The notes under the pieces are model-generated. The model saw only the letters and a list, made by a program, of their open reading frames with translations, made no database searches and had not been told where the DNA came from. A stretch of 55,197 nt of DNA from Promethearchaeota archaeon (GTDB lineage Archaea; Asgardarchaeota; Lokiarchaeia; Sigyniarchaeales; Sigyniarchaeaceae), in NCBI GenBank assembly GCA_016932935.1, contig JAFGBX010000173.1, forward strand, positions 1 to 55,197, in the 5' to 3' direction. This document shows positions 1 through 55,197 of this stretch, piece by piece. Position 1 is the first letter of the stretch; every line of letters starts with the position of its first letter. Made by a program: the position numbers and the translations under genes.

Positions 1-439
1 GCCCCCCCTCTACCCCCATCCGCATCGCTGCAAACCACACCCCCTTCGCCCCGGTTTCACGATCCGCCGCCGATCTCGCAAAAGAACCATTGCTGGCTCC
101 GTTTCCATGAAACGAGGTCGTTACACGCGCCTTGCGCCCTCGGATCCAAGCATCGCAACTCTACGTCGCGCCTCCCGGCCGCCATGGCCGGCCCATCGTC
201 CGACCGCGCCCCGGCCTTCACAGCGCCAACCGGCCCCCGTCCAACGAGCTCCCGAAATTCCTCCCCGTGATCGGCCCCGCGATCCCAGGCCGCTCTCGCC
301 GCATGCCGTGTCACGATCACCACCCGGCTGCTGTTTCGCTCGAACCCGTGCGAACCACACACTACCCGCGCCTCGATCCGGATCGGGCTTGGAGCCACGT
401 GTGTCGTGAATAATTGAAAGAGAAAGAGATTACTCCACG

Positions 440-664
440 CTATGGCCCGCTATGGCCACGTACCCAGCTGTTAACCACCGGCACGACATCCTCGAGAATG
501 GAGATTCCTAGGGCCTGGTTTTCTTTCGCTCGGATCTCTAGGAACCCTTCTTCGGTGAGGATCTTCACGATCCTCGAGGCGGTGGAGGGCGGCATCCCCA
601 GTTGCGAGGCGAGATCGCCGACCTGGCATCCCGGATGCACCAGCAAGTGCCTGAAAACGCTCAT
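440..664 (-). CDS. winged helix-turn-helix transcriptional regulator-like small protein
   Basis: VGDLASQLGMPPSTASRIVKILTEEGFLEI resembles a MarR/IclR-type wHTH; start overlaps the stop of the upstream ORF (ATGA). Confidence 0.6.
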   Translation of the reverse strand: MSVFRHLLVHPGCQVGDLASQLGMPPSTASRIVKILTEEGFLEIRAKENQALGISILEDVVPVVNSWVRGHSGP

Positions 665-1395
665 ATGTAATCGAGCAGGACGTCGGTCATGTTCTTCTTG
701 GACTCGGTGTCTGTGTCGACGTCGGCCCGCCTCGTTACCAAGAGGTCAGGGTTCCGAAAAACGACGTTGTGGTACTGCATGCCATTAGGGGCCCCGTGGG
801 TGAGCGTCCAGTCTCCAAACCCGAAACCGGTATACGAGCCCCATGGATTCGGGGTGAGCGACTGGATGTGGGCCTCGCCCGAGACGATGGTCACGGAGCT
901 GTACGCGTCCTGCTCCACGGTCCACTTGGACGCGTTTATGGCCGCGCCGGAGAAGTCGTCGAAGAGCGGGAATGTCGCCTCGCCGTCCGAGCCGGTACCG
1001 ACGGTCGCGTTCCCGTAGGCCATCTTGATGCTCGTCGTGCCCGCCGCCGGGAGCTTGACCCAGATGATCGAGTCGCCGCCGCTCGCCCATTTCTCTGTCC
1101 AGAAGGGCAAGGGCGAGTCGGAGTCGTCGAAGAACTGGACGTCGTCGCCGTCCGCCTGGCACGCCGCGTAATCGAACGTCGCGTTCAGGTCCAGGCGGAC
1201 GTTGTAGTCCGCGACCGGCGTGGCCGGGGAGATGCTGACGCTCTTCACATTTACGAAGTCCGAGATCACGGGAGCGCTCCCGCAAATACCATTGCCGTTC
1301 CACGAGTCCGCGGAGGGTGATGGCATGCTCTGCAGCATGCTAACTAAGAAAATGCCAAAGAATAGAGCCGGTAATGCGCACCTTTTCATCTTCAT
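661..1395 (-). CDS. secreted DUF2341-domain protein, possibly C-terminally truncated
   Basis: N-terminal signal peptide; VRLDLNATFDYAACQADGDDVQFFDDSDSPLPFWTEKW...WVKLPAAGTTSIKMAYGN is typical of DUF2341. Confidence 0.65.
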   Translation of the reverse strand: MKMKRCALPALFFGIFLVSMLQSMPSPSADSWNGNGICGSAPVISDFVNVKSVSISPATPVADYNVRLDLNATFDYAACQADGDDVQFFDDSDSPLPFWTEKWASGGDSIIWVKLPAAGTTSIKMAYGNATVGTGSDGEATFPLFDDFSGAAINASKWTVEQDAYSSVTIVSGEAHIQSLTPNPWGSYTGFGFGDWTLTHGAPNGMQYHNVVFRNPDLLVTRRADVDTDTESKKNMTDVLLDYI

Positions 1396-1862
1396 CGTTA
1401 AATCCCTCTGTGTAGAAAGGATGTCTTACGACCTAACATCGTTTATCGTGTTTAATCAAAGGGTCTTGCATGAAAACGGAGGAGGTTCGCATCTTAATCC
1501 CCAAGCGGTGAATTCTTGGTTAGGTGCAGAAGGATCATCGAACAACGACGAAGCGAAATCCCAGCTCACTTCACCTTGTTCATTCCTTGAGCCGTTCGTT
1601 CATCTCATCGTCGCCCGGCTCCGTCGCCCGTTGGCCATGCTCCGGCTCCGGGTCGCTGGCACCGGGCAGCCGTCCTCGTCCATAAGGCAGGCACCAAGGC
1701 AGGCCCGTGGCGTCAAGCTCGTGGTGTACTAGACAGCGGGATCTCGATCCTTTAATAGCCTGATTCGCATTATGTCTGTAGGAGCGATAGGCACCGCAGA
1801 CGAGGCGCGTTATCACGACCCAAGACGAGACCCGGCCGTTCAAGTCCACGCGGGTCGATTCG

Positions 1863-2564
1863 ATGGAGCCCGACACGTTCGACCAATCGCAGCCCCGGAT
1901 CGGCAGGCGGGAGAGCGAGCCCCACTCGCTGGAAGTCGCCTACCTGCACGACGTGCTGGGATCCAACTTCCCCCAACACCACGCGCTGCTAGACCTGCAC
2001 CATTACTTCCAGAAAGGGGGCGACGAGATCGACGTCCAGTTCGACATCTCGTTCTTCCTGGACTTCTCCGTTCCTTACACGCTGTCCTCGTACCGCGCGA
2101 GCGACTACCAGGACAAGTTGCCCGTACTTGCCATCAACATCATGTCGAAGAGCACGTGGCGTGCCGATTTGAGCGAGAACTTGGATATCTGCAAGGTGCT
2201 GGGCATACAGGCATACGTCGTGTTCACCCCGTTCGACGTCGCGACGAAGTTGTATCGTCCTCCTTTCGTCAGGGTTTATCTACTCCAACCAGATGGCACT
2301 TATTTAATCAAAGAACAGCGTAACTCTTGCATCGGCAAGGATGGACGCGTCTTGGAACAGCACCTCGTCGAACTCGGGTCGCTCGTGCCGTTCCGGTTGG
2401 GCATCGAGGAGCTTGGCGACCTGCACGAGAGGGCACATAACCGGTACAGGTTGGTGCTAGTCCGCTCTGACTCGCCGGATCGCTTGCCGACGAGATTTGA
2501 ACGGGAGAAGCAGCGCGCCGAGAAGTACCTCCGGTTATTGAGGGATCACGGCATCGAGCCGTGA
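1863..2564 (+). CDS. Uma2/DUF820-like PD-(D/E)XK family protein
   Basis: LPVLAINIMSKSTWRADLSENLDICKVLGIQAYVVFTPFD resembles the Uma2 core. Confidence 0.55.
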   Translation: MEPDTFDQSQPRIGRRESEPHSLEVAYLHDVLGSNFPQHHALLDLHHYFQKGGDEIDVQFDISFFLDFSVPYTLSSYRASDYQDKLPVLAINIMSKSTWRADLSENLDICKVLGIQAYVVFTPFDVATKLYRPPFVRVYLLQPDGTYLIKEQRNSCIGKDGRVLEQHLVELGSLVPFRLGIEELGDLHERAHNRYRLVLVRSDSPDRLPTRFEREKQRAEKYLRLLRDHGIEP

Positions 2565-2648
2565 ACCAGATCTGTGCCGACGCATCTCGTCGCGGGTGTG
2601 AGCGAGTCGTCTTTTTAGGCAACAGACCTTGTTACCGGTCGAGCGCTG

Positions 2649-4454
2649 ATGAACCGAACCGTCCCCAACGTCCTTCTCATCATCATAGACGACCTGGGCT
2701 GGGTTGACCTTTCCTGCCAGGGATCCACGTTCTACGAGACGCCGCGCATCGACAGCATCGCCCGCGACGGCGTCCGGTTCACCCGGGCCTATGCCAGCTG
2801 CCCCGTGTGCTCGCCGACCCGTGCCTCGATCATGACCGGCAAGTACCCCGCCCGCGTCGGCATCACGCAATGGATCGGCGGCCACAACCGCGGGAGGGTC
2901 ATCGATGCCCCGTACTTGCATTACCTTCCCCTGGAGGAAAAGACCGTTGCCAAGGCGTTCAAGGAGCGCGGCTACAAGACGTACCACGTCGGCAAGTGGC
3001 ACCTCGGCGACGAGCCCTACTGGCCCGAGCACCACGGCTTCGACGTGAACGTCGGGGGCTGCCACTGGGGTTCGCCCTGGCACGGCTACTTCAGCCCGTG
3101 GGGCATCCCCACGCTGCCAGACGGCCCGAGGGGCGAGTACCTCACCGACCGGCTCACGGACGAGGCGATCAGGCTGCTGGAGTCGAACGGTGATGCGCCG
3201 TTCTTCATGTACTGGTCGCACTACGCGGTCCACCGTCCCATCCAGTCCCCGAAGCCGCTCGTGGAGAAATACCGGGCGAAGGCCGCGGCGAGTGGCCTGG
3301 ACCGGCAGCCAGCTTTCGTGCCGGGCAAGTCGATGTTCCACCTCGAGGGGCAAGCTTCCCGGCGCATCCCGGAGCGGGTCGTGCAGAGCGACCCCGATTA
3401 CGCCGCCATGATCGAGAACCTGGACACGAACGTCGGCCGCGTGCTCGACGCGCTCGACCGCCTCGGTATCGCTGGCAACACGATCGTGATCTTCTACTCC
3501 GACAACGGCGGGCTCAGCAACGACGACCGCGCGCCGACGTCGAACGCCCCGCTGCGCGACGGGAAGTCGTACATGTACGAGGGCGGCATCCGGGAGCCCC
3601 TGCTCATCAAGTGGCCGGGGGTCATCCGACCGGGCTCCGTCTGCACCGGGCAAGTCACGTCGACCGACTTCTACCCCACTCTCCTGGACTGCTGCGGGGT
3701 CCCCCGCGAGCCGGGGCAGCACGTCGACGGGAAGAGCTTCTTCGCCCTGCTCCAGGAACCGGGGCTCGCGTGGGATCGCGGCCCCATCTATTGGCACTAC
3801 CCCCACTACAACGGGAACGGGGCGAGGCCGGCCTCCAGCGTCATCGATGGCGCGTGGAAGCTCATCGAATGGCTGGAGGACGGCAAGGTCGAGCTCTTCA
3901 ACATCGACGACGACGTTGGCGAGCAGCATGACCTCGCGCGGGACCAACCCGCCGTCCGGGATTGCATGCTCGGCTCGCTCAAGGGCTGGCAACGGGAGAC
4001 GCGCGCCCGGATGCCGCAGCCGAACCCGAACTACCCCGGTTACCTGGCGAGAGACTTCGTCGGCAAGGAGGGCGTGCTCGTGCTCGTGGAGGGGGAAGGC
4101 GCTTGCATCAAGGCGCAGCTCACGCCGGACAATCCCGAGGTGGTTGAGATTCCCGTGGCCGACCTCGTCGAGGACTTCCTCGAGCGGACGGTCAAGCTGG
4201 TCATCGACGGGGAAACGATGGTCGGCAGGCTTTACATCGACGCCAACGAGGCCCTCTCGTTCGCGGACACGTTCACCGAGCAGAACGCACCGCTGGAGCG
4301 CTTGCTGAAGCCGCTCGCCGGGCATGACGTGCGGGTCTCGGCGTGGAGCGACATCGACCCCCGCCTCCTCGACGAGGATGAATTGGAAGGCCTCCGTCGC
4401 CGCGGCCCCGATCCCGTGGTGGAGGTCGCGGTGAAGAGGGTTCTGCCCCCTTGA
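2649..4454 (+). CDS. sulfatase (arylsulfatase/N-acetylgalactosamine-6-sulfatase-like)
   Basis: NVLLIIIDDLGWVDLSCQGSTFYETPRID, formylglycine motif CSPTRASIMTGKYPARVG, GYKTYHVGKWHLG, FYSDNGG. Confidence 0.93.
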   Translation: MNRTVPNVLLIIIDDLGWVDLSCQGSTFYETPRIDSIARDGVRFTRAYASCPVCSPTRASIMTGKYPARVGITQWIGGHNRGRVIDAPYLHYLPLEEKTVAKAFKERGYKTYHVGKWHLGDEPYWPEHHGFDVNVGGCHWGSPWHGYFSPWGIPTLPDGPRGEYLTDRLTDEAIRLLESNGDAPFFMYWSHYAVHRPIQSPKPLVEKYRAKAAASGLDRQPAFVPGKSMFHLEGQASRRIPERVVQSDPDYAAMIENLDTNVGRVLDALDRLGIAGNTIVIFYSDNGGLSNDDRAPTSNAPLRDGKSYMYEGGIREPLLIKWPGVIRPGSVCTGQVTSTDFYPTLLDCCGVPREPGQHVDGKSFFALLQEPGLAWDRGPIYWHYPHYNGNGARPASSVIDGAWKLIEWLEDGKVELFNIDDDVGEQHDLARDQPAVRDCMLGSLKGWQRETRARMPQPNPNYPGYLARDFVGKEGVLVLVEGEGACIKAQLTPDNPEVVEIPVADLVEDFLERTVKLVIDGETMVGRLYIDANEALSFADTFTEQNAPLERLLKPLAGHDVRVSAWSDIDPRLLDEDELEGLRRRGPDPVVEVAVKRVLPP

Positions 4455-4590
4455 GGGCGCTAGTTCGTGGAAGGGAGGGAAGACGGCTCAGGCGCAAAGG
4501 GATCGTCATCTGTTGCCATCGGTCAACGTAGGGCTCATCATCGCCGCGACCTAGACCGTCTTCAAGTCCTTAATTACGTTGTGATTCGGG

Positions 4591-4860
4591 TCATCGCCCT
4601 TGGATTCCCAGGAACTGCTTCACCTTGACCTCGATGATCTGGTCGTCGCGGGTGAAGATCTCCCTCGTCTTCAATGTGGCGCCGCCTTTTCTCAAGGCCG
4701 GCAAAGAACAGATGCCGAGCATGAGTGCTTCGGCCTCCAGGTCTCCATCCTTGTCGACAGAAACCTTTGTATACTGGACACCAATCTTTCCAAGGAAATC
4801 CGAGAGCTTATCGCACCGGTGGCACGTGCTGGCCGAGTACAACAGGAGGGCGTCGGTCAT
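4591..4860 (-). CDS. glutaredoxin-like thioredoxin-fold protein
   Basis: LLLYSASTCHRCDKLSDFLGKIGVQYTKVSVDKD with CxxC, and SLPAL cis-Pro segment. Confidence 0.75.
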   Translation of the reverse strand: MTDALLLYSASTCHRCDKLSDFLGKIGVQYTKVSVDKDGDLEAEALMLGICSLPALRKGGATLKTREIFTRDDQIIEVKVKQFLGIQGR

Positions 4861-5020
4861 GGGCTGGCAACCCCGAAGCGTGGTGGTTCAACGCGAGAGG
4901 CGCACTTCGATCCGGTGCATATCAAGGAGGGGAAGGGAGAGAATTTGTGAAACTCTTTGGCCCGGGACTCGGCGGGCGCGTGGCGGGCTGGGATGCCGGA
5001 GGGGCGTTCGCGGCGTCACG

Positions 5021-6037
5021 TCACAATTTCAACCAGCCGTGGTCCACGTACCACTTGGCAGCGTTTTGCAGCGTCGATTCGACGGTCTGCCGTGGCTGCC
5101 AACCTAGCAACTTCTTTGCCTTTTCAGCGCTCACAGCCCAACCGGATCCGCCACCCTCGATCATCTTCGATTTATTCAAGAACGGCGTCTTTCCCGTGAT
5201 TTTACCGAAGAATTCCATCAAGCTGGCGAAGAATATTGCCCCTTTTGGGGACAGCGCGAGCGTCCGCAATGGCTTCTGCCGGTTGAAGATCGCCCTCGCT
5301 ATGAGGTCTTGCACCGCGCCCCAGTCGATGGGGTCGCCGGACGCGAAGTAGAAGACCTGCCCGACTGCCTCGGGGCGGGTTGCCACGAGGTACACGCCCT
5401 CGCACAAGTCATCGACATCGAGGAGGCTGTAGAGCTTCTCCCCCTTCCCCACGAGCGTCTTGAAGCCGTTCTTCACCGCCTTGAACAGGTCGAGGCTCGG
5501 CACGTCGCCCCCGCCGGCCACGAATGGCGGGCGGACCATGGTGATCGGGAGCTTGTCCATGTAGGGCTTGATCGCCTGCTCCATCCTCCACTTCGACACG
5601 CCGTAGAGGTCACCCTCGAGAGGGCGAGGCTCGTCGTCCTCCTGCATCGGGCGGCCCGGCTGGGACGGCCCGGCCGCGGCCATGGACGAGAACATGACGA
5701 GCCGCTGGAGGCGCGGGTTGACCTCGAGCAGCGCCTCGCAGACGTTCTTGTACCCGTCCACGTTGACGCGGTCATAGTCAACCTGCTTGAACCCCTTGAG
5801 CACGCCCGCCGTGTTGAACACGACGTCCATGCCCGAGAACGCCTTTTTCAACGAGGCGACGTCCGTCACGTCGCCGTATTCCAGCACGATGCCTTTGAGC
5901 CCGGGGTTTAACTCCTCGAGCAAGGACAAGTCGCTGGTCTTCCGAACCATGGCGTGAACCTCGGCTCCTTTACTCGCCAAGCACCTGCAAAGGTACGATC
6001 CGATGAACCCGTTCGCCCCGGTGACTGCTGCCTTCAT
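5021..6037 (-). CDS. NAD(P)-dependent epimerase/dehydratase (extended SDR, 3-beta-HSD-like)
   Basis: VTGANGFIGSYLCRCLASKGAEV Rossmann motif; YGVSKWRMEQ active-site YxxxK. Confidence 0.9.
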   Translation of the reverse strand: MKAAVTGANGFIGSYLCRCLASKGAEVHAMVRKTSDLSLLEELNPGLKGIVLEYGDVTDVASLKKAFSGMDVVFNTAGVLKGFKQVDYDRVNVDGYKNVCEALLEVNPRLQRLVMFSSMAAAGPSQPGRPMQEDDEPRPLEGDLYGVSKWRMEQAIKPYMDKLPITMVRPPFVAGGGDVPSLDLFKAVKNGFKTLVGKGEKLYSLLDVDDLCEGVYLVATRPEAVGQVFYFASGDPIDWGAVQDLIARAIFNRQKPLRTLALSPKGAIFFASLMEFFGKITGKTPFLNKSKMIEGGGSGWAVSAEKAKKLLGWQPRQTVESTLQNAAKWYVDHGWLKL

Positions 6038-6204
6038 GGAAAATCCCCGTGTTCATTAGTCCATGATCGTCATCCCTCGCTCGGGGTTCTTAACGATGCG
6101 CTGCCGTTCCCCCATCGCCACCACCGGGTTGCACGAGGGCTACAAAGGTTATATTAGGCACTCACTTCTCGGTTACCGGGTAGTAGAATAGAGGTGCGCA
6201 ACCA

Positions 6205-7176
6205 TTGCGGGTGAATCCACGAAAAGCCATGCTGCTGATCGTCATGATCGGGTTGGGATCCTGGGGCGCCATCTCGCTGGTCTCCGCGCTGATCGGCGAG
6301 GGGGCGAGAGAGCCTTCCGTGAACGGCCTCGTCGAAATAACCCATACCGTCCACGTGGACGGCAACTGGAGCGCGGTTCGATCGACGTACCCGTGGTGCA
6401 GCGGGGCGGGGACGGCCGGCGACCCCTACGTCATCGAGAACCTGTACATGAACTGCCACGGGACTCGAACCGGCATCATCATCGAACAGACGTCTGAGCA
6501 CTTCGTCGTGCGGAACTGCACGGTCTTCAACGCGGAGGGGAACGGTTCTGGCATCTGGCTCCAGTTCACGGACAACGGGGAACTCTCGGGGAACACGATC
6601 GTCGACAACCAAGGCGGTGGCATATACTTGTACTACGACTGCAACAACATAACGGTCATCGGGAACTCGGTCGACCGGAACGGGAAGAACGGCATATACA
6701 TATCTGCGGGCAGCGACAACCGCGTCTCGGGAAACGCGGTGCACCGGAACGTCGGTCGTGGCATCTGGCTGATGAAGGCCGACGGTAACGAGGTGATCGG
6801 GAACAGCCTCAAGGACAACTGGGCTGGCATAGGGATCACCAACTCCAACAGCTCGACGGTCTCTTCCAACTTCCTGTCGCTCAACAACGAGGGCATAAGC
6901 TTGCTGAATTCCAGGGACAACGTGATCACGCAGAACACGATCCAGTTCAACGTGCAAGGCATCGTGCTCAGGAGCAGCTCGGGAAACATGGTTACCGACA
7001 GCGATTTCGTGTTGAACCTGGTCTTGAAAACGGAGGAGGGGCAGAGCTCGGGGAACGTCTTCTCGGGGAACCACGAGGAGAGCCCGCTGGTCGGGTACAC
7101 GGGCGCGGCGGTGTTCTTGACGGCGTTCGTCGTCCTCGGCATCGCGACGATCAGGTACTGGAAGAAGAAGCCGTGA
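6205..7176 (+). CDS. surface-anchored right-handed beta-helix (NosD/PbH1-repeat) protein
   Basis: N-terminal hydrophobic segment, repeated GNxIxxNxxGIxL-type units, C-terminal TM plus basic tail (RYWKKKP). Confidence 0.85.
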   Translation: MRVNPRKAMLLIVMIGLGSWGAISLVSALIGEGAREPSVNGLVEITHTVHVDGNWSAVRSTYPWCSGAGTAGDPYVIENLYMNCHGTRTGIIIEQTSEHFVVRNCTVFNAEGNGSGIWLQFTDNGELSGNTIVDNQGGGIYLYYDCNNITVIGNSVDRNGKNGIYISAGSDNRVSGNAVHRNVGRGIWLMKADGNEVIGNSLKDNWAGIGITNSNSSTVSSNFLSLNNEGISLLNSRDNVITQNTIQFNVQGIVLRSSSGNMVTDSDFVLNLVLKTEEGQSSGNVFSGNHEESPLVGYTGAAVFLTAFVVLGIATIRYWKKKP

Positions 7177-7290
7177 GACAACCACCACCATCCTTTTCGA
7201 TTCGCCTCGCCCCCCATATCGGCCCTTCCCGGAGGGTTCTTAATCACTCGCCGCAACACTCCTCCCAGCACTCGCTCGAGTGAGAACGCC

Positions 7291-7572
7291 ATGTCTAACA
7301 CCGGAAAGGTACGTGCATCGCACATCCTGGTCGAGAAGCAGAGCCAGGCACTCGATATAATGAAGAAGCTCGAGACTGGCGGGGATTTCGGTAAACTCGC
7401 CCTCCAGTTCTCCACTTGCCCGTCGCGGAAAAAGGGCGGCGACCTCGGCTTCTTCGGCCGGGGCCAGATGGTCAAGGAATTCGAGACGGCGACCTATGCC
7501 ATGAAGGTCGGCGAAGTGAAGGGCCCCGTGAAGACCAAGTTCGGCTACCACCTCATCAAGCGGACGGGCTAG
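7291..7572 (+). CDS. parvulin-type peptidyl-prolyl cis-trans isomerase
   Basis: VRASHILVEKQSQALDIMKKLETGGDFGKLALQFSTCPSRKKGGDLGFFGRGQMVKEFE...KTKFGYHLIKRTG. Confidence 0.95.
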   Translation: MSNTGKVRASHILVEKQSQALDIMKKLETGGDFGKLALQFSTCPSRKKGGDLGFFGRGQMVKEFETATYAMKVGEVKGPVKTKFGYHLIKRTG

Positions 7573-7623
7573 GGCTGGTTGCCGAGATTGTTTTCTTTTC
7601 CATCCTTCAAGGGGCCGCTTCGG

Positions 7624-7908
7624 ATGCCTGAAGAAACTTCGGAGTTCGTCTTCTTCTCCCCCGTGCTCTCCGAGGGCGCGTTGGAAACGTGCGGCAAGTG
7701 CAACGCGTGCCGGCACGCGTGTCCCGTCCACGCGATCTCCGTCGGCACGTCCGGCGCGGCCGTGGATCGCGCAGCGTGTGCCCGACACGTTCGGAAGAGC
7801 GGCGGCGAGTGCTTTGACTGCTTGCTGGCGTGCAAGAACGCCATCTTGTCGCTCCGTCGGTTCAGGCGGCTCGCGAGCGGCGAGATCGTCGCTGAAAGCC
7901 TTAAATAA
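7624..7908 (+). CDS. 4Fe-4S ferredoxin-like protein
   Basis: CGKCNACRHACPVHAISV plus CARHVRKSGGECFDCLLAC; likely start at ATG 7624 within the longer ORF. Confidence 0.65.
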   Translation: MPEETSEFVFFSPVLSEGALETCGKCNACRHACPVHAISVGTSGAAVDRAACARHVRKSGGECFDCLLACKNAILSLRRFRRLASGEIVAESLK

Positions 7909-7929
7909 CACCACCGCAGAGTCCCGGGC

Positions 7930-8793
7930 ATGGCCATCGACTGCCACCACCACATCGACGAGGCCCAGCTCCCTGCCGGGGAGTTGCTGGCGGGGATGGA
8001 CGAGGCCGGCATCGAAAAGGTCGCCCTCATGGCGAACATGTGCGGTACCATCCACGTGTCCCCGGGGCTGGAAAGGGTCGGCCGGTTCCTCTTCACCCAC
8101 TCGGCCTTCCAAGGGATGGTTCGGAAGATCTACAACAACTTCGCGCCCGAGGGGGATTTCATCATTCCAGGTGGCTCGGTCAAGATCTACAAGGATCCCG
8201 ACAACCGGCCAGTGTTCGACGCCGTCGACAAGCATCCAGACAGGTTTATGGGCTGGGTATTCGTCAACCCAAGGGGTGACGACCAGCTGCAGGAGTTCGA
8301 GAGGTGGATCCGGCACCCGGGTGCCGTCGGCGTGAAGGCACACCCGTTCTGGCACCAGTTCGCCCCGGTCGACCTCTTGCCGGTCGCGGAGAAGCTCGCG
8401 GCCATGGGGAAGCCCATGCTGCTGCACCTCGGCTTCGGCACCCACGGTGACTACCGCGCCTTGCTCGACGCGGTTCCGGGGCTCAAGCTCGTCCTCGCGC
8501 ACGCGGCGTTCCCGCGATATTCCAAGGCATGGAAGGAGATGGCCGCGCTGCCCAACGTGTACGTCGACCTCTCCTCGACCGCCTACGTCGACGAGGGCAC
8601 GATGCGCGGCGTGGTGGGCGCCCTCGGCGCTGACAGGTGCTTGTTCGGGACCGACGGGCCGTTCGGCTCCCGCGGGCCCGGCGGGGGGTTCGACATGGGG
8701 ATGATCAAGCGGGGCATCTCGAAGGTCTTCCCCGACGAGGAGGTCCAAGCGAAGATCCTCGGGGGCAATTTCTTGCGACTGGTCGGGGCTTGA
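7930..8793 (+). CDS. amidohydrolase (amidohydrolase 2-like, metal-dependent TIM barrel)
   Basis: MAIDCHHHIDEA..., GVKAHPFWHQF, LVLAHAAFPRY, FGTDGPFG metal-binding motifs. Confidence 0.85.
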   Translation: MAIDCHHHIDEAQLPAGELLAGMDEAGIEKVALMANMCGTIHVSPGLERVGRFLFTHSAFQGMVRKIYNNFAPEGDFIIPGGSVKIYKDPDNRPVFDAVDKHPDRFMGWVFVNPRGDDQLQEFERWIRHPGAVGVKAHPFWHQFAPVDLLPVAEKLAAMGKPMLLHLGFGTHGDYRALLDAVPGLKLVLAHAAFPRYSKAWKEMAALPNVYVDLSSTAYVDEGTMRGVVGALGADRCLFGTDGPFGSRGPGGGFDMGMIKRGISKVFPDEEVQAKILGGNFLRLVGA

Positions 8794-8804
8794 TCCGGCG
8801 GCTT

Positions 8805-9311
8805 CTAGCTGCCGTTCACTTTCCTTCCGTACTCGGCCGGCTTCGCCGTCCCGATCCTGAAAAGCCCCCTGAACGCCATCTGGTCGCCGGCGACGGCACC
8901 CACGCCGTCGAGTGCCTGACCCATCGCCGATAAGGACTTCCCGGGATAGAACGAGCAAGTGACGAAGGTGCATACCCGCTTGCCAGCAAATCCCTTGCAT
9001 CTCTTCACGTAGGCATTGAATGCCACGGCTGGCCGGCCCCCATGGATCGGCATCCCGATGCACACGAGGTCATATGGTTCCAAGTCGAAAATCGTCTCCT
9101 TCGCACTCAGATGTGTCCAGTTACCAGCCGCGATGCTGTCGACCGTCCCGTCAACGAGGTCACGACGCGTGCCCGTGAATGTTATCCCTTCGATGTCAAC
9201 CGCGTAGTTGCTGAGCTGGGAGGCGATGGCCTCGGCGACGCGCTTGGTCCGGCCGGTGAGCGAGAAGTACGCGACGAGTGCCCTCATAGGTGACGGATCG
9301 ACCTTCAACAT
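8805..9311 (-). CDS. flavodoxin family protein
   Basis: MRALVAYFSLTGRTKRVAEAIA FMN-binding loop; DLVCIGMPIHGGRPA. The true start may be the internal MRALVAY. Confidence 0.85.
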   Translation of the reverse strand: MLKVDPSPMRALVAYFSLTGRTKRVAEAIASQLSNYAVDIEGITFTGTRRDLVDGTVDSIAAGNWTHLSAKETIFDLEPYDLVCIGMPIHGGRPAVAFNAYVKRCKGFAGKRVCTFVTCSFYPGKSLSAMGQALDGVGAVAGDQMAFRGLFRIGTAKPAEYGRKVNGS

Positions 9312-9865
9312 TTAAACCAAGTCGAGCCCTTCGGTTGTCGCCCGCCTAGCCCCTAGGACGAAGAACCCTGGGGGTGCGCTATGGAACGCGTGCTTGCAAC
9401 GCCCAAGTGGCCTGATTTACGATAGTATCTGCCCGTCAAGATAGCCTAAGCTTTCGGTCGGGGGAGTGCCCGCCCATTATCGTCCACTCCACACTCATTC
9501 ATCGCCTATTACGCCATAAATTTACGGCTGGTGTTGCGTCTTAACGCCAATCGTATTTGGAAAGGAGGGACGCTCACCCTCGAGTTCTCAATCCAGTCCG
9601 TCAACATCAAGAAGAGAAAGCCAAATAATAGCATATATTTTTCGTTCTCTATCGACATCACTTAGATGTTCGTTGATATCCAGAATATTTTCCAGTTCCA
9701 AGTCGAAATCTATATGAGAGTCCGAGATAAAAGCCGTTTCGCCCACGGATTGCCCCCGCCCTTTTAAAAAACCGGGGGAATCTGGAGCCACTACCTCACC
9801 TCTCGCTCATTAAATCTGCCTTTTCTCATTTTTGTCGAAAAATCTGTTGAAGATCCCGGCCAAAA

Positions 9866-9876
9866 GGTTTATATCT
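9866..9876 (+). promoter_or_regulatory. putative BRE/TATA element for the histone gene
   Basis: ccaaaaggtttatatctcgg about 90 bp upstream of the histone ATG in an AT-rich intergenic region. Confidence 0.4.
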
Positions 9877-9963
9877 CGGAGGGAGAATTTTTTACTCGAA
9901 GATTATTCACCATCTTCAACGTTCCAAGCAATACAAATACCACACACGCGAAGTGAAAGCAAA

Positions 9964-10179
9964 ATGGCAGATGAAGAAAAGTACATCAGCAAGGCTCCTA
10001 TCCGCAGGCTCATGAAGAACCAGGGCGCGAACCTGGTTGCCGAAGAAGCAGTGATCACGCTCGTCGAGTTCCTCGAGAAGTTCGCCGACTCGCTTACCAA
10101 GAAGGCCATGAAGATCGCCGAGGAAGACAAGCGCAAGAAGCTCACGGCCGACGACATCAACGCGGCTTTGAAAGCTTAA
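9964..10179 (+). CDS. archaeal histone
   Basis: 71-aa product: MADEEKYISKAPIRRLMKNQGANLVAEEAVITLVEFLEKFADSLTKKAMKIAEEDKRKKLTADDINAALKA, complete histone fold. Confidence 0.95.
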   Translation: MADEEKYISKAPIRRLMKNQGANLVAEEAVITLVEFLEKFADSLTKKAMKIAEEDKRKKLTADDINAALKA

Positions 10180-10309
10180 GCGTTCCAATCATTTTCTCCC
10201 TTCCATCATTCTTTTTCCTTATTATCGTGCTTATCTTCGGCGATATCGCGTTACTTCGATATCGAGCACGAGTGGTGATCGAGCGGATCCAGAGGATGAT
10301 GAAACGAGA

Positions 10310-12568
10310 CTAGAGCCACCAGTTCGACGTAAGGCCGTAGCGGTAGAGCTTGGCGAGCTGCTTGGCGAGCTGCTTGGCGGGCGCCGTGCGAGCGCACGGC
10401 ATCACGATCACACGGTACCGGTGGAGCCCCCCGAGCAGGTTCGTCGGGAGGTACGGGGGGTAGCCGCGCATGAGGCCGTAGTCGAACGTGCCGTCCTTGT
10501 TGAAGGGTAGGAACTTGACCGCGCGGGCCTGCGAGTCCCCGGCGATCAAGAGGGATTTCCCCTCGCCGCTCACGATAGCCCATTCGTTGATGCGCGGGAA
10601 CGCGTCCTCGTTTTTCGGGAGCTTCCTGACGAGATCGGTGCCCAGCAGTTCGCGCTCGACGGTTTCCGGGGCGAAGCCCGGACTCACGTGGAAGGGCACG
10701 AAGTCCCCAGCCATCTTCCCCTGGATGACGCTTATCTTCTCGATCTCCACCCCGGGGAAGCCCTCGTACAAGCGGAACCGGGTCGATTCGACGAGATGGG
10801 GCTCCTTCGTCGTCGTGAAGAGCACCCCGGCATGGAAGTCCGATTGCTCCTCCATGTCGACCTCCACCTTTGCACCAGGATCGTCGGCGCCAACGAACGA
10901 GAATCCCGAGGTCGTGTTCTTGAAGTAGGAGTCCACGACGGGCGAGCCGTCTCGGGTTCTCAATTCCCGGCGTTCCTCGGTGCTCTCGATGGATTGGAGC
11001 GCGCCGCGCTTCAAGCCAACGCTCAGCGTGCTCGACCGCATCTTCACGACGTCCTCGCCGGGGTGGTCGATCTCCACGGGTCGGGGTCTCGATGCCGTGC
11101 CCTTGGGCTTGTTCTTGACGAGCTTCAAGGAATGCATGGATCCTGCCTCGAGTTCGAGGCCCGGCTGGAAGACGAACTCGGGCGCCTGGTTCGCTCCCGG
11201 TTCCGAGGGGATGGGAAGGTCGGAATGGAAGACGGGTATCAAGTTCCCGTCGAGGTACAGCCCCGGATCCTGGAACAGGTGAAAATTTGCCTGGAGGATG
11301 TACGGGTACGGGACGTGGATGGGAAAGCTCGCGGGAACGGCAGGGCCTTGGAAGTGATGCAGCTTGATGTCGTGCGCCGGGTACGCGTAGAACGAGACGG
11401 GCGACTTTTTCCCCTCCCTCGTCGTGACGAGCTCGGCGAGCGCGCCGGCGATCCAATCGACCTTCTCCCTCGCGTTCATGACCATCTGCTGGCCGACATT
11501 GACCTTGTACTCACACGAGAACCAGTGCGACTTGTCGCTGGACGTGCAGTTGAGGGCGTGCTTCTTCGCGGTGAGCAACTCGCCCTCGTAATATTCGAGG
11601 CCCGGGATGCCGGCGGCCTTCGCCTTCCCCAGCCAGAACTCGCATTCGACGACCAGCCGCCGGACGCGTTCCAACTCCGTGTACAAGGCCTGGTCCGGCG
11701 GGATCTCGTTATGGAACTCGACAGGGGCGTGCCAGTCTGTGTCCTCGAAGTGTCGCGCAGTTGTCCTAGCCTCCTGTGGCGGGTGGCGCCTCAAGAACTC
11801 CTCGGGGAGCATGAACTTGAAGCCGAGCTTGTCCTGGGCCGCGATCCACTCCTGGAGCTTGCTGGGATTGACGCGCTCGGTGTCGAAAAAGCTGATGAGC
11901 AGGAGGTCCTCGTCCTCCAGCGCGGGATCACCCGCCAGCCGCTCCTTCAACCTGGTGAAGTTCGAGAAATGGTCAGACGACGAGATGATGCCCTCGAAGG
12001 CAAACACCACGGACGGGATGGTCGTCCCGTCGTGCCCCTCGATGAGGATCGGCTGGAACCGCTCCTTTTGCGTGAACTTGCCCCTGTAGAACCGGTTAAA
12101 GACGTTCTGGTGGGTCATCGTGTAGTCCACGCCCTTCTCCTTGAGCAAGCGGGGCAGGTTCGGCGACCACGCGCCGTCTTGCGGGAAATAGCAGTTCGCC
12201 ACGTGGCCGAAGGTGGACGCCAGCTCGGCCTTCGAAAGGTCGAACTGGAGGTCGAACTCGGGCCGGGACATCTGCGTCGTCAGGGCGTTCGCCCATGTGC
12301 CGATCACGATCTCCTGCCGCCGCGCCTCGATCCCGCGGTTCATGTCGTCGACGAAGGACGGCAAGAAGCGCTTCAAGTTCGGCAGGGTCAAGCTAACGTC
12401 CATGTCCCAACCGACCGTCGCGTGCGGGTTCTCGTTGAAGATGTCCATTATCTCCCTGTACAAGCGCACGAACTGGTGGAGCGTCTGCGCGTGCGTGTAT
12501 TCCGCGTACCAGAAGTTGCTGTGGAAGTGGAAGTGCGTGTAGATCATCGTCGCTTTGCCTCCGATCAA
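10310..12568 (-). CDS. glycoside hydrolase-like protein (GH38/GH57-type N-terminal barrel)
   Basis: YTHFHFHSNFWYAE at N-terminus, VGWDMDVSLTLPN, CYFPQDGAWSPNLPRLLKEKGVDYTMTHQNVF; large C-terminal beta-rich region. Confidence 0.6.
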   Translation of the reverse strand: MIGGKATMIYTHFHFHSNFWYAEYTHAQTLHQFVRLYREIMDIFNENPHATVGWDMDVSLTLPNLKRFLPSFVDDMNRGIEARRQEIVIGTWANALTTQMSRPEFDLQFDLSKAELASTFGHVANCYFPQDGAWSPNLPRLLKEKGVDYTMTHQNVFNRFYRGKFTQKERFQPILIEGHDGTTIPSVVFAFEGIISSSDHFSNFTRLKERLAGDPALEDEDLLLISFFDTERVNPSKLQEWIAAQDKLGFKFMLPEEFLRRHPPQEARTTARHFEDTDWHAPVEFHNEIPPDQALYTELERVRRLVVECEFWLGKAKAAGIPGLEYYEGELLTAKKHALNCTSSDKSHWFSCEYKVNVGQQMVMNAREKVDWIAGALAELVTTREGKKSPVSFYAYPAHDIKLHHFQGPAVPASFPIHVPYPYILQANFHLFQDPGLYLDGNLIPVFHSDLPIPSEPGANQAPEFVFQPGLELEAGSMHSLKLVKNKPKGTASRPRPVEIDHPGEDVVKMRSSTLSVGLKRGALQSIESTEERRELRTRDGSPVVDSYFKNTTSGFSFVGADDPGAKVEVDMEEQSDFHAGVLFTTTKEPHLVESTRFRLYEGFPGVEIEKISVIQGKMAGDFVPFHVSPGFAPETVERELLGTDLVRKLPKNEDAFPRINEWAIVSGEGKSLLIAGDSQARAVKFLPFNKDGTFDYGLMRGYPPYLPTNLLGGLHRYRVIVMPCARTAPAKQLAKQLAKLYRYGLTSNWWL

Positions 12569-12572
12569 TCCT

Positions 12573-13418
12573 TCATGCCGGCTTCCTCGCCGCGATCTGC
12601 AGGTGCCCGCCGTGGCCGACGAACGCCGGGTCGGCGCCGAAGCGCTTTTCCAGCTCGAGGAGCTCCTCGTAGTGCTGCTCCAGCTTGAGCCGGCGCACCC
12701 GCTTGGAGACCGTGTTCGTGATCACCGGCTTGCCGGCGACCTGCTCGACCGCGAACCCGTGCCGCTCGAACAGCGCCCCCAGGTCGGCGGGCAAGTACGT
12801 GCGGACGGGGTGGGGCGACGAGTAGTCGGTCACCTTGTTGTCCAGCAGGTCATCGATGAGCTCCCACCGCTCGCTCTTGAGCTGGAGGATGAGGTAGGAG
12901 AACGTGTTGTCGACCGAGGCGATGCAATGGCAGCCTGGCTTGCAAACGCGGAACAGTTCCCCGACGACGAGATCGTCGTCCAGCGCGTAGGAGACCAGGT
13001 CGCCCACCGCGAGGACGAGGTCGCACGATTCGCTGGCGATCCCGGGCATGTCCCGCGCGTCGAGGAGCCGGAAGTCGATGCGCCCCTCCAGGCCCTCGAC
13101 CGCGGCCTTGGCGCGCGCCTGGTCGAGCATCTGCCGCGATATGTCCGTGCACGTGACCCGGAAGCCGAGCTTCGCCAGCTTGATAGACCACTTGCCGGTG
13201 CCGCCGCCCGCGTCGAGCGCGACGGGCGCGCCGCGCGTGCCGGCCACCGCCGGGTCGACGGCCGGGATGTACGGGGCCATGAAGTGCCACGTCAGGTCGT
13301 CGTAGAGCCGCCAGTTGTCCTCCTCGTAGTCCTTGTCGTAGTCCTTGGCGTGCTCCTCGTAGAACTTGATCACGCGGTGGAGGTTGGACGGCTTGCGAGT
13401 ATCGCGTTTAGGATCCAT
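12573..13418 (-). CDS. class I SAM-dependent methyltransferase
   Basis: VALDAGGGTGKWSIKLAKLGFRVTCTDISRQMLDQARAKA motif I/II. Confidence 0.92.
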   Translation of the reverse strand: MDPKRDTRKPSNLHRVIKFYEEHAKDYDKDYEEDNWRLYDDLTWHFMAPYIPAVDPAVAGTRGAPVALDAGGGTGKWSIKLAKLGFRVTCTDISRQMLDQARAKAAVEGLEGRIDFRLLDARDMPGIASESCDLVLAVGDLVSYALDDDLVVGELFRVCKPGCHCIASVDNTFSYLILQLKSERWELIDDLLDNKVTDYSSPHPVRTYLPADLGALFERHGFAVEQVAGKPVITNTVSKRVRRLKLEQHYEELLELEKRFGADPAFVGHGGHLQIAARKPA

Positions 13419-13476
13419 GGTTACGCACGGTTACCTCATGGTGTTATCGGGGTTTTCCGAGACGCTGGAACCCCTT

Positions 13477-13562
13477 TTTTCAAGAAACGCGCCAGTTCGA
13501 CATGCCATGAAGACTAGCGTTTTCAAGAAACGCGCCAGTTCTACATCTCATGTAGACCAACG
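13477..13562. repeat. two tandem copies of a 43-bp repeat in an intergenic region
   Basis: ttttcaagaaacgcgccagttcgacatgccatgaagactagcg followed directly by ttttcaagaaacgcgccagttctacatctcatgtagaccaacg; 37/43 identical by eye. Confidence 0.85.
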
Positions 13563-13708
13563 TTCTCACCATGTTGTTAGATGAAAACTAAGGTTTTATA
13601 GCAACCGGGTTTCGGGGAGATACCACATGGGATGGAGGTAGATACCGAGAAATAGCGCCTCGTCTTATCCAACGCGTTCCTAACACACTGGCCGGGAGGC
13701 CATTCGCC

Positions 13709-14548
13709 GTGCAACTCTTCGACCACCACGTGCACACCCGGTACTCGGCTTGCTGCCACGAGCGGTACGACCTGCGAGAGATCGCCATGGCACACGACCG
13801 CCTCGGGTTCCCCTACTCCTGCGTGTCCGACCACGTCCATTCGGGGCGCGACGGTGGATTCGTGGCCGAGCACCAGCGCGTGCGCGCCGGGCTCGCCGCT
13901 GGCGGGTTCGAGAAGCCGGTCCTGGTGGGCGTCGAGGCGTCGATCGTCGACTTCGAGGGGCACCTCCCGCTGGGCGGCGTGGAGGGCCAGCCCGACTTCG
14001 TGCTCTGCTCCGACCACTGGATCGGCGACACGGGCATCACGATGTCCGACCTGCAAGGGAGCGCCAGGCGCGTGCGGGCGATGCACGACGCGGATCCCCA
14101 TGCCCTGAAGGCGCTTTACGCCGACGTCGCGCGCATGTACGTGAAGGCGATCACGCGCCATGATGTCGACGTCCTCGCGCACCCGTTCGACACGTTCATG
14201 CGCGCGTCCAACTTCGACAAGGCCCTGCTCGACGCGTTCGGCCCCGTGTGCGAGGCGTGCCAGGCCGCCGGCGTGGCGGTCGAGGTGAACAACCAGTCGG
14301 TCAAGCGCCAGATGGAGCTGTTCTCCCGGACGCGGCCGCTGCATGCCGACTGCCTGCCCGCCCCCGAGTTCTACACGCGGCTGTTCAAGGTCGCCGCGGG
14401 CTACGACGTGCTGTTCAGCACGGGCTCGGACGCACACGTGGCGAGGGACATCGGCGACCTCCGCCGGTCGCGGCAGTTCATCGAGGCGCTCGGGATCCCG
14501 GAGCGGCGGTTCTTGTCGTTCGATGGCCGCACGCGGCCGGGCGGGTGA
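13709..14548 (+). CDS. PHP-domain phosphoesterase (histidinol-phosphatase-like)
   Basis: FDHHVHTRYSACC, YSCVSDHVH, GVEASI, DVLAHPFD, STGSDAHVA. Confidence 0.88.
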   Translation: MQLFDHHVHTRYSACCHERYDLREIAMAHDRLGFPYSCVSDHVHSGRDGGFVAEHQRVRAGLAAGGFEKPVLVGVEASIVDFEGHLPLGGVEGQPDFVLCSDHWIGDTGITMSDLQGSARRVRAMHDADPHALKALYADVARMYVKAITRHDVDVLAHPFDTFMRASNFDKALLDAFGPVCEACQAAGVAVEVNNQSVKRQMELFSRTRPLHADCLPAPEFYTRLFKVAAGYDVLFSTGSDAHVARDIGDLRRSRQFIEALGIPERRFLSFDGRTRPGG

Positions 14549-14632
14549 GCCGTGGCTTTCACAATGCACGATGCGGAGGATGAGCACGTGTCTTGGAGAT
14601 GAAAAACCGTGCAAGGGGGCTCCAACAAACAC

Positions 14633-14660
14633 TTATAAATGCGATATACCATTGTATATC
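14633..14660 (+). promoter_or_regulatory. promoter with overlapping palindromic operator of the RHH-MNT/HEPN module
   Basis: TATA-like ttataaat followed by perfect inverted repeat GATATAC-CATT-GTATATC (14643-14660) just before ATG 14662. Confidence 0.6.
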
Positions 14661-14661
14661 C

Positions 14662-15177
14662 ATGGGGCGGATCATCCCATTGCGGCTGGAGGATGCCATG
14701 GCAGACCAACTCGACCGCCTGGTCTCGGCCGGCATCTTCCTGAACAGGAACGATGGCATCCGAGCCGGCCTGCGCGAAGCTCTCAAGCGATTCGCGTATG
14801 ACACGACTGCTTCGAGGATTATGCTCGCGCGTGTCGTCTCGAACTACTTGATGATACACCATCCAAACGAGATCGAGGCGATCGTTTTGTTCGGTTCCGT
14901 TGCTGCTGGAAGGGATACCCCGGAGAGCGATATTGACGTACTCGTCATTATAAAGGGATCTACCTCATACGATGCTGAGCTGGCCCGGGTGCGCGAGGTC
15001 GGCCTCATCACCCGGGGGATCGACGAGCAAGTCTCCTTGCACCATGAAAGCGATGCAGATTTCCTTTTGGGCCTCGAAAAGGGGTTCGAATTCGAGACCG
15101 GCATCGTGGCACGTGGGATCTTGCTCTCGGGGGCATTTCCATCGAGTAATCGCGGGCGGGGGGCGTCACGTGGCTAA
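14662..15177 (+). CDS. fusion antitoxin: N-terminal ribbon-helix-helix domain plus MNT nucleotidyltransferase domain
   Basis: MGRIIPLRLEDAMADQLDRLVSAGIFLNRNDGIRAGLREALKRFAY (RHH-like) followed by IVLFGSVAAGRDTPESDIDVLVII (GSx10-DxD NTase). Confidence 0.8.
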   Translation: MGRIIPLRLEDAMADQLDRLVSAGIFLNRNDGIRAGLREALKRFAYDTTASRIMLARVVSNYLMIHHPNEIEAIVLFGSVAAGRDTPESDIDVLVIIKGSTSYDAELARVREVGLITRGIDEQVSLHHESDADFLLGLEKGFEFETGIVARGILLSGAFPSSNRGRGASRG

Positions 15178-15595
15178 GAAGGAAGCAACGCCCGCATCGC
15201 CTGCCGAAACGGCGGTGCACGTGGCAAAGGCTAGGGAGAAGCTAGACAGCGCTGCGATGCTGCTGGAGAAAGGATTCATCGACGACGCAGTATCCCGGGC
15301 GTACTATGCGGTGTTCCACGCGATCGTGGGGCTGTTGCGTTCGAAGCGGGTGACCCTCGACGAGCACAAGCACGCATACATCTTGACCCAATTCCGCGCC
15401 CGGTTCATCGACGTGAAGGCGCTTCCCGCCGAGATATACTTCAAGGTACAGCAGATCAAGCAAGTCCGAGAACAAGCGGACTACTCCGCGGCGGTGAAGG
15501 TCGACAAGGCCAAGGCCACCCAATTGCTCACCGATGCGAGGGAGATCGTCGAGCTGCTCGTCAAGTATTTGAGCATGCAGTATTCGAGTATGTAA
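15170..15595 (+). CDS. HEPN-domain protein (putative toxin partner of the MNT protein)
   Basis: GTG start overlapping the MNT stop; LLEKGFIDDAVSRAYYAVFHAIVGLL with RAYYAVFH (Rx6H), typical HEPN. Confidence 0.85.
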   Translation: MAKKEATPASPAETAVHVAKAREKLDSAAMLLEKGFIDDAVSRAYYAVFHAIVGLLRSKRVTLDEHKHAYILTQFRARFIDVKALPAEIYFKVQQIKQVREQADYSAAVKVDKAKATQLLTDAREIVELLVKYLSMQYSSM

Positions 15596-15612
15596 CAGAG
15601 GAGGGAAGAGAG

Positions 15613-15687
15613 CGGGCCTGGTGCGATTCGAACGCACGGGAACCTGCTTAGGAGGCAGGTGGTCGATCCTGGCTAACCGACAGGCCC
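15613..15687 (-). tRNA. tRNA-Arg (anticodon CCU)
   Basis: Minus strand: GGGCCTG acceptor, GGTT/GACC D-stem, CCTGC-CTCCTAA-GCAGG anticodon arm, GTGCG-TTCGAAT-CGCAC T-arm, CAGGCCC + discriminator G. CCA not encoded. Confidence 0.93.
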
Positions 15688-15700
15688 GCGATTAGACGTT

Positions 15701-15967
15701 TTAAACGATAAAGTCCTTGTCATACGAGATCAGGCGCATCTCATCGAGCACGAGCGGGGCAAGCACCTTGTCGCGCTGGATGGCGTGCATGAACCCGTCC
15801 AGCTCCTCGACGTCCTGGTGCACGAGCTCGACGATGATGTTGAAGCCAGAGCCGAACAGCGTGTACCGGTCGTGGCATTTGAGGCCGAGTTCCTGCAGGC
15901 GGGAGAAGAATGATTGTTCCGCGCCGTTCCGCGTCTTGATCAAGACGTATGCCTTGGAGCACTTCAT
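15701..15967 (-). CDS. stand-alone Lrp/AsnC ligand-binding (RAM) domain protein
   Basis: KAYVLIKTRNGAEQSFFSRLQELGLKCHDRYTLFGSGFNIIVELVHQDVEELDGFMHAIQRD; no HTH present. Confidence 0.75.
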   Translation of the reverse strand: MKCSKAYVLIKTRNGAEQSFFSRLQELGLKCHDRYTLFGSGFNIIVELVHQDVEELDGFMHAIQRDKVLAPLVLDEMRLISYDKDFIV

Positions 15968-15970
15968 GCG

Positions 15971-16264
15971 TCAATCCCACGGGAAGTCTGGCCGGCTGCT
16001 CACGAACGTCGTGGTCTCCTCGATGCTGGCCTGGAGCTTCTGGTTCGTCCGGATGAGCGTGACGAGCTGGTCGAGCTCCTCGAGCTTGACGAAGCTGACC
16101 TCGATGATCAGGTCCCACGCGCCGTATATGGGCGAAGCGTACGTGATCTTCAAGCCCGTGCCGAGCGTCTTGTTGAGCTTCTGGAGTTCGGACACGATGT
16201 CCCACTCGCTCCCGATCTTACTTAGCCTGCACAAGATATAGCCGCGATAGCTTTTGTTTGCCAT
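15971..16264 (-). CDS. stand-alone Lrp/AsnC ligand-binding (RAM) domain protein
   Basis: YILCRLSKIGSEWDIVSELQKL...ITYASPIYGAWDLIIEVSFVKLEELDQLVTLIRTNQKL; no HTH present. Confidence 0.75.
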   Translation of the reverse strand: MANKSYRGYILCRLSKIGSEWDIVSELQKLNKTLGTGLKITYASPIYGAWDLIIEVSFVKLEELDQLVTLIRTNQKLQASIEETTTFVSSRPDFPWD

Positions 16265-16437
16265 GAGCGTCTCACCTATCGTTGCTAATACAGCTGCACA
16301 TTAATGCCTTATGTCGGTTATAAAGAATTTTAAGCACAGCACCAAGATCATACTCGATTCGTTTCGTTCTGCCGGGCCCGGTCGAAGCGGTGCGGCCGGA
16401 TCCGGTCAAACTCCAAGGATTTCCAAGCGTGACGGGC

Positions 16438-16956
16438 ATGTCGCAAACACAGAAGTTCAAGCTGAAGATCGTCATCATCGGCGAGCACGCGACCGGGAAG
16501 ACGAGCCTCATCAAGGCGTTCGTCGAGCAGAAGTTCAGCGCCGATTACCGGCCAACCATAGGGACGAACATATTCATCAAGCGGCTGGAACTGGCGGGGG
16601 ATGAGATCACGTTGACCTGTTGGGACATCGCAGGGCAAGAGCGGTGGACTTCAATGAGGCCACTCTATTACAAGGGTGCAAGCGGTGCGATCCTGGTAGG
16701 TGACATTACGCGCAAGAGTACCTTCGAGCAGCTCGCCAAGTTCTGGTTGCCCGACATGGCTAAGCACGTCGGCGAGAAGATCCCCATCATCCTCATCGCG
16801 AACAAGACCGACCTCCCCCGAGAAGCGTCGAATGAGGATGTCGACGCGTGCGCGAAGGACATCGGTGCGACCATGGTGGCCGAGACCAGCGCCAAGAACG
16901 GCGACGGCGTGAACGAGGCCTTCATGAAGATCTCGAAGGCCATCCTCGGTAAATGA
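16438..16956 (+). CDS. Rab/Ras-like small GTPase
   Basis: GEHATGKTS P-loop, PTIGTNIF, WDIAGQERW, IANKTD, ETSAK; start chosen at ATG 16438. Confidence 0.95.
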   Translation: MSQTQKFKLKIVIIGEHATGKTSLIKAFVEQKFSADYRPTIGTNIFIKRLELAGDEITLTCWDIAGQERWTSMRPLYYKGASGAILVGDITRKSTFEQLAKFWLPDMAKHVGEKIPIILIANKTDLPREASNEDVDACAKDIGATMVAETSAKNGDGVNEAFMKISKAILGK

Positions 16957-17198
16957 CGGCGGGTCCTGCTTGCAGAACATCGGTTTTTTTCCGTTTCTAT
17001 GCACCCGTGATGGCTCGAACGAGTGCAAGCCATGGCACGATCCGAAGGGCTTGATAGAAAGTTATTATGGGTTCCCGGTGTCATATTGATGAAGGAACCA
17101 GCGCCGCGGAGTGGCGCGGGGGCGAGCCCGCCGCGCAAGAACGAGGCGCGTTCCGGGCGATCGCGAAATCCGCCATCGAGTCCAACGTCGTGACGAGA

Positions 17199-17717
17199 AT
17201 GCCGCAAAAGTACAAGTTGAAGGCCGTGATCATCGGGGAACACGCCGCCGGGAAGACCAGCCTCATCAAGACCTTCGTGGAGGGGAAATTTTCAGCCGAT
17301 TACAGGCCCACGATCGGCACGAACATCTTCATCAAGAAGATCACGTTCGAGAACGGCGACGAGGCGACGCTCACGGTCTGGGATATCGCTGGGCAGGAGC
17401 GCTGGACCAGCATGCGTCCGTTGTATTACAAAGGGAGCTCTGGGGCACTGATCGTGGGTGACCTGACCAGGAAGTCCACGTTCGACCAGATCGTCAAGTT
17501 CTGGGCCCCCGACGTGAAGCGCCACGCGGGCGAGGCCATCCCCCTCATGGTCCTCGCCAACAAGTGCGACCTCCCCCGGGAGGCCTCGGCCGACGACGTG
17601 GAGAGCTGCACAAAAAATATCGGCGCCATCGGTTCGATCGACACGAGCGCCAAGAACGGCGACAACGTCAACGAGGCCTTCATGCGCCTCACCAAGGCTA
17701 TTCTAAAAAAAGCGTAA
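17199..17717 (+). CDS. Rab/Ras-like small GTPase (paralogue of the preceding gene)
   Basis: GEHAAGKTS, PTIGTNIF, WDIAGQERW, ANKCD, DTSAK; start chosen at ATG 17199. Confidence 0.95.
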   Translation: MPQKYKLKAVIIGEHAAGKTSLIKTFVEGKFSADYRPTIGTNIFIKKITFENGDEATLTVWDIAGQERWTSMRPLYYKGSSGALIVGDLTRKSTFDQIVKFWAPDVKRHAGEAIPLMVLANKCDLPREASADDVESCTKNIGAIGSIDTSAKNGDNVNEAFMRLTKAILKKA

Positions 17718-17858
17718 TTATATTCCCTCGTTTTTGAATATCCATCAAAAATCTTATACATCGTTTATTCTGAAATAAAATGACCTTGTAGAGCTTGTTT
17801 CTATTCAATGTGGACATCATTCAAATCGACTTCCATAGAAAAACCTATAGAAAAACCC

Positions 17859-17891
17859 TTATGGGACATAGCAGGACAAGAGTGTTGGAGC
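17859..17891 (+). pseudogene. possible small-GTPase fragment (switch II)
   Basis: tta tgg gac ata gca gga caa gag tgt tgg agc = LWDIAGQECWS, matching WDIAGQERWTS of the neighbouring GTPases. Confidence 0.5.
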
Positions 17892-18018
17892 GCACCAGCA
17901 ATTCTGACAACTGCTCACGGTCTTCGGGAATGGAAATCCTGATTCTATAAATCCCCCACCTGGTGCTATTCTCAAGAAATCATAACTCGCTTTTTACTTG
18001 ATTTCATTTATCACGTGA

Positions 18019-21000
18019 TTATTTTGCCAATTCCCAGATTTTAACTGTTTTTGTTCTTGAAATAGTGACAAGCTTGTTGGATTTATCAAGGAACGCTCCT
18101 TTTTTAAATTCCATATCGTTATCAAGCAAGAGGCTTTCGATGGTTTTGTTTTGCATATTCCAAATTATACCTATCATTCCTGCCTGAAATAAGCGCAAAT
18201 CGTCCGAGGAGAGCACGAGATCATCAGAACTTCGTGTTCGAATACCATGTTTGATATTAGAAATCGCGTTTTCTTTCAAGTTGTATGAATAATATCCATC
18301 CCCATAATGAGGCCAAATTACGTAACGTCCTTGTTGGGTGACAAACAATTCATCTTCCCATGAAAAAACGTTTTCCACCTTCACGCTTGTCGAGCCATCG
18401 TTCTTTTCCAATGCATCAAGGGTAGATGTGCATAATTTACCGGTATAATAACCTTCTTCCGAAAAAAGAGGATGGATTATTTTATCTGGTTCAATAAGAA
18501 CGAGTGAATTGATTGATAGATCGACATATCGCGAGAATACACAATTTAAATCTTCGTCATATAATTTAAGTGTATTTGCTTCTGAAACACATATGAGCTT
18601 GTTATCTCGGGGAGCTCTCGCGTGCCATTTCCGATCATGTTGCCTATATTCCATCCGATCCTTGAGTCGCTGAACAGTGTATTTATCTTGTTCACCTGCA
18701 CTCAAAGTATCACGTTTTGATGATTGTACAATAGAATCTGGTTTCTTTTCCATTTGAAAGGCCACACGTTTAACTATTTCTCCTGTAAAAAGTGATATTT
18801 TTACCATCGGATAAGCGAGTTCCTTTGGCAAGATGATGATGTGGTTCGCGTCGGGAGTAATCAGGAGTTTATATGATCTCCCAACATTCGTCGTGATGGA
18901 TAGCTCCCTTTTCTTGCTTTCGAGATTCCAGGCCGTTAACGAACCATCTTCATAGCATATGATAACGCGGTTCCTTGCGTTATCAACGACCATTTCAATC
19001 GGGTCTGTTTTTTTGTCAGCATCGACAGTGAAAGAGAGGCTTGGGTTCAAGAATGGAACCATTTCCAATTTCGGAAGCGATTTTCGGATATCTTGGATAA
19101 TGGTATCTATGAGATAATCTTGGACGGCAAGAAAGGAATCATCCTTTACCCAAAAAAGGAGATCTTGAAGAGGCCAATAGGTACGCTCTTTCACGTCTTT
19201 TAGACAAATCAAGATTTCTTGTTTAATTATATCTGGATCGAGCTTGTGGTTTGTTGCATACTCGATGAGTTTATCACGTCCTGACGTAGATGGATAGGAG
19301 GATCCTCTCTGTTTCCGATACTTTGCTTCAAAGCGAAACGAAGAATCCTTTCGAATCAGCGATTTTATGTACTTTGTTAATATATCGTCGTCAAAAGATT
19401 CGATCCCGAGTTCTTCAATGAAGAAACCAATTCCATAGCCGTCCAGATCGAAGCTACCGTTCTTTGCTTTTATATTACAGTTTTCTATAATGTAGCTCGC
19501 GCTTTTTGGAAGTACTAGAGACAATTCATCACTTTTAAATTCCCGGTACAAAGCAATGCAGCGCCCAGCGCTGAATGAATCGAAACTTTCTTTCAACTTT
19601 TCCAATAACAACCTATCGTCCACGTCATGAAAGAAATGATTGGTTCTAAGCCTAAAGCCGTAATCGAGAGATCCATCTAATATTCTCCTGATGAGAATCT
19701 GTCCATACACGGCCATTGCCTTTGGATCTCCATATTCATTCAGTCGTTTGAGTAAGTGTAATTCAAAATCCTTATACACCAAATTTGAATTATAATCGTT
19801 CTCATCCCAGGCCTGCAGGATCGAACATAATGCCCAGAATTCTTCATCGACAGAATAGGTCCCTTTCTTAGCCACATATTCTTTCTCTCCATGCTTCCCC
19901 GTTCCCATCCGATCCATGTAGATATAATTGATTTTGTCTACAGATTCGACATCGTCGATATAAGCGCCTCGTTCCTCTCTAAGTTCATCGGAAATGTTGA
20001 TGACCAATTCAAAATGAAAATAAAAAACAACTTCATCCACGAGAATCTTAACGTGCTTGTCTTCCTTGATCACGGACAAATAATCATTGATCTTAAACCG
20101 AATGGAACTTGGAGCCAGCCGTTTATCAAGAATTTCAACAATCGATTGCTCAGTCTTTCCCCAGTTGGAACGAGCTTCTTCAATTATGCCAGCATCAAGG
20201 GTCAGATGCCTGAATTTCTCATCGTTCCAAAGATGGGAAGTGAAATATTCAATTTTTTTCATCTTTAAAAACTGATAGGTAATTTTTTCGAATAACTTTC
20301 GAGAATCGGGGGAGATGATGTAAAATAAGTTTTCAACGTCTTTGATCGCGATGTCACTGCTCTTGAGTAGCGAATCGAAAATAACATCGACGTTTTTTTT
20401 GCAGAACTCTAGGAATTGCCTGTTCTCCGGTTTTTCCTCTAAGCATTCCTCATCCCATTCAAATCTATCGGACATTATTTCAGAAGCGATAACTCTAACG
20501 GCTAAAAACCAATTGTTCTCAGAAACAAGTGTTTCCACGTATTTTGTTAAGCGTTCAAAGGAAAAAATGTAAAAGAGATCATAATTATCGGATATAATGT
20601 CCTTGAAGCGTTTCTCGTCCTTAAAATAGGAGTCGTAGACAGTTCGTGCGGCTGCTGGATCCCCGGCGTTAGCAAGCTCGACGAGAAAGAAATCTCCTAT
20701 ATTTTGATCGTGAGCTTCTTTAACATCTTCCCAAGAACACCCTCCTTGTTCGAACCAAAACTTGATCGGGTTCCAATTTGGGTCAAGCTCGGTCATTAGG
20801 ACTTCGATATCATATCCAGCCTGAGAAATTTGAGGCTTGAATGAAGGACCGAGATGTTTTTCTAGCAAGGTTTTCCACGGATCGAGAGGTTTGTTGAAAA
20901 GCGAGACGAGGGCTGCCTTTGCGCGATCATCCTTTAATGAATCAGCAAGGTGCCAAACAACCTCCACGAGATACGCGCGAAGCTTCACATCTGTAACATT

Positions 21001-21900
21001 CGAGACCAAATAATCGACCAGGCGATCTAAATGCTCCTTTTGGAGGAGTTTCCGCGGCATTCCCTCCTCCAAGATGGCGATCTGGTTGTCGGCCGTTTCC
21101 CGTTCAAACCGTGCAAAATGGGATTCAATCATCCTCTCGGGATTATCCACGTCCCCCGCCTCACAGAACCGCAGCCAGACACGGATTTCAGGGATCGAAC
21201 CAAACGTGATTCCTTCCGAGATCGAGATGAGAAAAAAGGAAAAAACAGACAACATGTATTTTTTTTCGCGAGTTTTTTCATCCATAGGTTTGTTCTCAGA
21301 TTGATAACAATCGTCTGGAAGCAACCGACACTCCATATTGACTTTTTCACTATGGTCCACAATCACGCTCATCATTACATTTTCATTCACGGGAGAATCA
21401 TAGAACGTGGCTTCAAAGTCATCCAATTTCACTTTCACTAACAAATCGGGCGTTTCATGGAGCCCTTCTTGAACTCTGATGAAAGGACAATCAAGCTTCC
21501 TCGTGAAGGTAACATCGAATCCCCCCTCTACGCTGAGCTGGGTAATTCCCACGGGAAGAATGCCGTTGATCTGAAGAGCATCTTTGAATCCATGAATGAA
21601 TTGGAAATTTTCCCAGTCAAGATATTCACCAAGGCGCTTCCGTGCCCCCTCCCATCTCCGCGTCTTTAAATTGAGTATTCTTTCCTTGAACACGCGTTTC
21701 GCATTTTCGACGCTCGGTTGTGTATCGAACCCGAGGATCTGGTAGATGAGGGGATCGTGGGAACTTTTATTATAGATGGCGCCGTAGGTAGCGTTTCGAT
21801 CATTCATACAAAGGCACAGTTCTTCTGCTTCATAGCGAGCACCACGCGTGTAAAAATGATAACTCATGTAACCGAATAAGTGTAGATTTTCATCTATCAT
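18019..21900 (-). CDS. large alpha-solenoid plus C-terminal WD40/quinoprotein-like beta-propeller protein
   Basis: 1293 aa; C-terminal VVDNARNRVIICYEDGSLTAWNLESKKREL..., LITPDANHIIILPK, ...TVKIWELAK; alpha-rich central region. Start overlaps the radical SAM gene stop (ATGA). Confidence 0.65.
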   Translation of the reverse strand: MIDENLHLFGYMSYHFYTRGARYEAEELCLCMNDRNATYGAIYNKSSHDPLIYQILGFDTQPSVENAKRVFKERILNLKTRRWEGARKRLGEYLDWENFQFIHGFKDALQINGILPVGITQLSVEGGFDVTFTRKLDCPFIRVQEGLHETPDLLVKVKLDDFEATFYDSPVNENVMMSVIVDHSEKVNMECRLLPDDCYQSENKPMDEKTREKKYMLSVFSFFLISISEGITFGSIPEIRVWLRFCEAGDVDNPERMIESHFARFERETADNQIAILEEGMPRKLLQKEHLDRLVDYLVSNVTDVKLRAYLVEVVWHLADSLKDDRAKAALVSLFNKPLDPWKTLLEKHLGPSFKPQISQAGYDIEVLMTELDPNWNPIKFWFEQGGCSWEDVKEAHDQNIGDFFLVELANAGDPAAARTVYDSYFKDEKRFKDIISDNYDLFYIFSFERLTKYVETLVSENNWFLAVRVIASEIMSDRFEWDEECLEEKPENRQFLEFCKKNVDVIFDSLLKSSDIAIKDVENLFYIISPDSRKLFEKITYQFLKMKKIEYFTSHLWNDEKFRHLTLDAGIIEEARSNWGKTEQSIVEILDKRLAPSSIRFKINDYLSVIKEDKHVKILVDEVVFYFHFELVINISDELREERGAYIDDVESVDKINYIYMDRMGTGKHGEKEYVAKKGTYSVDEEFWALCSILQAWDENDYNSNLVYKDFELHLLKRLNEYGDPKAMAVYGQILIRRILDGSLDYGFRLRTNHFFHDVDDRLLLEKLKESFDSFSAGRCIALYREFKSDELSLVLPKSASYIIENCNIKAKNGSFDLDGYGIGFFIEELGIESFDDDILTKYIKSLIRKDSSFRFEAKYRKQRGSSYPSTSGRDKLIEYATNHKLDPDIIKQEILICLKDVKERTYWPLQDLLFWVKDDSFLAVQDYLIDTIIQDIRKSLPKLEMVPFLNPSLSFTVDADKKTDPIEMVVDNARNRVIICYEDGSLTAWNLESKKRELSITTNVGRSYKLLITPDANHIIILPKELAYPMVKISLFTGEIVKRVAFQMEKKPDSIVQSSKRDTLSAGEQDKYTVQRLKDRMEYRQHDRKWHARAPRDNKLICVSEANTLKLYDEDLNCVFSRYVDLSINSLVLIEPDKIIHPLFSEEGYYTGKLCTSTLDALEKNDGSTSVKVENVFSWEDELFVTQQGRYVIWPHYGDGYYSYNLKENAISNIKHGIRTRSSDDLVLSSDDLRLFQAGMIGIIWNMQNKTIESLLLDNDMEFKKGAFLDKSNKLVTISRTKTVKIWELAK

Positions 21901-22961
21901 ATTATTTTCCCAGAGGATTTTTGATCATTTGACCCTTCATTGAATTCCGGGCAAGAGCGTTTGTTATGTATCAATTTTTTTCTGAATTCTGAGAATTCCC
22001 GTGAAAACCAGACATCATGGATAAAATCACGTGCCCTAGGCACGCTGATCCCTTTGATGCTCGGCTGGCCTTCTAGGAACGAGCAAGGGTAGGCAATCCC
22101 GTCGACGTTGATGTAACAGCTGAAACACGAGCCTTCGCATGGCTCAACCATCATCGACAAGTGCTGCTTGTTCGGTAGATCTTGAATCACGCCTAAAAAT
22201 CGATTCGCCGAGCAGCTATCGAACCCGAAATTTATCTTTCTACGAAGTGCATCGACGATCAATTCCTTGAAATTCGCAGCATCCATGGGATGGAGGGTCT
22301 TTCCCCGCCCCTTTTTTTTTAGACTCAAGAAGATGACTGCATTCAAGCGGTGGACGAGTCGTCGATCCACGCATGTTTTTTTTACAAGCTCCAAGCAATC
22401 GGTGGTCGTTTCCAGGGACATGAGCTGGTGGATGTTGATCTGCTTTCCTCCGGACTTCGCGAGGAGGGCAACAGCATCGAAGCACGTGTCGTCCTCGTAA
22501 TGGCTAACAGCTACGGAACCGCATAGCTCCACGAGTTTTTTTGCATGTTCCGTTGTCAAGTGACTTCCATTGATGGTGACGTTCGGGATGACCTGGTTTT
22601 CCCGGCAATATCGAAAAATGTTCCAGAGATCCGGGTTCGCATCGAGATCGCCTATGCCAAATGCGATTTGGGTGAGCGTGTCTGGAAGCTTGCGAAAAAG
22701 CGCCTTGAAGGTATCGATCGACATGTTCTTGCCAGCAGGCAAGTTGCTCTTATAGCACCACGGGCATCCTCGAGAACAAGATGTGGAAACCTCGATATCG
22801 GCCATTTCTGGCCCGAACGGGCTGAACTGCGGGTCCTCCTTCAAGGTATTCCCCCACCTGATGAAAAGACCGTTTTTCATGTTGAACTTGTAGTTGTATT
22901 TCGCGCTATGGAGAGTCTTCCATTCCCCGCTGGTCTTCACCCCGTATTGCATGCCGATCAC
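21897..22961 (-). CDS. radical SAM protein with SPASM-like C-terminal cysteines
   Basis: ADIEVSTSCSRGCPWCYKSNLPAGKNMS (CxxxCxxC) and CEGSCFSCYINVDGIAYPCSFLEG...CPEF. Confidence 0.9.
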   Translation of the reverse strand: MIGMQYGVKTSGEWKTLHSAKYNYKFNMKNGLFIRWGNTLKEDPQFSPFGPEMADIEVSTSCSRGCPWCYKSNLPAGKNMSIDTFKALFRKLPDTLTQIAFGIGDLDANPDLWNIFRYCRENQVIPNVTINGSHLTTEHAKKLVELCGSVAVSHYEDDTCFDAVALLAKSGGKQINIHQLMSLETTTDCLELVKKTCVDRRLVHRLNAVIFLSLKKKGRGKTLHPMDAANFKELIVDALRRKINFGFDSCSANRFLGVIQDLPNKQHLSMMVEPCEGSCFSCYINVDGIAYPCSFLEGQPSIKGISVPRARDFIHDVWFSREFSEFRKKLIHNKRSCPEFNEGSNDQKSSGKII

Positions 22962-22969
22962 GCGAAAGA

Positions 22970-22994
22970 ATAACCACCATCTATCTGTGGTTAT
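22970..22994. promoter_or_regulatory. candidate operator: 8-bp inverted repeat in the divergent promoter region
   Basis: ATAACCAC-CATCTATCT-GTGGTTAT, between the radical SAM gene start (22961, -) and the FVSNSSSAS gene start (23037, +). Confidence 0.5.
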
Positions 22995-23036
22995 AGACTT
23001 TTATATCACTTGATCTCGTTTTCCATTTCAAGGTGA

Positions 23037-23429
23037 TTGACCGTGAAAATACGCATGGGATTCGTGTCCAACAGTAGCAGTGCGTCCTATATCGTCGCAG
23101 TCAAGGGGGACTTGTACGAGTACGTGCAGCGATTGACGCGGAGCGCGAAAAAAGCTGGTTGGGTTCGTTCATGGAGCCACTTCTTTGACAAGAACGAGTT
23201 TGATGAGTTCATGGGTAATATGAAAGAACAATTGGAATCAGACAGCGATTCAACCCGCGAAAATGCAGAAGATATCCTGAAATTTATCGAAACCGCCAAG
23301 CGTGATGGCCTCAATTTGTATCATTGCACGTTCGATTGGGAGGAAGGCGACGTCACCTCGGGATGGGCTTCGGAGATTCTCGAGGCGCTAAAAAGCCGGG
23401 ATCTAAGAATAATATGGGAGGAAATGTGA
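23037..23429 (+). CDS. small protein with N-terminal KIRMGFVSNSSSASYIV motif
   Basis: (M)TVKIRMGFVSNSSSASYIVAVKGDLYEYV...; TTG or GTG start preceded by aaggtga. Confidence 0.65.
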   Translation: MTVKIRMGFVSNSSSASYIVAVKGDLYEYVQRLTRSAKKAGWVRSWSHFFDKNEFDEFMGNMKEQLESDSDSTRENAEDILKFIETAKRDGLNLYHCTFDWEEGDVTSGWASEILEALKSRDLRIIWEEM

Positions 23430-23488
23430 TCACTTAGGCCATCCTCAAGAAAAAATAGGCTCTTCTTTCCTCTGCAATAACTTCCAAT

Positions 23489-24046
23489 TTAAAAAAAGAG
23501 TTTGATTTTCACCAGGTATTTTCCCCATTTTTTGTCATCGCCTTCACCAACAGTTTCATACATTTTCCCGAGAAAATCATCGATTTCCTTTCTGATTTTC
23601 AAGTATACAGCAGTCTTTTTTTCCTGCCGTTTTATCAAGAATTCAAAAAAATCATTGATAATCTTTCCAACATTTTTATCTTGGAGATCTACCTTCACAC
23701 CAATCCTACTGAAGTAAATAATGTTCATGCGTTCATTATCGATCAAATGTTCGAGATCATCGATAATTTTTTTATCAACACCAAATTGCTTAAAATCCGT
23801 GGTTGCTTCATTCCTATCATGAATGTATCTGAAGCGGCATAACCCCAATACTTGATGTTTCATTTTGCTTCGTTTTTCAAGGAGAACAAACGTGGTATAC
23901 TTGCCTCCTTGCACCTCGTCTTGAGCGATGTATTCCATCAACGTTCCGGATGCTGCGTTCAATTCATCGAAAGCCAGCAGCCCCGTTTTAAATGCCAAGT
24001 CCTCGTCTGAAGCTTTAATTCGACGGAAAACAAAAATGAGCGTCAC
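23489..24046 (-). CDS. hypothetical protein, possible GNAT-fold acetyltransferase
   Basis: ORF with plausible GNAT-like segment IIYFSRIGVKVDLQDKNVGKIINDFFEFLIKRQ; weak similarity by eye. Confidence 0.45.
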   Translation of the reverse strand: MTLIFVFRRIKASDEDLAFKTGLLAFDELNAASGTLMEYIAQDEVQGGKYTTFVLLEKRSKMKHQVLGLCRFRYIHDRNEATTDFKQFGVDKKIIDDLEHLIDNERMNIIYFSRIGVKVDLQDKNVGKIINDFFEFLIKRQEKKTAVYLKIRKEIDDFLGKMYETVGEGDDKKWGKYLVKIKLFF

Positions 24047-24086
24047 TCCCTCTTGGTAGCATCGATTGCGGATCAGATGGACGCGA

Positions 24087-24311
24087 TCACTCGTCGAGCG
24101 CGATTAAACTATCTCCTTGGATTAAGAGTCCATCATCGCACCGGAAACATGCCAGTTTGCCCGTCATAAAGCCCTTCGTGTACCGTTCTCCCGGTTTTAT
24201 CATTTTACCACACATGGAACATCGGAGTAATGGGTTCGCGGCCATTTTTCCATCGGGCGATACCTGCTTGGCTTGATCATCGACTTTTTCGTTAACGTGA
24301 ATGCCTACCAT
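24087..24311 (-). CDS. small zinc-ribbon-like protein
   Basis: CSMCGKMIKPGERYTKGFMTGKLACFRCDDG (two CxxC pairs). Confidence 0.5.
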   Translation of the reverse strand: MVGIHVNEKVDDQAKQVSPDGKMAANPLLRCSMCGKMIKPGERYTKGFMTGKLACFRCDDGLLIQGDSLIALDE

Positions 24312-24435
24312 ACTATCACCCCAATAGAGGCACGTCTTGGTATTTTAACCACGATACTCTTGTAAAAAAGGCGATAAATAGTTGACGATAATCTGGACAG
24401 CGCCATGTCGGCGGTATCGCCGGCATACCAAGCAT

Positions 24436-24534
24436 GTCGGTGCCATCGGCGCCATCCACACGAGCGCCAAGAATGGCGACAACGTCAACGAGGCCTTCAT
24501 GCGCCTCACCAAGGCCATCTTAAAAAAGCCGTAA
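24436..24534 (+). pseudogene. C-terminal fragment of a small GTPase; direct repeat of 17619-17717
   Basis: VGAIGAIHTSAKNGDNVNEAFMRLTKAILKKP*; 87/99 nt identical to the 3' end of the 17199-17717 GTPase, with a 41-nt exact block. Confidence 0.85.
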
Positions 24535-24552
24535 TTCTTTTCCCGACTGGAT

Positions 24553-24987
24553 TCATGCCAGTTCCTCTAGGAACAGGATGCTGGCACCCTGTAACCTGCC
24601 CTTCTCCCTCGCGAGGATTTCCTTCTCCTTGGTGAAGACAGCGCTGGAATTCGTGAGCCTTGCCGCCGTGATCGTCGCGTTGTCGCAAAAGGAAACGGGG
24701 TTGATTGCTTTCAAATGTGACAAGGTGATCGTGAATTCCCACGTGAGATCCAGCACGTCGAGACGGAGGTCGTTCGTCAACGCGTGCATGCTGGTGTATG
24801 CGAAGGTCTCATCCTTCGTCTTTCGTTCGAGCACGTAACCGGTCTCGGCGACCGTGATCTTGCTCACGCACGCGTACGAGGCCGTGCCATCTAGTATTTT
24901 ATCGATCAGCCGAACCGCGTGCGCATGAATGCTGTCGCTATCGATGAAATACCCGACGAGAACCGAGGAATCCAACGCAACCCTCAC
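24553..24987 (-). CDS. vapC: PIN-domain toxin (VapC family)
   Basis: MRVALDSSVLVGYFIDSDS..., ITVAETGYVLE, SFCDNATITAARLTNSSAVFTKEKEI acidic PIN pattern; 4-bp overlap with the upstream RHH gene. Confidence 0.8.
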   Translation of the reverse strand: MRVALDSSVLVGYFIDSDSIHAHAVRLIDKILDGTASYACVSKITVAETGYVLERKTKDETFAYTSMHALTNDLRLDVLDLTWEFTITLSHLKAINPVSFCDNATITAARLTNSSAVFTKEKEILAREKGRLQGASILFLEELA

Positions 24988-25253
24988 GAGATGCCCTCCT
25001 CGCGGTACCCCTCGTTGAATACCTCCCTCGTCTCCCGCGAGGAGACCGGCTTCCTCCCCGCGCGCTTGTACACGAGATCCAGGACTTGCTGGGCGGATTT
25101 CGCTGGCGGTTCGAGCTGCTGCGCGAGAAACGCTTCCAAGGCGCGCCGGATGATCTCGACCCTGCTGGTGCCTTCTCGCCTGGCGATGCTGTCCAGCTTG
25201 TCAGCCAATCCCTTGCCGATTCGGATCGAGGAGATGGTCGTCGTCTCTTCCAT
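24984..25253 (-). CDS. vapB: ribbon-helix-helix antitoxin (VapB family)
   Basis: ISSIRIGKGLADKLDSIARREGTSRVEIIRRALEAFLAQQ RHH pattern upstream of vapC. Confidence 0.8.
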   Translation of the reverse strand: MEETTTISSIRIGKGLADKLDSIARREGTSRVEIIRRALEAFLAQQLEPPAKSAQQVLDLVYKRAGRKPVSSRETREVFNEGYREEGIS

Positions 25254-25399
25254 GAGGTTAGGATCGCGACGGAATGATATATGCCTTATGTCAAGTTACA
25301 CAAGATGATGTGGCTTTGATACATCGGGTTGTAGAATATTGGAGAGGGCCTTTCACTCTTAAAAGGCCTCACGATGAATGATGCAACCGGGGAACCACT

Positions 25400-26413
25400 T
25401 TGCAGACAAGCATCTCAGACGCCATCGAGCCCGGCTCGTTGACCATCCGCATCTTGACCACGAACGAGACGAACGTGACCCTGCAAACGGACAAGCGCTT
25501 CGAGGGAGCGGTCGTCCAGCCCGGCGCGGCCGCCAGCGGCTTCATTGGCGAGCACGGCCTGGCGGCGTGGGTCGAGGTCAAGCGTGGGGATCGGCGGCAC
25601 GCGGTTCTGTTCGACACGGGCGGCATCAACGCTTCCATCTTGCACAACCTCGGGCGGATGAACCTGAAGTTGGGCGACGTGGACAAGGTGATCATCAGCC
25701 ACGGCCACTTCGACCACACGGGGAGCTTGGTGAAGGTACTACCGGAACTCAAGGCCGGCTGCGAGCTGTTCATCCACCCGTCTTCCTACGTGCAAAACCA
25801 CATGGTGACGACGAATAGCGGCGAAGAGGTGCCCCTCGTCGACTTCTCGAAGGCCGTGCGCGAGCTCAAGAAGGCAGGGAAGGTCACCCACGAGGTGAAG
25901 CTGCCGGCGCTGGACAAGGCGCAGGTGGAGAAGCTCGCATCGGAGCACGGCGTGCGGGTCATCGAGACCGGCCAGCCCGTGGACGTGTGCCCCGGCGCCG
26001 CGACGAGCGGGGAGGTGGAGCTCTTCGACCCGCTCGAGGTCACGCCGGGGTTCTACCTCCTGAAAAGCAAGGCGGACGTGGAGAAGCACACCTTCAGGGA
26101 CGAGATCGCCTTGTACATGAACGTCAAGGGCAAGGGGCTCGTCATCCTCACGGGTTGCGGCCACACCGGCATCTTGAACACCATCCGCCACGGGCAGAAG
26201 CTCACGGGCATCGAACGGGTGCACGCCGTGATCGGCGGGTTCCACTTGGAGATGAGCCCGGAAACGACCGTCGAACGCACGATCCAGGCGTTGAGGCAGC
26301 TCGACCCGGCCGTCCTCTGCGGGATGCACTGCACGGGGCTCGCGTTCAATGCCAAGATGCTCGGGAGCGATGCACACGTGCAAGGTGTCGTCGGGACGGA
26401 GTTTCGCTTCTGA
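25400..26413 (+). CDS. metallo-beta-lactamase-fold hydrolase (dihydropterin-type MBL family)
   Basis: VIISHGHFDHTGSLVKVL (HxHxDH), LVILTGCGHTGILNTIRHG, AVIGGFHLE. Confidence 0.88.
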   Translation: MQTSISDAIEPGSLTIRILTTNETNVTLQTDKRFEGAVVQPGAAASGFIGEHGLAAWVEVKRGDRRHAVLFDTGGINASILHNLGRMNLKLGDVDKVIISHGHFDHTGSLVKVLPELKAGCELFIHPSSYVQNHMVTTNSGEEVPLVDFSKAVRELKKAGKVTHEVKLPALDKAQVEKLASEHGVRVIETGQPVDVCPGAATSGEVELFDPLEVTPGFYLLKSKADVEKHTFRDEIALYMNVKGKGLVILTGCGHTGILNTIRHGQKLTGIERVHAVIGGFHLEMSPETTVERTIQALRQLDPAVLCGMHCTGLAFNAKMLGSDAHVQGVVGTEFRF

Positions 26414-26486
26414 TGCCCCGCTCCGCCAAACCTTTTCTTGGACGCGGCCGTCATGCATGCGGGCACGTGCCCGCGTGATCGAGAGC

Positions 26487-28463
26487 ATGTTCGCCGACAT
26501 CCCCGACGCGGAACCCGCGGTCATCTCGCCGAACCTCGGCATCCCCGCGTTCCTCGACCAGGAGGCCAGGGTGGCGGATTCCAAGGACGTCTACCGGTTC
26601 ACCGTGAACATCATCGGCCCCCGGCAATTGGGCGCGGCGCAAGTGCACGAGCGGCTCGCCGGCAGCATCGTCGCGGTGCCGCTCTTCGAGGTCGTGCCCG
26701 GCACGCGCCGGCTCCGGCGCGGCACCCCCTTGCCCTTGCGCCTCGCCCCCGTGCAGGAGACCCCGTGTTTGCTGCTCGGCACGTCGCCCCTGGCGTCGCT
26801 CTACCAGAACCGGCAGGACCGCCCGAGTTATCTCCTTCGTCACGACTTCTTCGGGAAGAACCGTGCCTTGTTCCATACTACTGCCAGTCTCGACTTCGCA
26901 GGCGCGCCGGCGGAGTGCCGCGATTGGCTGCGTGGCCACCCCTTCCTCATGTTCGACCTCGTGCAGTCCTACGGGGCCGGCACGACGGCCAAGGAGCGTA
27001 CGTGCTACCATGCCATCGTGCTGCGCAACAAGGACTACACGTCGTTCCACGTCGCCCAGATCACGGACATCCACCTCGCCCGGCGGTACGACGAGGTGCT
27101 GGACTGCCTCTCCGGGTTCCTCGGGCCGTTCGGCGACATCCTCGATATGAAGCGCGTCGTGGACTTCTTCAAGGGGCGGTTCAGGAGGGCGTCCCGCGAG
27201 AAGCGCGTGCAGGACGAGATCTTCCGGGAGACCGAATACAGGCGGTTCAACCCGCTCAACCGGCGCTTCCAGAACCCGAACAACAAACTGCGGCAGTTCA
27301 TCATCTGGGCGAACCAGGCAGCTGCACGGGAGCACCTGGATCTCGTGCTAATCACGGGCGACATCCTCGACTATTGCCAGAAGGAGGACGTCCAGAAAAC
27401 CGATTACTCGCTCGGCGATACGAACTGGGATCTCTTCCTCCGCATCATGCTCAACCTCCCGGTGGAATACCGGGCGGGCTGCGAGCCCACGAAGATCGTG
27501 CGCCACGAAGAGCTGGCCGTCCCCGTCTTCACGCTCCCCGGCAACCACGATCTCCGCGTGCACGGCTACCCCCTCCCCGCAATGAACTACTACAAGTACT
27601 TCGGCCTGACCCGCTTCGAGGCCATGTTGTACAAGGATCCCGTCAAGCTGTCCGTGGAGAAGTCCTTGGCCATCGACAAGTACTGCCTCAAGCCGTACTA
27701 CCAGCACATCAACCCGTTCGACGACTATTACGTCAAGCTCGGGGATCGCCTCTTCATCATGCTCAACTCGGGCGCCGACAGCTTCCTAAACATCAAGAGC
27801 CTGCTCATGGCCAACCCCGGCTGCGTCGGCTTCAAGGACACGCAGCTCACCTTCTGCCGCCGCGTGCTGGAGGCGTGCGCGCCGGCGTGCGGCGACGGCT
27901 CCACGAGCCTCTTCGTGTCCCACTCGCCGATCTTGAACCCCGCGCTCAGGGGGGCGATCTGGAAGTCCATCCAGAGCGCCTTGCGCGGCAAGAAGTATGC
28001 CCCCCCGGAGTCCTACAAGGAGGCCAACCTGAGGGCGCACGGCCGGGCCGACACGAACGTCGTGTACGACCTGGACTTCGGGATCGGCACGATCTCGAGG
28101 AACCGCGACCAGGTACTGAAGTTCCTCTTCAAGCACCGGATGACCGCGCTCTGCGGGCACACGCACCTCCAGCGCGAATTCCGCTTCCGGTTCACCGGCA
28201 AGCCCGAGGAGATGGAACCCATGGGGATGGACGATATCTTGAAGAAAAAACTTCTCGAAATAAGATGGGACGACTACACGGATAACGAGAGCCCGGCGTT
28301 CGTGCAAGAAAACCGGCCGTTCGTCCTCCAGACCCCTTCTCTCGGCATCCGCCGCCAGGAAGAGAAGCGGGACTTCGGCGCCTTCCGAGAGGTGACGTTC
28401 CTCGGTGACCGGCTCGAGGGCATCCAGGTACGCTACTTGTCGAGGCTCGGCAACGAGTTCTGA
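26487..28463 (+). CDS. calcineurin-like metallophosphoesterase
   Basis: VAQITDIHLARRYDEV, LVLITGDILDY, FTLPGNHDLRVHG, LFVSHSPIL, ALCGHTHLQREF. Confidence 0.9.
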   Translation: MFADIPDAEPAVISPNLGIPAFLDQEARVADSKDVYRFTVNIIGPRQLGAAQVHERLAGSIVAVPLFEVVPGTRRLRRGTPLPLRLAPVQETPCLLLGTSPLASLYQNRQDRPSYLLRHDFFGKNRALFHTTASLDFAGAPAECRDWLRGHPFLMFDLVQSYGAGTTAKERTCYHAIVLRNKDYTSFHVAQITDIHLARRYDEVLDCLSGFLGPFGDILDMKRVVDFFKGRFRRASREKRVQDEIFRETEYRRFNPLNRRFQNPNNKLRQFIIWANQAAAREHLDLVLITGDILDYCQKEDVQKTDYSLGDTNWDLFLRIMLNLPVEYRAGCEPTKIVRHEELAVPVFTLPGNHDLRVHGYPLPAMNYYKYFGLTRFEAMLYKDPVKLSVEKSLAIDKYCLKPYYQHINPFDDYYVKLGDRLFIMLNSGADSFLNIKSLLMANPGCVGFKDTQLTFCRRVLEACAPACGDGSTSLFVSHSPILNPALRGAIWKSIQSALRGKKYAPPESYKEANLRAHGRADTNVVYDLDFGIGTISRNRDQVLKFLFKHRMTALCGHTHLQREFRFRFTGKPEEMEPMGMDDILKKKLLEIRWDDYTDNESPAFVQENRPFVLQTPSLGIRRQEEKRDFGAFREVTFLGDRLEGIQVRYLSRLGNEF

Positions 28464-29066
28464 GTGGCGAAGATGGAAAAATCGAAGAAGGTCGCGGGTG
28501 TCTTGCTCGCCATCGGGATCGCCGCCGGAGCGACCCTCGGCATCTTCGCGTTCGCCGTGTTCCCGCTCCCCCCCGGGCAGGCCCCGTCGATGCGGTTGCC
28601 CCTCCAGGACTTCAGCACGTTCGTCCGGTTCCAGAGCTTCAATAGCACGGGGCACAACGGCCTCGACTTCAACGTCAACGCATCGACGCCCATCGTGGCG
28701 CCGTGCGACCTGTTCGTCACGGAGATCCGGTGCTGGTACAACGACCGGGGCGGCCACTGGCAGACCAACGTGGGCGCGTCCATGAACTTCGAGTGGACCA
28801 TGGAGATCGCCTTCGAATCATGGGCGACGGACGAGCCGACCGCCCGCGTGCAGGAACAAGCCATCGCGGTCGCGGCGTGGACGCGTGTCGCCGCCGGCGC
28901 GCCGCTCGGCACGCTGCTCTGCGAGGGCGACGGCGCCCACATCCACTTCATGATCCGGCGGAACTCGGCAGCCACATGCCCGTTCCAGTACTTCGCCCCA
29001 ACCGCGCAAGCCGAGCTGGCCGCCGCCCTCGTGGCCATCAACCACACCGTGCCCGTGTGCACTTGA
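28464..29066 (+). CDS. membrane-anchored M23-like (LytM-fold) metallopeptidase domain protein
   Basis: N-terminal TM; HNGLDFNVNASTPIVAPCDLFVTEI and GDGAHIHFMIRR match M23 HxxxD and HxH zinc motifs. Confidence 0.7.
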   Translation: MAKMEKSKKVAGVLLAIGIAAGATLGIFAFAVFPLPPGQAPSMRLPLQDFSTFVRFQSFNSTGHNGLDFNVNASTPIVAPCDLFVTEIRCWYNDRGGHWQTNVGASMNFEWTMEIAFESWATDEPTARVQEQAIAVAAWTRVAAGAPLGTLLCEGDGAHIHFMIRRNSAATCPFQYFAPTAQAELAAALVAINHTVPVCT

Positions 29067-29124
29067 ACCAGCGAGCAGCGGCCTCGGATGATGAAAAAGA
29101 GTTGAGAGGGACGCGCTTCTCGTT

Positions 29125-30549
<1,425 letters not shown>

Positions 30550-30835
30550 GGAACATTACACTTTCGTTGCGATACCAGTACACTGCGAAACGATCACGAT
30601 TGCGTTCTCGTTGCCTTGTGCTGTTCGCTTTTTATAAGTGAACCATCGCATAAATCTCTTATCAAGCCCGGTGCCATCGCGGCCGGCCTCTCGATGACAC
30701 GCGCGTATAGTCCCGGATATTATTCGCCCCTAAAGCCCCGGTAGTTCGAGAAGATGATCAGAGAAACACGCGCGAAACACGCGTGGCATACCCTCGCCCC
30801 ACCCAACAACAAAAACCGAGCAACGTGAACAAACC

Positions 30836-31012
30836 ATGCACCTGATCACAGTCCACCTCCCGGAAGCCTACCTCGAAGGGCTCGACAGCCTCGTGAACGA
30901 GCGTATCTACCCGAACCGCTCGGAGGCCATCCGCGTCGCCGTGCGCGACATGCTCAAGACCGAGCTCTCGATGTTCCTGAAGCAGGCCGAGAAGGCCGAG
31001 CAGATCGAGTAA
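30836..31012 (+). CDS. 58-aa ribbon-helix-helix (CopG-like) protein
   Basis: MHLITVHLPEAYLEGLDSLVNERIYPNRSEAIRVAVRDMLKTELSMFLKQAEKAEQIE; below the length cutoff of the supplied ORF track. Confidence 0.85.
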   Translation: MHLITVHLPEAYLEGLDSLVNERIYPNRSEAIRVAVRDMLKTELSMFLKQAEKAEQIE

Positions 31013-31059
31013 AAAGCGACGTTCTACCTCCATCTATTCCTATCTTTTCCGTTCTTTTA

Positions 31060-31290
31060 TCACCGTCCTCTCCAATAACCTGGTTTTCTCTTGAGATTTG
31101 CAATCGCGATGATGGAGATTTTATCGTATTCGATGCTATACATTATACCAAATGGAAATCGTTGAAGCGAACAGCGTCTTACATCCTCTTCGATTACCGG
31201 CCATTTAACAGGATTATCCTCGATGCTATTAACTTTCTTTTCAACCTCGTGCAAAAAATCTCTTTTTCTCTGTAGAAACAGAGAACATGA
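31060..31290 (-). pseudogene. truncated RelE/ParE-type toxin fragment
   Basis: DFLHEVEKKVNSIEDNPVKWPVIEEDVRRCSLQRFPFGIMYSIEYDKISIIAIANLKRKPGYWRGR matches the C-terminal two-thirds of the ParE/RelE fold; no proper N-terminus. Confidence 0.7.
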
Positions 31291-31295
31291 GGCGA

Positions 31296-32198
31296 TCACA
31301 ATATCGAAGGTTCGATGCGTGCCGGTTCCTCGGTCTTGCTCGCCTCGACAACTCTCTCCTTGCGGAACGCGGTCGACAGCACGACGCCGACGATCGCGAC
31401 GGAGATGCCGGCGACCTGGAGCGCGGTCGGGGGCACGCCGTAGAACAAGGCCTCGAGGACGAGCGGCAGGAGGACGTAGAACACCGTGTACGCTGGGACG
31501 ACCGTGACCGCCTTTCCCCTCGTGTACCCGACGTTCGTGAGCAGCACCGCGCCCATGCTGGCAGCGAACGAGATGTAGAAGAAGGCGTTCGCGAACGCGC
31601 TGAAAGCACCGAGTTCGACAGCCCCTCCCGTGCTGCCTCTGCCGGACATGCTCTTGAAGACGTTGTCGATGCCACCGCAGGAACCCGCCACGATGCCCCA
31701 TATCAGGCCCCACATTCGCTTGGTATGTATCGTGTAGATGATAATAACCAAGAACGCGACGCCAATCGTGACCATCGACATGCTAAAGCTCCACCAATCG
31801 ACTGTCGAATCCGGTCGTTCCCAGGAGATCGAGGCGATCCCGAAGAGTAACGTCCCGCCGATGATCGCCACCGCGCCCGCCAGCTCGAACTTGCCGATGG
31901 GTTCCTTGAGCACCTTGTACGCGTAGACGAGGACGACCACGATGCCGAGGCCCATCATCGCGGAGTACACGGTAGCCGGCGCCTCGAAGATGGCTTGCGC
32001 TACGATCTGGAAGACCGGTTGAATCGCGGAGAACGAGATGCCGACGAGCCAGATGGCGCCCTTCTTAGCGCGGGCGTTCCCCGCCATCCTCTCCTTCTGG
32101 AACAGCTGGATCCCCTGCTTCTGGAGTGCCTTGCCGAGGTTCAGCGTGCCCGCCATCGCCAGGCCGAACACGATGCCCCAAAGAACCTTTTCATCCAT
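31296..32198 (-). CDS. EamA/DMT-type multi-TM transporter
   Basis: Multiple TM helices; YAYKVLKEPIGKFELAGAVAIIGGTLLFG is DMT-like. Start chosen at MDEKVLWGIVFGLAMAG. Confidence 0.75.
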   Translation of the reverse strand: MDEKVLWGIVFGLAMAGTLNLGKALQKQGIQLFQKERMAGNARAKKGAIWLVGISFSAIQPVFQIVAQAIFEAPATVYSAMMGLGIVVVLVYAYKVLKEPIGKFELAGAVAIIGGTLLFGIASISWERPDSTVDWWSFSMSMVTIGVAFLVIIIYTIHTKRMWGLIWGIVAGSCGGIDNVFKSMSGRGSTGGAVELGAFSAFANAFFYISFAASMGAVLLTNVGYTRGKAVTVVPAYTVFYVLLPLVLEALFYGVPPTALQVAGISVAIVGVVLSTAFRKERVVEASKTEEPARIEPSIL

Positions 32199-32432
32199 GG
32201 TTTTCCGGTCACCTTCGATCATGAAGCCTGGCTGGGGGCATAAAAAGCGATACTCGGGAAGTCGAAGGATCCGAGATCGCTTAAGGAAAGTTATGGTTGA
32301 TGCAGTTATGGGCTTGAAAAGGATTTAAAACAAGTGGCCAAAGGTCTATTGACAAAAGCGGGTGCACGATGCTCCCCCCGGAGCGGCGTGGACGGACGAG
32401 GCACCCGCGCGTTTCAACCACCGGTGACACGC

Positions 32433-32723
32433 ATGCCGAAACTACTGACGAAAGGGAGCAAGGCCTTGTTTTTCCAGAAGAACCGGTGCCAGGGCTGTGA
32501 GATGTGCGTCGTCGTGTGCCCGACGGGCGTGCTCGAGCTGTCGGACGAGTACAACATGCGCGCGGCCCGCGTCCCCAGGGTCAAGCACGGCAAGGAGGTT
32601 TCATGCATCCTCTGCCAGCGGTGCGAGTTCGCGTGCCCGAACTGGGCGATCTACGTGGTCGACGAGCAGCCGGGCGAGCAAAAGCCGGCCGGGCAGGACG
32701 TGAAGGGGGCCGCGAGGGTATAA
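32433..32723 (+). CDS. korD: 2-oxoacid:ferredoxin oxidoreductase, delta (ferredoxin-like) subunit
   Basis: CQGCEMCVVVCPTGVLEL and CILCQRCEFACPNWAIYV; first gene of the korDABC-like operon. Confidence 0.85.
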   Translation: MPKLLTKGSKALFFQKNRCQGCEMCVVVCPTGVLELSDEYNMRAARVPRVKHGKEVSCILCQRCEFACPNWAIYVVDEQPGEQKPAGQDVKGAARV

Positions 32724-32743
32724 CAGCCTACACGAGGCGCACC

Positions 32744-33925
32744 ATGATGGAAAACGAATCGAAACGATACATGGCCCCCGGCAAGCACGTCCTGATGGGC
32801 AACGTGGCCATGGCCGAGGGCGCCATGGCCGCCGGGCTCACGTTCTTCGGCGGGTACCCGATCACGCCAAGCACCGAGGTGCCCGAGCACCTGGTCTGGC
32901 GGCTCCCCGAGGCCGGCGGAGCGTTCATCCAGATGGAGGACGAGCTGGCGGCGATCAACTCCGTGGCCGGGGCGAGCGTCGCGGGCGCGAAGGCCATGAC
33001 CGCGACGTCGGGCCCCGGCACGTCGCTCATGGCCGAGACGATATCCATGGCCGCGGCGATGGAGATCCCGCTGGTCATCTGCGACGTGCAGCGGAACGGC
33101 CCCGGCACGGGGCTGGTCACCGCCCCGCACCACAACGACGTGTTCCAGTGCAAGTACAGCGGGAACGGCGAGTACGAGGTCATCGCCTACGCCCCCATGT
33201 CGTGCCAGGAGCTCTACGACCTCACGATAGAGGCCTTCAACGCCGCGGAGACCTACCGCTGCCCCACGTACGTCTTGTCCGACGCGTACCTCGGCCACCT
33301 GCACGAGCCGGTCGTGATACCGACTGCAGAGGAGGTCAAGAAGCTGGTCGTCGCCCGGGCCATCCTCGACAAGCCGAACCAGGAGAAGTTCACCTTCCTG
33401 GATCGCGAGGGGAACATCCAGATCCCGCCGGCCCCCGTCCTCGGCACCCCGAACTTCCCGACCACGTTCATCTCCCAGCCACACGGGCCGGACGGCATCC
33501 CGGTCAACGAGGATCAAGTCTTGAAACCTAATACCTTGCTTGTCGAGAAGATCACGAAGAACGTCGAGAAGATCGCCAGGACGGAGGCCTACATGCTCGA
33601 CGACGCGGAGGTCGTGATCATCGCGTATGGCTTGACGGCACGCGTCTGCTACCACGTCGTGAACCTCGCGAGGAAGGAGGGGCTCAAGGCCGGCCTGTTC
33701 AGGCTCGTGACGATCTGGCCGTTCCCGTACGAGCGGGTGAAGTCGGTCGTCGCAGGCGCCAAGGCGATCGTCGTGCCCGAGATGAACCTCGGCCTCATGG
33801 CCGGCGAGGTCGAGCGCTGCAAGCCACTGGCCATGCCGATGTACAAGGTTCCCAAGATCGCTGACATCCACGAGCCGGGGGAGATCCTGGCCGTGGTGAG
33901 AAAGGCGAAGGAGGCGCATCCGTGA
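32744..33925 (+). CDS. korA: 2-oxoacid:ferredoxin oxidoreductase alpha subunit (KorA-like)
   Basis: MGNVAMAEGAMAAGLTFFGGYPITPSTEVPEHL...IQMEDELAAINSVAGASVAGAKAMTATSGPG. Confidence 0.93.
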   Translation: MMENESKRYMAPGKHVLMGNVAMAEGAMAAGLTFFGGYPITPSTEVPEHLVWRLPEAGGAFIQMEDELAAINSVAGASVAGAKAMTATSGPGTSLMAETISMAAAMEIPLVICDVQRNGPGTGLVTAPHHNDVFQCKYSGNGEYEVIAYAPMSCQELYDLTIEAFNAAETYRCPTYVLSDAYLGHLHEPVVIPTAEEVKKLVVARAILDKPNQEKFTFLDREGNIQIPPAPVLGTPNFPTTFISQPHGPDGIPVNEDQVLKPNTLLVEKITKNVEKIARTEAYMLDDAEVVIIAYGLTARVCYHVVNLARKEGLKAGLFRLVTIWPFPYERVKSVVAGAKAIVVPEMNLGLMAGEVERCKPLAMPMYKVPKIADIHEPGEILAVVRKAKEAHP

Positions 33926-34812
33926 TGTCCCCCCAGATCACGACGTTCCCGAACGAGAAGCCCGAGCACCCGGTCACCCTCCTGTCCATGGGCGGCCTCA
34001 TGACCGGCAACTTCTGGTCCATGTTCTGCGGCGGGTGCGGCTATGGCATCATCTTCCAGCTGTTCGACAAGGTGTTCGTCGAGGAGAAGCTCGACCCGTT
34101 CAAGTACCCCGTGATCATCGGCATCGGGTGCTACACGCAGGGCAACACGCTAGTGCCGGCCGCGTCGCAGCGCGTCACGACCCTCCACGGCCGGGCGCCC
34201 GCCATGGCGACGGGCATCAAGCTCGCCAACCCCGCCATGAAGCCGATCATCCTCACGGGTGACGGTGACTGTCTCGGCATAGGTGGAAACCATTTCATCC
34301 ACTTGTGCCGCCGCAACCTCGATTCGGTCGTGCTCCTCTTCAACAACTCGATCTACGGCATGACCGGCGGCCAGGTCGCGCCGACGACCCCCCAGGGCTC
34401 GTCCACGATGACCACGCTCGGCGCGGTGTTCGAGAACCGCTTGGACGGCGTCAAGCTCGCGCTCGCCGCCGGTGCCACCTACGTGGCGCGGACGACCGTC
34501 GCCCACCCGCGAACCTTCATGCACTACTTGAAAAAGGCGATCAAGCACGCGGGCACCTCCGTCATCGAGGTCGTCACGCCGTGCGTCACGTATTTCGGCC
34601 GCAAGAACGTGAACGACGCGAGCCAGCGCATGGACACCGGCGGGCTGCTCCTGGAATGGATCAAGGCGCACGCGGTCTGGAACAACCAGGCGAAGCTCCT
34701 GAGCGAGGCCGAGCTGGCCGACAAGTACGTGATCGGGGAGTTCCGCGAGGAGGATCGCCCCGAGTACTCGGCCGAGTACGAGAAGGTCAAGAAGAAGGCG
34801 ATGGAGGGATAA
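33922..34812 (+). CDS. korB: 2-oxoacid:ferredoxin oxidoreductase beta subunit (TPP-binding)
   Basis: FCGGCGYGII, LHGRAPAMATGIKLANP, TGDGDCLGIGGNHFIHLCRRN, NNSIYGMTGGQVAPTTP. Confidence 0.94.
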   Translation: MMSPQITTFPNEKPEHPVTLLSMGGLMTGNFWSMFCGGCGYGIIFQLFDKVFVEEKLDPFKYPVIIGIGCYTQGNTLVPAASQRVTTLHGRAPAMATGIKLANPAMKPIILTGDGDCLGIGGNHFIHLCRRNLDSVVLLFNNSIYGMTGGQVAPTTPQGSSTMTTLGAVFENRLDGVKLALAAGATYVARTTVAHPRTFMHYLKKAIKHAGTSVIEVVTPCVTYFGRKNVNDASQRMDTGGLLLEWIKAHAVWNNQAKLLSEAELADKYVIGEFREEDRPEYSAEYEKVKKKAMEG

Positions 34813-34815
34813 CGA

Positions 34816-35430
34816 ATGAACCGATACGAGATCCATGCGGTCGGCCTCGGGGGGATGGGGGTGATCCAGCTCTCCAAGCTCATCACGAAGGCCGCCGTGA
34901 ACTACCAGGGCCGCATCGCCGTGCAGACCGAGGCCTACAGCGCGTCGGCGCGTGGCGGCCGCTGCTGGGCCGACGTGGTGGTCGAGCTCGACGAGGCGGA
35001 GAGGATGATCGACTACCCCAAGGCCTTGAGCCCGTACGACTTCGTCTTCGTCCTTTCCGAGGAGGCTGCCGGGGACGTGAAGAAGAGCGACGTCAAGGAG
35101 ACCGGGTGGGTGCTCTGGGATTCCTCGATCATCAACAAGTTCCGCGCCGCCGCCAAGCTGCCGTCGCTCGCACTCCCCGCGCAGGAGATGGCGATCAAGG
35201 AGTACGGCGAGGCGGTCATCGGCAGCTCCATCTTGTTCGGCGCGTTCTGCAGCCTGTCGGGGATCCTGTCCAAGGACGCCGCGTTGAAGACCCTCGAAGA
35301 GTCTGTACCGATGCGGAGCGCGGATAAAAACCGCGCCGCCTTCGAGAGGGGCTGGGGGATCGGCGAAAAGCGCAAGGCCGAGCCTCGGATCGCCGAGAAA
35401 CCGGAGAAGGAGAAGAAGCAGGCGAGTTGA
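34816..35430 (+). CDS. korC: 2-oxoacid:ferredoxin oxidoreductase gamma subunit
   Basis: VGLGGMGVIQLSKLITKAAVNYQGRIAVQTEAYSASARGGRCWADVV. Confidence 0.92.
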   Translation: MNRYEIHAVGLGGMGVIQLSKLITKAAVNYQGRIAVQTEAYSASARGGRCWADVVVELDEAERMIDYPKALSPYDFVFVLSEEAAGDVKKSDVKETGWVLWDSSIINKFRAAAKLPSLALPAQEMAIKEYGEAVIGSSILFGAFCSLSGILSKDAALKTLEESVPMRSADKNRAAFERGWGIGEKRKAEPRIAEKPEKEKKQAS

Positions 35431-35431
35431 C

Positions 35432-37240
35432 ATGGTCGGAAGCATAAAAAAGGGTTGGAAGGAGCTCAAGGCCGAGATCGTCGACACGGACAAGTGCTGC
35501 TTGTGCGGCGCTTGCGTCAACTTCTGCGACAACCTGGTGATGACCCCGGCCGGCCCGGCCGAGCATGGATCTCTCTGCAGCGAGCAGGTCACGTGCCGGG
35601 ATGGCTTCGGCACGTGCTACAACCTCTGCCCGTACACGGGGACGGACGAGCTGCCCCTCGCCCTGCTGGACAAGTGGGTGCACGACCGGCCCTCGCCGGA
35701 TACCGATAACGAGTTCAAGCACGACGTGAGGGTAATGGCGGCGCGTTACACCGCCCCGAAGGGTACCACCAAGCTCCCCGGGGGCGGCGCCGAGGCCGGA
35801 CTCCTGATCGCGGCGCTCCGCTCCGGCATCATCGACGGCGTCGTCACGTCGCACCTCGCCTCCGACGTCCGGTCGGTCTTGGACACAGAGGACGGCATTT
35901 TACAGGCCGCCCACGCGACCGCCTATGCCAACGCACCGCTCGCTGGGATCTCGCCGGCGCTGGTGGACGGCTACGAGGCCCTCGCCGTCGTGGGCAGCGG
36001 CTGCGAGATCCAGGGGCTTCGCAAGATGCAGAACCACCCGGCCGCGGACCTGGAGGTTCACGATCTCGTGGCGCTGGCGATCGGCTCGTTCTGTTTTTTC
36101 AAGCCCAAGCCCTCCAAGTTCGAGGCGTATCTCAAGGGAAAGGGCATCGACCGGTCGGCCATCCGGTGGATCGACCACGACAAGGGCGCGTTCAAGTACG
36201 CCATCGACGCGGGTGACAAGACCGCGGTCGTCCCGCTCAACGAGCTTTACGAGGCGTGCGCGAAGGGGAGCTGCTTCGCGTGTTCCGATGGCACGGCGGG
36301 GCTCGCTGACATCAGCGTGGGCGTCGTGGACGCGCTGCCCGGGTGGAGCGTGCTGGTCGTGCGCACGGCGAGGGGCAATCAAGTGCTCGATGCTGCCAAG
36401 CGGCTCGGGCTCATCGAGACGCAAGGGCTGAACAGCGTGGTCAAGGAGACCGTGCTCGAGGTCACCCGCAACAAGCTCGTCTTCGCGCCGATAACAGCGA
36501 TCCGGGCCGAGGGCGTCGACATGAAGGCCTTCACCTTCTCAGCGCCTGCGGTCGCAAAGAGCTACAAGCCCGGCCAGTTCGTCGTCTTGTGGCTCCCCGA
36601 CGTCGACTTCCTCCCCATGGGCGTCGCCCACGCGAACGGCGACCTCATCGAAATCACGGTGCAGCGGATCGGCGAGGGCACGGGCAACCTCTTCAAGAAG
36701 AAGGTGGGCGACAAGGTGGGCATCCGCGGGCCGTACGGGAACGGGTGGGACCTGAGCGGGGACGACTACCTCGCCGTGGGCGGTGGCGTCGGAATCGCCG
36801 AGGTCTCGAACGCGATCGACGACCTCGTGGCGCGCGGCAAGCGGGTGACGGCCATCCTCGCGGGCCGCACGAGCGACCACGTGTTTTGCGAGGACTTGTA
36901 CGACGGCAAGGTCAAGCAAATCTGCATCATGACGGACGACGGCTCCGCCGGGACGAGGGGCCTCGCCACGGATCCCATCGAGAAGCTCGTCAAGGAGAAC
37001 GGCATCAAGAACATCATCACGTGCGGCCCGGAGGTGATGATGAAAAAGGTGTTCGACATTGCCCGTGGGCTCGGCGTTCCCGTGCAAGCCAGCCTCGAGC
37101 GGAAGATGAAGTGCTGCATCGGGCTGTGTGGCACGTGCGCGGTGGGCGAGAACGACGACGTGGCCGTCTGCAAGATGGGGCCGGTGTTCGACCAGGAGAA
37201 ATTGGCGAGGTTTCCAACCTTCGGCACATACAAGAAATAA
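35432..37240 (+). CDS. fusion flavoprotein: FrhB/F420-hydrogenase-beta-like domain plus PyrK-like FAD/NAD/[2Fe-2S] domain
   Basis: N-terminal CCLCGACVNFC and GGGAEAGLLIAALRSGIIDGVV (FrhB-like); C-terminal YKPGQFVVLWLP, GIRGPYGNGWDL, VGGGVGIAEVSNAI, CCIGLCGTCAVGENDDVAVCKMGPVFD (PyrK-like). Confidence 0.88.
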   Translation: MVGSIKKGWKELKAEIVDTDKCCLCGACVNFCDNLVMTPAGPAEHGSLCSEQVTCRDGFGTCYNLCPYTGTDELPLALLDKWVHDRPSPDTDNEFKHDVRVMAARYTAPKGTTKLPGGGAEAGLLIAALRSGIIDGVVTSHLASDVRSVLDTEDGILQAAHATAYANAPLAGISPALVDGYEALAVVGSGCEIQGLRKMQNHPAADLEVHDLVALAIGSFCFFKPKPSKFEAYLKGKGIDRSAIRWIDHDKGAFKYAIDAGDKTAVVPLNELYEACAKGSCFACSDGTAGLADISVGVVDALPGWSVLVVRTARGNQVLDAAKRLGLIETQGLNSVVKETVLEVTRNKLVFAPITAIRAEGVDMKAFTFSAPAVAKSYKPGQFVVLWLPDVDFLPMGVAHANGDLIEITVQRIGEGTGNLFKKKVGDKVGIRGPYGNGWDLSGDDYLAVGGGVGIAEVSNAIDDLVARGKRVTAILAGRTSDHVFCEDLYDGKVKQICIMTDDGSAGTRGLATDPIEKLVKENGIKNIITCGPEVMMKKVFDIARGLGVPVQASLERKMKCCIGLCGTCAVGENDDVAVCKMGPVFDQEKLARFPTFGTYKK

Positions 37241-37297
37241 TCCTTATTTTACCTCGATGCTTTGACAACCACGCAAGCATCGAGTCGTGATCGTCGA

Positions 37298-37645
37298 ATG
37301 AGCGAAGAACGTGGCGGGAAGCCGAGCATCCCCGACCGGTTACGTGACTTCTGGCAGAACACGAAGCGGATAGTGCGCGTCGCCCGCCGGCCGACCTTCC
37401 AGGAGGTACGCCTCATCGCCCGGGTGAGCGGGATCGGGATCTTGCTCGTCGGGGCGGTCGCCTACCTGCTCCAGATACTCGGCAGCTTCACGAACGAGTT
37501 CTTCGTCGGAAAAAGCGCCTTGATCGATATATGCCTCCACCTGGCCGTTAATATAGCTCCGGTGTTCGTCCAAGTGTGCATGAATCCGACCCTCATCCTC
37601 GTGGCTGCGGGCATCTCGCTCATCGCGGTAAGCGATCGCAAATAG
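37298..37645 (+). CDS. secE: SecE/Sec61-gamma preprotein translocase subunit with C-terminal hydrophobic extension
   Basis: LRDFWQNTKRIVRVARRPTFQEVRLIARVSGIGILLVGAVAYLLQIL; a second hydrophobic stretch follows. Confidence 0.75.
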   Translation: MSEERGGKPSIPDRLRDFWQNTKRIVRVARRPTFQEVRLIARVSGIGILLVGAVAYLLQILGSFTNEFFVGKSALIDICLHLAVNIAPVFVQVCMNPTLILVAAGISLIAVSDRK

Positions 37646-37694
37646 AGGCCCCGCGGCTTCCTCGGTTACCTTTTCCGAGGAAAAGGTCGGAAAG

Positions 37695-37797
37695 GGTTTA
37701 AAATCGAACCCCCCATGGATGTAACATGGCACCGCGGGTGCCTGGTTCGAAGGTTAGTGACGCAAGCCCGATCGCCCGAGAGCGGTGAACACACTCC
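37695..37797 (+). promoter_or_regulatory. promoter and possibly structured leader of the mevalonate operon
   Basis: TATA-like ggtttaaaat near 37695; hairpin GGCACC-GCG-GGTGCC at 37728-37742 before TTG start 37798. Confidence 0.35.
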
Positions 37798-39393
37798 TTG
37801 ACAATCGATGATTCATTCTTCCTCAACGTCGGCATCGACGCGGTCGGGTTCTACGCGCCGAAGTTCCGCTTGTCGCTGGACGACCTGGCAAAGAGGCGGG
37901 GCGTGGATCCTGAGAAGTTCAGACAAGGGTTGCTCGCCGAGGAGTTCGCCGTGCCTGACTATGGCGAGGACGCGATCTCTATGGCCATCATGGCGGCGCA
38001 GAACGCCATCACCCGCGGGGGCATCAACCCGATGGACATCGACGCGATCTTCGTGGGCTCGGAGTCGTTGCCGTACGCGGTGAAGTCGATCGCCTCCATC
38101 CTTTCGGCATTCCTCAACATCCAGGAGAACGCGTTCACCGGCGACACGTTACACGCCTGCGCTGGTGCGACACTAGGCTTGCTTAACGCGGTCGGGCTCG
38201 TCAACAGTAACATCATCGACAAGGCGCTCGTCATCGGGACGGACATCTCGAAGTACCCGCTCGGCTCCTCCGGCGAGGCGACGCAAGGCGCGGGCGCCGC
38301 TGCGATGGTCATATGCAAGAACCCGCGCATCGCCCGCATCGGCTCCAAGTTCGGGAAGGTCTCGGGCCACGTGGACGACTTCTTCCGGACGCTCTACAGC
38401 GAGAACGCGGAGGTCTTCGGGCAGTACAGCACGGTCGCGTACCTGAACTTCGTCCTCAAGGCGTACGACAACTTCAAGAGCCAGGCCGGGCCGTTTCTCG
38501 CGGACTATTACGTGTTCCACGCGCCCTTCGGCAAGATGCCGATCAAGAGCTTCCAACGCATCATGTTCGAGCGCTGGTTCGACGACAGCGTGAAGATGAA
38601 ACTCATGCTCGCCAAGGCGGAGGAGCGAATGTACACGAAACAGGAGCGCGAGATGGTTCTGTCCGGGAAGGAGGAGCTCCAGCTGGCGACAATCACGCTG
38701 CTGCGAGAGAAGGGCTTCCAGGAGGACGAGATCATCGGGCTCAACTACTTCTACAAGGACTGGCTCGCGCTGAAGCTCATGCCGTGCCTCGACGTCCCGA
38801 TGCGGTTCGGGAACTGCTACTCTGCCTCGCTGTGGGCACAGCTCATCCACATCATGGAGACACGCGTCAAGGAGGGCGACACCATCTACTTCAACAGCTA
38901 CGGGAGCGGCGCCACGGCTATATCGGGCATGTTCAAGATGCAGCCAGGCTTCAAGCAGCACCTGAGCCAGGGCCCCACAGTCCTCGATTATATAAAGAAA
39001 AAGCAGAAAATTCCTATAGAACACTATGAGATGTATAAAAGGGATTTGATCCCAGGCTTCATCCACACGGGGCACGTCGTCGCGGCGCCAGAGAACAAGT
39101 CCTTTCTCAACGTTGCGATGTGCGAACGCGGTTGCGTTCTTCCTCAACAGGAGGAGATCCGCCGCTGCCCGCAAGGCCATTCAGGGGTGCACGAGCACTC
39201 CTTCCCGATGATCGGGATCGTCGAGAAGATAGACGAGACCGACGTGGAGATGAAAGACCACGTGTGCGTGGACTCCGTGTTCCTGGTCGGCGACATCAAG
39301 TCCGGGAACAAGGTTGAACTCGCGATCCGCCGCTTGAAGGTCGAGCCGGACACCGGCCAGATACACTGGTACCCCGCCTACGTCGCCAAGTGA
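37798..39393 (+). CDS. hydroxymethylglutaryl-CoA synthase, long form with C-terminal Cys-containing extension
   Basis: IFVGSESLPYAVKSIAS, HACAGATLGLLNAVGLV catalytic Cys, YVFHAPFGKMPIKSF catalytic His, SYGSGATA. TTG start. Confidence 0.9.
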   Translation: MTIDDSFFLNVGIDAVGFYAPKFRLSLDDLAKRRGVDPEKFRQGLLAEEFAVPDYGEDAISMAIMAAQNAITRGGINPMDIDAIFVGSESLPYAVKSIASILSAFLNIQENAFTGDTLHACAGATLGLLNAVGLVNSNIIDKALVIGTDISKYPLGSSGEATQGAGAAAMVICKNPRIARIGSKFGKVSGHVDDFFRTLYSENAEVFGQYSTVAYLNFVLKAYDNFKSQAGPFLADYYVFHAPFGKMPIKSFQRIMFERWFDDSVKMKLMLAKAEERMYTKQEREMVLSGKEELQLATITLLREKGFQEDEIIGLNYFYKDWLALKLMPCLDVPMRFGNCYSASLWAQLIHIMETRVKEGDTIYFNSYGSGATAISGMFKMQPGFKQHLSQGPTVLDYIKKKQKIPIEHYEMYKRDLIPGFIHTGHVVAAPENKSFLNVAMCERGCVLPQQEEIRRCPQGHSGVHEHSFPMIGIVEKIDETDVEMKDHVCVDSVFLVGDIKSGNKVELAIRRLKVEPDTGQIHWYPAYVAK

Positions 39394-39485
39394 GGCAGCG
39401 CGGTTCCCATCGCTCTCCTCACGTCCCCACCAGCACCCTTAATTACACCCAATGCGAAAGGTTAACCGGAAAGAGATGAGCATCC

Positions 39486-40856
39486 ATGGAGTTCCGCGAC
39501 TTTTTGGCCTTCTTGAGGAGCGCGCGGGCCTTGGTCGAGATCGAACGCCCTTGCTCCACTGAATTGGAGATTGCCTGCGAGATAAAGCGGCACGACGGCA
39601 AGCCTGTGCTGTTCCGGAACGTGAAGGGCCATTCCATTCCCGTGGCGGCAGGCCTGTTCGGCTTTCGGGGGGCGTTCTCGATCGGCACGATGGATGGCCC
39701 GGCCTTGAAGGCCAACACCCCGGTGGATTTATTGCACGAGAAGCGCCTTCCCGCGACCGACCCGCGATCGTTCATCAACAAGCTCTACCGTGCCATCGAA
39801 GCGCGGAAGGAACCGGAGCCGGTGGGCGAGGGCCAAACGGCCCCGTGCCAGGAGGTCATCGACAAGCCGGGCAGCCTCGACTCTCTCCCGATCCTCAAGC
39901 ACCTGCCGGGGGACGGCGGGAGGTATATCACGTCGGACGTGGCGATCTACACGTGCCCGAAGCACGGGCGGAACATCAGCATGCACAGGCTTTTGGTGCT
40001 GGGAAAGAACCGCATGGTGGCGAGGACGGTCGAGAACCGCGGGCTGGACACGGCCATCCAGGAGAAGAAGGGCGAGCCGCTCGAGGCCGCCTTCACCATC
40101 GGCAACTCCTCGCAAGTACTCCTCGCCGCATCAACGAGCCCCCCGAAGGGCGTCGACGAGCTCTCGATCGCCAATACGCTCTCCCCGTTCAAGGTCGTGA
40201 AATGCCAGACCATCGACGTCGAGGTGCCGGTGGATTCCGAGATCGTCATCGAGGGGAGGTTCATCCCGGAACGCGTTGACGAGGGCCCGTTCCTCGACCT
40301 GACGGGCACGTTCGACATCGTCCGCAAGCAGCCCGTGTTCGAGGTGACATGCATTACGCGCCGGCGAGACGCGGTCTACCACGCCCTCAACCCCGCGGGC
40401 ATGGAGCACCAGCTGCTCATGGGCCTCCCGCGGGAGGCCACGATGCTCGCCGAGCTGGCCAAGCTCGGCTACGTCAAGGACGTGCGCGTGACGGCCGGTT
40501 CATCGCACTGGTTCAACGCCGTCGTGCAGGTCGACAAGGGCAAGGAGCTCGACCCGGCGTGCGTGATCCAGGCGTGCTTCAAGGGCCACGGGAGCTTGAA
40601 AAATTGCACGATCGTGGATGACGACATCGACATCGACGACCCGAACGACGTCGAGTTCGCCGTCACGACCAGGAGCCAGTTCGACAAGCACCTCTACCTG
40701 TACCCCAAGGAGCGGGGCAGCTCGCTCGACCCGTCGGCCAACCAGGTCACGCGCGAGACTTGCAAGGTCGGCGTTAACGCGACCGTCCCGCGCGGCGGGC
40801 ACGGTGCCGGCTACGACAAGAACTTCAGCAGGATCACCTATTGCAGCAAGGAATGA
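39486..40856 (+). CDS. UbiD-family decarboxylase, probable trans-anhydromevalonate 5-phosphate decarboxylase
   Basis: UbiD-like DFLAFLRSARALVEIERP, YITSDVAIYTCPKHGRNISMHRLLVLGKNRMVAR, EGPFLDLTG, CTIVDDDIDIDDPNDVEFAVTTR; operon with AcnX and MVA genes. Confidence 0.93.
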   Translation: MEFRDFLAFLRSARALVEIERPCSTELEIACEIKRHDGKPVLFRNVKGHSIPVAAGLFGFRGAFSIGTMDGPALKANTPVDLLHEKRLPATDPRSFINKLYRAIEARKEPEPVGEGQTAPCQEVIDKPGSLDSLPILKHLPGDGGRYITSDVAIYTCPKHGRNISMHRLLVLGKNRMVARTVENRGLDTAIQEKKGEPLEAAFTIGNSSQVLLAASTSPPKGVDELSIANTLSPFKVVKCQTIDVEVPVDSEIVIEGRFIPERVDEGPFLDLTGTFDIVRKQPVFEVTCITRRRDAVYHALNPAGMEHQLLMGLPREATMLAELAKLGYVKDVRVTAGSSHWFNAVVQVDKGKELDPACVIQACFKGHGSLKNCTIVDDDIDIDDPNDVEFAVTTRSQFDKHLYLYPKERGSSLDPSANQVTRETCKVGVNATVPRGGHGAGYDKNFSRITYCSKE

Positions 40857-40861
40857 GGAGT

Positions 40862-42127
40862 ATGGCCAAGGTAGATGCCAACGAGGCGATGTCGCGCATG
40901 CTCGCCGGGGAGTCGGGCGCCGGCACGCAAGTCGCCGCCGAGATGATCGCGGCGCTGGCGAAGATCTACGGGGCGGAAGGCTACGTGCCCATCGTCTCCG
41001 CGCAGATCGCCGGCGTGTCCTACAAGAACATCGGGGAGGCCGGGATCGAGTTCCTGGAGTCGATGCGGAAGGGGGGAGCTCGGACACGCGCCCGTGCCAC
41101 GCTGAACCCTTGCGGGCTCGACCTCGAGGCATGGCGCGAGCTCGGCTTCCAGGAGCAGTTCTACAAGGACCAGGCGCGAGCCCTCGACGCTTACCGGGGG
41201 CTCGGCATCGAGATGACCTGCAGCTGCACCCCCTACTTGATAGGCAACGCGCCGGGGCTCGGCGACCACGTGGCGTGGAGCGAGTCCTCTGCGCTGTCGT
41301 ACGCGAACTCGGTGCTCGGTGCTCGGACCAACCGCGAGGGCGGCCCGTCGGCCCTGGCCGCGGCCATCACCGGGTACACGGGGAACTACGGGCTGCACCT
41401 CGATGAAAACCGGGTGCCCTCCGTCCACGTCCACGTTACGTGTCCCGTCGAGACGTACCAGGACTTCGGTAGCCTGGGCCTCATGCTCGGGAAGAAGCTC
41501 GGGCAGTCCGTTTCGATCATCACGGGCCTGCAGCCAGGACGCTGCACGCCGGAGCGCCTGCGCCAGCTCGGGGCATCGATGGCCGCGAGCGGGGCCGTGG
41601 CGCTCTACCACGTGGCCGGTGCCACGCCGGAGGCGGGCGCTTACACCGGGAAGGTGGCGAGCGGCGAGATCCCAACCCGCCTCGTCGAGGTCGCGTCGAT
41701 CGACGATGTCTCGGACGTGGTTCCTGCGGGCCTCGCCGAGGGGCAACCGATGGCCGTGGATCTCGTCTTCGTGGGGTGCCCGCACGCGTCGAAGGGCGAG
41801 GCCCTCGACCTCCTCGGCGCGTTGGAAGGGCGGGAGCTGAAGGCTGACGTGTGGATCGCCATGGCGCGCGACGTGAAACGGGAGCTCATACAGGACGCGG
41901 CGTTCGCCAAGGCCATGTCCCCGCGCGTCAAGCTCGTGGCCGACACTTGCATCGTCGTCTGCCCGATCGATGATCTCGGTTACTCCTCCGTCGCCACGAA
42001 CTCGGGCAAGGCTTACTTCTACCTCAAGAACAACCCGCGGCTAGCGGTCGCGCACCGGGACACCGCGGCGTGCCTGGACGCGGCGGTCACGGGCATCGCT
42101 ATAAACAAGGACCGGGGGGAAGCGTGA
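40862..42127 (+). CDS. phosphomevalonate dehydratase large subunit (AcnX type)
   Basis: AKIYGAEGYVPIVSAQIAGVSYKNIGEAGIEFLE, CTPYL, SESSALSYANSVLGARTNREGGPSALAAAITG. Confidence 0.93.
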   Translation: MAKVDANEAMSRMLAGESGAGTQVAAEMIAALAKIYGAEGYVPIVSAQIAGVSYKNIGEAGIEFLESMRKGGARTRARATLNPCGLDLEAWRELGFQEQFYKDQARALDAYRGLGIEMTCSCTPYLIGNAPGLGDHVAWSESSALSYANSVLGARTNREGGPSALAAAITGYTGNYGLHLDENRVPSVHVHVTCPVETYQDFGSLGLMLGKKLGQSVSIITGLQPGRCTPERLRQLGASMAASGAVALYHVAGATPEAGAYTGKVASGEIPTRLVEVASIDDVSDVVPAGLAEGQPMAVDLVFVGCPHASKGEALDLLGALEGRELKADVWIAMARDVKRELIQDAAFAKAMSPRVKLVADTCIVVCPIDDLGYSSVATNSGKAYFYLKNNPRLAVAHRDTAACLDAAVTGIAINKDRGEA

Positions 42128-42519
42128 TGGCTCGGGTGAAAGCGCGCGTGATATGCACGGGGGACGTGTCGGGGGAGGTTCTCTTCACCGACAAGCCCCT
42201 GCTCATCTACACGGGTATCGACCCTGCTTCGGGCAACGTCGTGGAACGTGGCCACCCGTTGAACGGCCAGTCCGTCGCGGGCCGCGTGCTCGTGTTCCCG
42301 GAGGCCAAGGGCTCGACCGTCGGCAGCTGGACGCTGCTCCAGCTCAAGAAGAACGGCGTAGCTCCGCTCGCCATAGTCAACCAGCTGTGCGAACCGATCG
42401 TCGCCACGGGTGCGATAATGGCGCGCATCCCGTGCGTCGATAAAGTGGATATAGCCCCCCTTCGAGACTGCCAGCGCGTGACGATCGCCGCCGACGACGT
42501 CATCTTCAACGAAAACTAG
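42127..42519 (+). CDS. phosphomevalonate dehydratase small subunit (AcnX swivel domain)
   Basis: GIDPASGNVVERGHPLNGQSVAGRVLVFPEAKGSTVGSWTLLQLKKNG. Confidence 0.93.
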   Translation: MARVKARVICTGDVSGEVLFTDKPLLIYTGIDPASGNVVERGHPLNGQSVAGRVLVFPEAKGSTVGSWTLLQLKKNGVAPLAIVNQLCEPIVATGAIMARIPCVDKVDIAPLRDCQRVTIAADDVIFNEN

Positions 42520-42523
42520 AGAA

Positions 42524-43696
42524 GTGCATGAACAAATGGTAACCACCTCGGGCCTGGGCAAGCTCTACGAGAAGACGGTCAAGGAGCGCATCGAGGCAGT
42601 CGCGGGGGCGTGCAACCTGCCGCCGGGGGCGGTCGCGGAACTCGAGAGCAGCATGGATCCTGCAATGGCGAAGATCCTCGACTTGATGGTGGAGAACGTG
42701 ATCGGAGCGTTCCAGATCCCCCTGGGGGTCGCGACCAACTTCGTCATCAACGGCAAGGAGCGCCTCGTCGCCATGGCCACCGAGGAGCCGTCGGTCGTGG
42801 CCGCCGCGTCGAACGCCGCCCGCATGGCCCGCTCTCACGGCGGGTTCGTGGCCGACCCCGTGGAATCCCTCATGATCGGCCAGGTGCAGCTCGTCGACGT
42901 GGACGACGCCGGGGCCGCGATCGCAACGATCAAGGGGAACGAGAAGCGGATCATCGACGTGGCAAACGAGCAAGATCCCGTCCTGGTGAAGGCGGGGGGC
43001 GGTGCGCGGCGCGTGGACGCGTTCAAGGTCGACACGAGCGTGGGGGCAATGGTCGACGTGCACGTCGTGATCGACTGCCTGGACGCTATGGGTGCCAATG
43101 CCGTGAACACCATGGCCGAGAAGGTGGCTCCGCTGCTCTGCGATATCACCGGCGGCCGGCCTCTCTTGCGCATCATCTCGAACCTCGCGGTGCACCGCGT
43201 GGCCCGGGCGAGGGCGACGTTCGACAAGGAGCTCCTCGGCGGTTCGGAGGTCGTGGCTGCGGTCATCCAGGCGGTCGAGTTCGCGAACCACGACATGTAC
43301 CGCGCCGCCACGCACAACAAGGGCATCATGAACGGGGCTAGCGCGGTCGTCCGCGCGACGGGGAACGACACGCGGGCCGTCGAGGCCGGGGCACACGCCT
43401 ACGCGGCGTGGGGGCACCCCTACAGGCCGCTGACGCGCTTCCGCGTCGACCCCGCGGGGAACCTCCTGGGGGAGATCGAGCTGCCCGTTGCGGTCGGCAT
43501 CGTCGGCGGGGCCACGAAAGCGCACCCGATGGCCCAATTGTGCTTGAGAATCATGGAGATCGACGGCGCGCAGACTCTGTCCCAGGTGGTCGCGTCGGTG
43601 GGCCTAGCGCAGAACGTCGCGGCGCTGCGCGCCCTCGCCGCAGAGGGGATCCAGAAGGGCCACATGAAGCTCCACGCGAGGAAACTCGGCAGATGA
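42524..43696 (+). CDS. hydroxymethylglutaryl-CoA reductase, class II-like
   Basis: MVENVIGAFQIPLGVATNFVINGKERLVAMATEEPSVVAAASNAARMA; ATHNKGIMNGASAVV. The true start may be the internal MVTTSGLG. Confidence 0.93.
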   Translation: MHEQMVTTSGLGKLYEKTVKERIEAVAGACNLPPGAVAELESSMDPAMAKILDLMVENVIGAFQIPLGVATNFVINGKERLVAMATEEPSVVAAASNAARMARSHGGFVADPVESLMIGQVQLVDVDDAGAAIATIKGNEKRIIDVANEQDPVLVKAGGGARRVDAFKVDTSVGAMVDVHVVIDCLDAMGANAVNTMAEKVAPLLCDITGGRPLLRIISNLAVHRVARARATFDKELLGGSEVVAAVIQAVEFANHDMYRAATHNKGIMNGASAVVRATGNDTRAVEAGAHAYAAWGHPYRPLTRFRVDPAGNLLGEIELPVAVGIVGGATKAHPMAQLCLRIMEIDGAQTLSQVVASVGLAQNVAALRALAAEGIQKGHMKLHARKLGR

Positions 43697-43717
43697 TCAC
43701 CGGAGGGGGACGGTTGC

Positions 43718-44650
43718 TTGGGAAAAGGTAGAGGGTTCGGGAAGACCATTCTTTTCGGCGATCACTTCGTTGTCTACGGTTTAGAAGGCATTCCTTGCGC
43801 TTTGGGTCAAGTTACAACGGCAGAAGTGAAAAGAATAGAAGGAAAAAAGGATTACGAATTAATAGACAACCGCCAAGCAACACCCGGGTATAAGGAAGAA
43901 AAGAAAGGGGAATACGCGGCGCTCATCGATCGGATTCTCGGGTACCTGAAAGTGGAAGGCCGGGTGCGGATCACGCTCGGTGGTGACCTGGTTCCGGCTT
44001 CGGGCATCGGGGCGAGCGCGGCATGCGCGGTGGCGATCGCACGAGCGGTGAATGACGAATACAACCTCGGGCTTGGCGATGCCGAAATAAACAACGCGGC
44101 CTACGAGGGGGAAGTTGCGGGGAGCGGCACGCCGAGCGGGATAGACAACACGGCCGCGACGTATGGTGGGTTCCTCTTATTCAAGAAGAACCTTGCCGGT
44201 GGCGAGAACAAGATCGAGGTCTTGAGGGTGAAAAAACCCGTGGAGATCGTCCTCGGGAACTCGGGCAAAACGGCACTGACGAAGCAAGTCGTGGACGACG
44301 TGCGGAAATTGAGGAAAGAAACAAACATCGAGCCCATCTTCCACGCTTACGATGCATTAGAGAAGCAAGCCGTCGAAGCGATCAAGAAAGAGAACTGGAA
44401 AGAAGTAGGCATGTTGATGGATAAAAACCAGGAGCTGCTCGAGAAACTAACCGTCTCCGGGAAGGAACTCGAGGAGATGATCGCAGCGGCGCGTGCCGCC
44501 GGGGCGTTCGGGGCGAAGCTGACGGGAACCGGCCGCGGTGGCCTGGTCATCTGCTTGACCCCGGGGAAAGAACTTCAAGACGGGGTCGCGAGGGCCATCG
44601 AAGGGGCGGGATACAAGACGATCAAAACGGTCATCGGGGAACTCGTGTAG
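43718..44650 (+). CDS. mevalonate kinase (GHMP kinase)
   Basis: GKTILFGDHFVVYGLEGIPCALG, DLVPASGIGASAACAVAIARAVN, GSGTPSGIDNTAATYGGFLLF, AKLTGTGRGGLVI. TTG start. Confidence 0.93.
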   Translation: MGKGRGFGKTILFGDHFVVYGLEGIPCALGQVTTAEVKRIEGKKDYELIDNRQATPGYKEEKKGEYAALIDRILGYLKVEGRVRITLGGDLVPASGIGASAACAVAIARAVNDEYNLGLGDAEINNAAYEGEVAGSGTPSGIDNTAATYGGFLLFKKNLAGGENKIEVLRVKKPVEIVLGNSGKTALTKQVVDDVRKLRKETNIEPIFHAYDALEKQAVEAIKKENWKEVGMLMDKNQELLEKLTVSGKELEEMIAAARAAGAFGAKLTGTGRGGLVICLTPGKELQDGVARAIEGAGYKTIKTVIGELV

Positions 44651-44692
44651 TACGTTTCTATGAAGATCGATTCAAGCGATAGGGGGAGATGG

Positions 44693-45544
44693 ATGCCAAC
44701 CACGGAGAAAAACATCACGATAATCAAGCTCGGGGGGAGTTGTTTTTCTGACAAGAAGGTACCTCGGTCTCTGCACGTGGACGTGATCGACGGCGTGTGC
44801 AAGCAGCTCGAAGGGGCCGGCTTCCCGTTGATCGTCGTGCATGGCGGGGGTTCCTATGGCCACCCCGTCGCGAAGAGGTACGGCATCCACCTCGGCTGGC
44901 AAGAAGGCTTTGGAGACCAGTCAGCAGGGTTTTGCGAGACGCACGAGGCGATGGTCGAGCTGAACCACGCCATCGTCGGCCAGTGCTTGAAGCACGGGAT
45001 CCCCGCCTTCGCCGTGCAGACGTCAGCCGTGTTCCTCCTCGAGGGCGGGGCAGTGAGCTCCGCGCGGCTAGACGCGGTCGACGCGCTGCTCGACCAGGGG
45101 TTGGTGCCCGTCCTCTACGGGGATGCGGTGGTCGACACCTCCCGAGGGTTCGGCATCATGTCGGGCGACGCTATCATCGTGGAGTTGGCAAACAGGCTCA
45201 AGCACCGCGTCGATCGCATCGTGTACCTCATGGACGTCGATGGCTTGTTCGACAAGGATCCGAGGCAAGGCCCCGGTGCGAGGCTGATCCCCGACGTGGT
45301 CATCGAGGGCGGCGAGCTGTTCGTCCCCGGGGAGGCAGGCCCCGCTCGTCTCGAGGACGTCGTGCAGCAAGGGGGCGCGTCGATCGACGTCACGGGGGGG
45401 ATCATCGGGAAGCTGCGGGCGCTCGCCCACCTCGAGGACAAGGAAGTTGCAATAAATCTGATATGCGGCCGCAACCGCTCGTCGCTTGCCGGCTTGATCA
45501 GCGGTGCCCCCGTGCCGTGCACGCGAGTGTCGATCAAGAGGTAA
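44693..45544 (+). CDS. isopentenyl phosphate kinase
   Basis: ITIIKLGGSCFSDKKVPRSL, IVVHGGGSYGHPVAKRYGIHLG, MSGDAIIVELA, LMDVDGLFDKDP, DVTGGIIGKL. Confidence 0.93.
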   Translation: MPTTEKNITIIKLGGSCFSDKKVPRSLHVDVIDGVCKQLEGAGFPLIVVHGGGSYGHPVAKRYGIHLGWQEGFGDQSAGFCETHEAMVELNHAIVGQCLKHGIPAFAVQTSAVFLLEGGAVSSARLDAVDALLDQGLVPVLYGDAVVDTSRGFGIMSGDAIIVELANRLKHRVDRIVYLMDVDGLFDKDPRQGPGARLIPDVVIEGGELFVPGEAGPARLEDVVQQGGASIDVTGGIIGKLRALAHLEDKEVAINLICGRNRSSLAGLISGAPVPCTRVSIKR

Positions 45545-45560
45545 GCAAAAGGCGCATACG

Positions 45561-46652
45561 ATGGTGAACGATCGAAGGCTCAACGAGGACAGGAAGTTGG
45601 ACCACATCAAGTCCATCACGGAAGGCGGGATGCAAGCCTCGCGTAACTGGATGGACGAGGTCTACCTCCACCCCGACGCGGTTCCCGCGGTCGATCCTGC
45701 CGGCGTGGACGCGACCGCCTACTTGTTCGGACGCAAGTTCGACGCGCCCTTCTACGTCGCGGCTATGACCGGCGGGCATCCGAAGACCAAGGGGATCAAC
45801 GAGGTGCTCGCGCGCGCGTGCGCCAAGGCCAACATCCCCATGGGCGTGGGGAGCCAACGAGCCGCCCTGGACAACGAGGATCTCGCCGGCACTTTCAAGG
45901 TCGCGCGGGACGCGTCGGACAAGCTGTTCCTCATCGCCAACATTGGCATGTCACAGATCGTGAAAGCCAAGGAGCCGGTCATCACTGCCAAGAAATGCAT
46001 CGACATGATCAATGCGGACGCCATAGCAATCCACTTCAACAAGCTCCAGGAACTCGTGCAACCTGAAGGCGATCGGAACTTCACGAAGATAATGGACATC
46101 ATAGAGGCTATCGAAGACGGGCTCAAGATCCCGGTCATCGTCAAGGAAGTGGGCATGGGTTTCTCCCGCTCGGACTACGAGATCTTGCGCAACTACCGCG
46201 TCGCCGCCGTCGACACGGGCGGGTTCGGCGGCACGAACTTCTCGCTGGTGGAGGCAGTGCGGGTCGACGAGGACTCCTACCCGTACACCCGGAACCTCGG
46301 CAAGACGTTCCAGGACTGCGGGACGCCCACGCCCATCTCGGTCATGCTCGCGAAGAAGTACACGGGACTGCCCATCTTGGCCACGGGGGGGATCCGCACG
46401 GGCCTGGACGTCGTGAAAGCGCTCTGCCTAGGTGCGGATATGGCGGGGCTCGCCTACCCGTTCCTCATCGCTGCGCTGAACGACGTGAACGTGAGCGGGG
46501 GAAACCAGTCCAATGACGCGTGCACGAGGGAGATGGAGACGATCAAGGCGGAGATCAAGACGGCGATGTGCTTGCTCAACGCGAAACGCGTCGGCGACCT
46601 CGACGATTCCCAAGTGCACGTGTCTGCCGATCTATCCCGATGGATCGAATAG
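45561..46652 (+). CDS. fni: type 2 isopentenyl-diphosphate delta-isomerase
   Basis: RKLDHIKSI, PFYVAAMTGGHPKTKGINEVLARACAKANIPMGVGSQRAALDN, AIHFNKLQELVQPEGDRNF, DTGGFGGTNF. Confidence 0.95.
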   Translation: MVNDRRLNEDRKLDHIKSITEGGMQASRNWMDEVYLHPDAVPAVDPAGVDATAYLFGRKFDAPFYVAAMTGGHPKTKGINEVLARACAKANIPMGVGSQRAALDNEDLAGTFKVARDASDKLFLIANIGMSQIVKAKEPVITAKKCIDMINADAIAIHFNKLQELVQPEGDRNFTKIMDIIEAIEDGLKIPVIVKEVGMGFSRSDYEILRNYRVAAVDTGGFGGTNFSLVEAVRVDEDSYPYTRNLGKTFQDCGTPTPISVMLAKKYTGLPILATGGIRTGLDVVKALCLGADMAGLAYPFLIAALNDVNVSGGNQSNDACTREMETIKAEIKTAMCLLNAKRVGDLDDSQVHVSADLSRWIE

Positions 46653-46657
46653 CATAA

Positions 46658-48307
46658 ATGGGTGAAGGGCATTATTCGATCACGAATTACCGCCGGGAGA
46701 GCGCCGTGATCTCATCTTCAAAGGATCATACCACCGAGGAGTCCATCAAGATCCTCTTCTCGAACTTCGTGCGGAGCGTCCCCGACACCCAGGCCATCGT
46801 CGCGCTCGACGGGGAGAAGGATACCATCATCGCATCCCAGGTCCAGGAGGGCGAATCGGAATCCTCCTTCAAGGCGGTTTCGGGGTCGATCAAGAACGTC
46901 CTGGACAGGCTGACGAGGGAGCTGGTCACGAGCTCGGGCCCCGTCTCGTTCTTCGACACCGACCAGAACCGCTTGATATTCATCAAGGTCAAGAACGTCG
47001 TGCTGAGCGTCGCCCTGAAGGTCGACGGCTCGGTCGACGCGGCGCTCCCCTATGCCTACCTGACCGCCGAGAAGGTACGCAACATCACGGAAGGGCGCGA
47101 CGTCGAGCTGGACATCCCGCTCATCAAGGTGATCACCGACGAGGAGGAGCAGAAGATGCTCCGCGATCACTTCTTCGAGCTCCGGTCTAGCAGTGGCAAC
47201 TTCAGCTTCAAGGTCATCGTGATCGGCGATCAAAACGTGGGCAAGACGAGCCTCATATTGCGCCACGCCGAGAACAAGTTCAAGGAGAATTACCTGCCCA
47301 CGCTTGGCGTCAGCATCACCACCAATTCCATTGACCTTCCGTTACGAAAGGCAAGGGTCAACTTTTCGATTTGGGATTTTGGCGGGCAACAGTACTTCAG
47401 GCGCGTGCGTTTGAGTTATTACGCAGGCTGCCAGGCTTGTATAATTGTGTTTGACATCACGAACAAGGAATCCTTCGAAAACGTCATGAAATGGGACGAG
47501 GAACGAAAGCGATTCGCCGGTGGCGACATCCCCACCATACTCCTGGCCAACAAGAGCGACCTGGCAGCAAACAGGGTGGTCTCCGAGCAAGCGATCGTCG
47601 AACTAGCGAACTCCCACGGGTTCACCTATTTCGAGACGTCGGCGCTCACCGGATCCAACGTCCCCGACGCGTTCAACCTCCTCGCTTACAAGCTCGTGGA
47701 TCACGAAGCGAAGAAGGTGGAGGAGAAGGAGCTCCAGGGCTTGAAGGAGGAGGTCAAGGCCGGCATCATCGAGGCCGGGGGCAACCTGCGGTTCGGCCTC
47801 GTCAAGACGAAGTCCTTGTTCGACCCAATCTTGCAAGTCTTCCTCGAGATGGACCGCTCGCCCACCCTCGAAACCGCGACCATGGCGAAGACCTACACGT
47901 TCAGCTTCGGCATGACCCTCGTCGTGATCGAGGTTTCCGATAAGGAGTACTTCTACAAGCAAGTCGAGCTGATGAAGGACTTGGACGGCGTGCTCGGGTT
48001 CATCGATGCCCGCAAGTTGAAGAGCCCGGACGAGATGGCCAAGTTCGCGCAGTTCCTCAAGCTTTTATTCCAGTCTGCGAAGAAAGAAACGTTCACCGGC
48101 TCGATCGGCATCCTCTGCGAGAAGGAGAGGTATTCCGAGCTCCTATCCAAGCTGGATCTGTCGCCCGTCCTCGGCACGAGCCAGAACGCTCGCAAGTCCG
48201 TGTTCTTTTACAACCTGACCGATAATTACCTGCTCGAGATCATGGACAACTTGCGCATGCTGTTCCAAGCGCTGGACTTCGGGACGCTCGATTCCAGCGA
48301 TATGTGA
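46658..48307 (+). CDS. multidomain small GTPase: N-terminal roadblock/longin-like region, central Ras/Rab-like G domain, novel C-terminal region
   Basis: N-terminus DTQAIVALDGEKDTIIASQ...DTDQNRLIFIKVKNVVLSVALKVDGS; G domain GDQNVGKTS, WDFGGQQYF, LANKSD, ETSA. Confidence 0.85.
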   Translation: MGEGHYSITNYRRESAVISSSKDHTTEESIKILFSNFVRSVPDTQAIVALDGEKDTIIASQVQEGESESSFKAVSGSIKNVLDRLTRELVTSSGPVSFFDTDQNRLIFIKVKNVVLSVALKVDGSVDAALPYAYLTAEKVRNITEGRDVELDIPLIKVITDEEEQKMLRDHFFELRSSSGNFSFKVIVIGDQNVGKTSLILRHAENKFKENYLPTLGVSITTNSIDLPLRKARVNFSIWDFGGQQYFRRVRLSYYAGCQACIIVFDITNKESFENVMKWDEERKRFAGGDIPTILLANKSDLAANRVVSEQAIVELANSHGFTYFETSALTGSNVPDAFNLLAYKLVDHEAKKVEEKELQGLKEEVKAGIIEAGGNLRFGLVKTKSLFDPILQVFLEMDRSPTLETATMAKTYTFSFGMTLVVIEVSDKEYFYKQVELMKDLDGVLGFIDARKLKSPDEMAKFAQFLKLLFQSAKKETFTGSIGILCEKERYSELLSKLDLSPVLGTSQNARKSVFFYNLTDNYLLEIMDNLRMLFQALDFGTLDSSDM

Positions 48308-48508
48308 GCCGTCTGACTATATCGCGGGATGCCAGGTAGCGCGCGCCCCGTGGTGCATCGGTGGCACCGGCCGCATAGAGGGATTGATGCCCATCACGGA
48401 AAGCATTTATGGGCTTTGGTCAACTTGTACTCACACCACGATGCCTAAGCCGACGATCACCGCGTGATGGCATCGCGAACGGACGAAACATGGGGACATT
48501 GCTAACCA

Positions 48509-49954
48509 ATGAAGACTGTGCTGGTTGCGCCGAAAACCGTGAGCTTTGAGACAGGAGCCGACGACTTCCTGACGACAAGGTACATGCATCCACTCGGCCT
48601 CATATCGTTGGCCACCTACGCCAAGCAACATGGCCACGAGGTCACGATCATCGATCAAGGCGTTTTGAACCTAACCAACGAGAAGCTCGTCGAGCGCGTG
48701 AAGAAGCTCGATCCTGATGTCGTCGGGATCGGTGCCTTGAGTAAATCGATAAGCAACGCAAAGGCCGTCGCGTTCGACTTGAAAACGTGGAACCCGAACT
48801 TGAAGATCGTGTTCGGGAACTACATGGCCACCTTCTCCGCGCGGCACATGCTCGAGAACTACCCCTGGCTCGATGCGTGCGTGCGGGGCGAGGGCGAGGT
48901 CTCCTTCAAGGAGCTCCTCGATGCATGGGACGGACGGCGCCCGATCGAGGACGTGACCGGGGTCTCGTTTAAAGCGGGCGGCCGCATCAAGGACAACCCC
49001 GATCGAGCATTGATCATGGATCTCGACACGCTCCCCATGCCTGACCGTTCCATGGTATCTCACATGTTCAAGGACGAGATCCTCGGGATAAAGACGGAGG
49101 ATTACAAAGGTACCTCGATGTATTTTTCTCGAGGATGCCCGTATGCGTGTACATTCTGCGCCTGTCGGATGTTCACACATGGTACATATCGCGTTCGTTC
49201 CGTGGACAAGTTCATGAACGAACTGTGTGAAGTCGAGAGTATGGGCATAAAGCGGGTCATCCTGGTCGACGACAACTTCACGTTGAGGCGCAAGCTGGTC
49301 ATCAAGCTCTGCGAGGGCATCAAGAAGGAGAAGCTGGACATCTTCTTCTCTACCGAGGGCCGGGTCAACCAGAGCGATTACACGATGCTCCGGGAGATGA
49401 AGCTCGCCGGGGTCTCGACCCTTTTCTTCGGGTTCGAGAGCGGCGTGCAGCGCATTCTGGACTATTACAACAAGCAGATCACGCCCGACATGAGCCGGGT
49501 CGCTATAAAACATGCCCGGAAGGCAGGAATCGATGCCATCATCGGCACTTTCATAGTCGGGGGGTACGACGAGACGTACGAAGAAGTGAACCAGACGATC
49601 AACTTCATCAAGTCGGTGGACATCGACTTCCCCCAACTCGTCGTCGCACGCGCATTTCCAGGAACTCCCATCTACAATGACCTTGTCCAACGCAAGCTGC
49701 TCGACGACACAAAATATTGGGAAGCGGGCGTCGACGTCATCGACTTGCCCGGTTCGTTCATGAAGCGGCAAGGGCTCAAGAGGCTGGTCGACGAGCGCTA
49801 CAAGGGAGTCTTCTTCCGGCCGGCATACATCGCCCGGGCCTTCTACAGGAACTTTGCGAGCAAGTTCCGCCGCGGCATCGTGAACCATTACTTGAACCCG
49901 AAGGAGTTCCGCAGGCTGCCGAGCCTGTTCAAGGGCGCGATCGACGTGTTCTGA
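48509..49954 (+). CDS. B12-binding-domain radical SAM protein
   Basis: N-terminal cobalamin-like domain (HPLGLISLATYAKQHGHEVTIID...DPDVVGIGALS), FSRGCPYACTFCACRMF CxxxCxxC, FFGFESGVQRIL. Confidence 0.92.
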   Translation: MKTVLVAPKTVSFETGADDFLTTRYMHPLGLISLATYAKQHGHEVTIIDQGVLNLTNEKLVERVKKLDPDVVGIGALSKSISNAKAVAFDLKTWNPNLKIVFGNYMATFSARHMLENYPWLDACVRGEGEVSFKELLDAWDGRRPIEDVTGVSFKAGGRIKDNPDRALIMDLDTLPMPDRSMVSHMFKDEILGIKTEDYKGTSMYFSRGCPYACTFCACRMFTHGTYRVRSVDKFMNELCEVESMGIKRVILVDDNFTLRRKLVIKLCEGIKKEKLDIFFSTEGRVNQSDYTMLREMKLAGVSTLFFGFESGVQRILDYYNKQITPDMSRVAIKHARKAGIDAIIGTFIVGGYDETYEEVNQTINFIKSVDIDFPQLVVARAFPGTPIYNDLVQRKLLDDTKYWEAGVDVIDLPGSFMKRQGLKRLVDERYKGVFFRPAYIARAFYRNFASKFRRGIVNHYLNPKEFRRLPSLFKGAIDVF

Positions 49955-49984
49955 TTAAAAGCGGGTACTGGTCCATTGCCGATT

Positions 49985-50302
49985 TCAACCGATTTCGATG
50001 CCCTCTGTCATGGCGCTGCTAATCGTGCCTTTTTGGCCGCTTTTAATCTTGAATTCCTTCGGCGTGTAGCAGATGGGCTCGAGTTCTAGTGGATAACCGT
50101 CCCAAAAGTCAAGAACCAAGGCTATTCTTTCTGAAAATCTCATATCGGAGAAATATTCGGAGATAACGATAATATCATAATCGCTGTTTCGGAAATTATC
50201 ACCTCTTGCCCTGCTTCCAAATAGAATGATCCGATCGATGGGAAGCTTTTCCTTTATTCGGCTAGCGAATTCTCGAATTCTTCCATCCGGTTCTTTACCC
50301 AT
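49985..50302 (-). CDS. MNT-type nucleotidyltransferase antitoxin
   Basis: RIILFGSRARGDNFRNSDYDIIVISE (GSx-DxD). Confidence 0.85.
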   Translation of the reverse strand: MGKEPDGRIREFASRIKEKLPIDRIILFGSRARGDNFRNSDYDIIVISEYFSDMRFSERIALVLDFWDGYPLELEPICYTPKEFKIKSGQKGTISSAMTEGIEIG

Positions 50303-50655
50303 AATATCACCCTTCTCGCAGTAGTCAGATAATGTTCTCCGATTACTTCGTCATAATTTTCAGCTGGAATCCCGTTTGCAATATCTGGATAACGTGAGAT
50401 CATGTATTCGGGATTCAATTCTCTTATACCGGTCATTAATTCCCGCGGGATGCCCAATTCATTTGCCAAGTAGATTAACGAATGGCTCTTGGCGCTTTCG
50501 TTCTTGATTAGAAGGTAAAGCCCTTTCATGGCCTTTTCCGATGCTTGATGGGAATAAAACGCGACGCCGTCGAAGTATTCAGCCTTTTGGAGGACATCTG
50601 CCTTCTTGTAGTCGGCTTCTGCCTGTGAGATCCAGTCTGTTACTTCCCGACGCAT
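50254..50655 (-). CDS. HEPN-domain toxin
   Basis: WISQAEADYKKADVLQKAEYFDGVAFYSHQASEKAMKGLYLL; overlaps the downstream MNT gene. Confidence 0.85.
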   Translation of the reverse strand: MRREVTDWISQAEADYKKADVLQKAEYFDGVAFYSHQASEKAMKGLYLLIKNESAKSHSLIYLANELGIPRELMTGIRELNPEYMISRYPDIANGIPAENYDEVIGEHYLTTARRVILWVKNRMEEFENSLAE

Positions 50656-50925
50656 ATGGATGATATAGGAATTTCAACATTTATGTTCGACGGCGTTAGG
50701 ATTATGGTTTCTATCATCGATTATTATACCGGCCTTGTGGGCTTGAGACGATGACGGAGCGCAGCGGAGTGACGGGCACAAGTAGACGTTTGCAGCGTTT
50801 GCGGGCTCCTACGAGCCGTCACCACGCGTTGATCGATTGCATTCACCAAAGGCAAGCCACGGTTCTTCGCGGACTTGAGCGATGCTCGAGCAAGTAGCCC
50901 CGGCGCGATCAGGCTTCTCTATGGC

Positions 50926-51357
50926 ATGACCGTGGATTACCAGATCCTTCACACGCCAGGTACTGAAATCACGAGCCCGGCGAGTTTCGAGATGCAGATC
51001 ACGGTCAACGGGCAGGTTTTCACGCTTCGCGGTGATTACCATGAACAAGGTTTCGCTGGTACGAATAAACATGCCCGGATAGCGTCTATCTCGCATCCTG
51101 GTGGCCAGATAAGCCTCTTGACGGATCCGATCTATGCCACGACCGGCGCGGACATATTAGAGCCATTCATGGAGCTTGCCCGCGTAAAACTTGAGATCAC
51201 GGGGCTTTCGGTGCGAAAGGACATCGATCCGACTCGAGACGCAGGATTGAATATCTCCCCCGTTCCCATCTGGCACTTCACGGTTCAGCAGCCCATCAGC
51301 TATGTCGACGAGCAAGGCTTGTTGGCCTCTTTCACTATGGCGGAGTCGTTCGAATAG
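50926..51357 (+). CDS. hypothetical protein
   Basis: Open reading frame only (MTVDYQILHTPGTEITSPASFEMQITVNGQVFTLRG...); no family recognised. Confidence 0.35.
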   Translation: MTVDYQILHTPGTEITSPASFEMQITVNGQVFTLRGDYHEQGFAGTNKHARIASISHPGGQISLLTDPIYATTGADILEPFMELARVKLEITGLSVRKDIDPTRDAGLNISPVPIWHFTVQQPISYVDEQGLLASFTMAESFE

Positions 51358-51374
51358 AGAAAAAGATCGGCAAG

Positions 51375-51500
51375 ATCGAAAAGCCAAGGGACGCGGGGGA
51401 TATAACCGATGCGGTGTTTTCACCCGATGGCCGATTTCTCGCAATCGCGTCGTCCAGCCCGACCGTGCACGTTTTTTCGCTAGGTCTCCGACCAAAGGTC
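51375..51500 (+). pseudogene. possible WD40-repeat remnant
   Basis: IEKPRDAGDITDAVFSPDGRFLAIASSSPTVHVFSLG reads as a single WD40 blade upstream of and in frame with gltX. Confidence 0.4.
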
Positions 51501-51545
51501 AAGGTTTTCTGTCTCGATGCCTTTAACAGACGTGGCGACGCGGAC

Positions 51546-53330
51546 ATGAGCGAGCATGACTTGAAGGGCATCGTGCGGAAGTACACGCTGATCAACGCTG
51601 GAAAGTACAGCGGCACGGCACAAGTGGGCTCGGTGCTCAGCGCGATCATGGGCGAGATGAAGGAGTTACGTTCGAGGGCGAAGGAGATCAAGCCGCTCGT
51701 CGAGGAGGCCGTGAAAGCGGTCAACACGATGCCGCTCGACCGCATCATGGCGGAGCTTGCCACGCTCGGCGTCGACGCCGAGGATCTCGGCCCTAAGAAG
51801 AAGGACGAGAAGGAGGGGCTCCCCCCGCTGCCGGGGATTGACAAGGTCAAGTCCCCCGTCTTCCGCATGGCACCCTTCCCGAGCGGCCCGCTCCACATCG
51901 GGAACGCCCGCATGGTCGTGCTGAACGACGAGTATGCGAAGATGACGAAGGGGAAGTTGATCCTCGCGTTCGACGACACGATCGGCGCCATGAAGAAGAA
52001 GATCGAGGAAGACGACTCCGGCGCCAAGTACGTCATACCGGAAGCGTACGACATGATCCGCGAGGGCCTCACGTGGCTTGGGGTCAACTGGGATCAAGAG
52101 GTCTTCAAGAGCGACCGTCTCCCGATTTACTACGACTACTGCAAGCAACTCATCCAGAAGGGCGAGGCGTACGCGTGCACTTGCGAGCCATCGGCGTTCA
52201 AGGCGTTCAAGGACGCCAAGAAGCCCTGCCCGCACCGTGACCAACCCATCGAGGACGCGATGGAAGGTTTCCAAAAAATGCTTGATGGCGCTTACGAGGA
52301 GGGCTCGGCAGTCATCCGGTTCAAGAGTGGCGTCGACCTGAGCGATCCCGCGTTGCGAGAGCCCGTCATCATGCGCATCTCCGATGCGGAACACCCTCGT
52401 GTCGGCACGAAATACCGGGTGTGGCCCATGCTGGAGTTCTCTTGGGCACTAGACGATCACCTCCTTGACATGACCTATATCATCCGTGGCAAGGATCTCT
52501 TCAAGGAGGACGTCATTGAGGAGCAGGTCTGGAAGATCTTCGGCTGGAAACCCGTACATATCCTGCATTACGGCATTATCTCGACCGAGAAGCTGGGCAA
52601 GCTTAGCAAGACCTACGCGAGGGAGATGATCACGAAGGGCGAGTACGTCGGCTGGGACGACCCGCGCACGTGGACGCTCCAGTCTCTCGACCGTCGTGGA
52701 ATCCGGCCGGAACCGCTCCGATACGTGCTGCTGTCCCAGGGCCTCAAGATGGCCGACGTCGACTTCCCCGCGTCCATCATGTACGCGGAGAACCAGAAGA
52801 TCATCGATCCGATCTCGAACCGGTACTTCTTCGTCGAGGATCCCGTTCCGTTGTCCATCACGGGCATACCGGACAGGAGCTACACGGCCGAGCCACTCGT
52901 CAACCCGCTCGATCCGTCCCTCGGGAACAGGTCCATCTCCATCCTCGTCAAGGACGGGGCCAAGAAGGTGCTCGTGTCGCCGTCCGACGTAGAGAAGATC
53001 AAGGGCGCAGGCGGGGACGTGCTCGTCCGGCTGAAGGATCTGTTCAACGTCACGGTTCCGGGTGGCGACATCTCGAAAGCGGCGTTCCATTCCAAGGATC
53101 TCGATGCGGCGAGGAGCCAGAAAGCGCCGGTCATCCAGTGGATAGATTCGGATCCGAAGAATAACGTTGTTGTCCAGGTCTTGATGCCGGACGGCCGGGT
53201 CACCTCCGGTAGGGGGGAGTTTAACCTGCAATCGGTGAAGGCCGGCGAGACGCTGCAGTTCGAGCGCTTCGGCTTCGTAAAGGTGCAATCCGTCACGAAG
53301 AAAAAAGTTGACGCGTGGTTCACGCACTAG
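51546..53330 (+). CDS. gltX: glutamyl-tRNA synthetase, archaeal type
   Basis: FRMAPFPSGPLHIGNARMVVLNDEYAK (HIGH-like), class I archaeal GluRS architecture, C-terminal beta-barrel; start chosen at ATG 51546. Confidence 0.93.
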   Translation: MSEHDLKGIVRKYTLINAGKYSGTAQVGSVLSAIMGEMKELRSRAKEIKPLVEEAVKAVNTMPLDRIMAELATLGVDAEDLGPKKKDEKEGLPPLPGIDKVKSPVFRMAPFPSGPLHIGNARMVVLNDEYAKMTKGKLILAFDDTIGAMKKKIEEDDSGAKYVIPEAYDMIREGLTWLGVNWDQEVFKSDRLPIYYDYCKQLIQKGEAYACTCEPSAFKAFKDAKKPCPHRDQPIEDAMEGFQKMLDGAYEEGSAVIRFKSGVDLSDPALREPVIMRISDAEHPRVGTKYRVWPMLEFSWALDDHLLDMTYIIRGKDLFKEDVIEEQVWKIFGWKPVHILHYGIISTEKLGKLSKTYAREMITKGEYVGWDDPRTWTLQSLDRRGIRPEPLRYVLLSQGLKMADVDFPASIMYAENQKIIDPISNRYFFVEDPVPLSITGIPDRSYTAEPLVNPLDPSLGNRSISILVKDGAKKVLVSPSDVEKIKGAGGDVLVRLKDLFNVTVPGGDISKAAFHSKDLDAARSQKAPVIQWIDSDPKNNVVVQVLMPDGRVTSGRGEFNLQSVKAGETLQFERFGFVKVQSVTKKKVDAWFTH

Positions 53331-53478
53331 ACCCGGCCGGTTGGAACCTTGAGATGACATCGCTCGATTCGAGCACTCGCATTTTCCCCGCGTGAAAATT
53401 TTATTAATCTTCGATTTCCGCTTCTATCCATAGCGAGATACCACGCGGTAACATCTTGCCGCGCGCAAGGCGAACTCG

Positions 53479-54651
53479 ATGGAGCCCCGATCCGAGCCCA
53501 ACAGCGAGCAGCCGTTGATCCCGGCGCCGGTAGCGACGCCAGCGACGACTTGCAAGTACTGCAAGAAGGAGATATCGCGGTTCGCCTCCTTGTCGCCCGC
53601 GTACTGCCCGTACTGCGGGGGTATCGTGAACCCGGATCTGGCGCCCGTGAAGCCGGAGAAGGACTCGAACCCGCTCACCGGGCGCGCCTTGTGGCCACTG
53701 AAATGGTCGTTGCTGGCGATCCTCATCGGGATGGGCCTGCTCATGATGGCCTCCATCATCGTCCCGCTCCTTATGATCTTCGCGATCATCGGCGCGAACC
53801 CATCGCTGATATCTGGTGACCTCACGGCACTCGAAGACCTCGTCTACGAGGTGTTACTCAACCCGGTGTCGACTGCCCTTCTTTCGGCAACCGAGTTCGT
53901 GCTCGTGATCCCGCCGTTCGCGATCATGCGGAAGTACCGGAAGAGCGTGAAGGAGCGGTTCATGTTGCTCGGCTGGTGGCCGTACACGGGGGATTCAGGG
54001 CGGGGCTGGGGCCGCCTGGGGAGGGACCTCGCCTGGGGACTGCTGATCGCGATGGGCCTCGTCGGCTTCCAGTTCATCATCGTCGTCCTGAACGACGCAC
54101 TGTGGTCGCCATTGATCCCCAGCGGCAACAGTGGGCTCAGCGACTTGGACGCGTCCATCACGCCCAGAGACCCGTTCCAGCTGGTCTTGCTCGTGGCGTC
54201 GATGATGCTCGTCATCGGCCCGACCGAGGAAATCCTCTTCCGGGGCTTTTCGCAGCAAGGGCTCGAAGCGCGGTTGGATCCAAAGCATGCCCTCGTGATA
54301 TCGGCGCTCCTCTTCACCATCGTCCACGTGATCGGGGGCTTCGTCGATCCAACCTCCCTCCCGTTCCTATTCTTCCCCTACTTCCTGCTGTCGCTGGTGC
54401 TCTGCGGGATCTACTGGAGAACCAAGGATCTCAACCTGATGATCTTCGTCCACGGGATGTACGACTCGCTGCTCGTGGTCTACTCGTACATCTTCTCGGA
54501 GCTGTCGAAGGTCGGGAAAGAGGAGTTCTCTGACATTTTCGTATACATCTCGTTCGTGGCGCTAAGCGTGCTCGTCACGTACCTGACCGTAACCTTCATC
54601 ATCCACAAGCGGCATCAAGTCGGCGCGATCCCCCTTTTCAGGGACGCGTGA
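53479..54651 (+). CDS. CPBP-family intramembrane metalloprotease with N-terminal zinc ribbon
   Basis: CKYCKK...YCPYCGG, then TM helices with EEILFRGFSQQGLEAR, FTIVHVIGGF, MIFVHGMYDS. Confidence 0.92.
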   Translation: MEPRSEPNSEQPLIPAPVATPATTCKYCKKEISRFASLSPAYCPYCGGIVNPDLAPVKPEKDSNPLTGRALWPLKWSLLAILIGMGLLMMASIIVPLLMIFAIIGANPSLISGDLTALEDLVYEVLLNPVSTALLSATEFVLVIPPFAIMRKYRKSVKERFMLLGWWPYTGDSGRGWGRLGRDLAWGLLIAMGLVGFQFIIVVLNDALWSPLIPSGNSGLSDLDASITPRDPFQLVLLVASMMLVIGPTEEILFRGFSQQGLEARLDPKHALVISALLFTIVHVIGGFVDPTSLPFLFFPYFLLSLVLCGIYWRTKDLNLMIFVHGMYDSLLVVYSYIFSELSKVGKEEFSDIFVYISFVALSVLVTYLTVTFIIHKRHQVGAIPLFRDA

Positions 54652-54667
54652 GGGGGGTGACAAGGCC

Positions 54668-55197
54668 ATGTTCTCGCAGCTGCTCGACGCCACGAGGATC
54701 GCCTGCTCGGGGGCCAAGGCTCGGCCCTTCACCATAGGCATCGGGCTGGCCGAGCCACGCGTTGCCGAGGCGGTGGCCGGCGAGATCGCCGCGACACTCG
54801 GGAGCCCCCGCGTCACCCTCGTGGCCTACCACCATGCACCCGGCGCGGGCCCCTTTCAAGAGGGAGGGGGGATCAGCTGGCATAGCTGTGCCGAGCCAGC
54901 GGCAGAATTGCTCTCGGCCCTCAAGGCCGGAAGGGTGCACGCCGCCGTCAGGGGCCAGTTGCCTTCGTCCAACTTCCTGGCCGAGCTGAAGCGGCAATTC
55001 AACGTGAAAAGAACCTGTCGATTGGCCCTCCTGTCGACCGCTGCCTGCCGGGACTTCTTCTTCGCGCCCGTGGGGATAGACGAGGGTGGCGACAGCGGCG
55101 AGAAGGAGAGGCTTATCGAGCTCGCCGCGGACCTCCTCCAGCAGCTCTGCATCTCCCCGTCCTTCTACCTGCTGTCGGCGGGCAGGCTCGGCGACAC
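54668..55197 (+). CDS. MtxX-like protein (methanogenesis marker protein 4 family), truncated by the window end
   Basis: Own translation from ATG 54668, open to the window end: ...LLSALKAGRVHAAVRGQLPSSNFLAELKRQFNVKRTCRLALLSTAACRDFFFAPVGIDEGGDSGEKERLIELAADLLQQLCISPSFYLLSAGRLGD; not in the ORF track because it has no stop. Confidence 0.7.
   Translation, partial: MFSQLLDATRIACSGAKARPFTIGIGLAEPRVAEAVAGEIAATLGSPRVTLVAYHHAPGAGPFQEGGGISWHSCAEPAAELLSALKAGRVHAAVRGQLPSSNFLAELKRQFNVKRTCRLALLSTAACRDFFFAPVGIDEGGDSGEKERLIELAADLLQQLCISPSFYLLSAGRLGD

Follow-up and report, generated by a model that had tools for sequence, protein, structure and literature searches.

A single protein from the Lokiarchaeia combines a roadblock domain, a Rab-like GTPase and a pseudoGTPase. 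Complex cells descend from ancestors to which the Lokiarchaeia are related, and Asgard archaea possess many small GTPases of eukaryotic type. With a switch, a platform that may regulate it and a dead version of that switch in one chain, the protein offers a self-contained system amenable to expression and testing. The combination of a live and a dead G domain, familiar from proteins of eukaryotes, would have arisen in archaea as well, and in an arrangement of three domains that resembles the eukaryotic two-switch Rag machinery. The gene lies in the window, i.e. the whole stretch of 55,197 nucleotides that was analysed. The genome that holds the window belongs to the same genus as the Asgard archaeon Candidatus Sigynarchaeum springense and, at 82% completeness, contains 56 Ras-type G-domain matches.

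The gene, its start codon and its conservation

46658-48307, + strand: longest open reading frame, 549 aa, starting at ATG 46658
46706..48307, + strand: probable coding sequence, GTG start (codon 17), 533 aa

The reading frame is open throughout, as the first-pass annotation had described it, and the G domain is indeed embedded in the 549-aa protein (Ras/Rab G domain at residues 185-345; Pfam Ras, 1.5e-45). It is flanked by about 150-180 aa on the N-terminal side and about 190-200 aa on the C-terminal side. Neither flank has a Pfam match above the cut-off, and Pfam and NCBIfam searches with the flanks alone gave nothing useful. GTG 46706 is probably the true start of the three-domain protein. 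At the codon that matches it, the copy of the congener (another genome of the genus) has TTG and that of the next genus has ATG; the congener's copy also has an in-frame TAA upstream of the matching start codon, and a GGAG is found 6 nt 5′ of GTG 46706. In the AlphaFold2 model of the whole protein (66-row alignment, mean pLDDT 80), residues 1-15 have a pLDDT below 50.

The congener's copy is 88% identical to the window protein, and full-length relatives at 32-37% identity are spread across the order. The dN/dS values against the congener are low, namely: 0.12 for the N-domain, 0.067 for the G domain and 0.058 for the C-domain, the last being as low as that of the G domain. Taken together, these three lines of evidence indicate that the three-domain protein is more than a chance arrangement, and the computation shows it to be vertically inherited under purifying selection.

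Three domains in one chain

46733..47089, + strand: roadblock/LC7 domain, residues about 26-144, assigned from AlphaFold2 topology, profile matches and similarity to free-standing Robl_LC7 proteins encoded elsewhere in the genome
47090..47194, + strand: linker between the roadblock and the Rab-like domain, residues 145-179, modelled with low confidence (pLDDT below 50 for 157-175)
47195..47692, + strand: Rab-like G domain, residues 180-345 (Pfam Ras 1.5e-45, Rab1 3.7e-37, Foldseek matches to Rabs)
47225..47251, + strand: G1 P-loop, GDQNVGKTS
47375..47389, + strand: G3, DFGGQ
47549..47560, + strand: G4, NKSD
47660..47773, + strand: single long helix from G domain to C-domain, residues 335-372 (DSSP on the model, pLDDT about 83-92)
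47786..48280, + strand: predicted pseudoGTPase domain, residues 377-541, Ras-like b-a-b-b-b-a-b-a-b-a-b-a (AlphaFold2, Foldseek, hhalign, hmmsearch)
47804..47836, + strand: degenerate P-loop position, KTKSLFDPILQ (TENxxWSPGLQ in relatives)

In the AlphaFold2 model, the N-domain consists of a helix (26-40), two strands (44-51 and 56-62), a second helix (68-91), three further strands (96-100, 104-111 and 114-121) and a last helix (126-144). This is the a1-b1-b2-a2-b3-b4-b5-a3 topology of the roadblock/LC7 fold, and the order a-b-b-a-b-b-b-a is given for Asgard roadblocks by Tran et al. (2024; PMC10933270). A profile built from 31 N-domain rows matches the roadblock/LC7 structures 7yh1 (1.7e-7), 7f8m (1.5e-5) and 9jue (2.7e-4) in the PDB, and 7yh1 is one of the codes deposited with that paper. 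The same profile finds matches elsewhere in the window genome; the two that were checked are stand-alone Robl_LC7 proteins according to Pfam. Pfam Robl_LC7 itself gives sub-threshold matches on the N-domain in 4 of 15 members. Foldseek with the whole model returned G-domain matches only and none to the N-domain, so the assignment of the latter as a roadblock/LC7 domain rests on topology and sequence profiles.

The first-pass annotation had proposed a roadblock or longin fold for this region. The roadblock half of that guess agrees with the topology, with the matches to Asgard Robl_LC7 structures and with the Robl_LC7 proteins of the same genome. The longin half is ruled out by the helix-first topology of the model: a longin domain, taken here to have two C-terminal helices and none at its N-terminus, is incompatible with a helix (26-40) ahead of b1 and just one helix between b5 and the linker. 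The linker that follows is likely to be flexible, as judged from the model. Other GTPases of the window genome carry a different N-domain, which on reading is longin-like in appearance.

The middle domain is predicted to be a working Rab-like switch with intact G motifs. It has the Ras fold and motifs G1 to G5, and the P-loop, the switch-I Thr, the DxxGQ-type G3, the NKxD and the SA motifs are present in essentially all 49 full-length relatives. GKT/S and the flanking Gly of the P-loop are found in all 48 aligned rows that have letters there, the catalytic Gln of G3 is kept in 49/49, and so is each of the N, K and D residues of G4. Rab1 is the closest PDB match by sequence (3.7e-37), and the Thorarchaeota Rab 7ezb was also matched (3.2e-32). 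Foldseek retrieved Rab1, Rab8, Rab5 and Thor-Rab, with a TMt of 0.92-0.96 for Rab1, Rab8 and Thor-Rab. At the position of Ras Gly60, the window protein has Gly and 43 of the 49 relatives have Ala. Changes at this position disturb switch II, and the Lokiarchaeia copies may therefore cycle oddly. A prenylated Rab is ruled out, with no Cys among the last 6 residues in 36 near-full-length proteins.

The C-terminal region had been described as matching nothing, a statement overturned by the AlphaFold2 model, by Foldseek and by two profile matches, to Rnd1/Rho6 and to the protein's own G domain. Modelled alone (AlphaFold2, 49 rows), the C-domain reaches a pLDDT of 90.7 and a pTM of 0.87, and its elements follow the small-GTPase order, i.e. 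a leading helix and then E-H-E-E-E-H-E-H-E-H-E-H. All 50 PDB matches listed by Foldseek are G proteins (best E 5.5e-6), and among those listed are Arf, Sar1, Arl, the Asgard proteins HodArfR1 (TM 0.68) and GerdArfR1, G-alpha and Toc34. A new fold is ruled out by the model together with these matches. With a TM of about 0.6-0.68 at an rmsd of about 4 Å and 5-16% sequence identity to G proteins, they show that the folds match, which falls short of proving that the domain derives from a GTPase. In hmmsearch, the C-domain profile matches Rnd1/Rho6 at 1.8e-4, over the same stretch as in the profile-profile match. hhalign places the C-domain in register with the G domain of the same proteins over b4-a3-b5 with a score of 31.4; this match spans only about 41 columns, and the best of 150 column shuffles scored 23.0 (0/150 reach 31.4) and the reversed profile 12.9. 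A hint of Peptidase_S49 in the C-domain (E 0.025, below the cut-off, in 1 of 15 members) was taken as noise.

The nucleotide-binding motifs of the C-domain have been lost in 49/49 sequences: none has a GxxxxGK[ST] P-loop and none has NKxD. Other residues are conserved instead, namely: Pro390 (49/49), Trp388 (43/49), D450/R452 and Gly484. With its Ras-like fold, the C-domain is thus best described as a degenerate second G domain, predicted to be nucleotide-blind (a pseudoGTPase). Since the motifs were lost and other residues kept in their place, the domain appears to have been retained for a role other than nucleotide binding. At a greater evolutionary distance, the C-domain has diverged more rapidly than the G domain (49% vs. 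73% identity).

Distribution, paired paralogues and gene neighbourhood

Of 228 Asgard genomes, 62 have the C-domain; all of these belong to the order of the window genome and to three of its families, namely: the Sigynarchaeum family (f1), a further family (f3) and a Lokiarchaeia family (f4). Among the 228 genomes it is absent from the family that holds Harpocratesius (f2), from the Prometheoarchaeum MAG, from two Helarchaeota and from everything outside the order. Nearly every complete copy lies in an open reading frame of about 520-560 aa or longer.

Sigynarchaeum has one copy of the gene, whereas most f4 Lokiarchaeia have two adjacent copies. A tree of 49 rows places the downstream members of 13 such pairs on one side of a single branch (support 97/94), and 0 of 500 shuffles gave a value as low. 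This points to one old tandem duplication in Lokiarchaeia, since maintained as a neighbouring pair. Adjacent, diverged paralogues suggest hetero-pairing, and such a pair points to a specific matching of partners that gene order rarely reveals in Lokiarchaeia. For the single-copy Sigynarchaeum protein, a heterodimer model is not needed.

In one genome (G030, locus L113), two three-domain copies lie in longer reading frames of 822 and 896 aa, lengthened at the C-terminal end, and a 1652-aa gene separates them. A public genome labelled as Bathyarchaeota isolate Bin_245 (L021, WJJB01000055.1) has the cluster in its Sigynarchaeum form and is placed among Sigynarchaeota by the tree; its label looks wrong. 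The window genome also encodes a 365-378-aa protein with two tandem Ras-type G domains and no roadblock (L146, C65), as well as further double-G reading frames of 1630 aa (contig C186) and 544 aa (contig C172). Within the window, two more Rab-like small GTPase genes adjoin each other at 16390-17717 (+ strand; Pfam Ras 5e-44 and 1.5e-41). They are mutually close relatives and lie next to a tRNA-Arg gene (15612-15687), where a stretch with a lower GC content borders on the rest (0.46-0.49 vs. about 0.6). In that stretch, at 18019-22961 (- strand), are genes for a 1293-aa protein with a weak beta-propeller match near its C-terminus and then a radical SAM/SPASM-like protein; this region is possibly an inserted element.

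The neighbours of the three-domain gene are as follows:

39486-46652: modified mevalonate cluster (UbiD-type decarboxylase, AcnX large and small subunits, class II HMG-CoA reductase, mevalonate kinase, IPK, IDI-2)
45561..46652, + strand: type 2 IPP isomerase (IDI-2), upstream neighbour and last gene of the cluster (TIGR02151, 8e-99)
51540..53330, + strand: GluRS, downstream neighbour (tRNA-synt_1c, 2.7e-56), conserved beside the three-domain gene in f1 and f3
53479..54651, + strand: Rce1-like CPBP protease, downstream neighbour (PF02517, 2.2e-18), conserved after GluRS

The gene had been thought to follow the mevalonate operon by 5 bp and perhaps to be cotranscribed with it. From the GTG start, the gap to the IDI-2 gene is 53 bp, and the linkage itself holds in the four f1 genomes that carry the gene and fails elsewhere. 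Both adjacencies, IDI-2 to the three-domain gene and the latter to GluRS and the Rce1-like gene, are found again within the Sigynarchaeum family (in genome G002 they lie on separate contigs), and the GluRS/Rce1-like part is also kept in f3 and not in f4. Because the linkage is limited to the Sigynarchaeum family, the connection with isoprenoid synthesis appears to be a feature of the lineage and is weak evidence for function; the mevalonate operon was accordingly dropped as the key to what the protein does. On the 3′ side, the gene is followed by a B12/radical SAM protein, a HEPN/nucleotidyltransferase pair on the opposite strand, GluRS and the Rce1-like protease. The pair (49985-50655, - strand) consists of HEPN and a minimal nucleotidyltransferase, i.e. 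a toxin-antitoxin type, and was not seen among the larger reading frames examined at the matching place in the congener (L111). In the cluster itself, the mevalonate kinase (43718-44650, + strand) is about 31% identical to the gene at the same place in a genome of the same genus (L115:2622-3647), whereas its neighbours are 54-74% identical. It looks like a gene that was replaced in place.

Proposed mode of action and known systems

The reading that we prefer, at a confidence that stands halfway, is that the protein forms roadblock dimers in which each chain bears a live and a dead switch and the dead G fold offers a surface to partners. Two chains would pair through their roadblock domains, giving a homodimer in Sigynarchaeum and, in f4 Lokiarchaeia, probably a heterodimer of the two neighbouring paralogues. 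The dimer would hold two live switches on one platform and act on them in cis or in trans. The predicted nucleotide-blind G fold, held rigidly on helix a5, would give partners a fixed surface, whether to dock an effector or to bias the live switch; the roadblock would contribute to the one or the other. With two G folds and roadblocks, such a working plan would be Rag-like, though its parts are arranged differently. A bolder version, which strikes us as rather unlikely, has Lokiarchaeia independently building a Rag/Ragulator-like machine, with a live and a dead G domain per chain on roadblock dimers, where the duplication would have led to an obligate hetero-pair and the dead domain would set the state of the live one.

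Roadblock domains can be mere scaffolds, and this counts against the preferred reading. It is quite possible, and we allow for it tentatively, that the roadblock only anchors the protein to a complex or membrane, that the pseudoGTPase is a plain binding module, and that neither of them affects the cycle of the live G domain, which separate GAPs and GEFs would drive. The flexible, poorly modelled linker between roadblock and G domain is consistent with this, as are the stand-alone roadblock proteins of the same genome and the suggestion, in PMC10933270, of a scaffold role for some Asgard roadblocks. It fits less well with a C-domain that is rigidly continuous with helix a5 in the model, and with a cis linkage retained in every complete copy found. 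That the C-domain is instead an unrelated Rossmann-like domain of convergent element order, never a GTPase, is very improbable: the best profile match is short and the identity to G proteins just 5-16%, but the order of elements is specific to Ras, including the b2-b3 hairpin, no other fold occurs among the 50 Foldseek matches listed, and two independent profile methods match small GTPases in register. A role in isoprenoid metabolism, e.g. in sensing or regulating the supply of lipid precursors, is suggested by the mevalonate cluster and the Rce1-like protease nearby, since Sigynarchaeum-family genomes retain the string from mevalonate cluster through the gene to GluRS and the Rce1-like protease, and f3 retains its GluRS/Rce1-like part. 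We consider it most improbable, however, as many f4 loci that were read have no such neighbours, the same gene string contains the housekeeping GluRS, and 36 near-full-length proteins have no C-terminal cysteine for prenylation.

The first-pass annotation's analogy with MglA-MglB and Rag-Ragulator was reasonable. Its main claim was already known, since fusions of roadblock or longin domains with GTPases have been published for MK-D1, where 26 of 74 GTPases carry one or the other (PMC10933270). What looks new is the pseudoGTPase and the paired paralogues. Among the open papers searched, none was found that describes a roadblock-GTPase-pseudoGTPase protein or the paired paralogues, and a pseudoGTPase in Asgard archaea gave no match.

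Among known systems, the MK-D1 fusions are Asgard proteins that likewise carry a roadblock at the N-terminus and, immediately after it, a small GTPase domain; the second, degenerate G domain that is present here does not appear in the main text of PMC10933270. MglA-MglB also joins a small GTPase with a roadblock partner, but on separate chains and without a pseudoGTPase. p190RhoGAP (PMC5593906) resembles the present protein in having Ras-like folds without GTPase motifs inside a larger regulatory protein; it is eukaryotic, however, and its pseudoGTPases are embedded in a GAP and not fused to a live GTPase and a roadblock. The live G domain here resembles the Rab family (Rab1, Thorarchaeota Rab 7ezb) and superposes on many Rabs with an rmsd of 1-1.6 Å, but differs from Rabs in having DxGGQ/DxGAQ for DTAGQ, flanking domains and no C-terminal cysteines. 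Finally, Rag/Gtr with Ragulator/EGO shares with our protein two G folds and roadblock domains per assembly. In Rags the roadblock is C-terminal to the G domain, both G domains bind nucleotide and they lie on separate chains, whereas here the roadblock is N-terminal, a G fold takes the C-terminal place, the live G domain is Rab-like (Pfam Ras 155.1 vs. Gtr1_RagA 22.8 bits) and the second is predicted to be dead and lies in cis.
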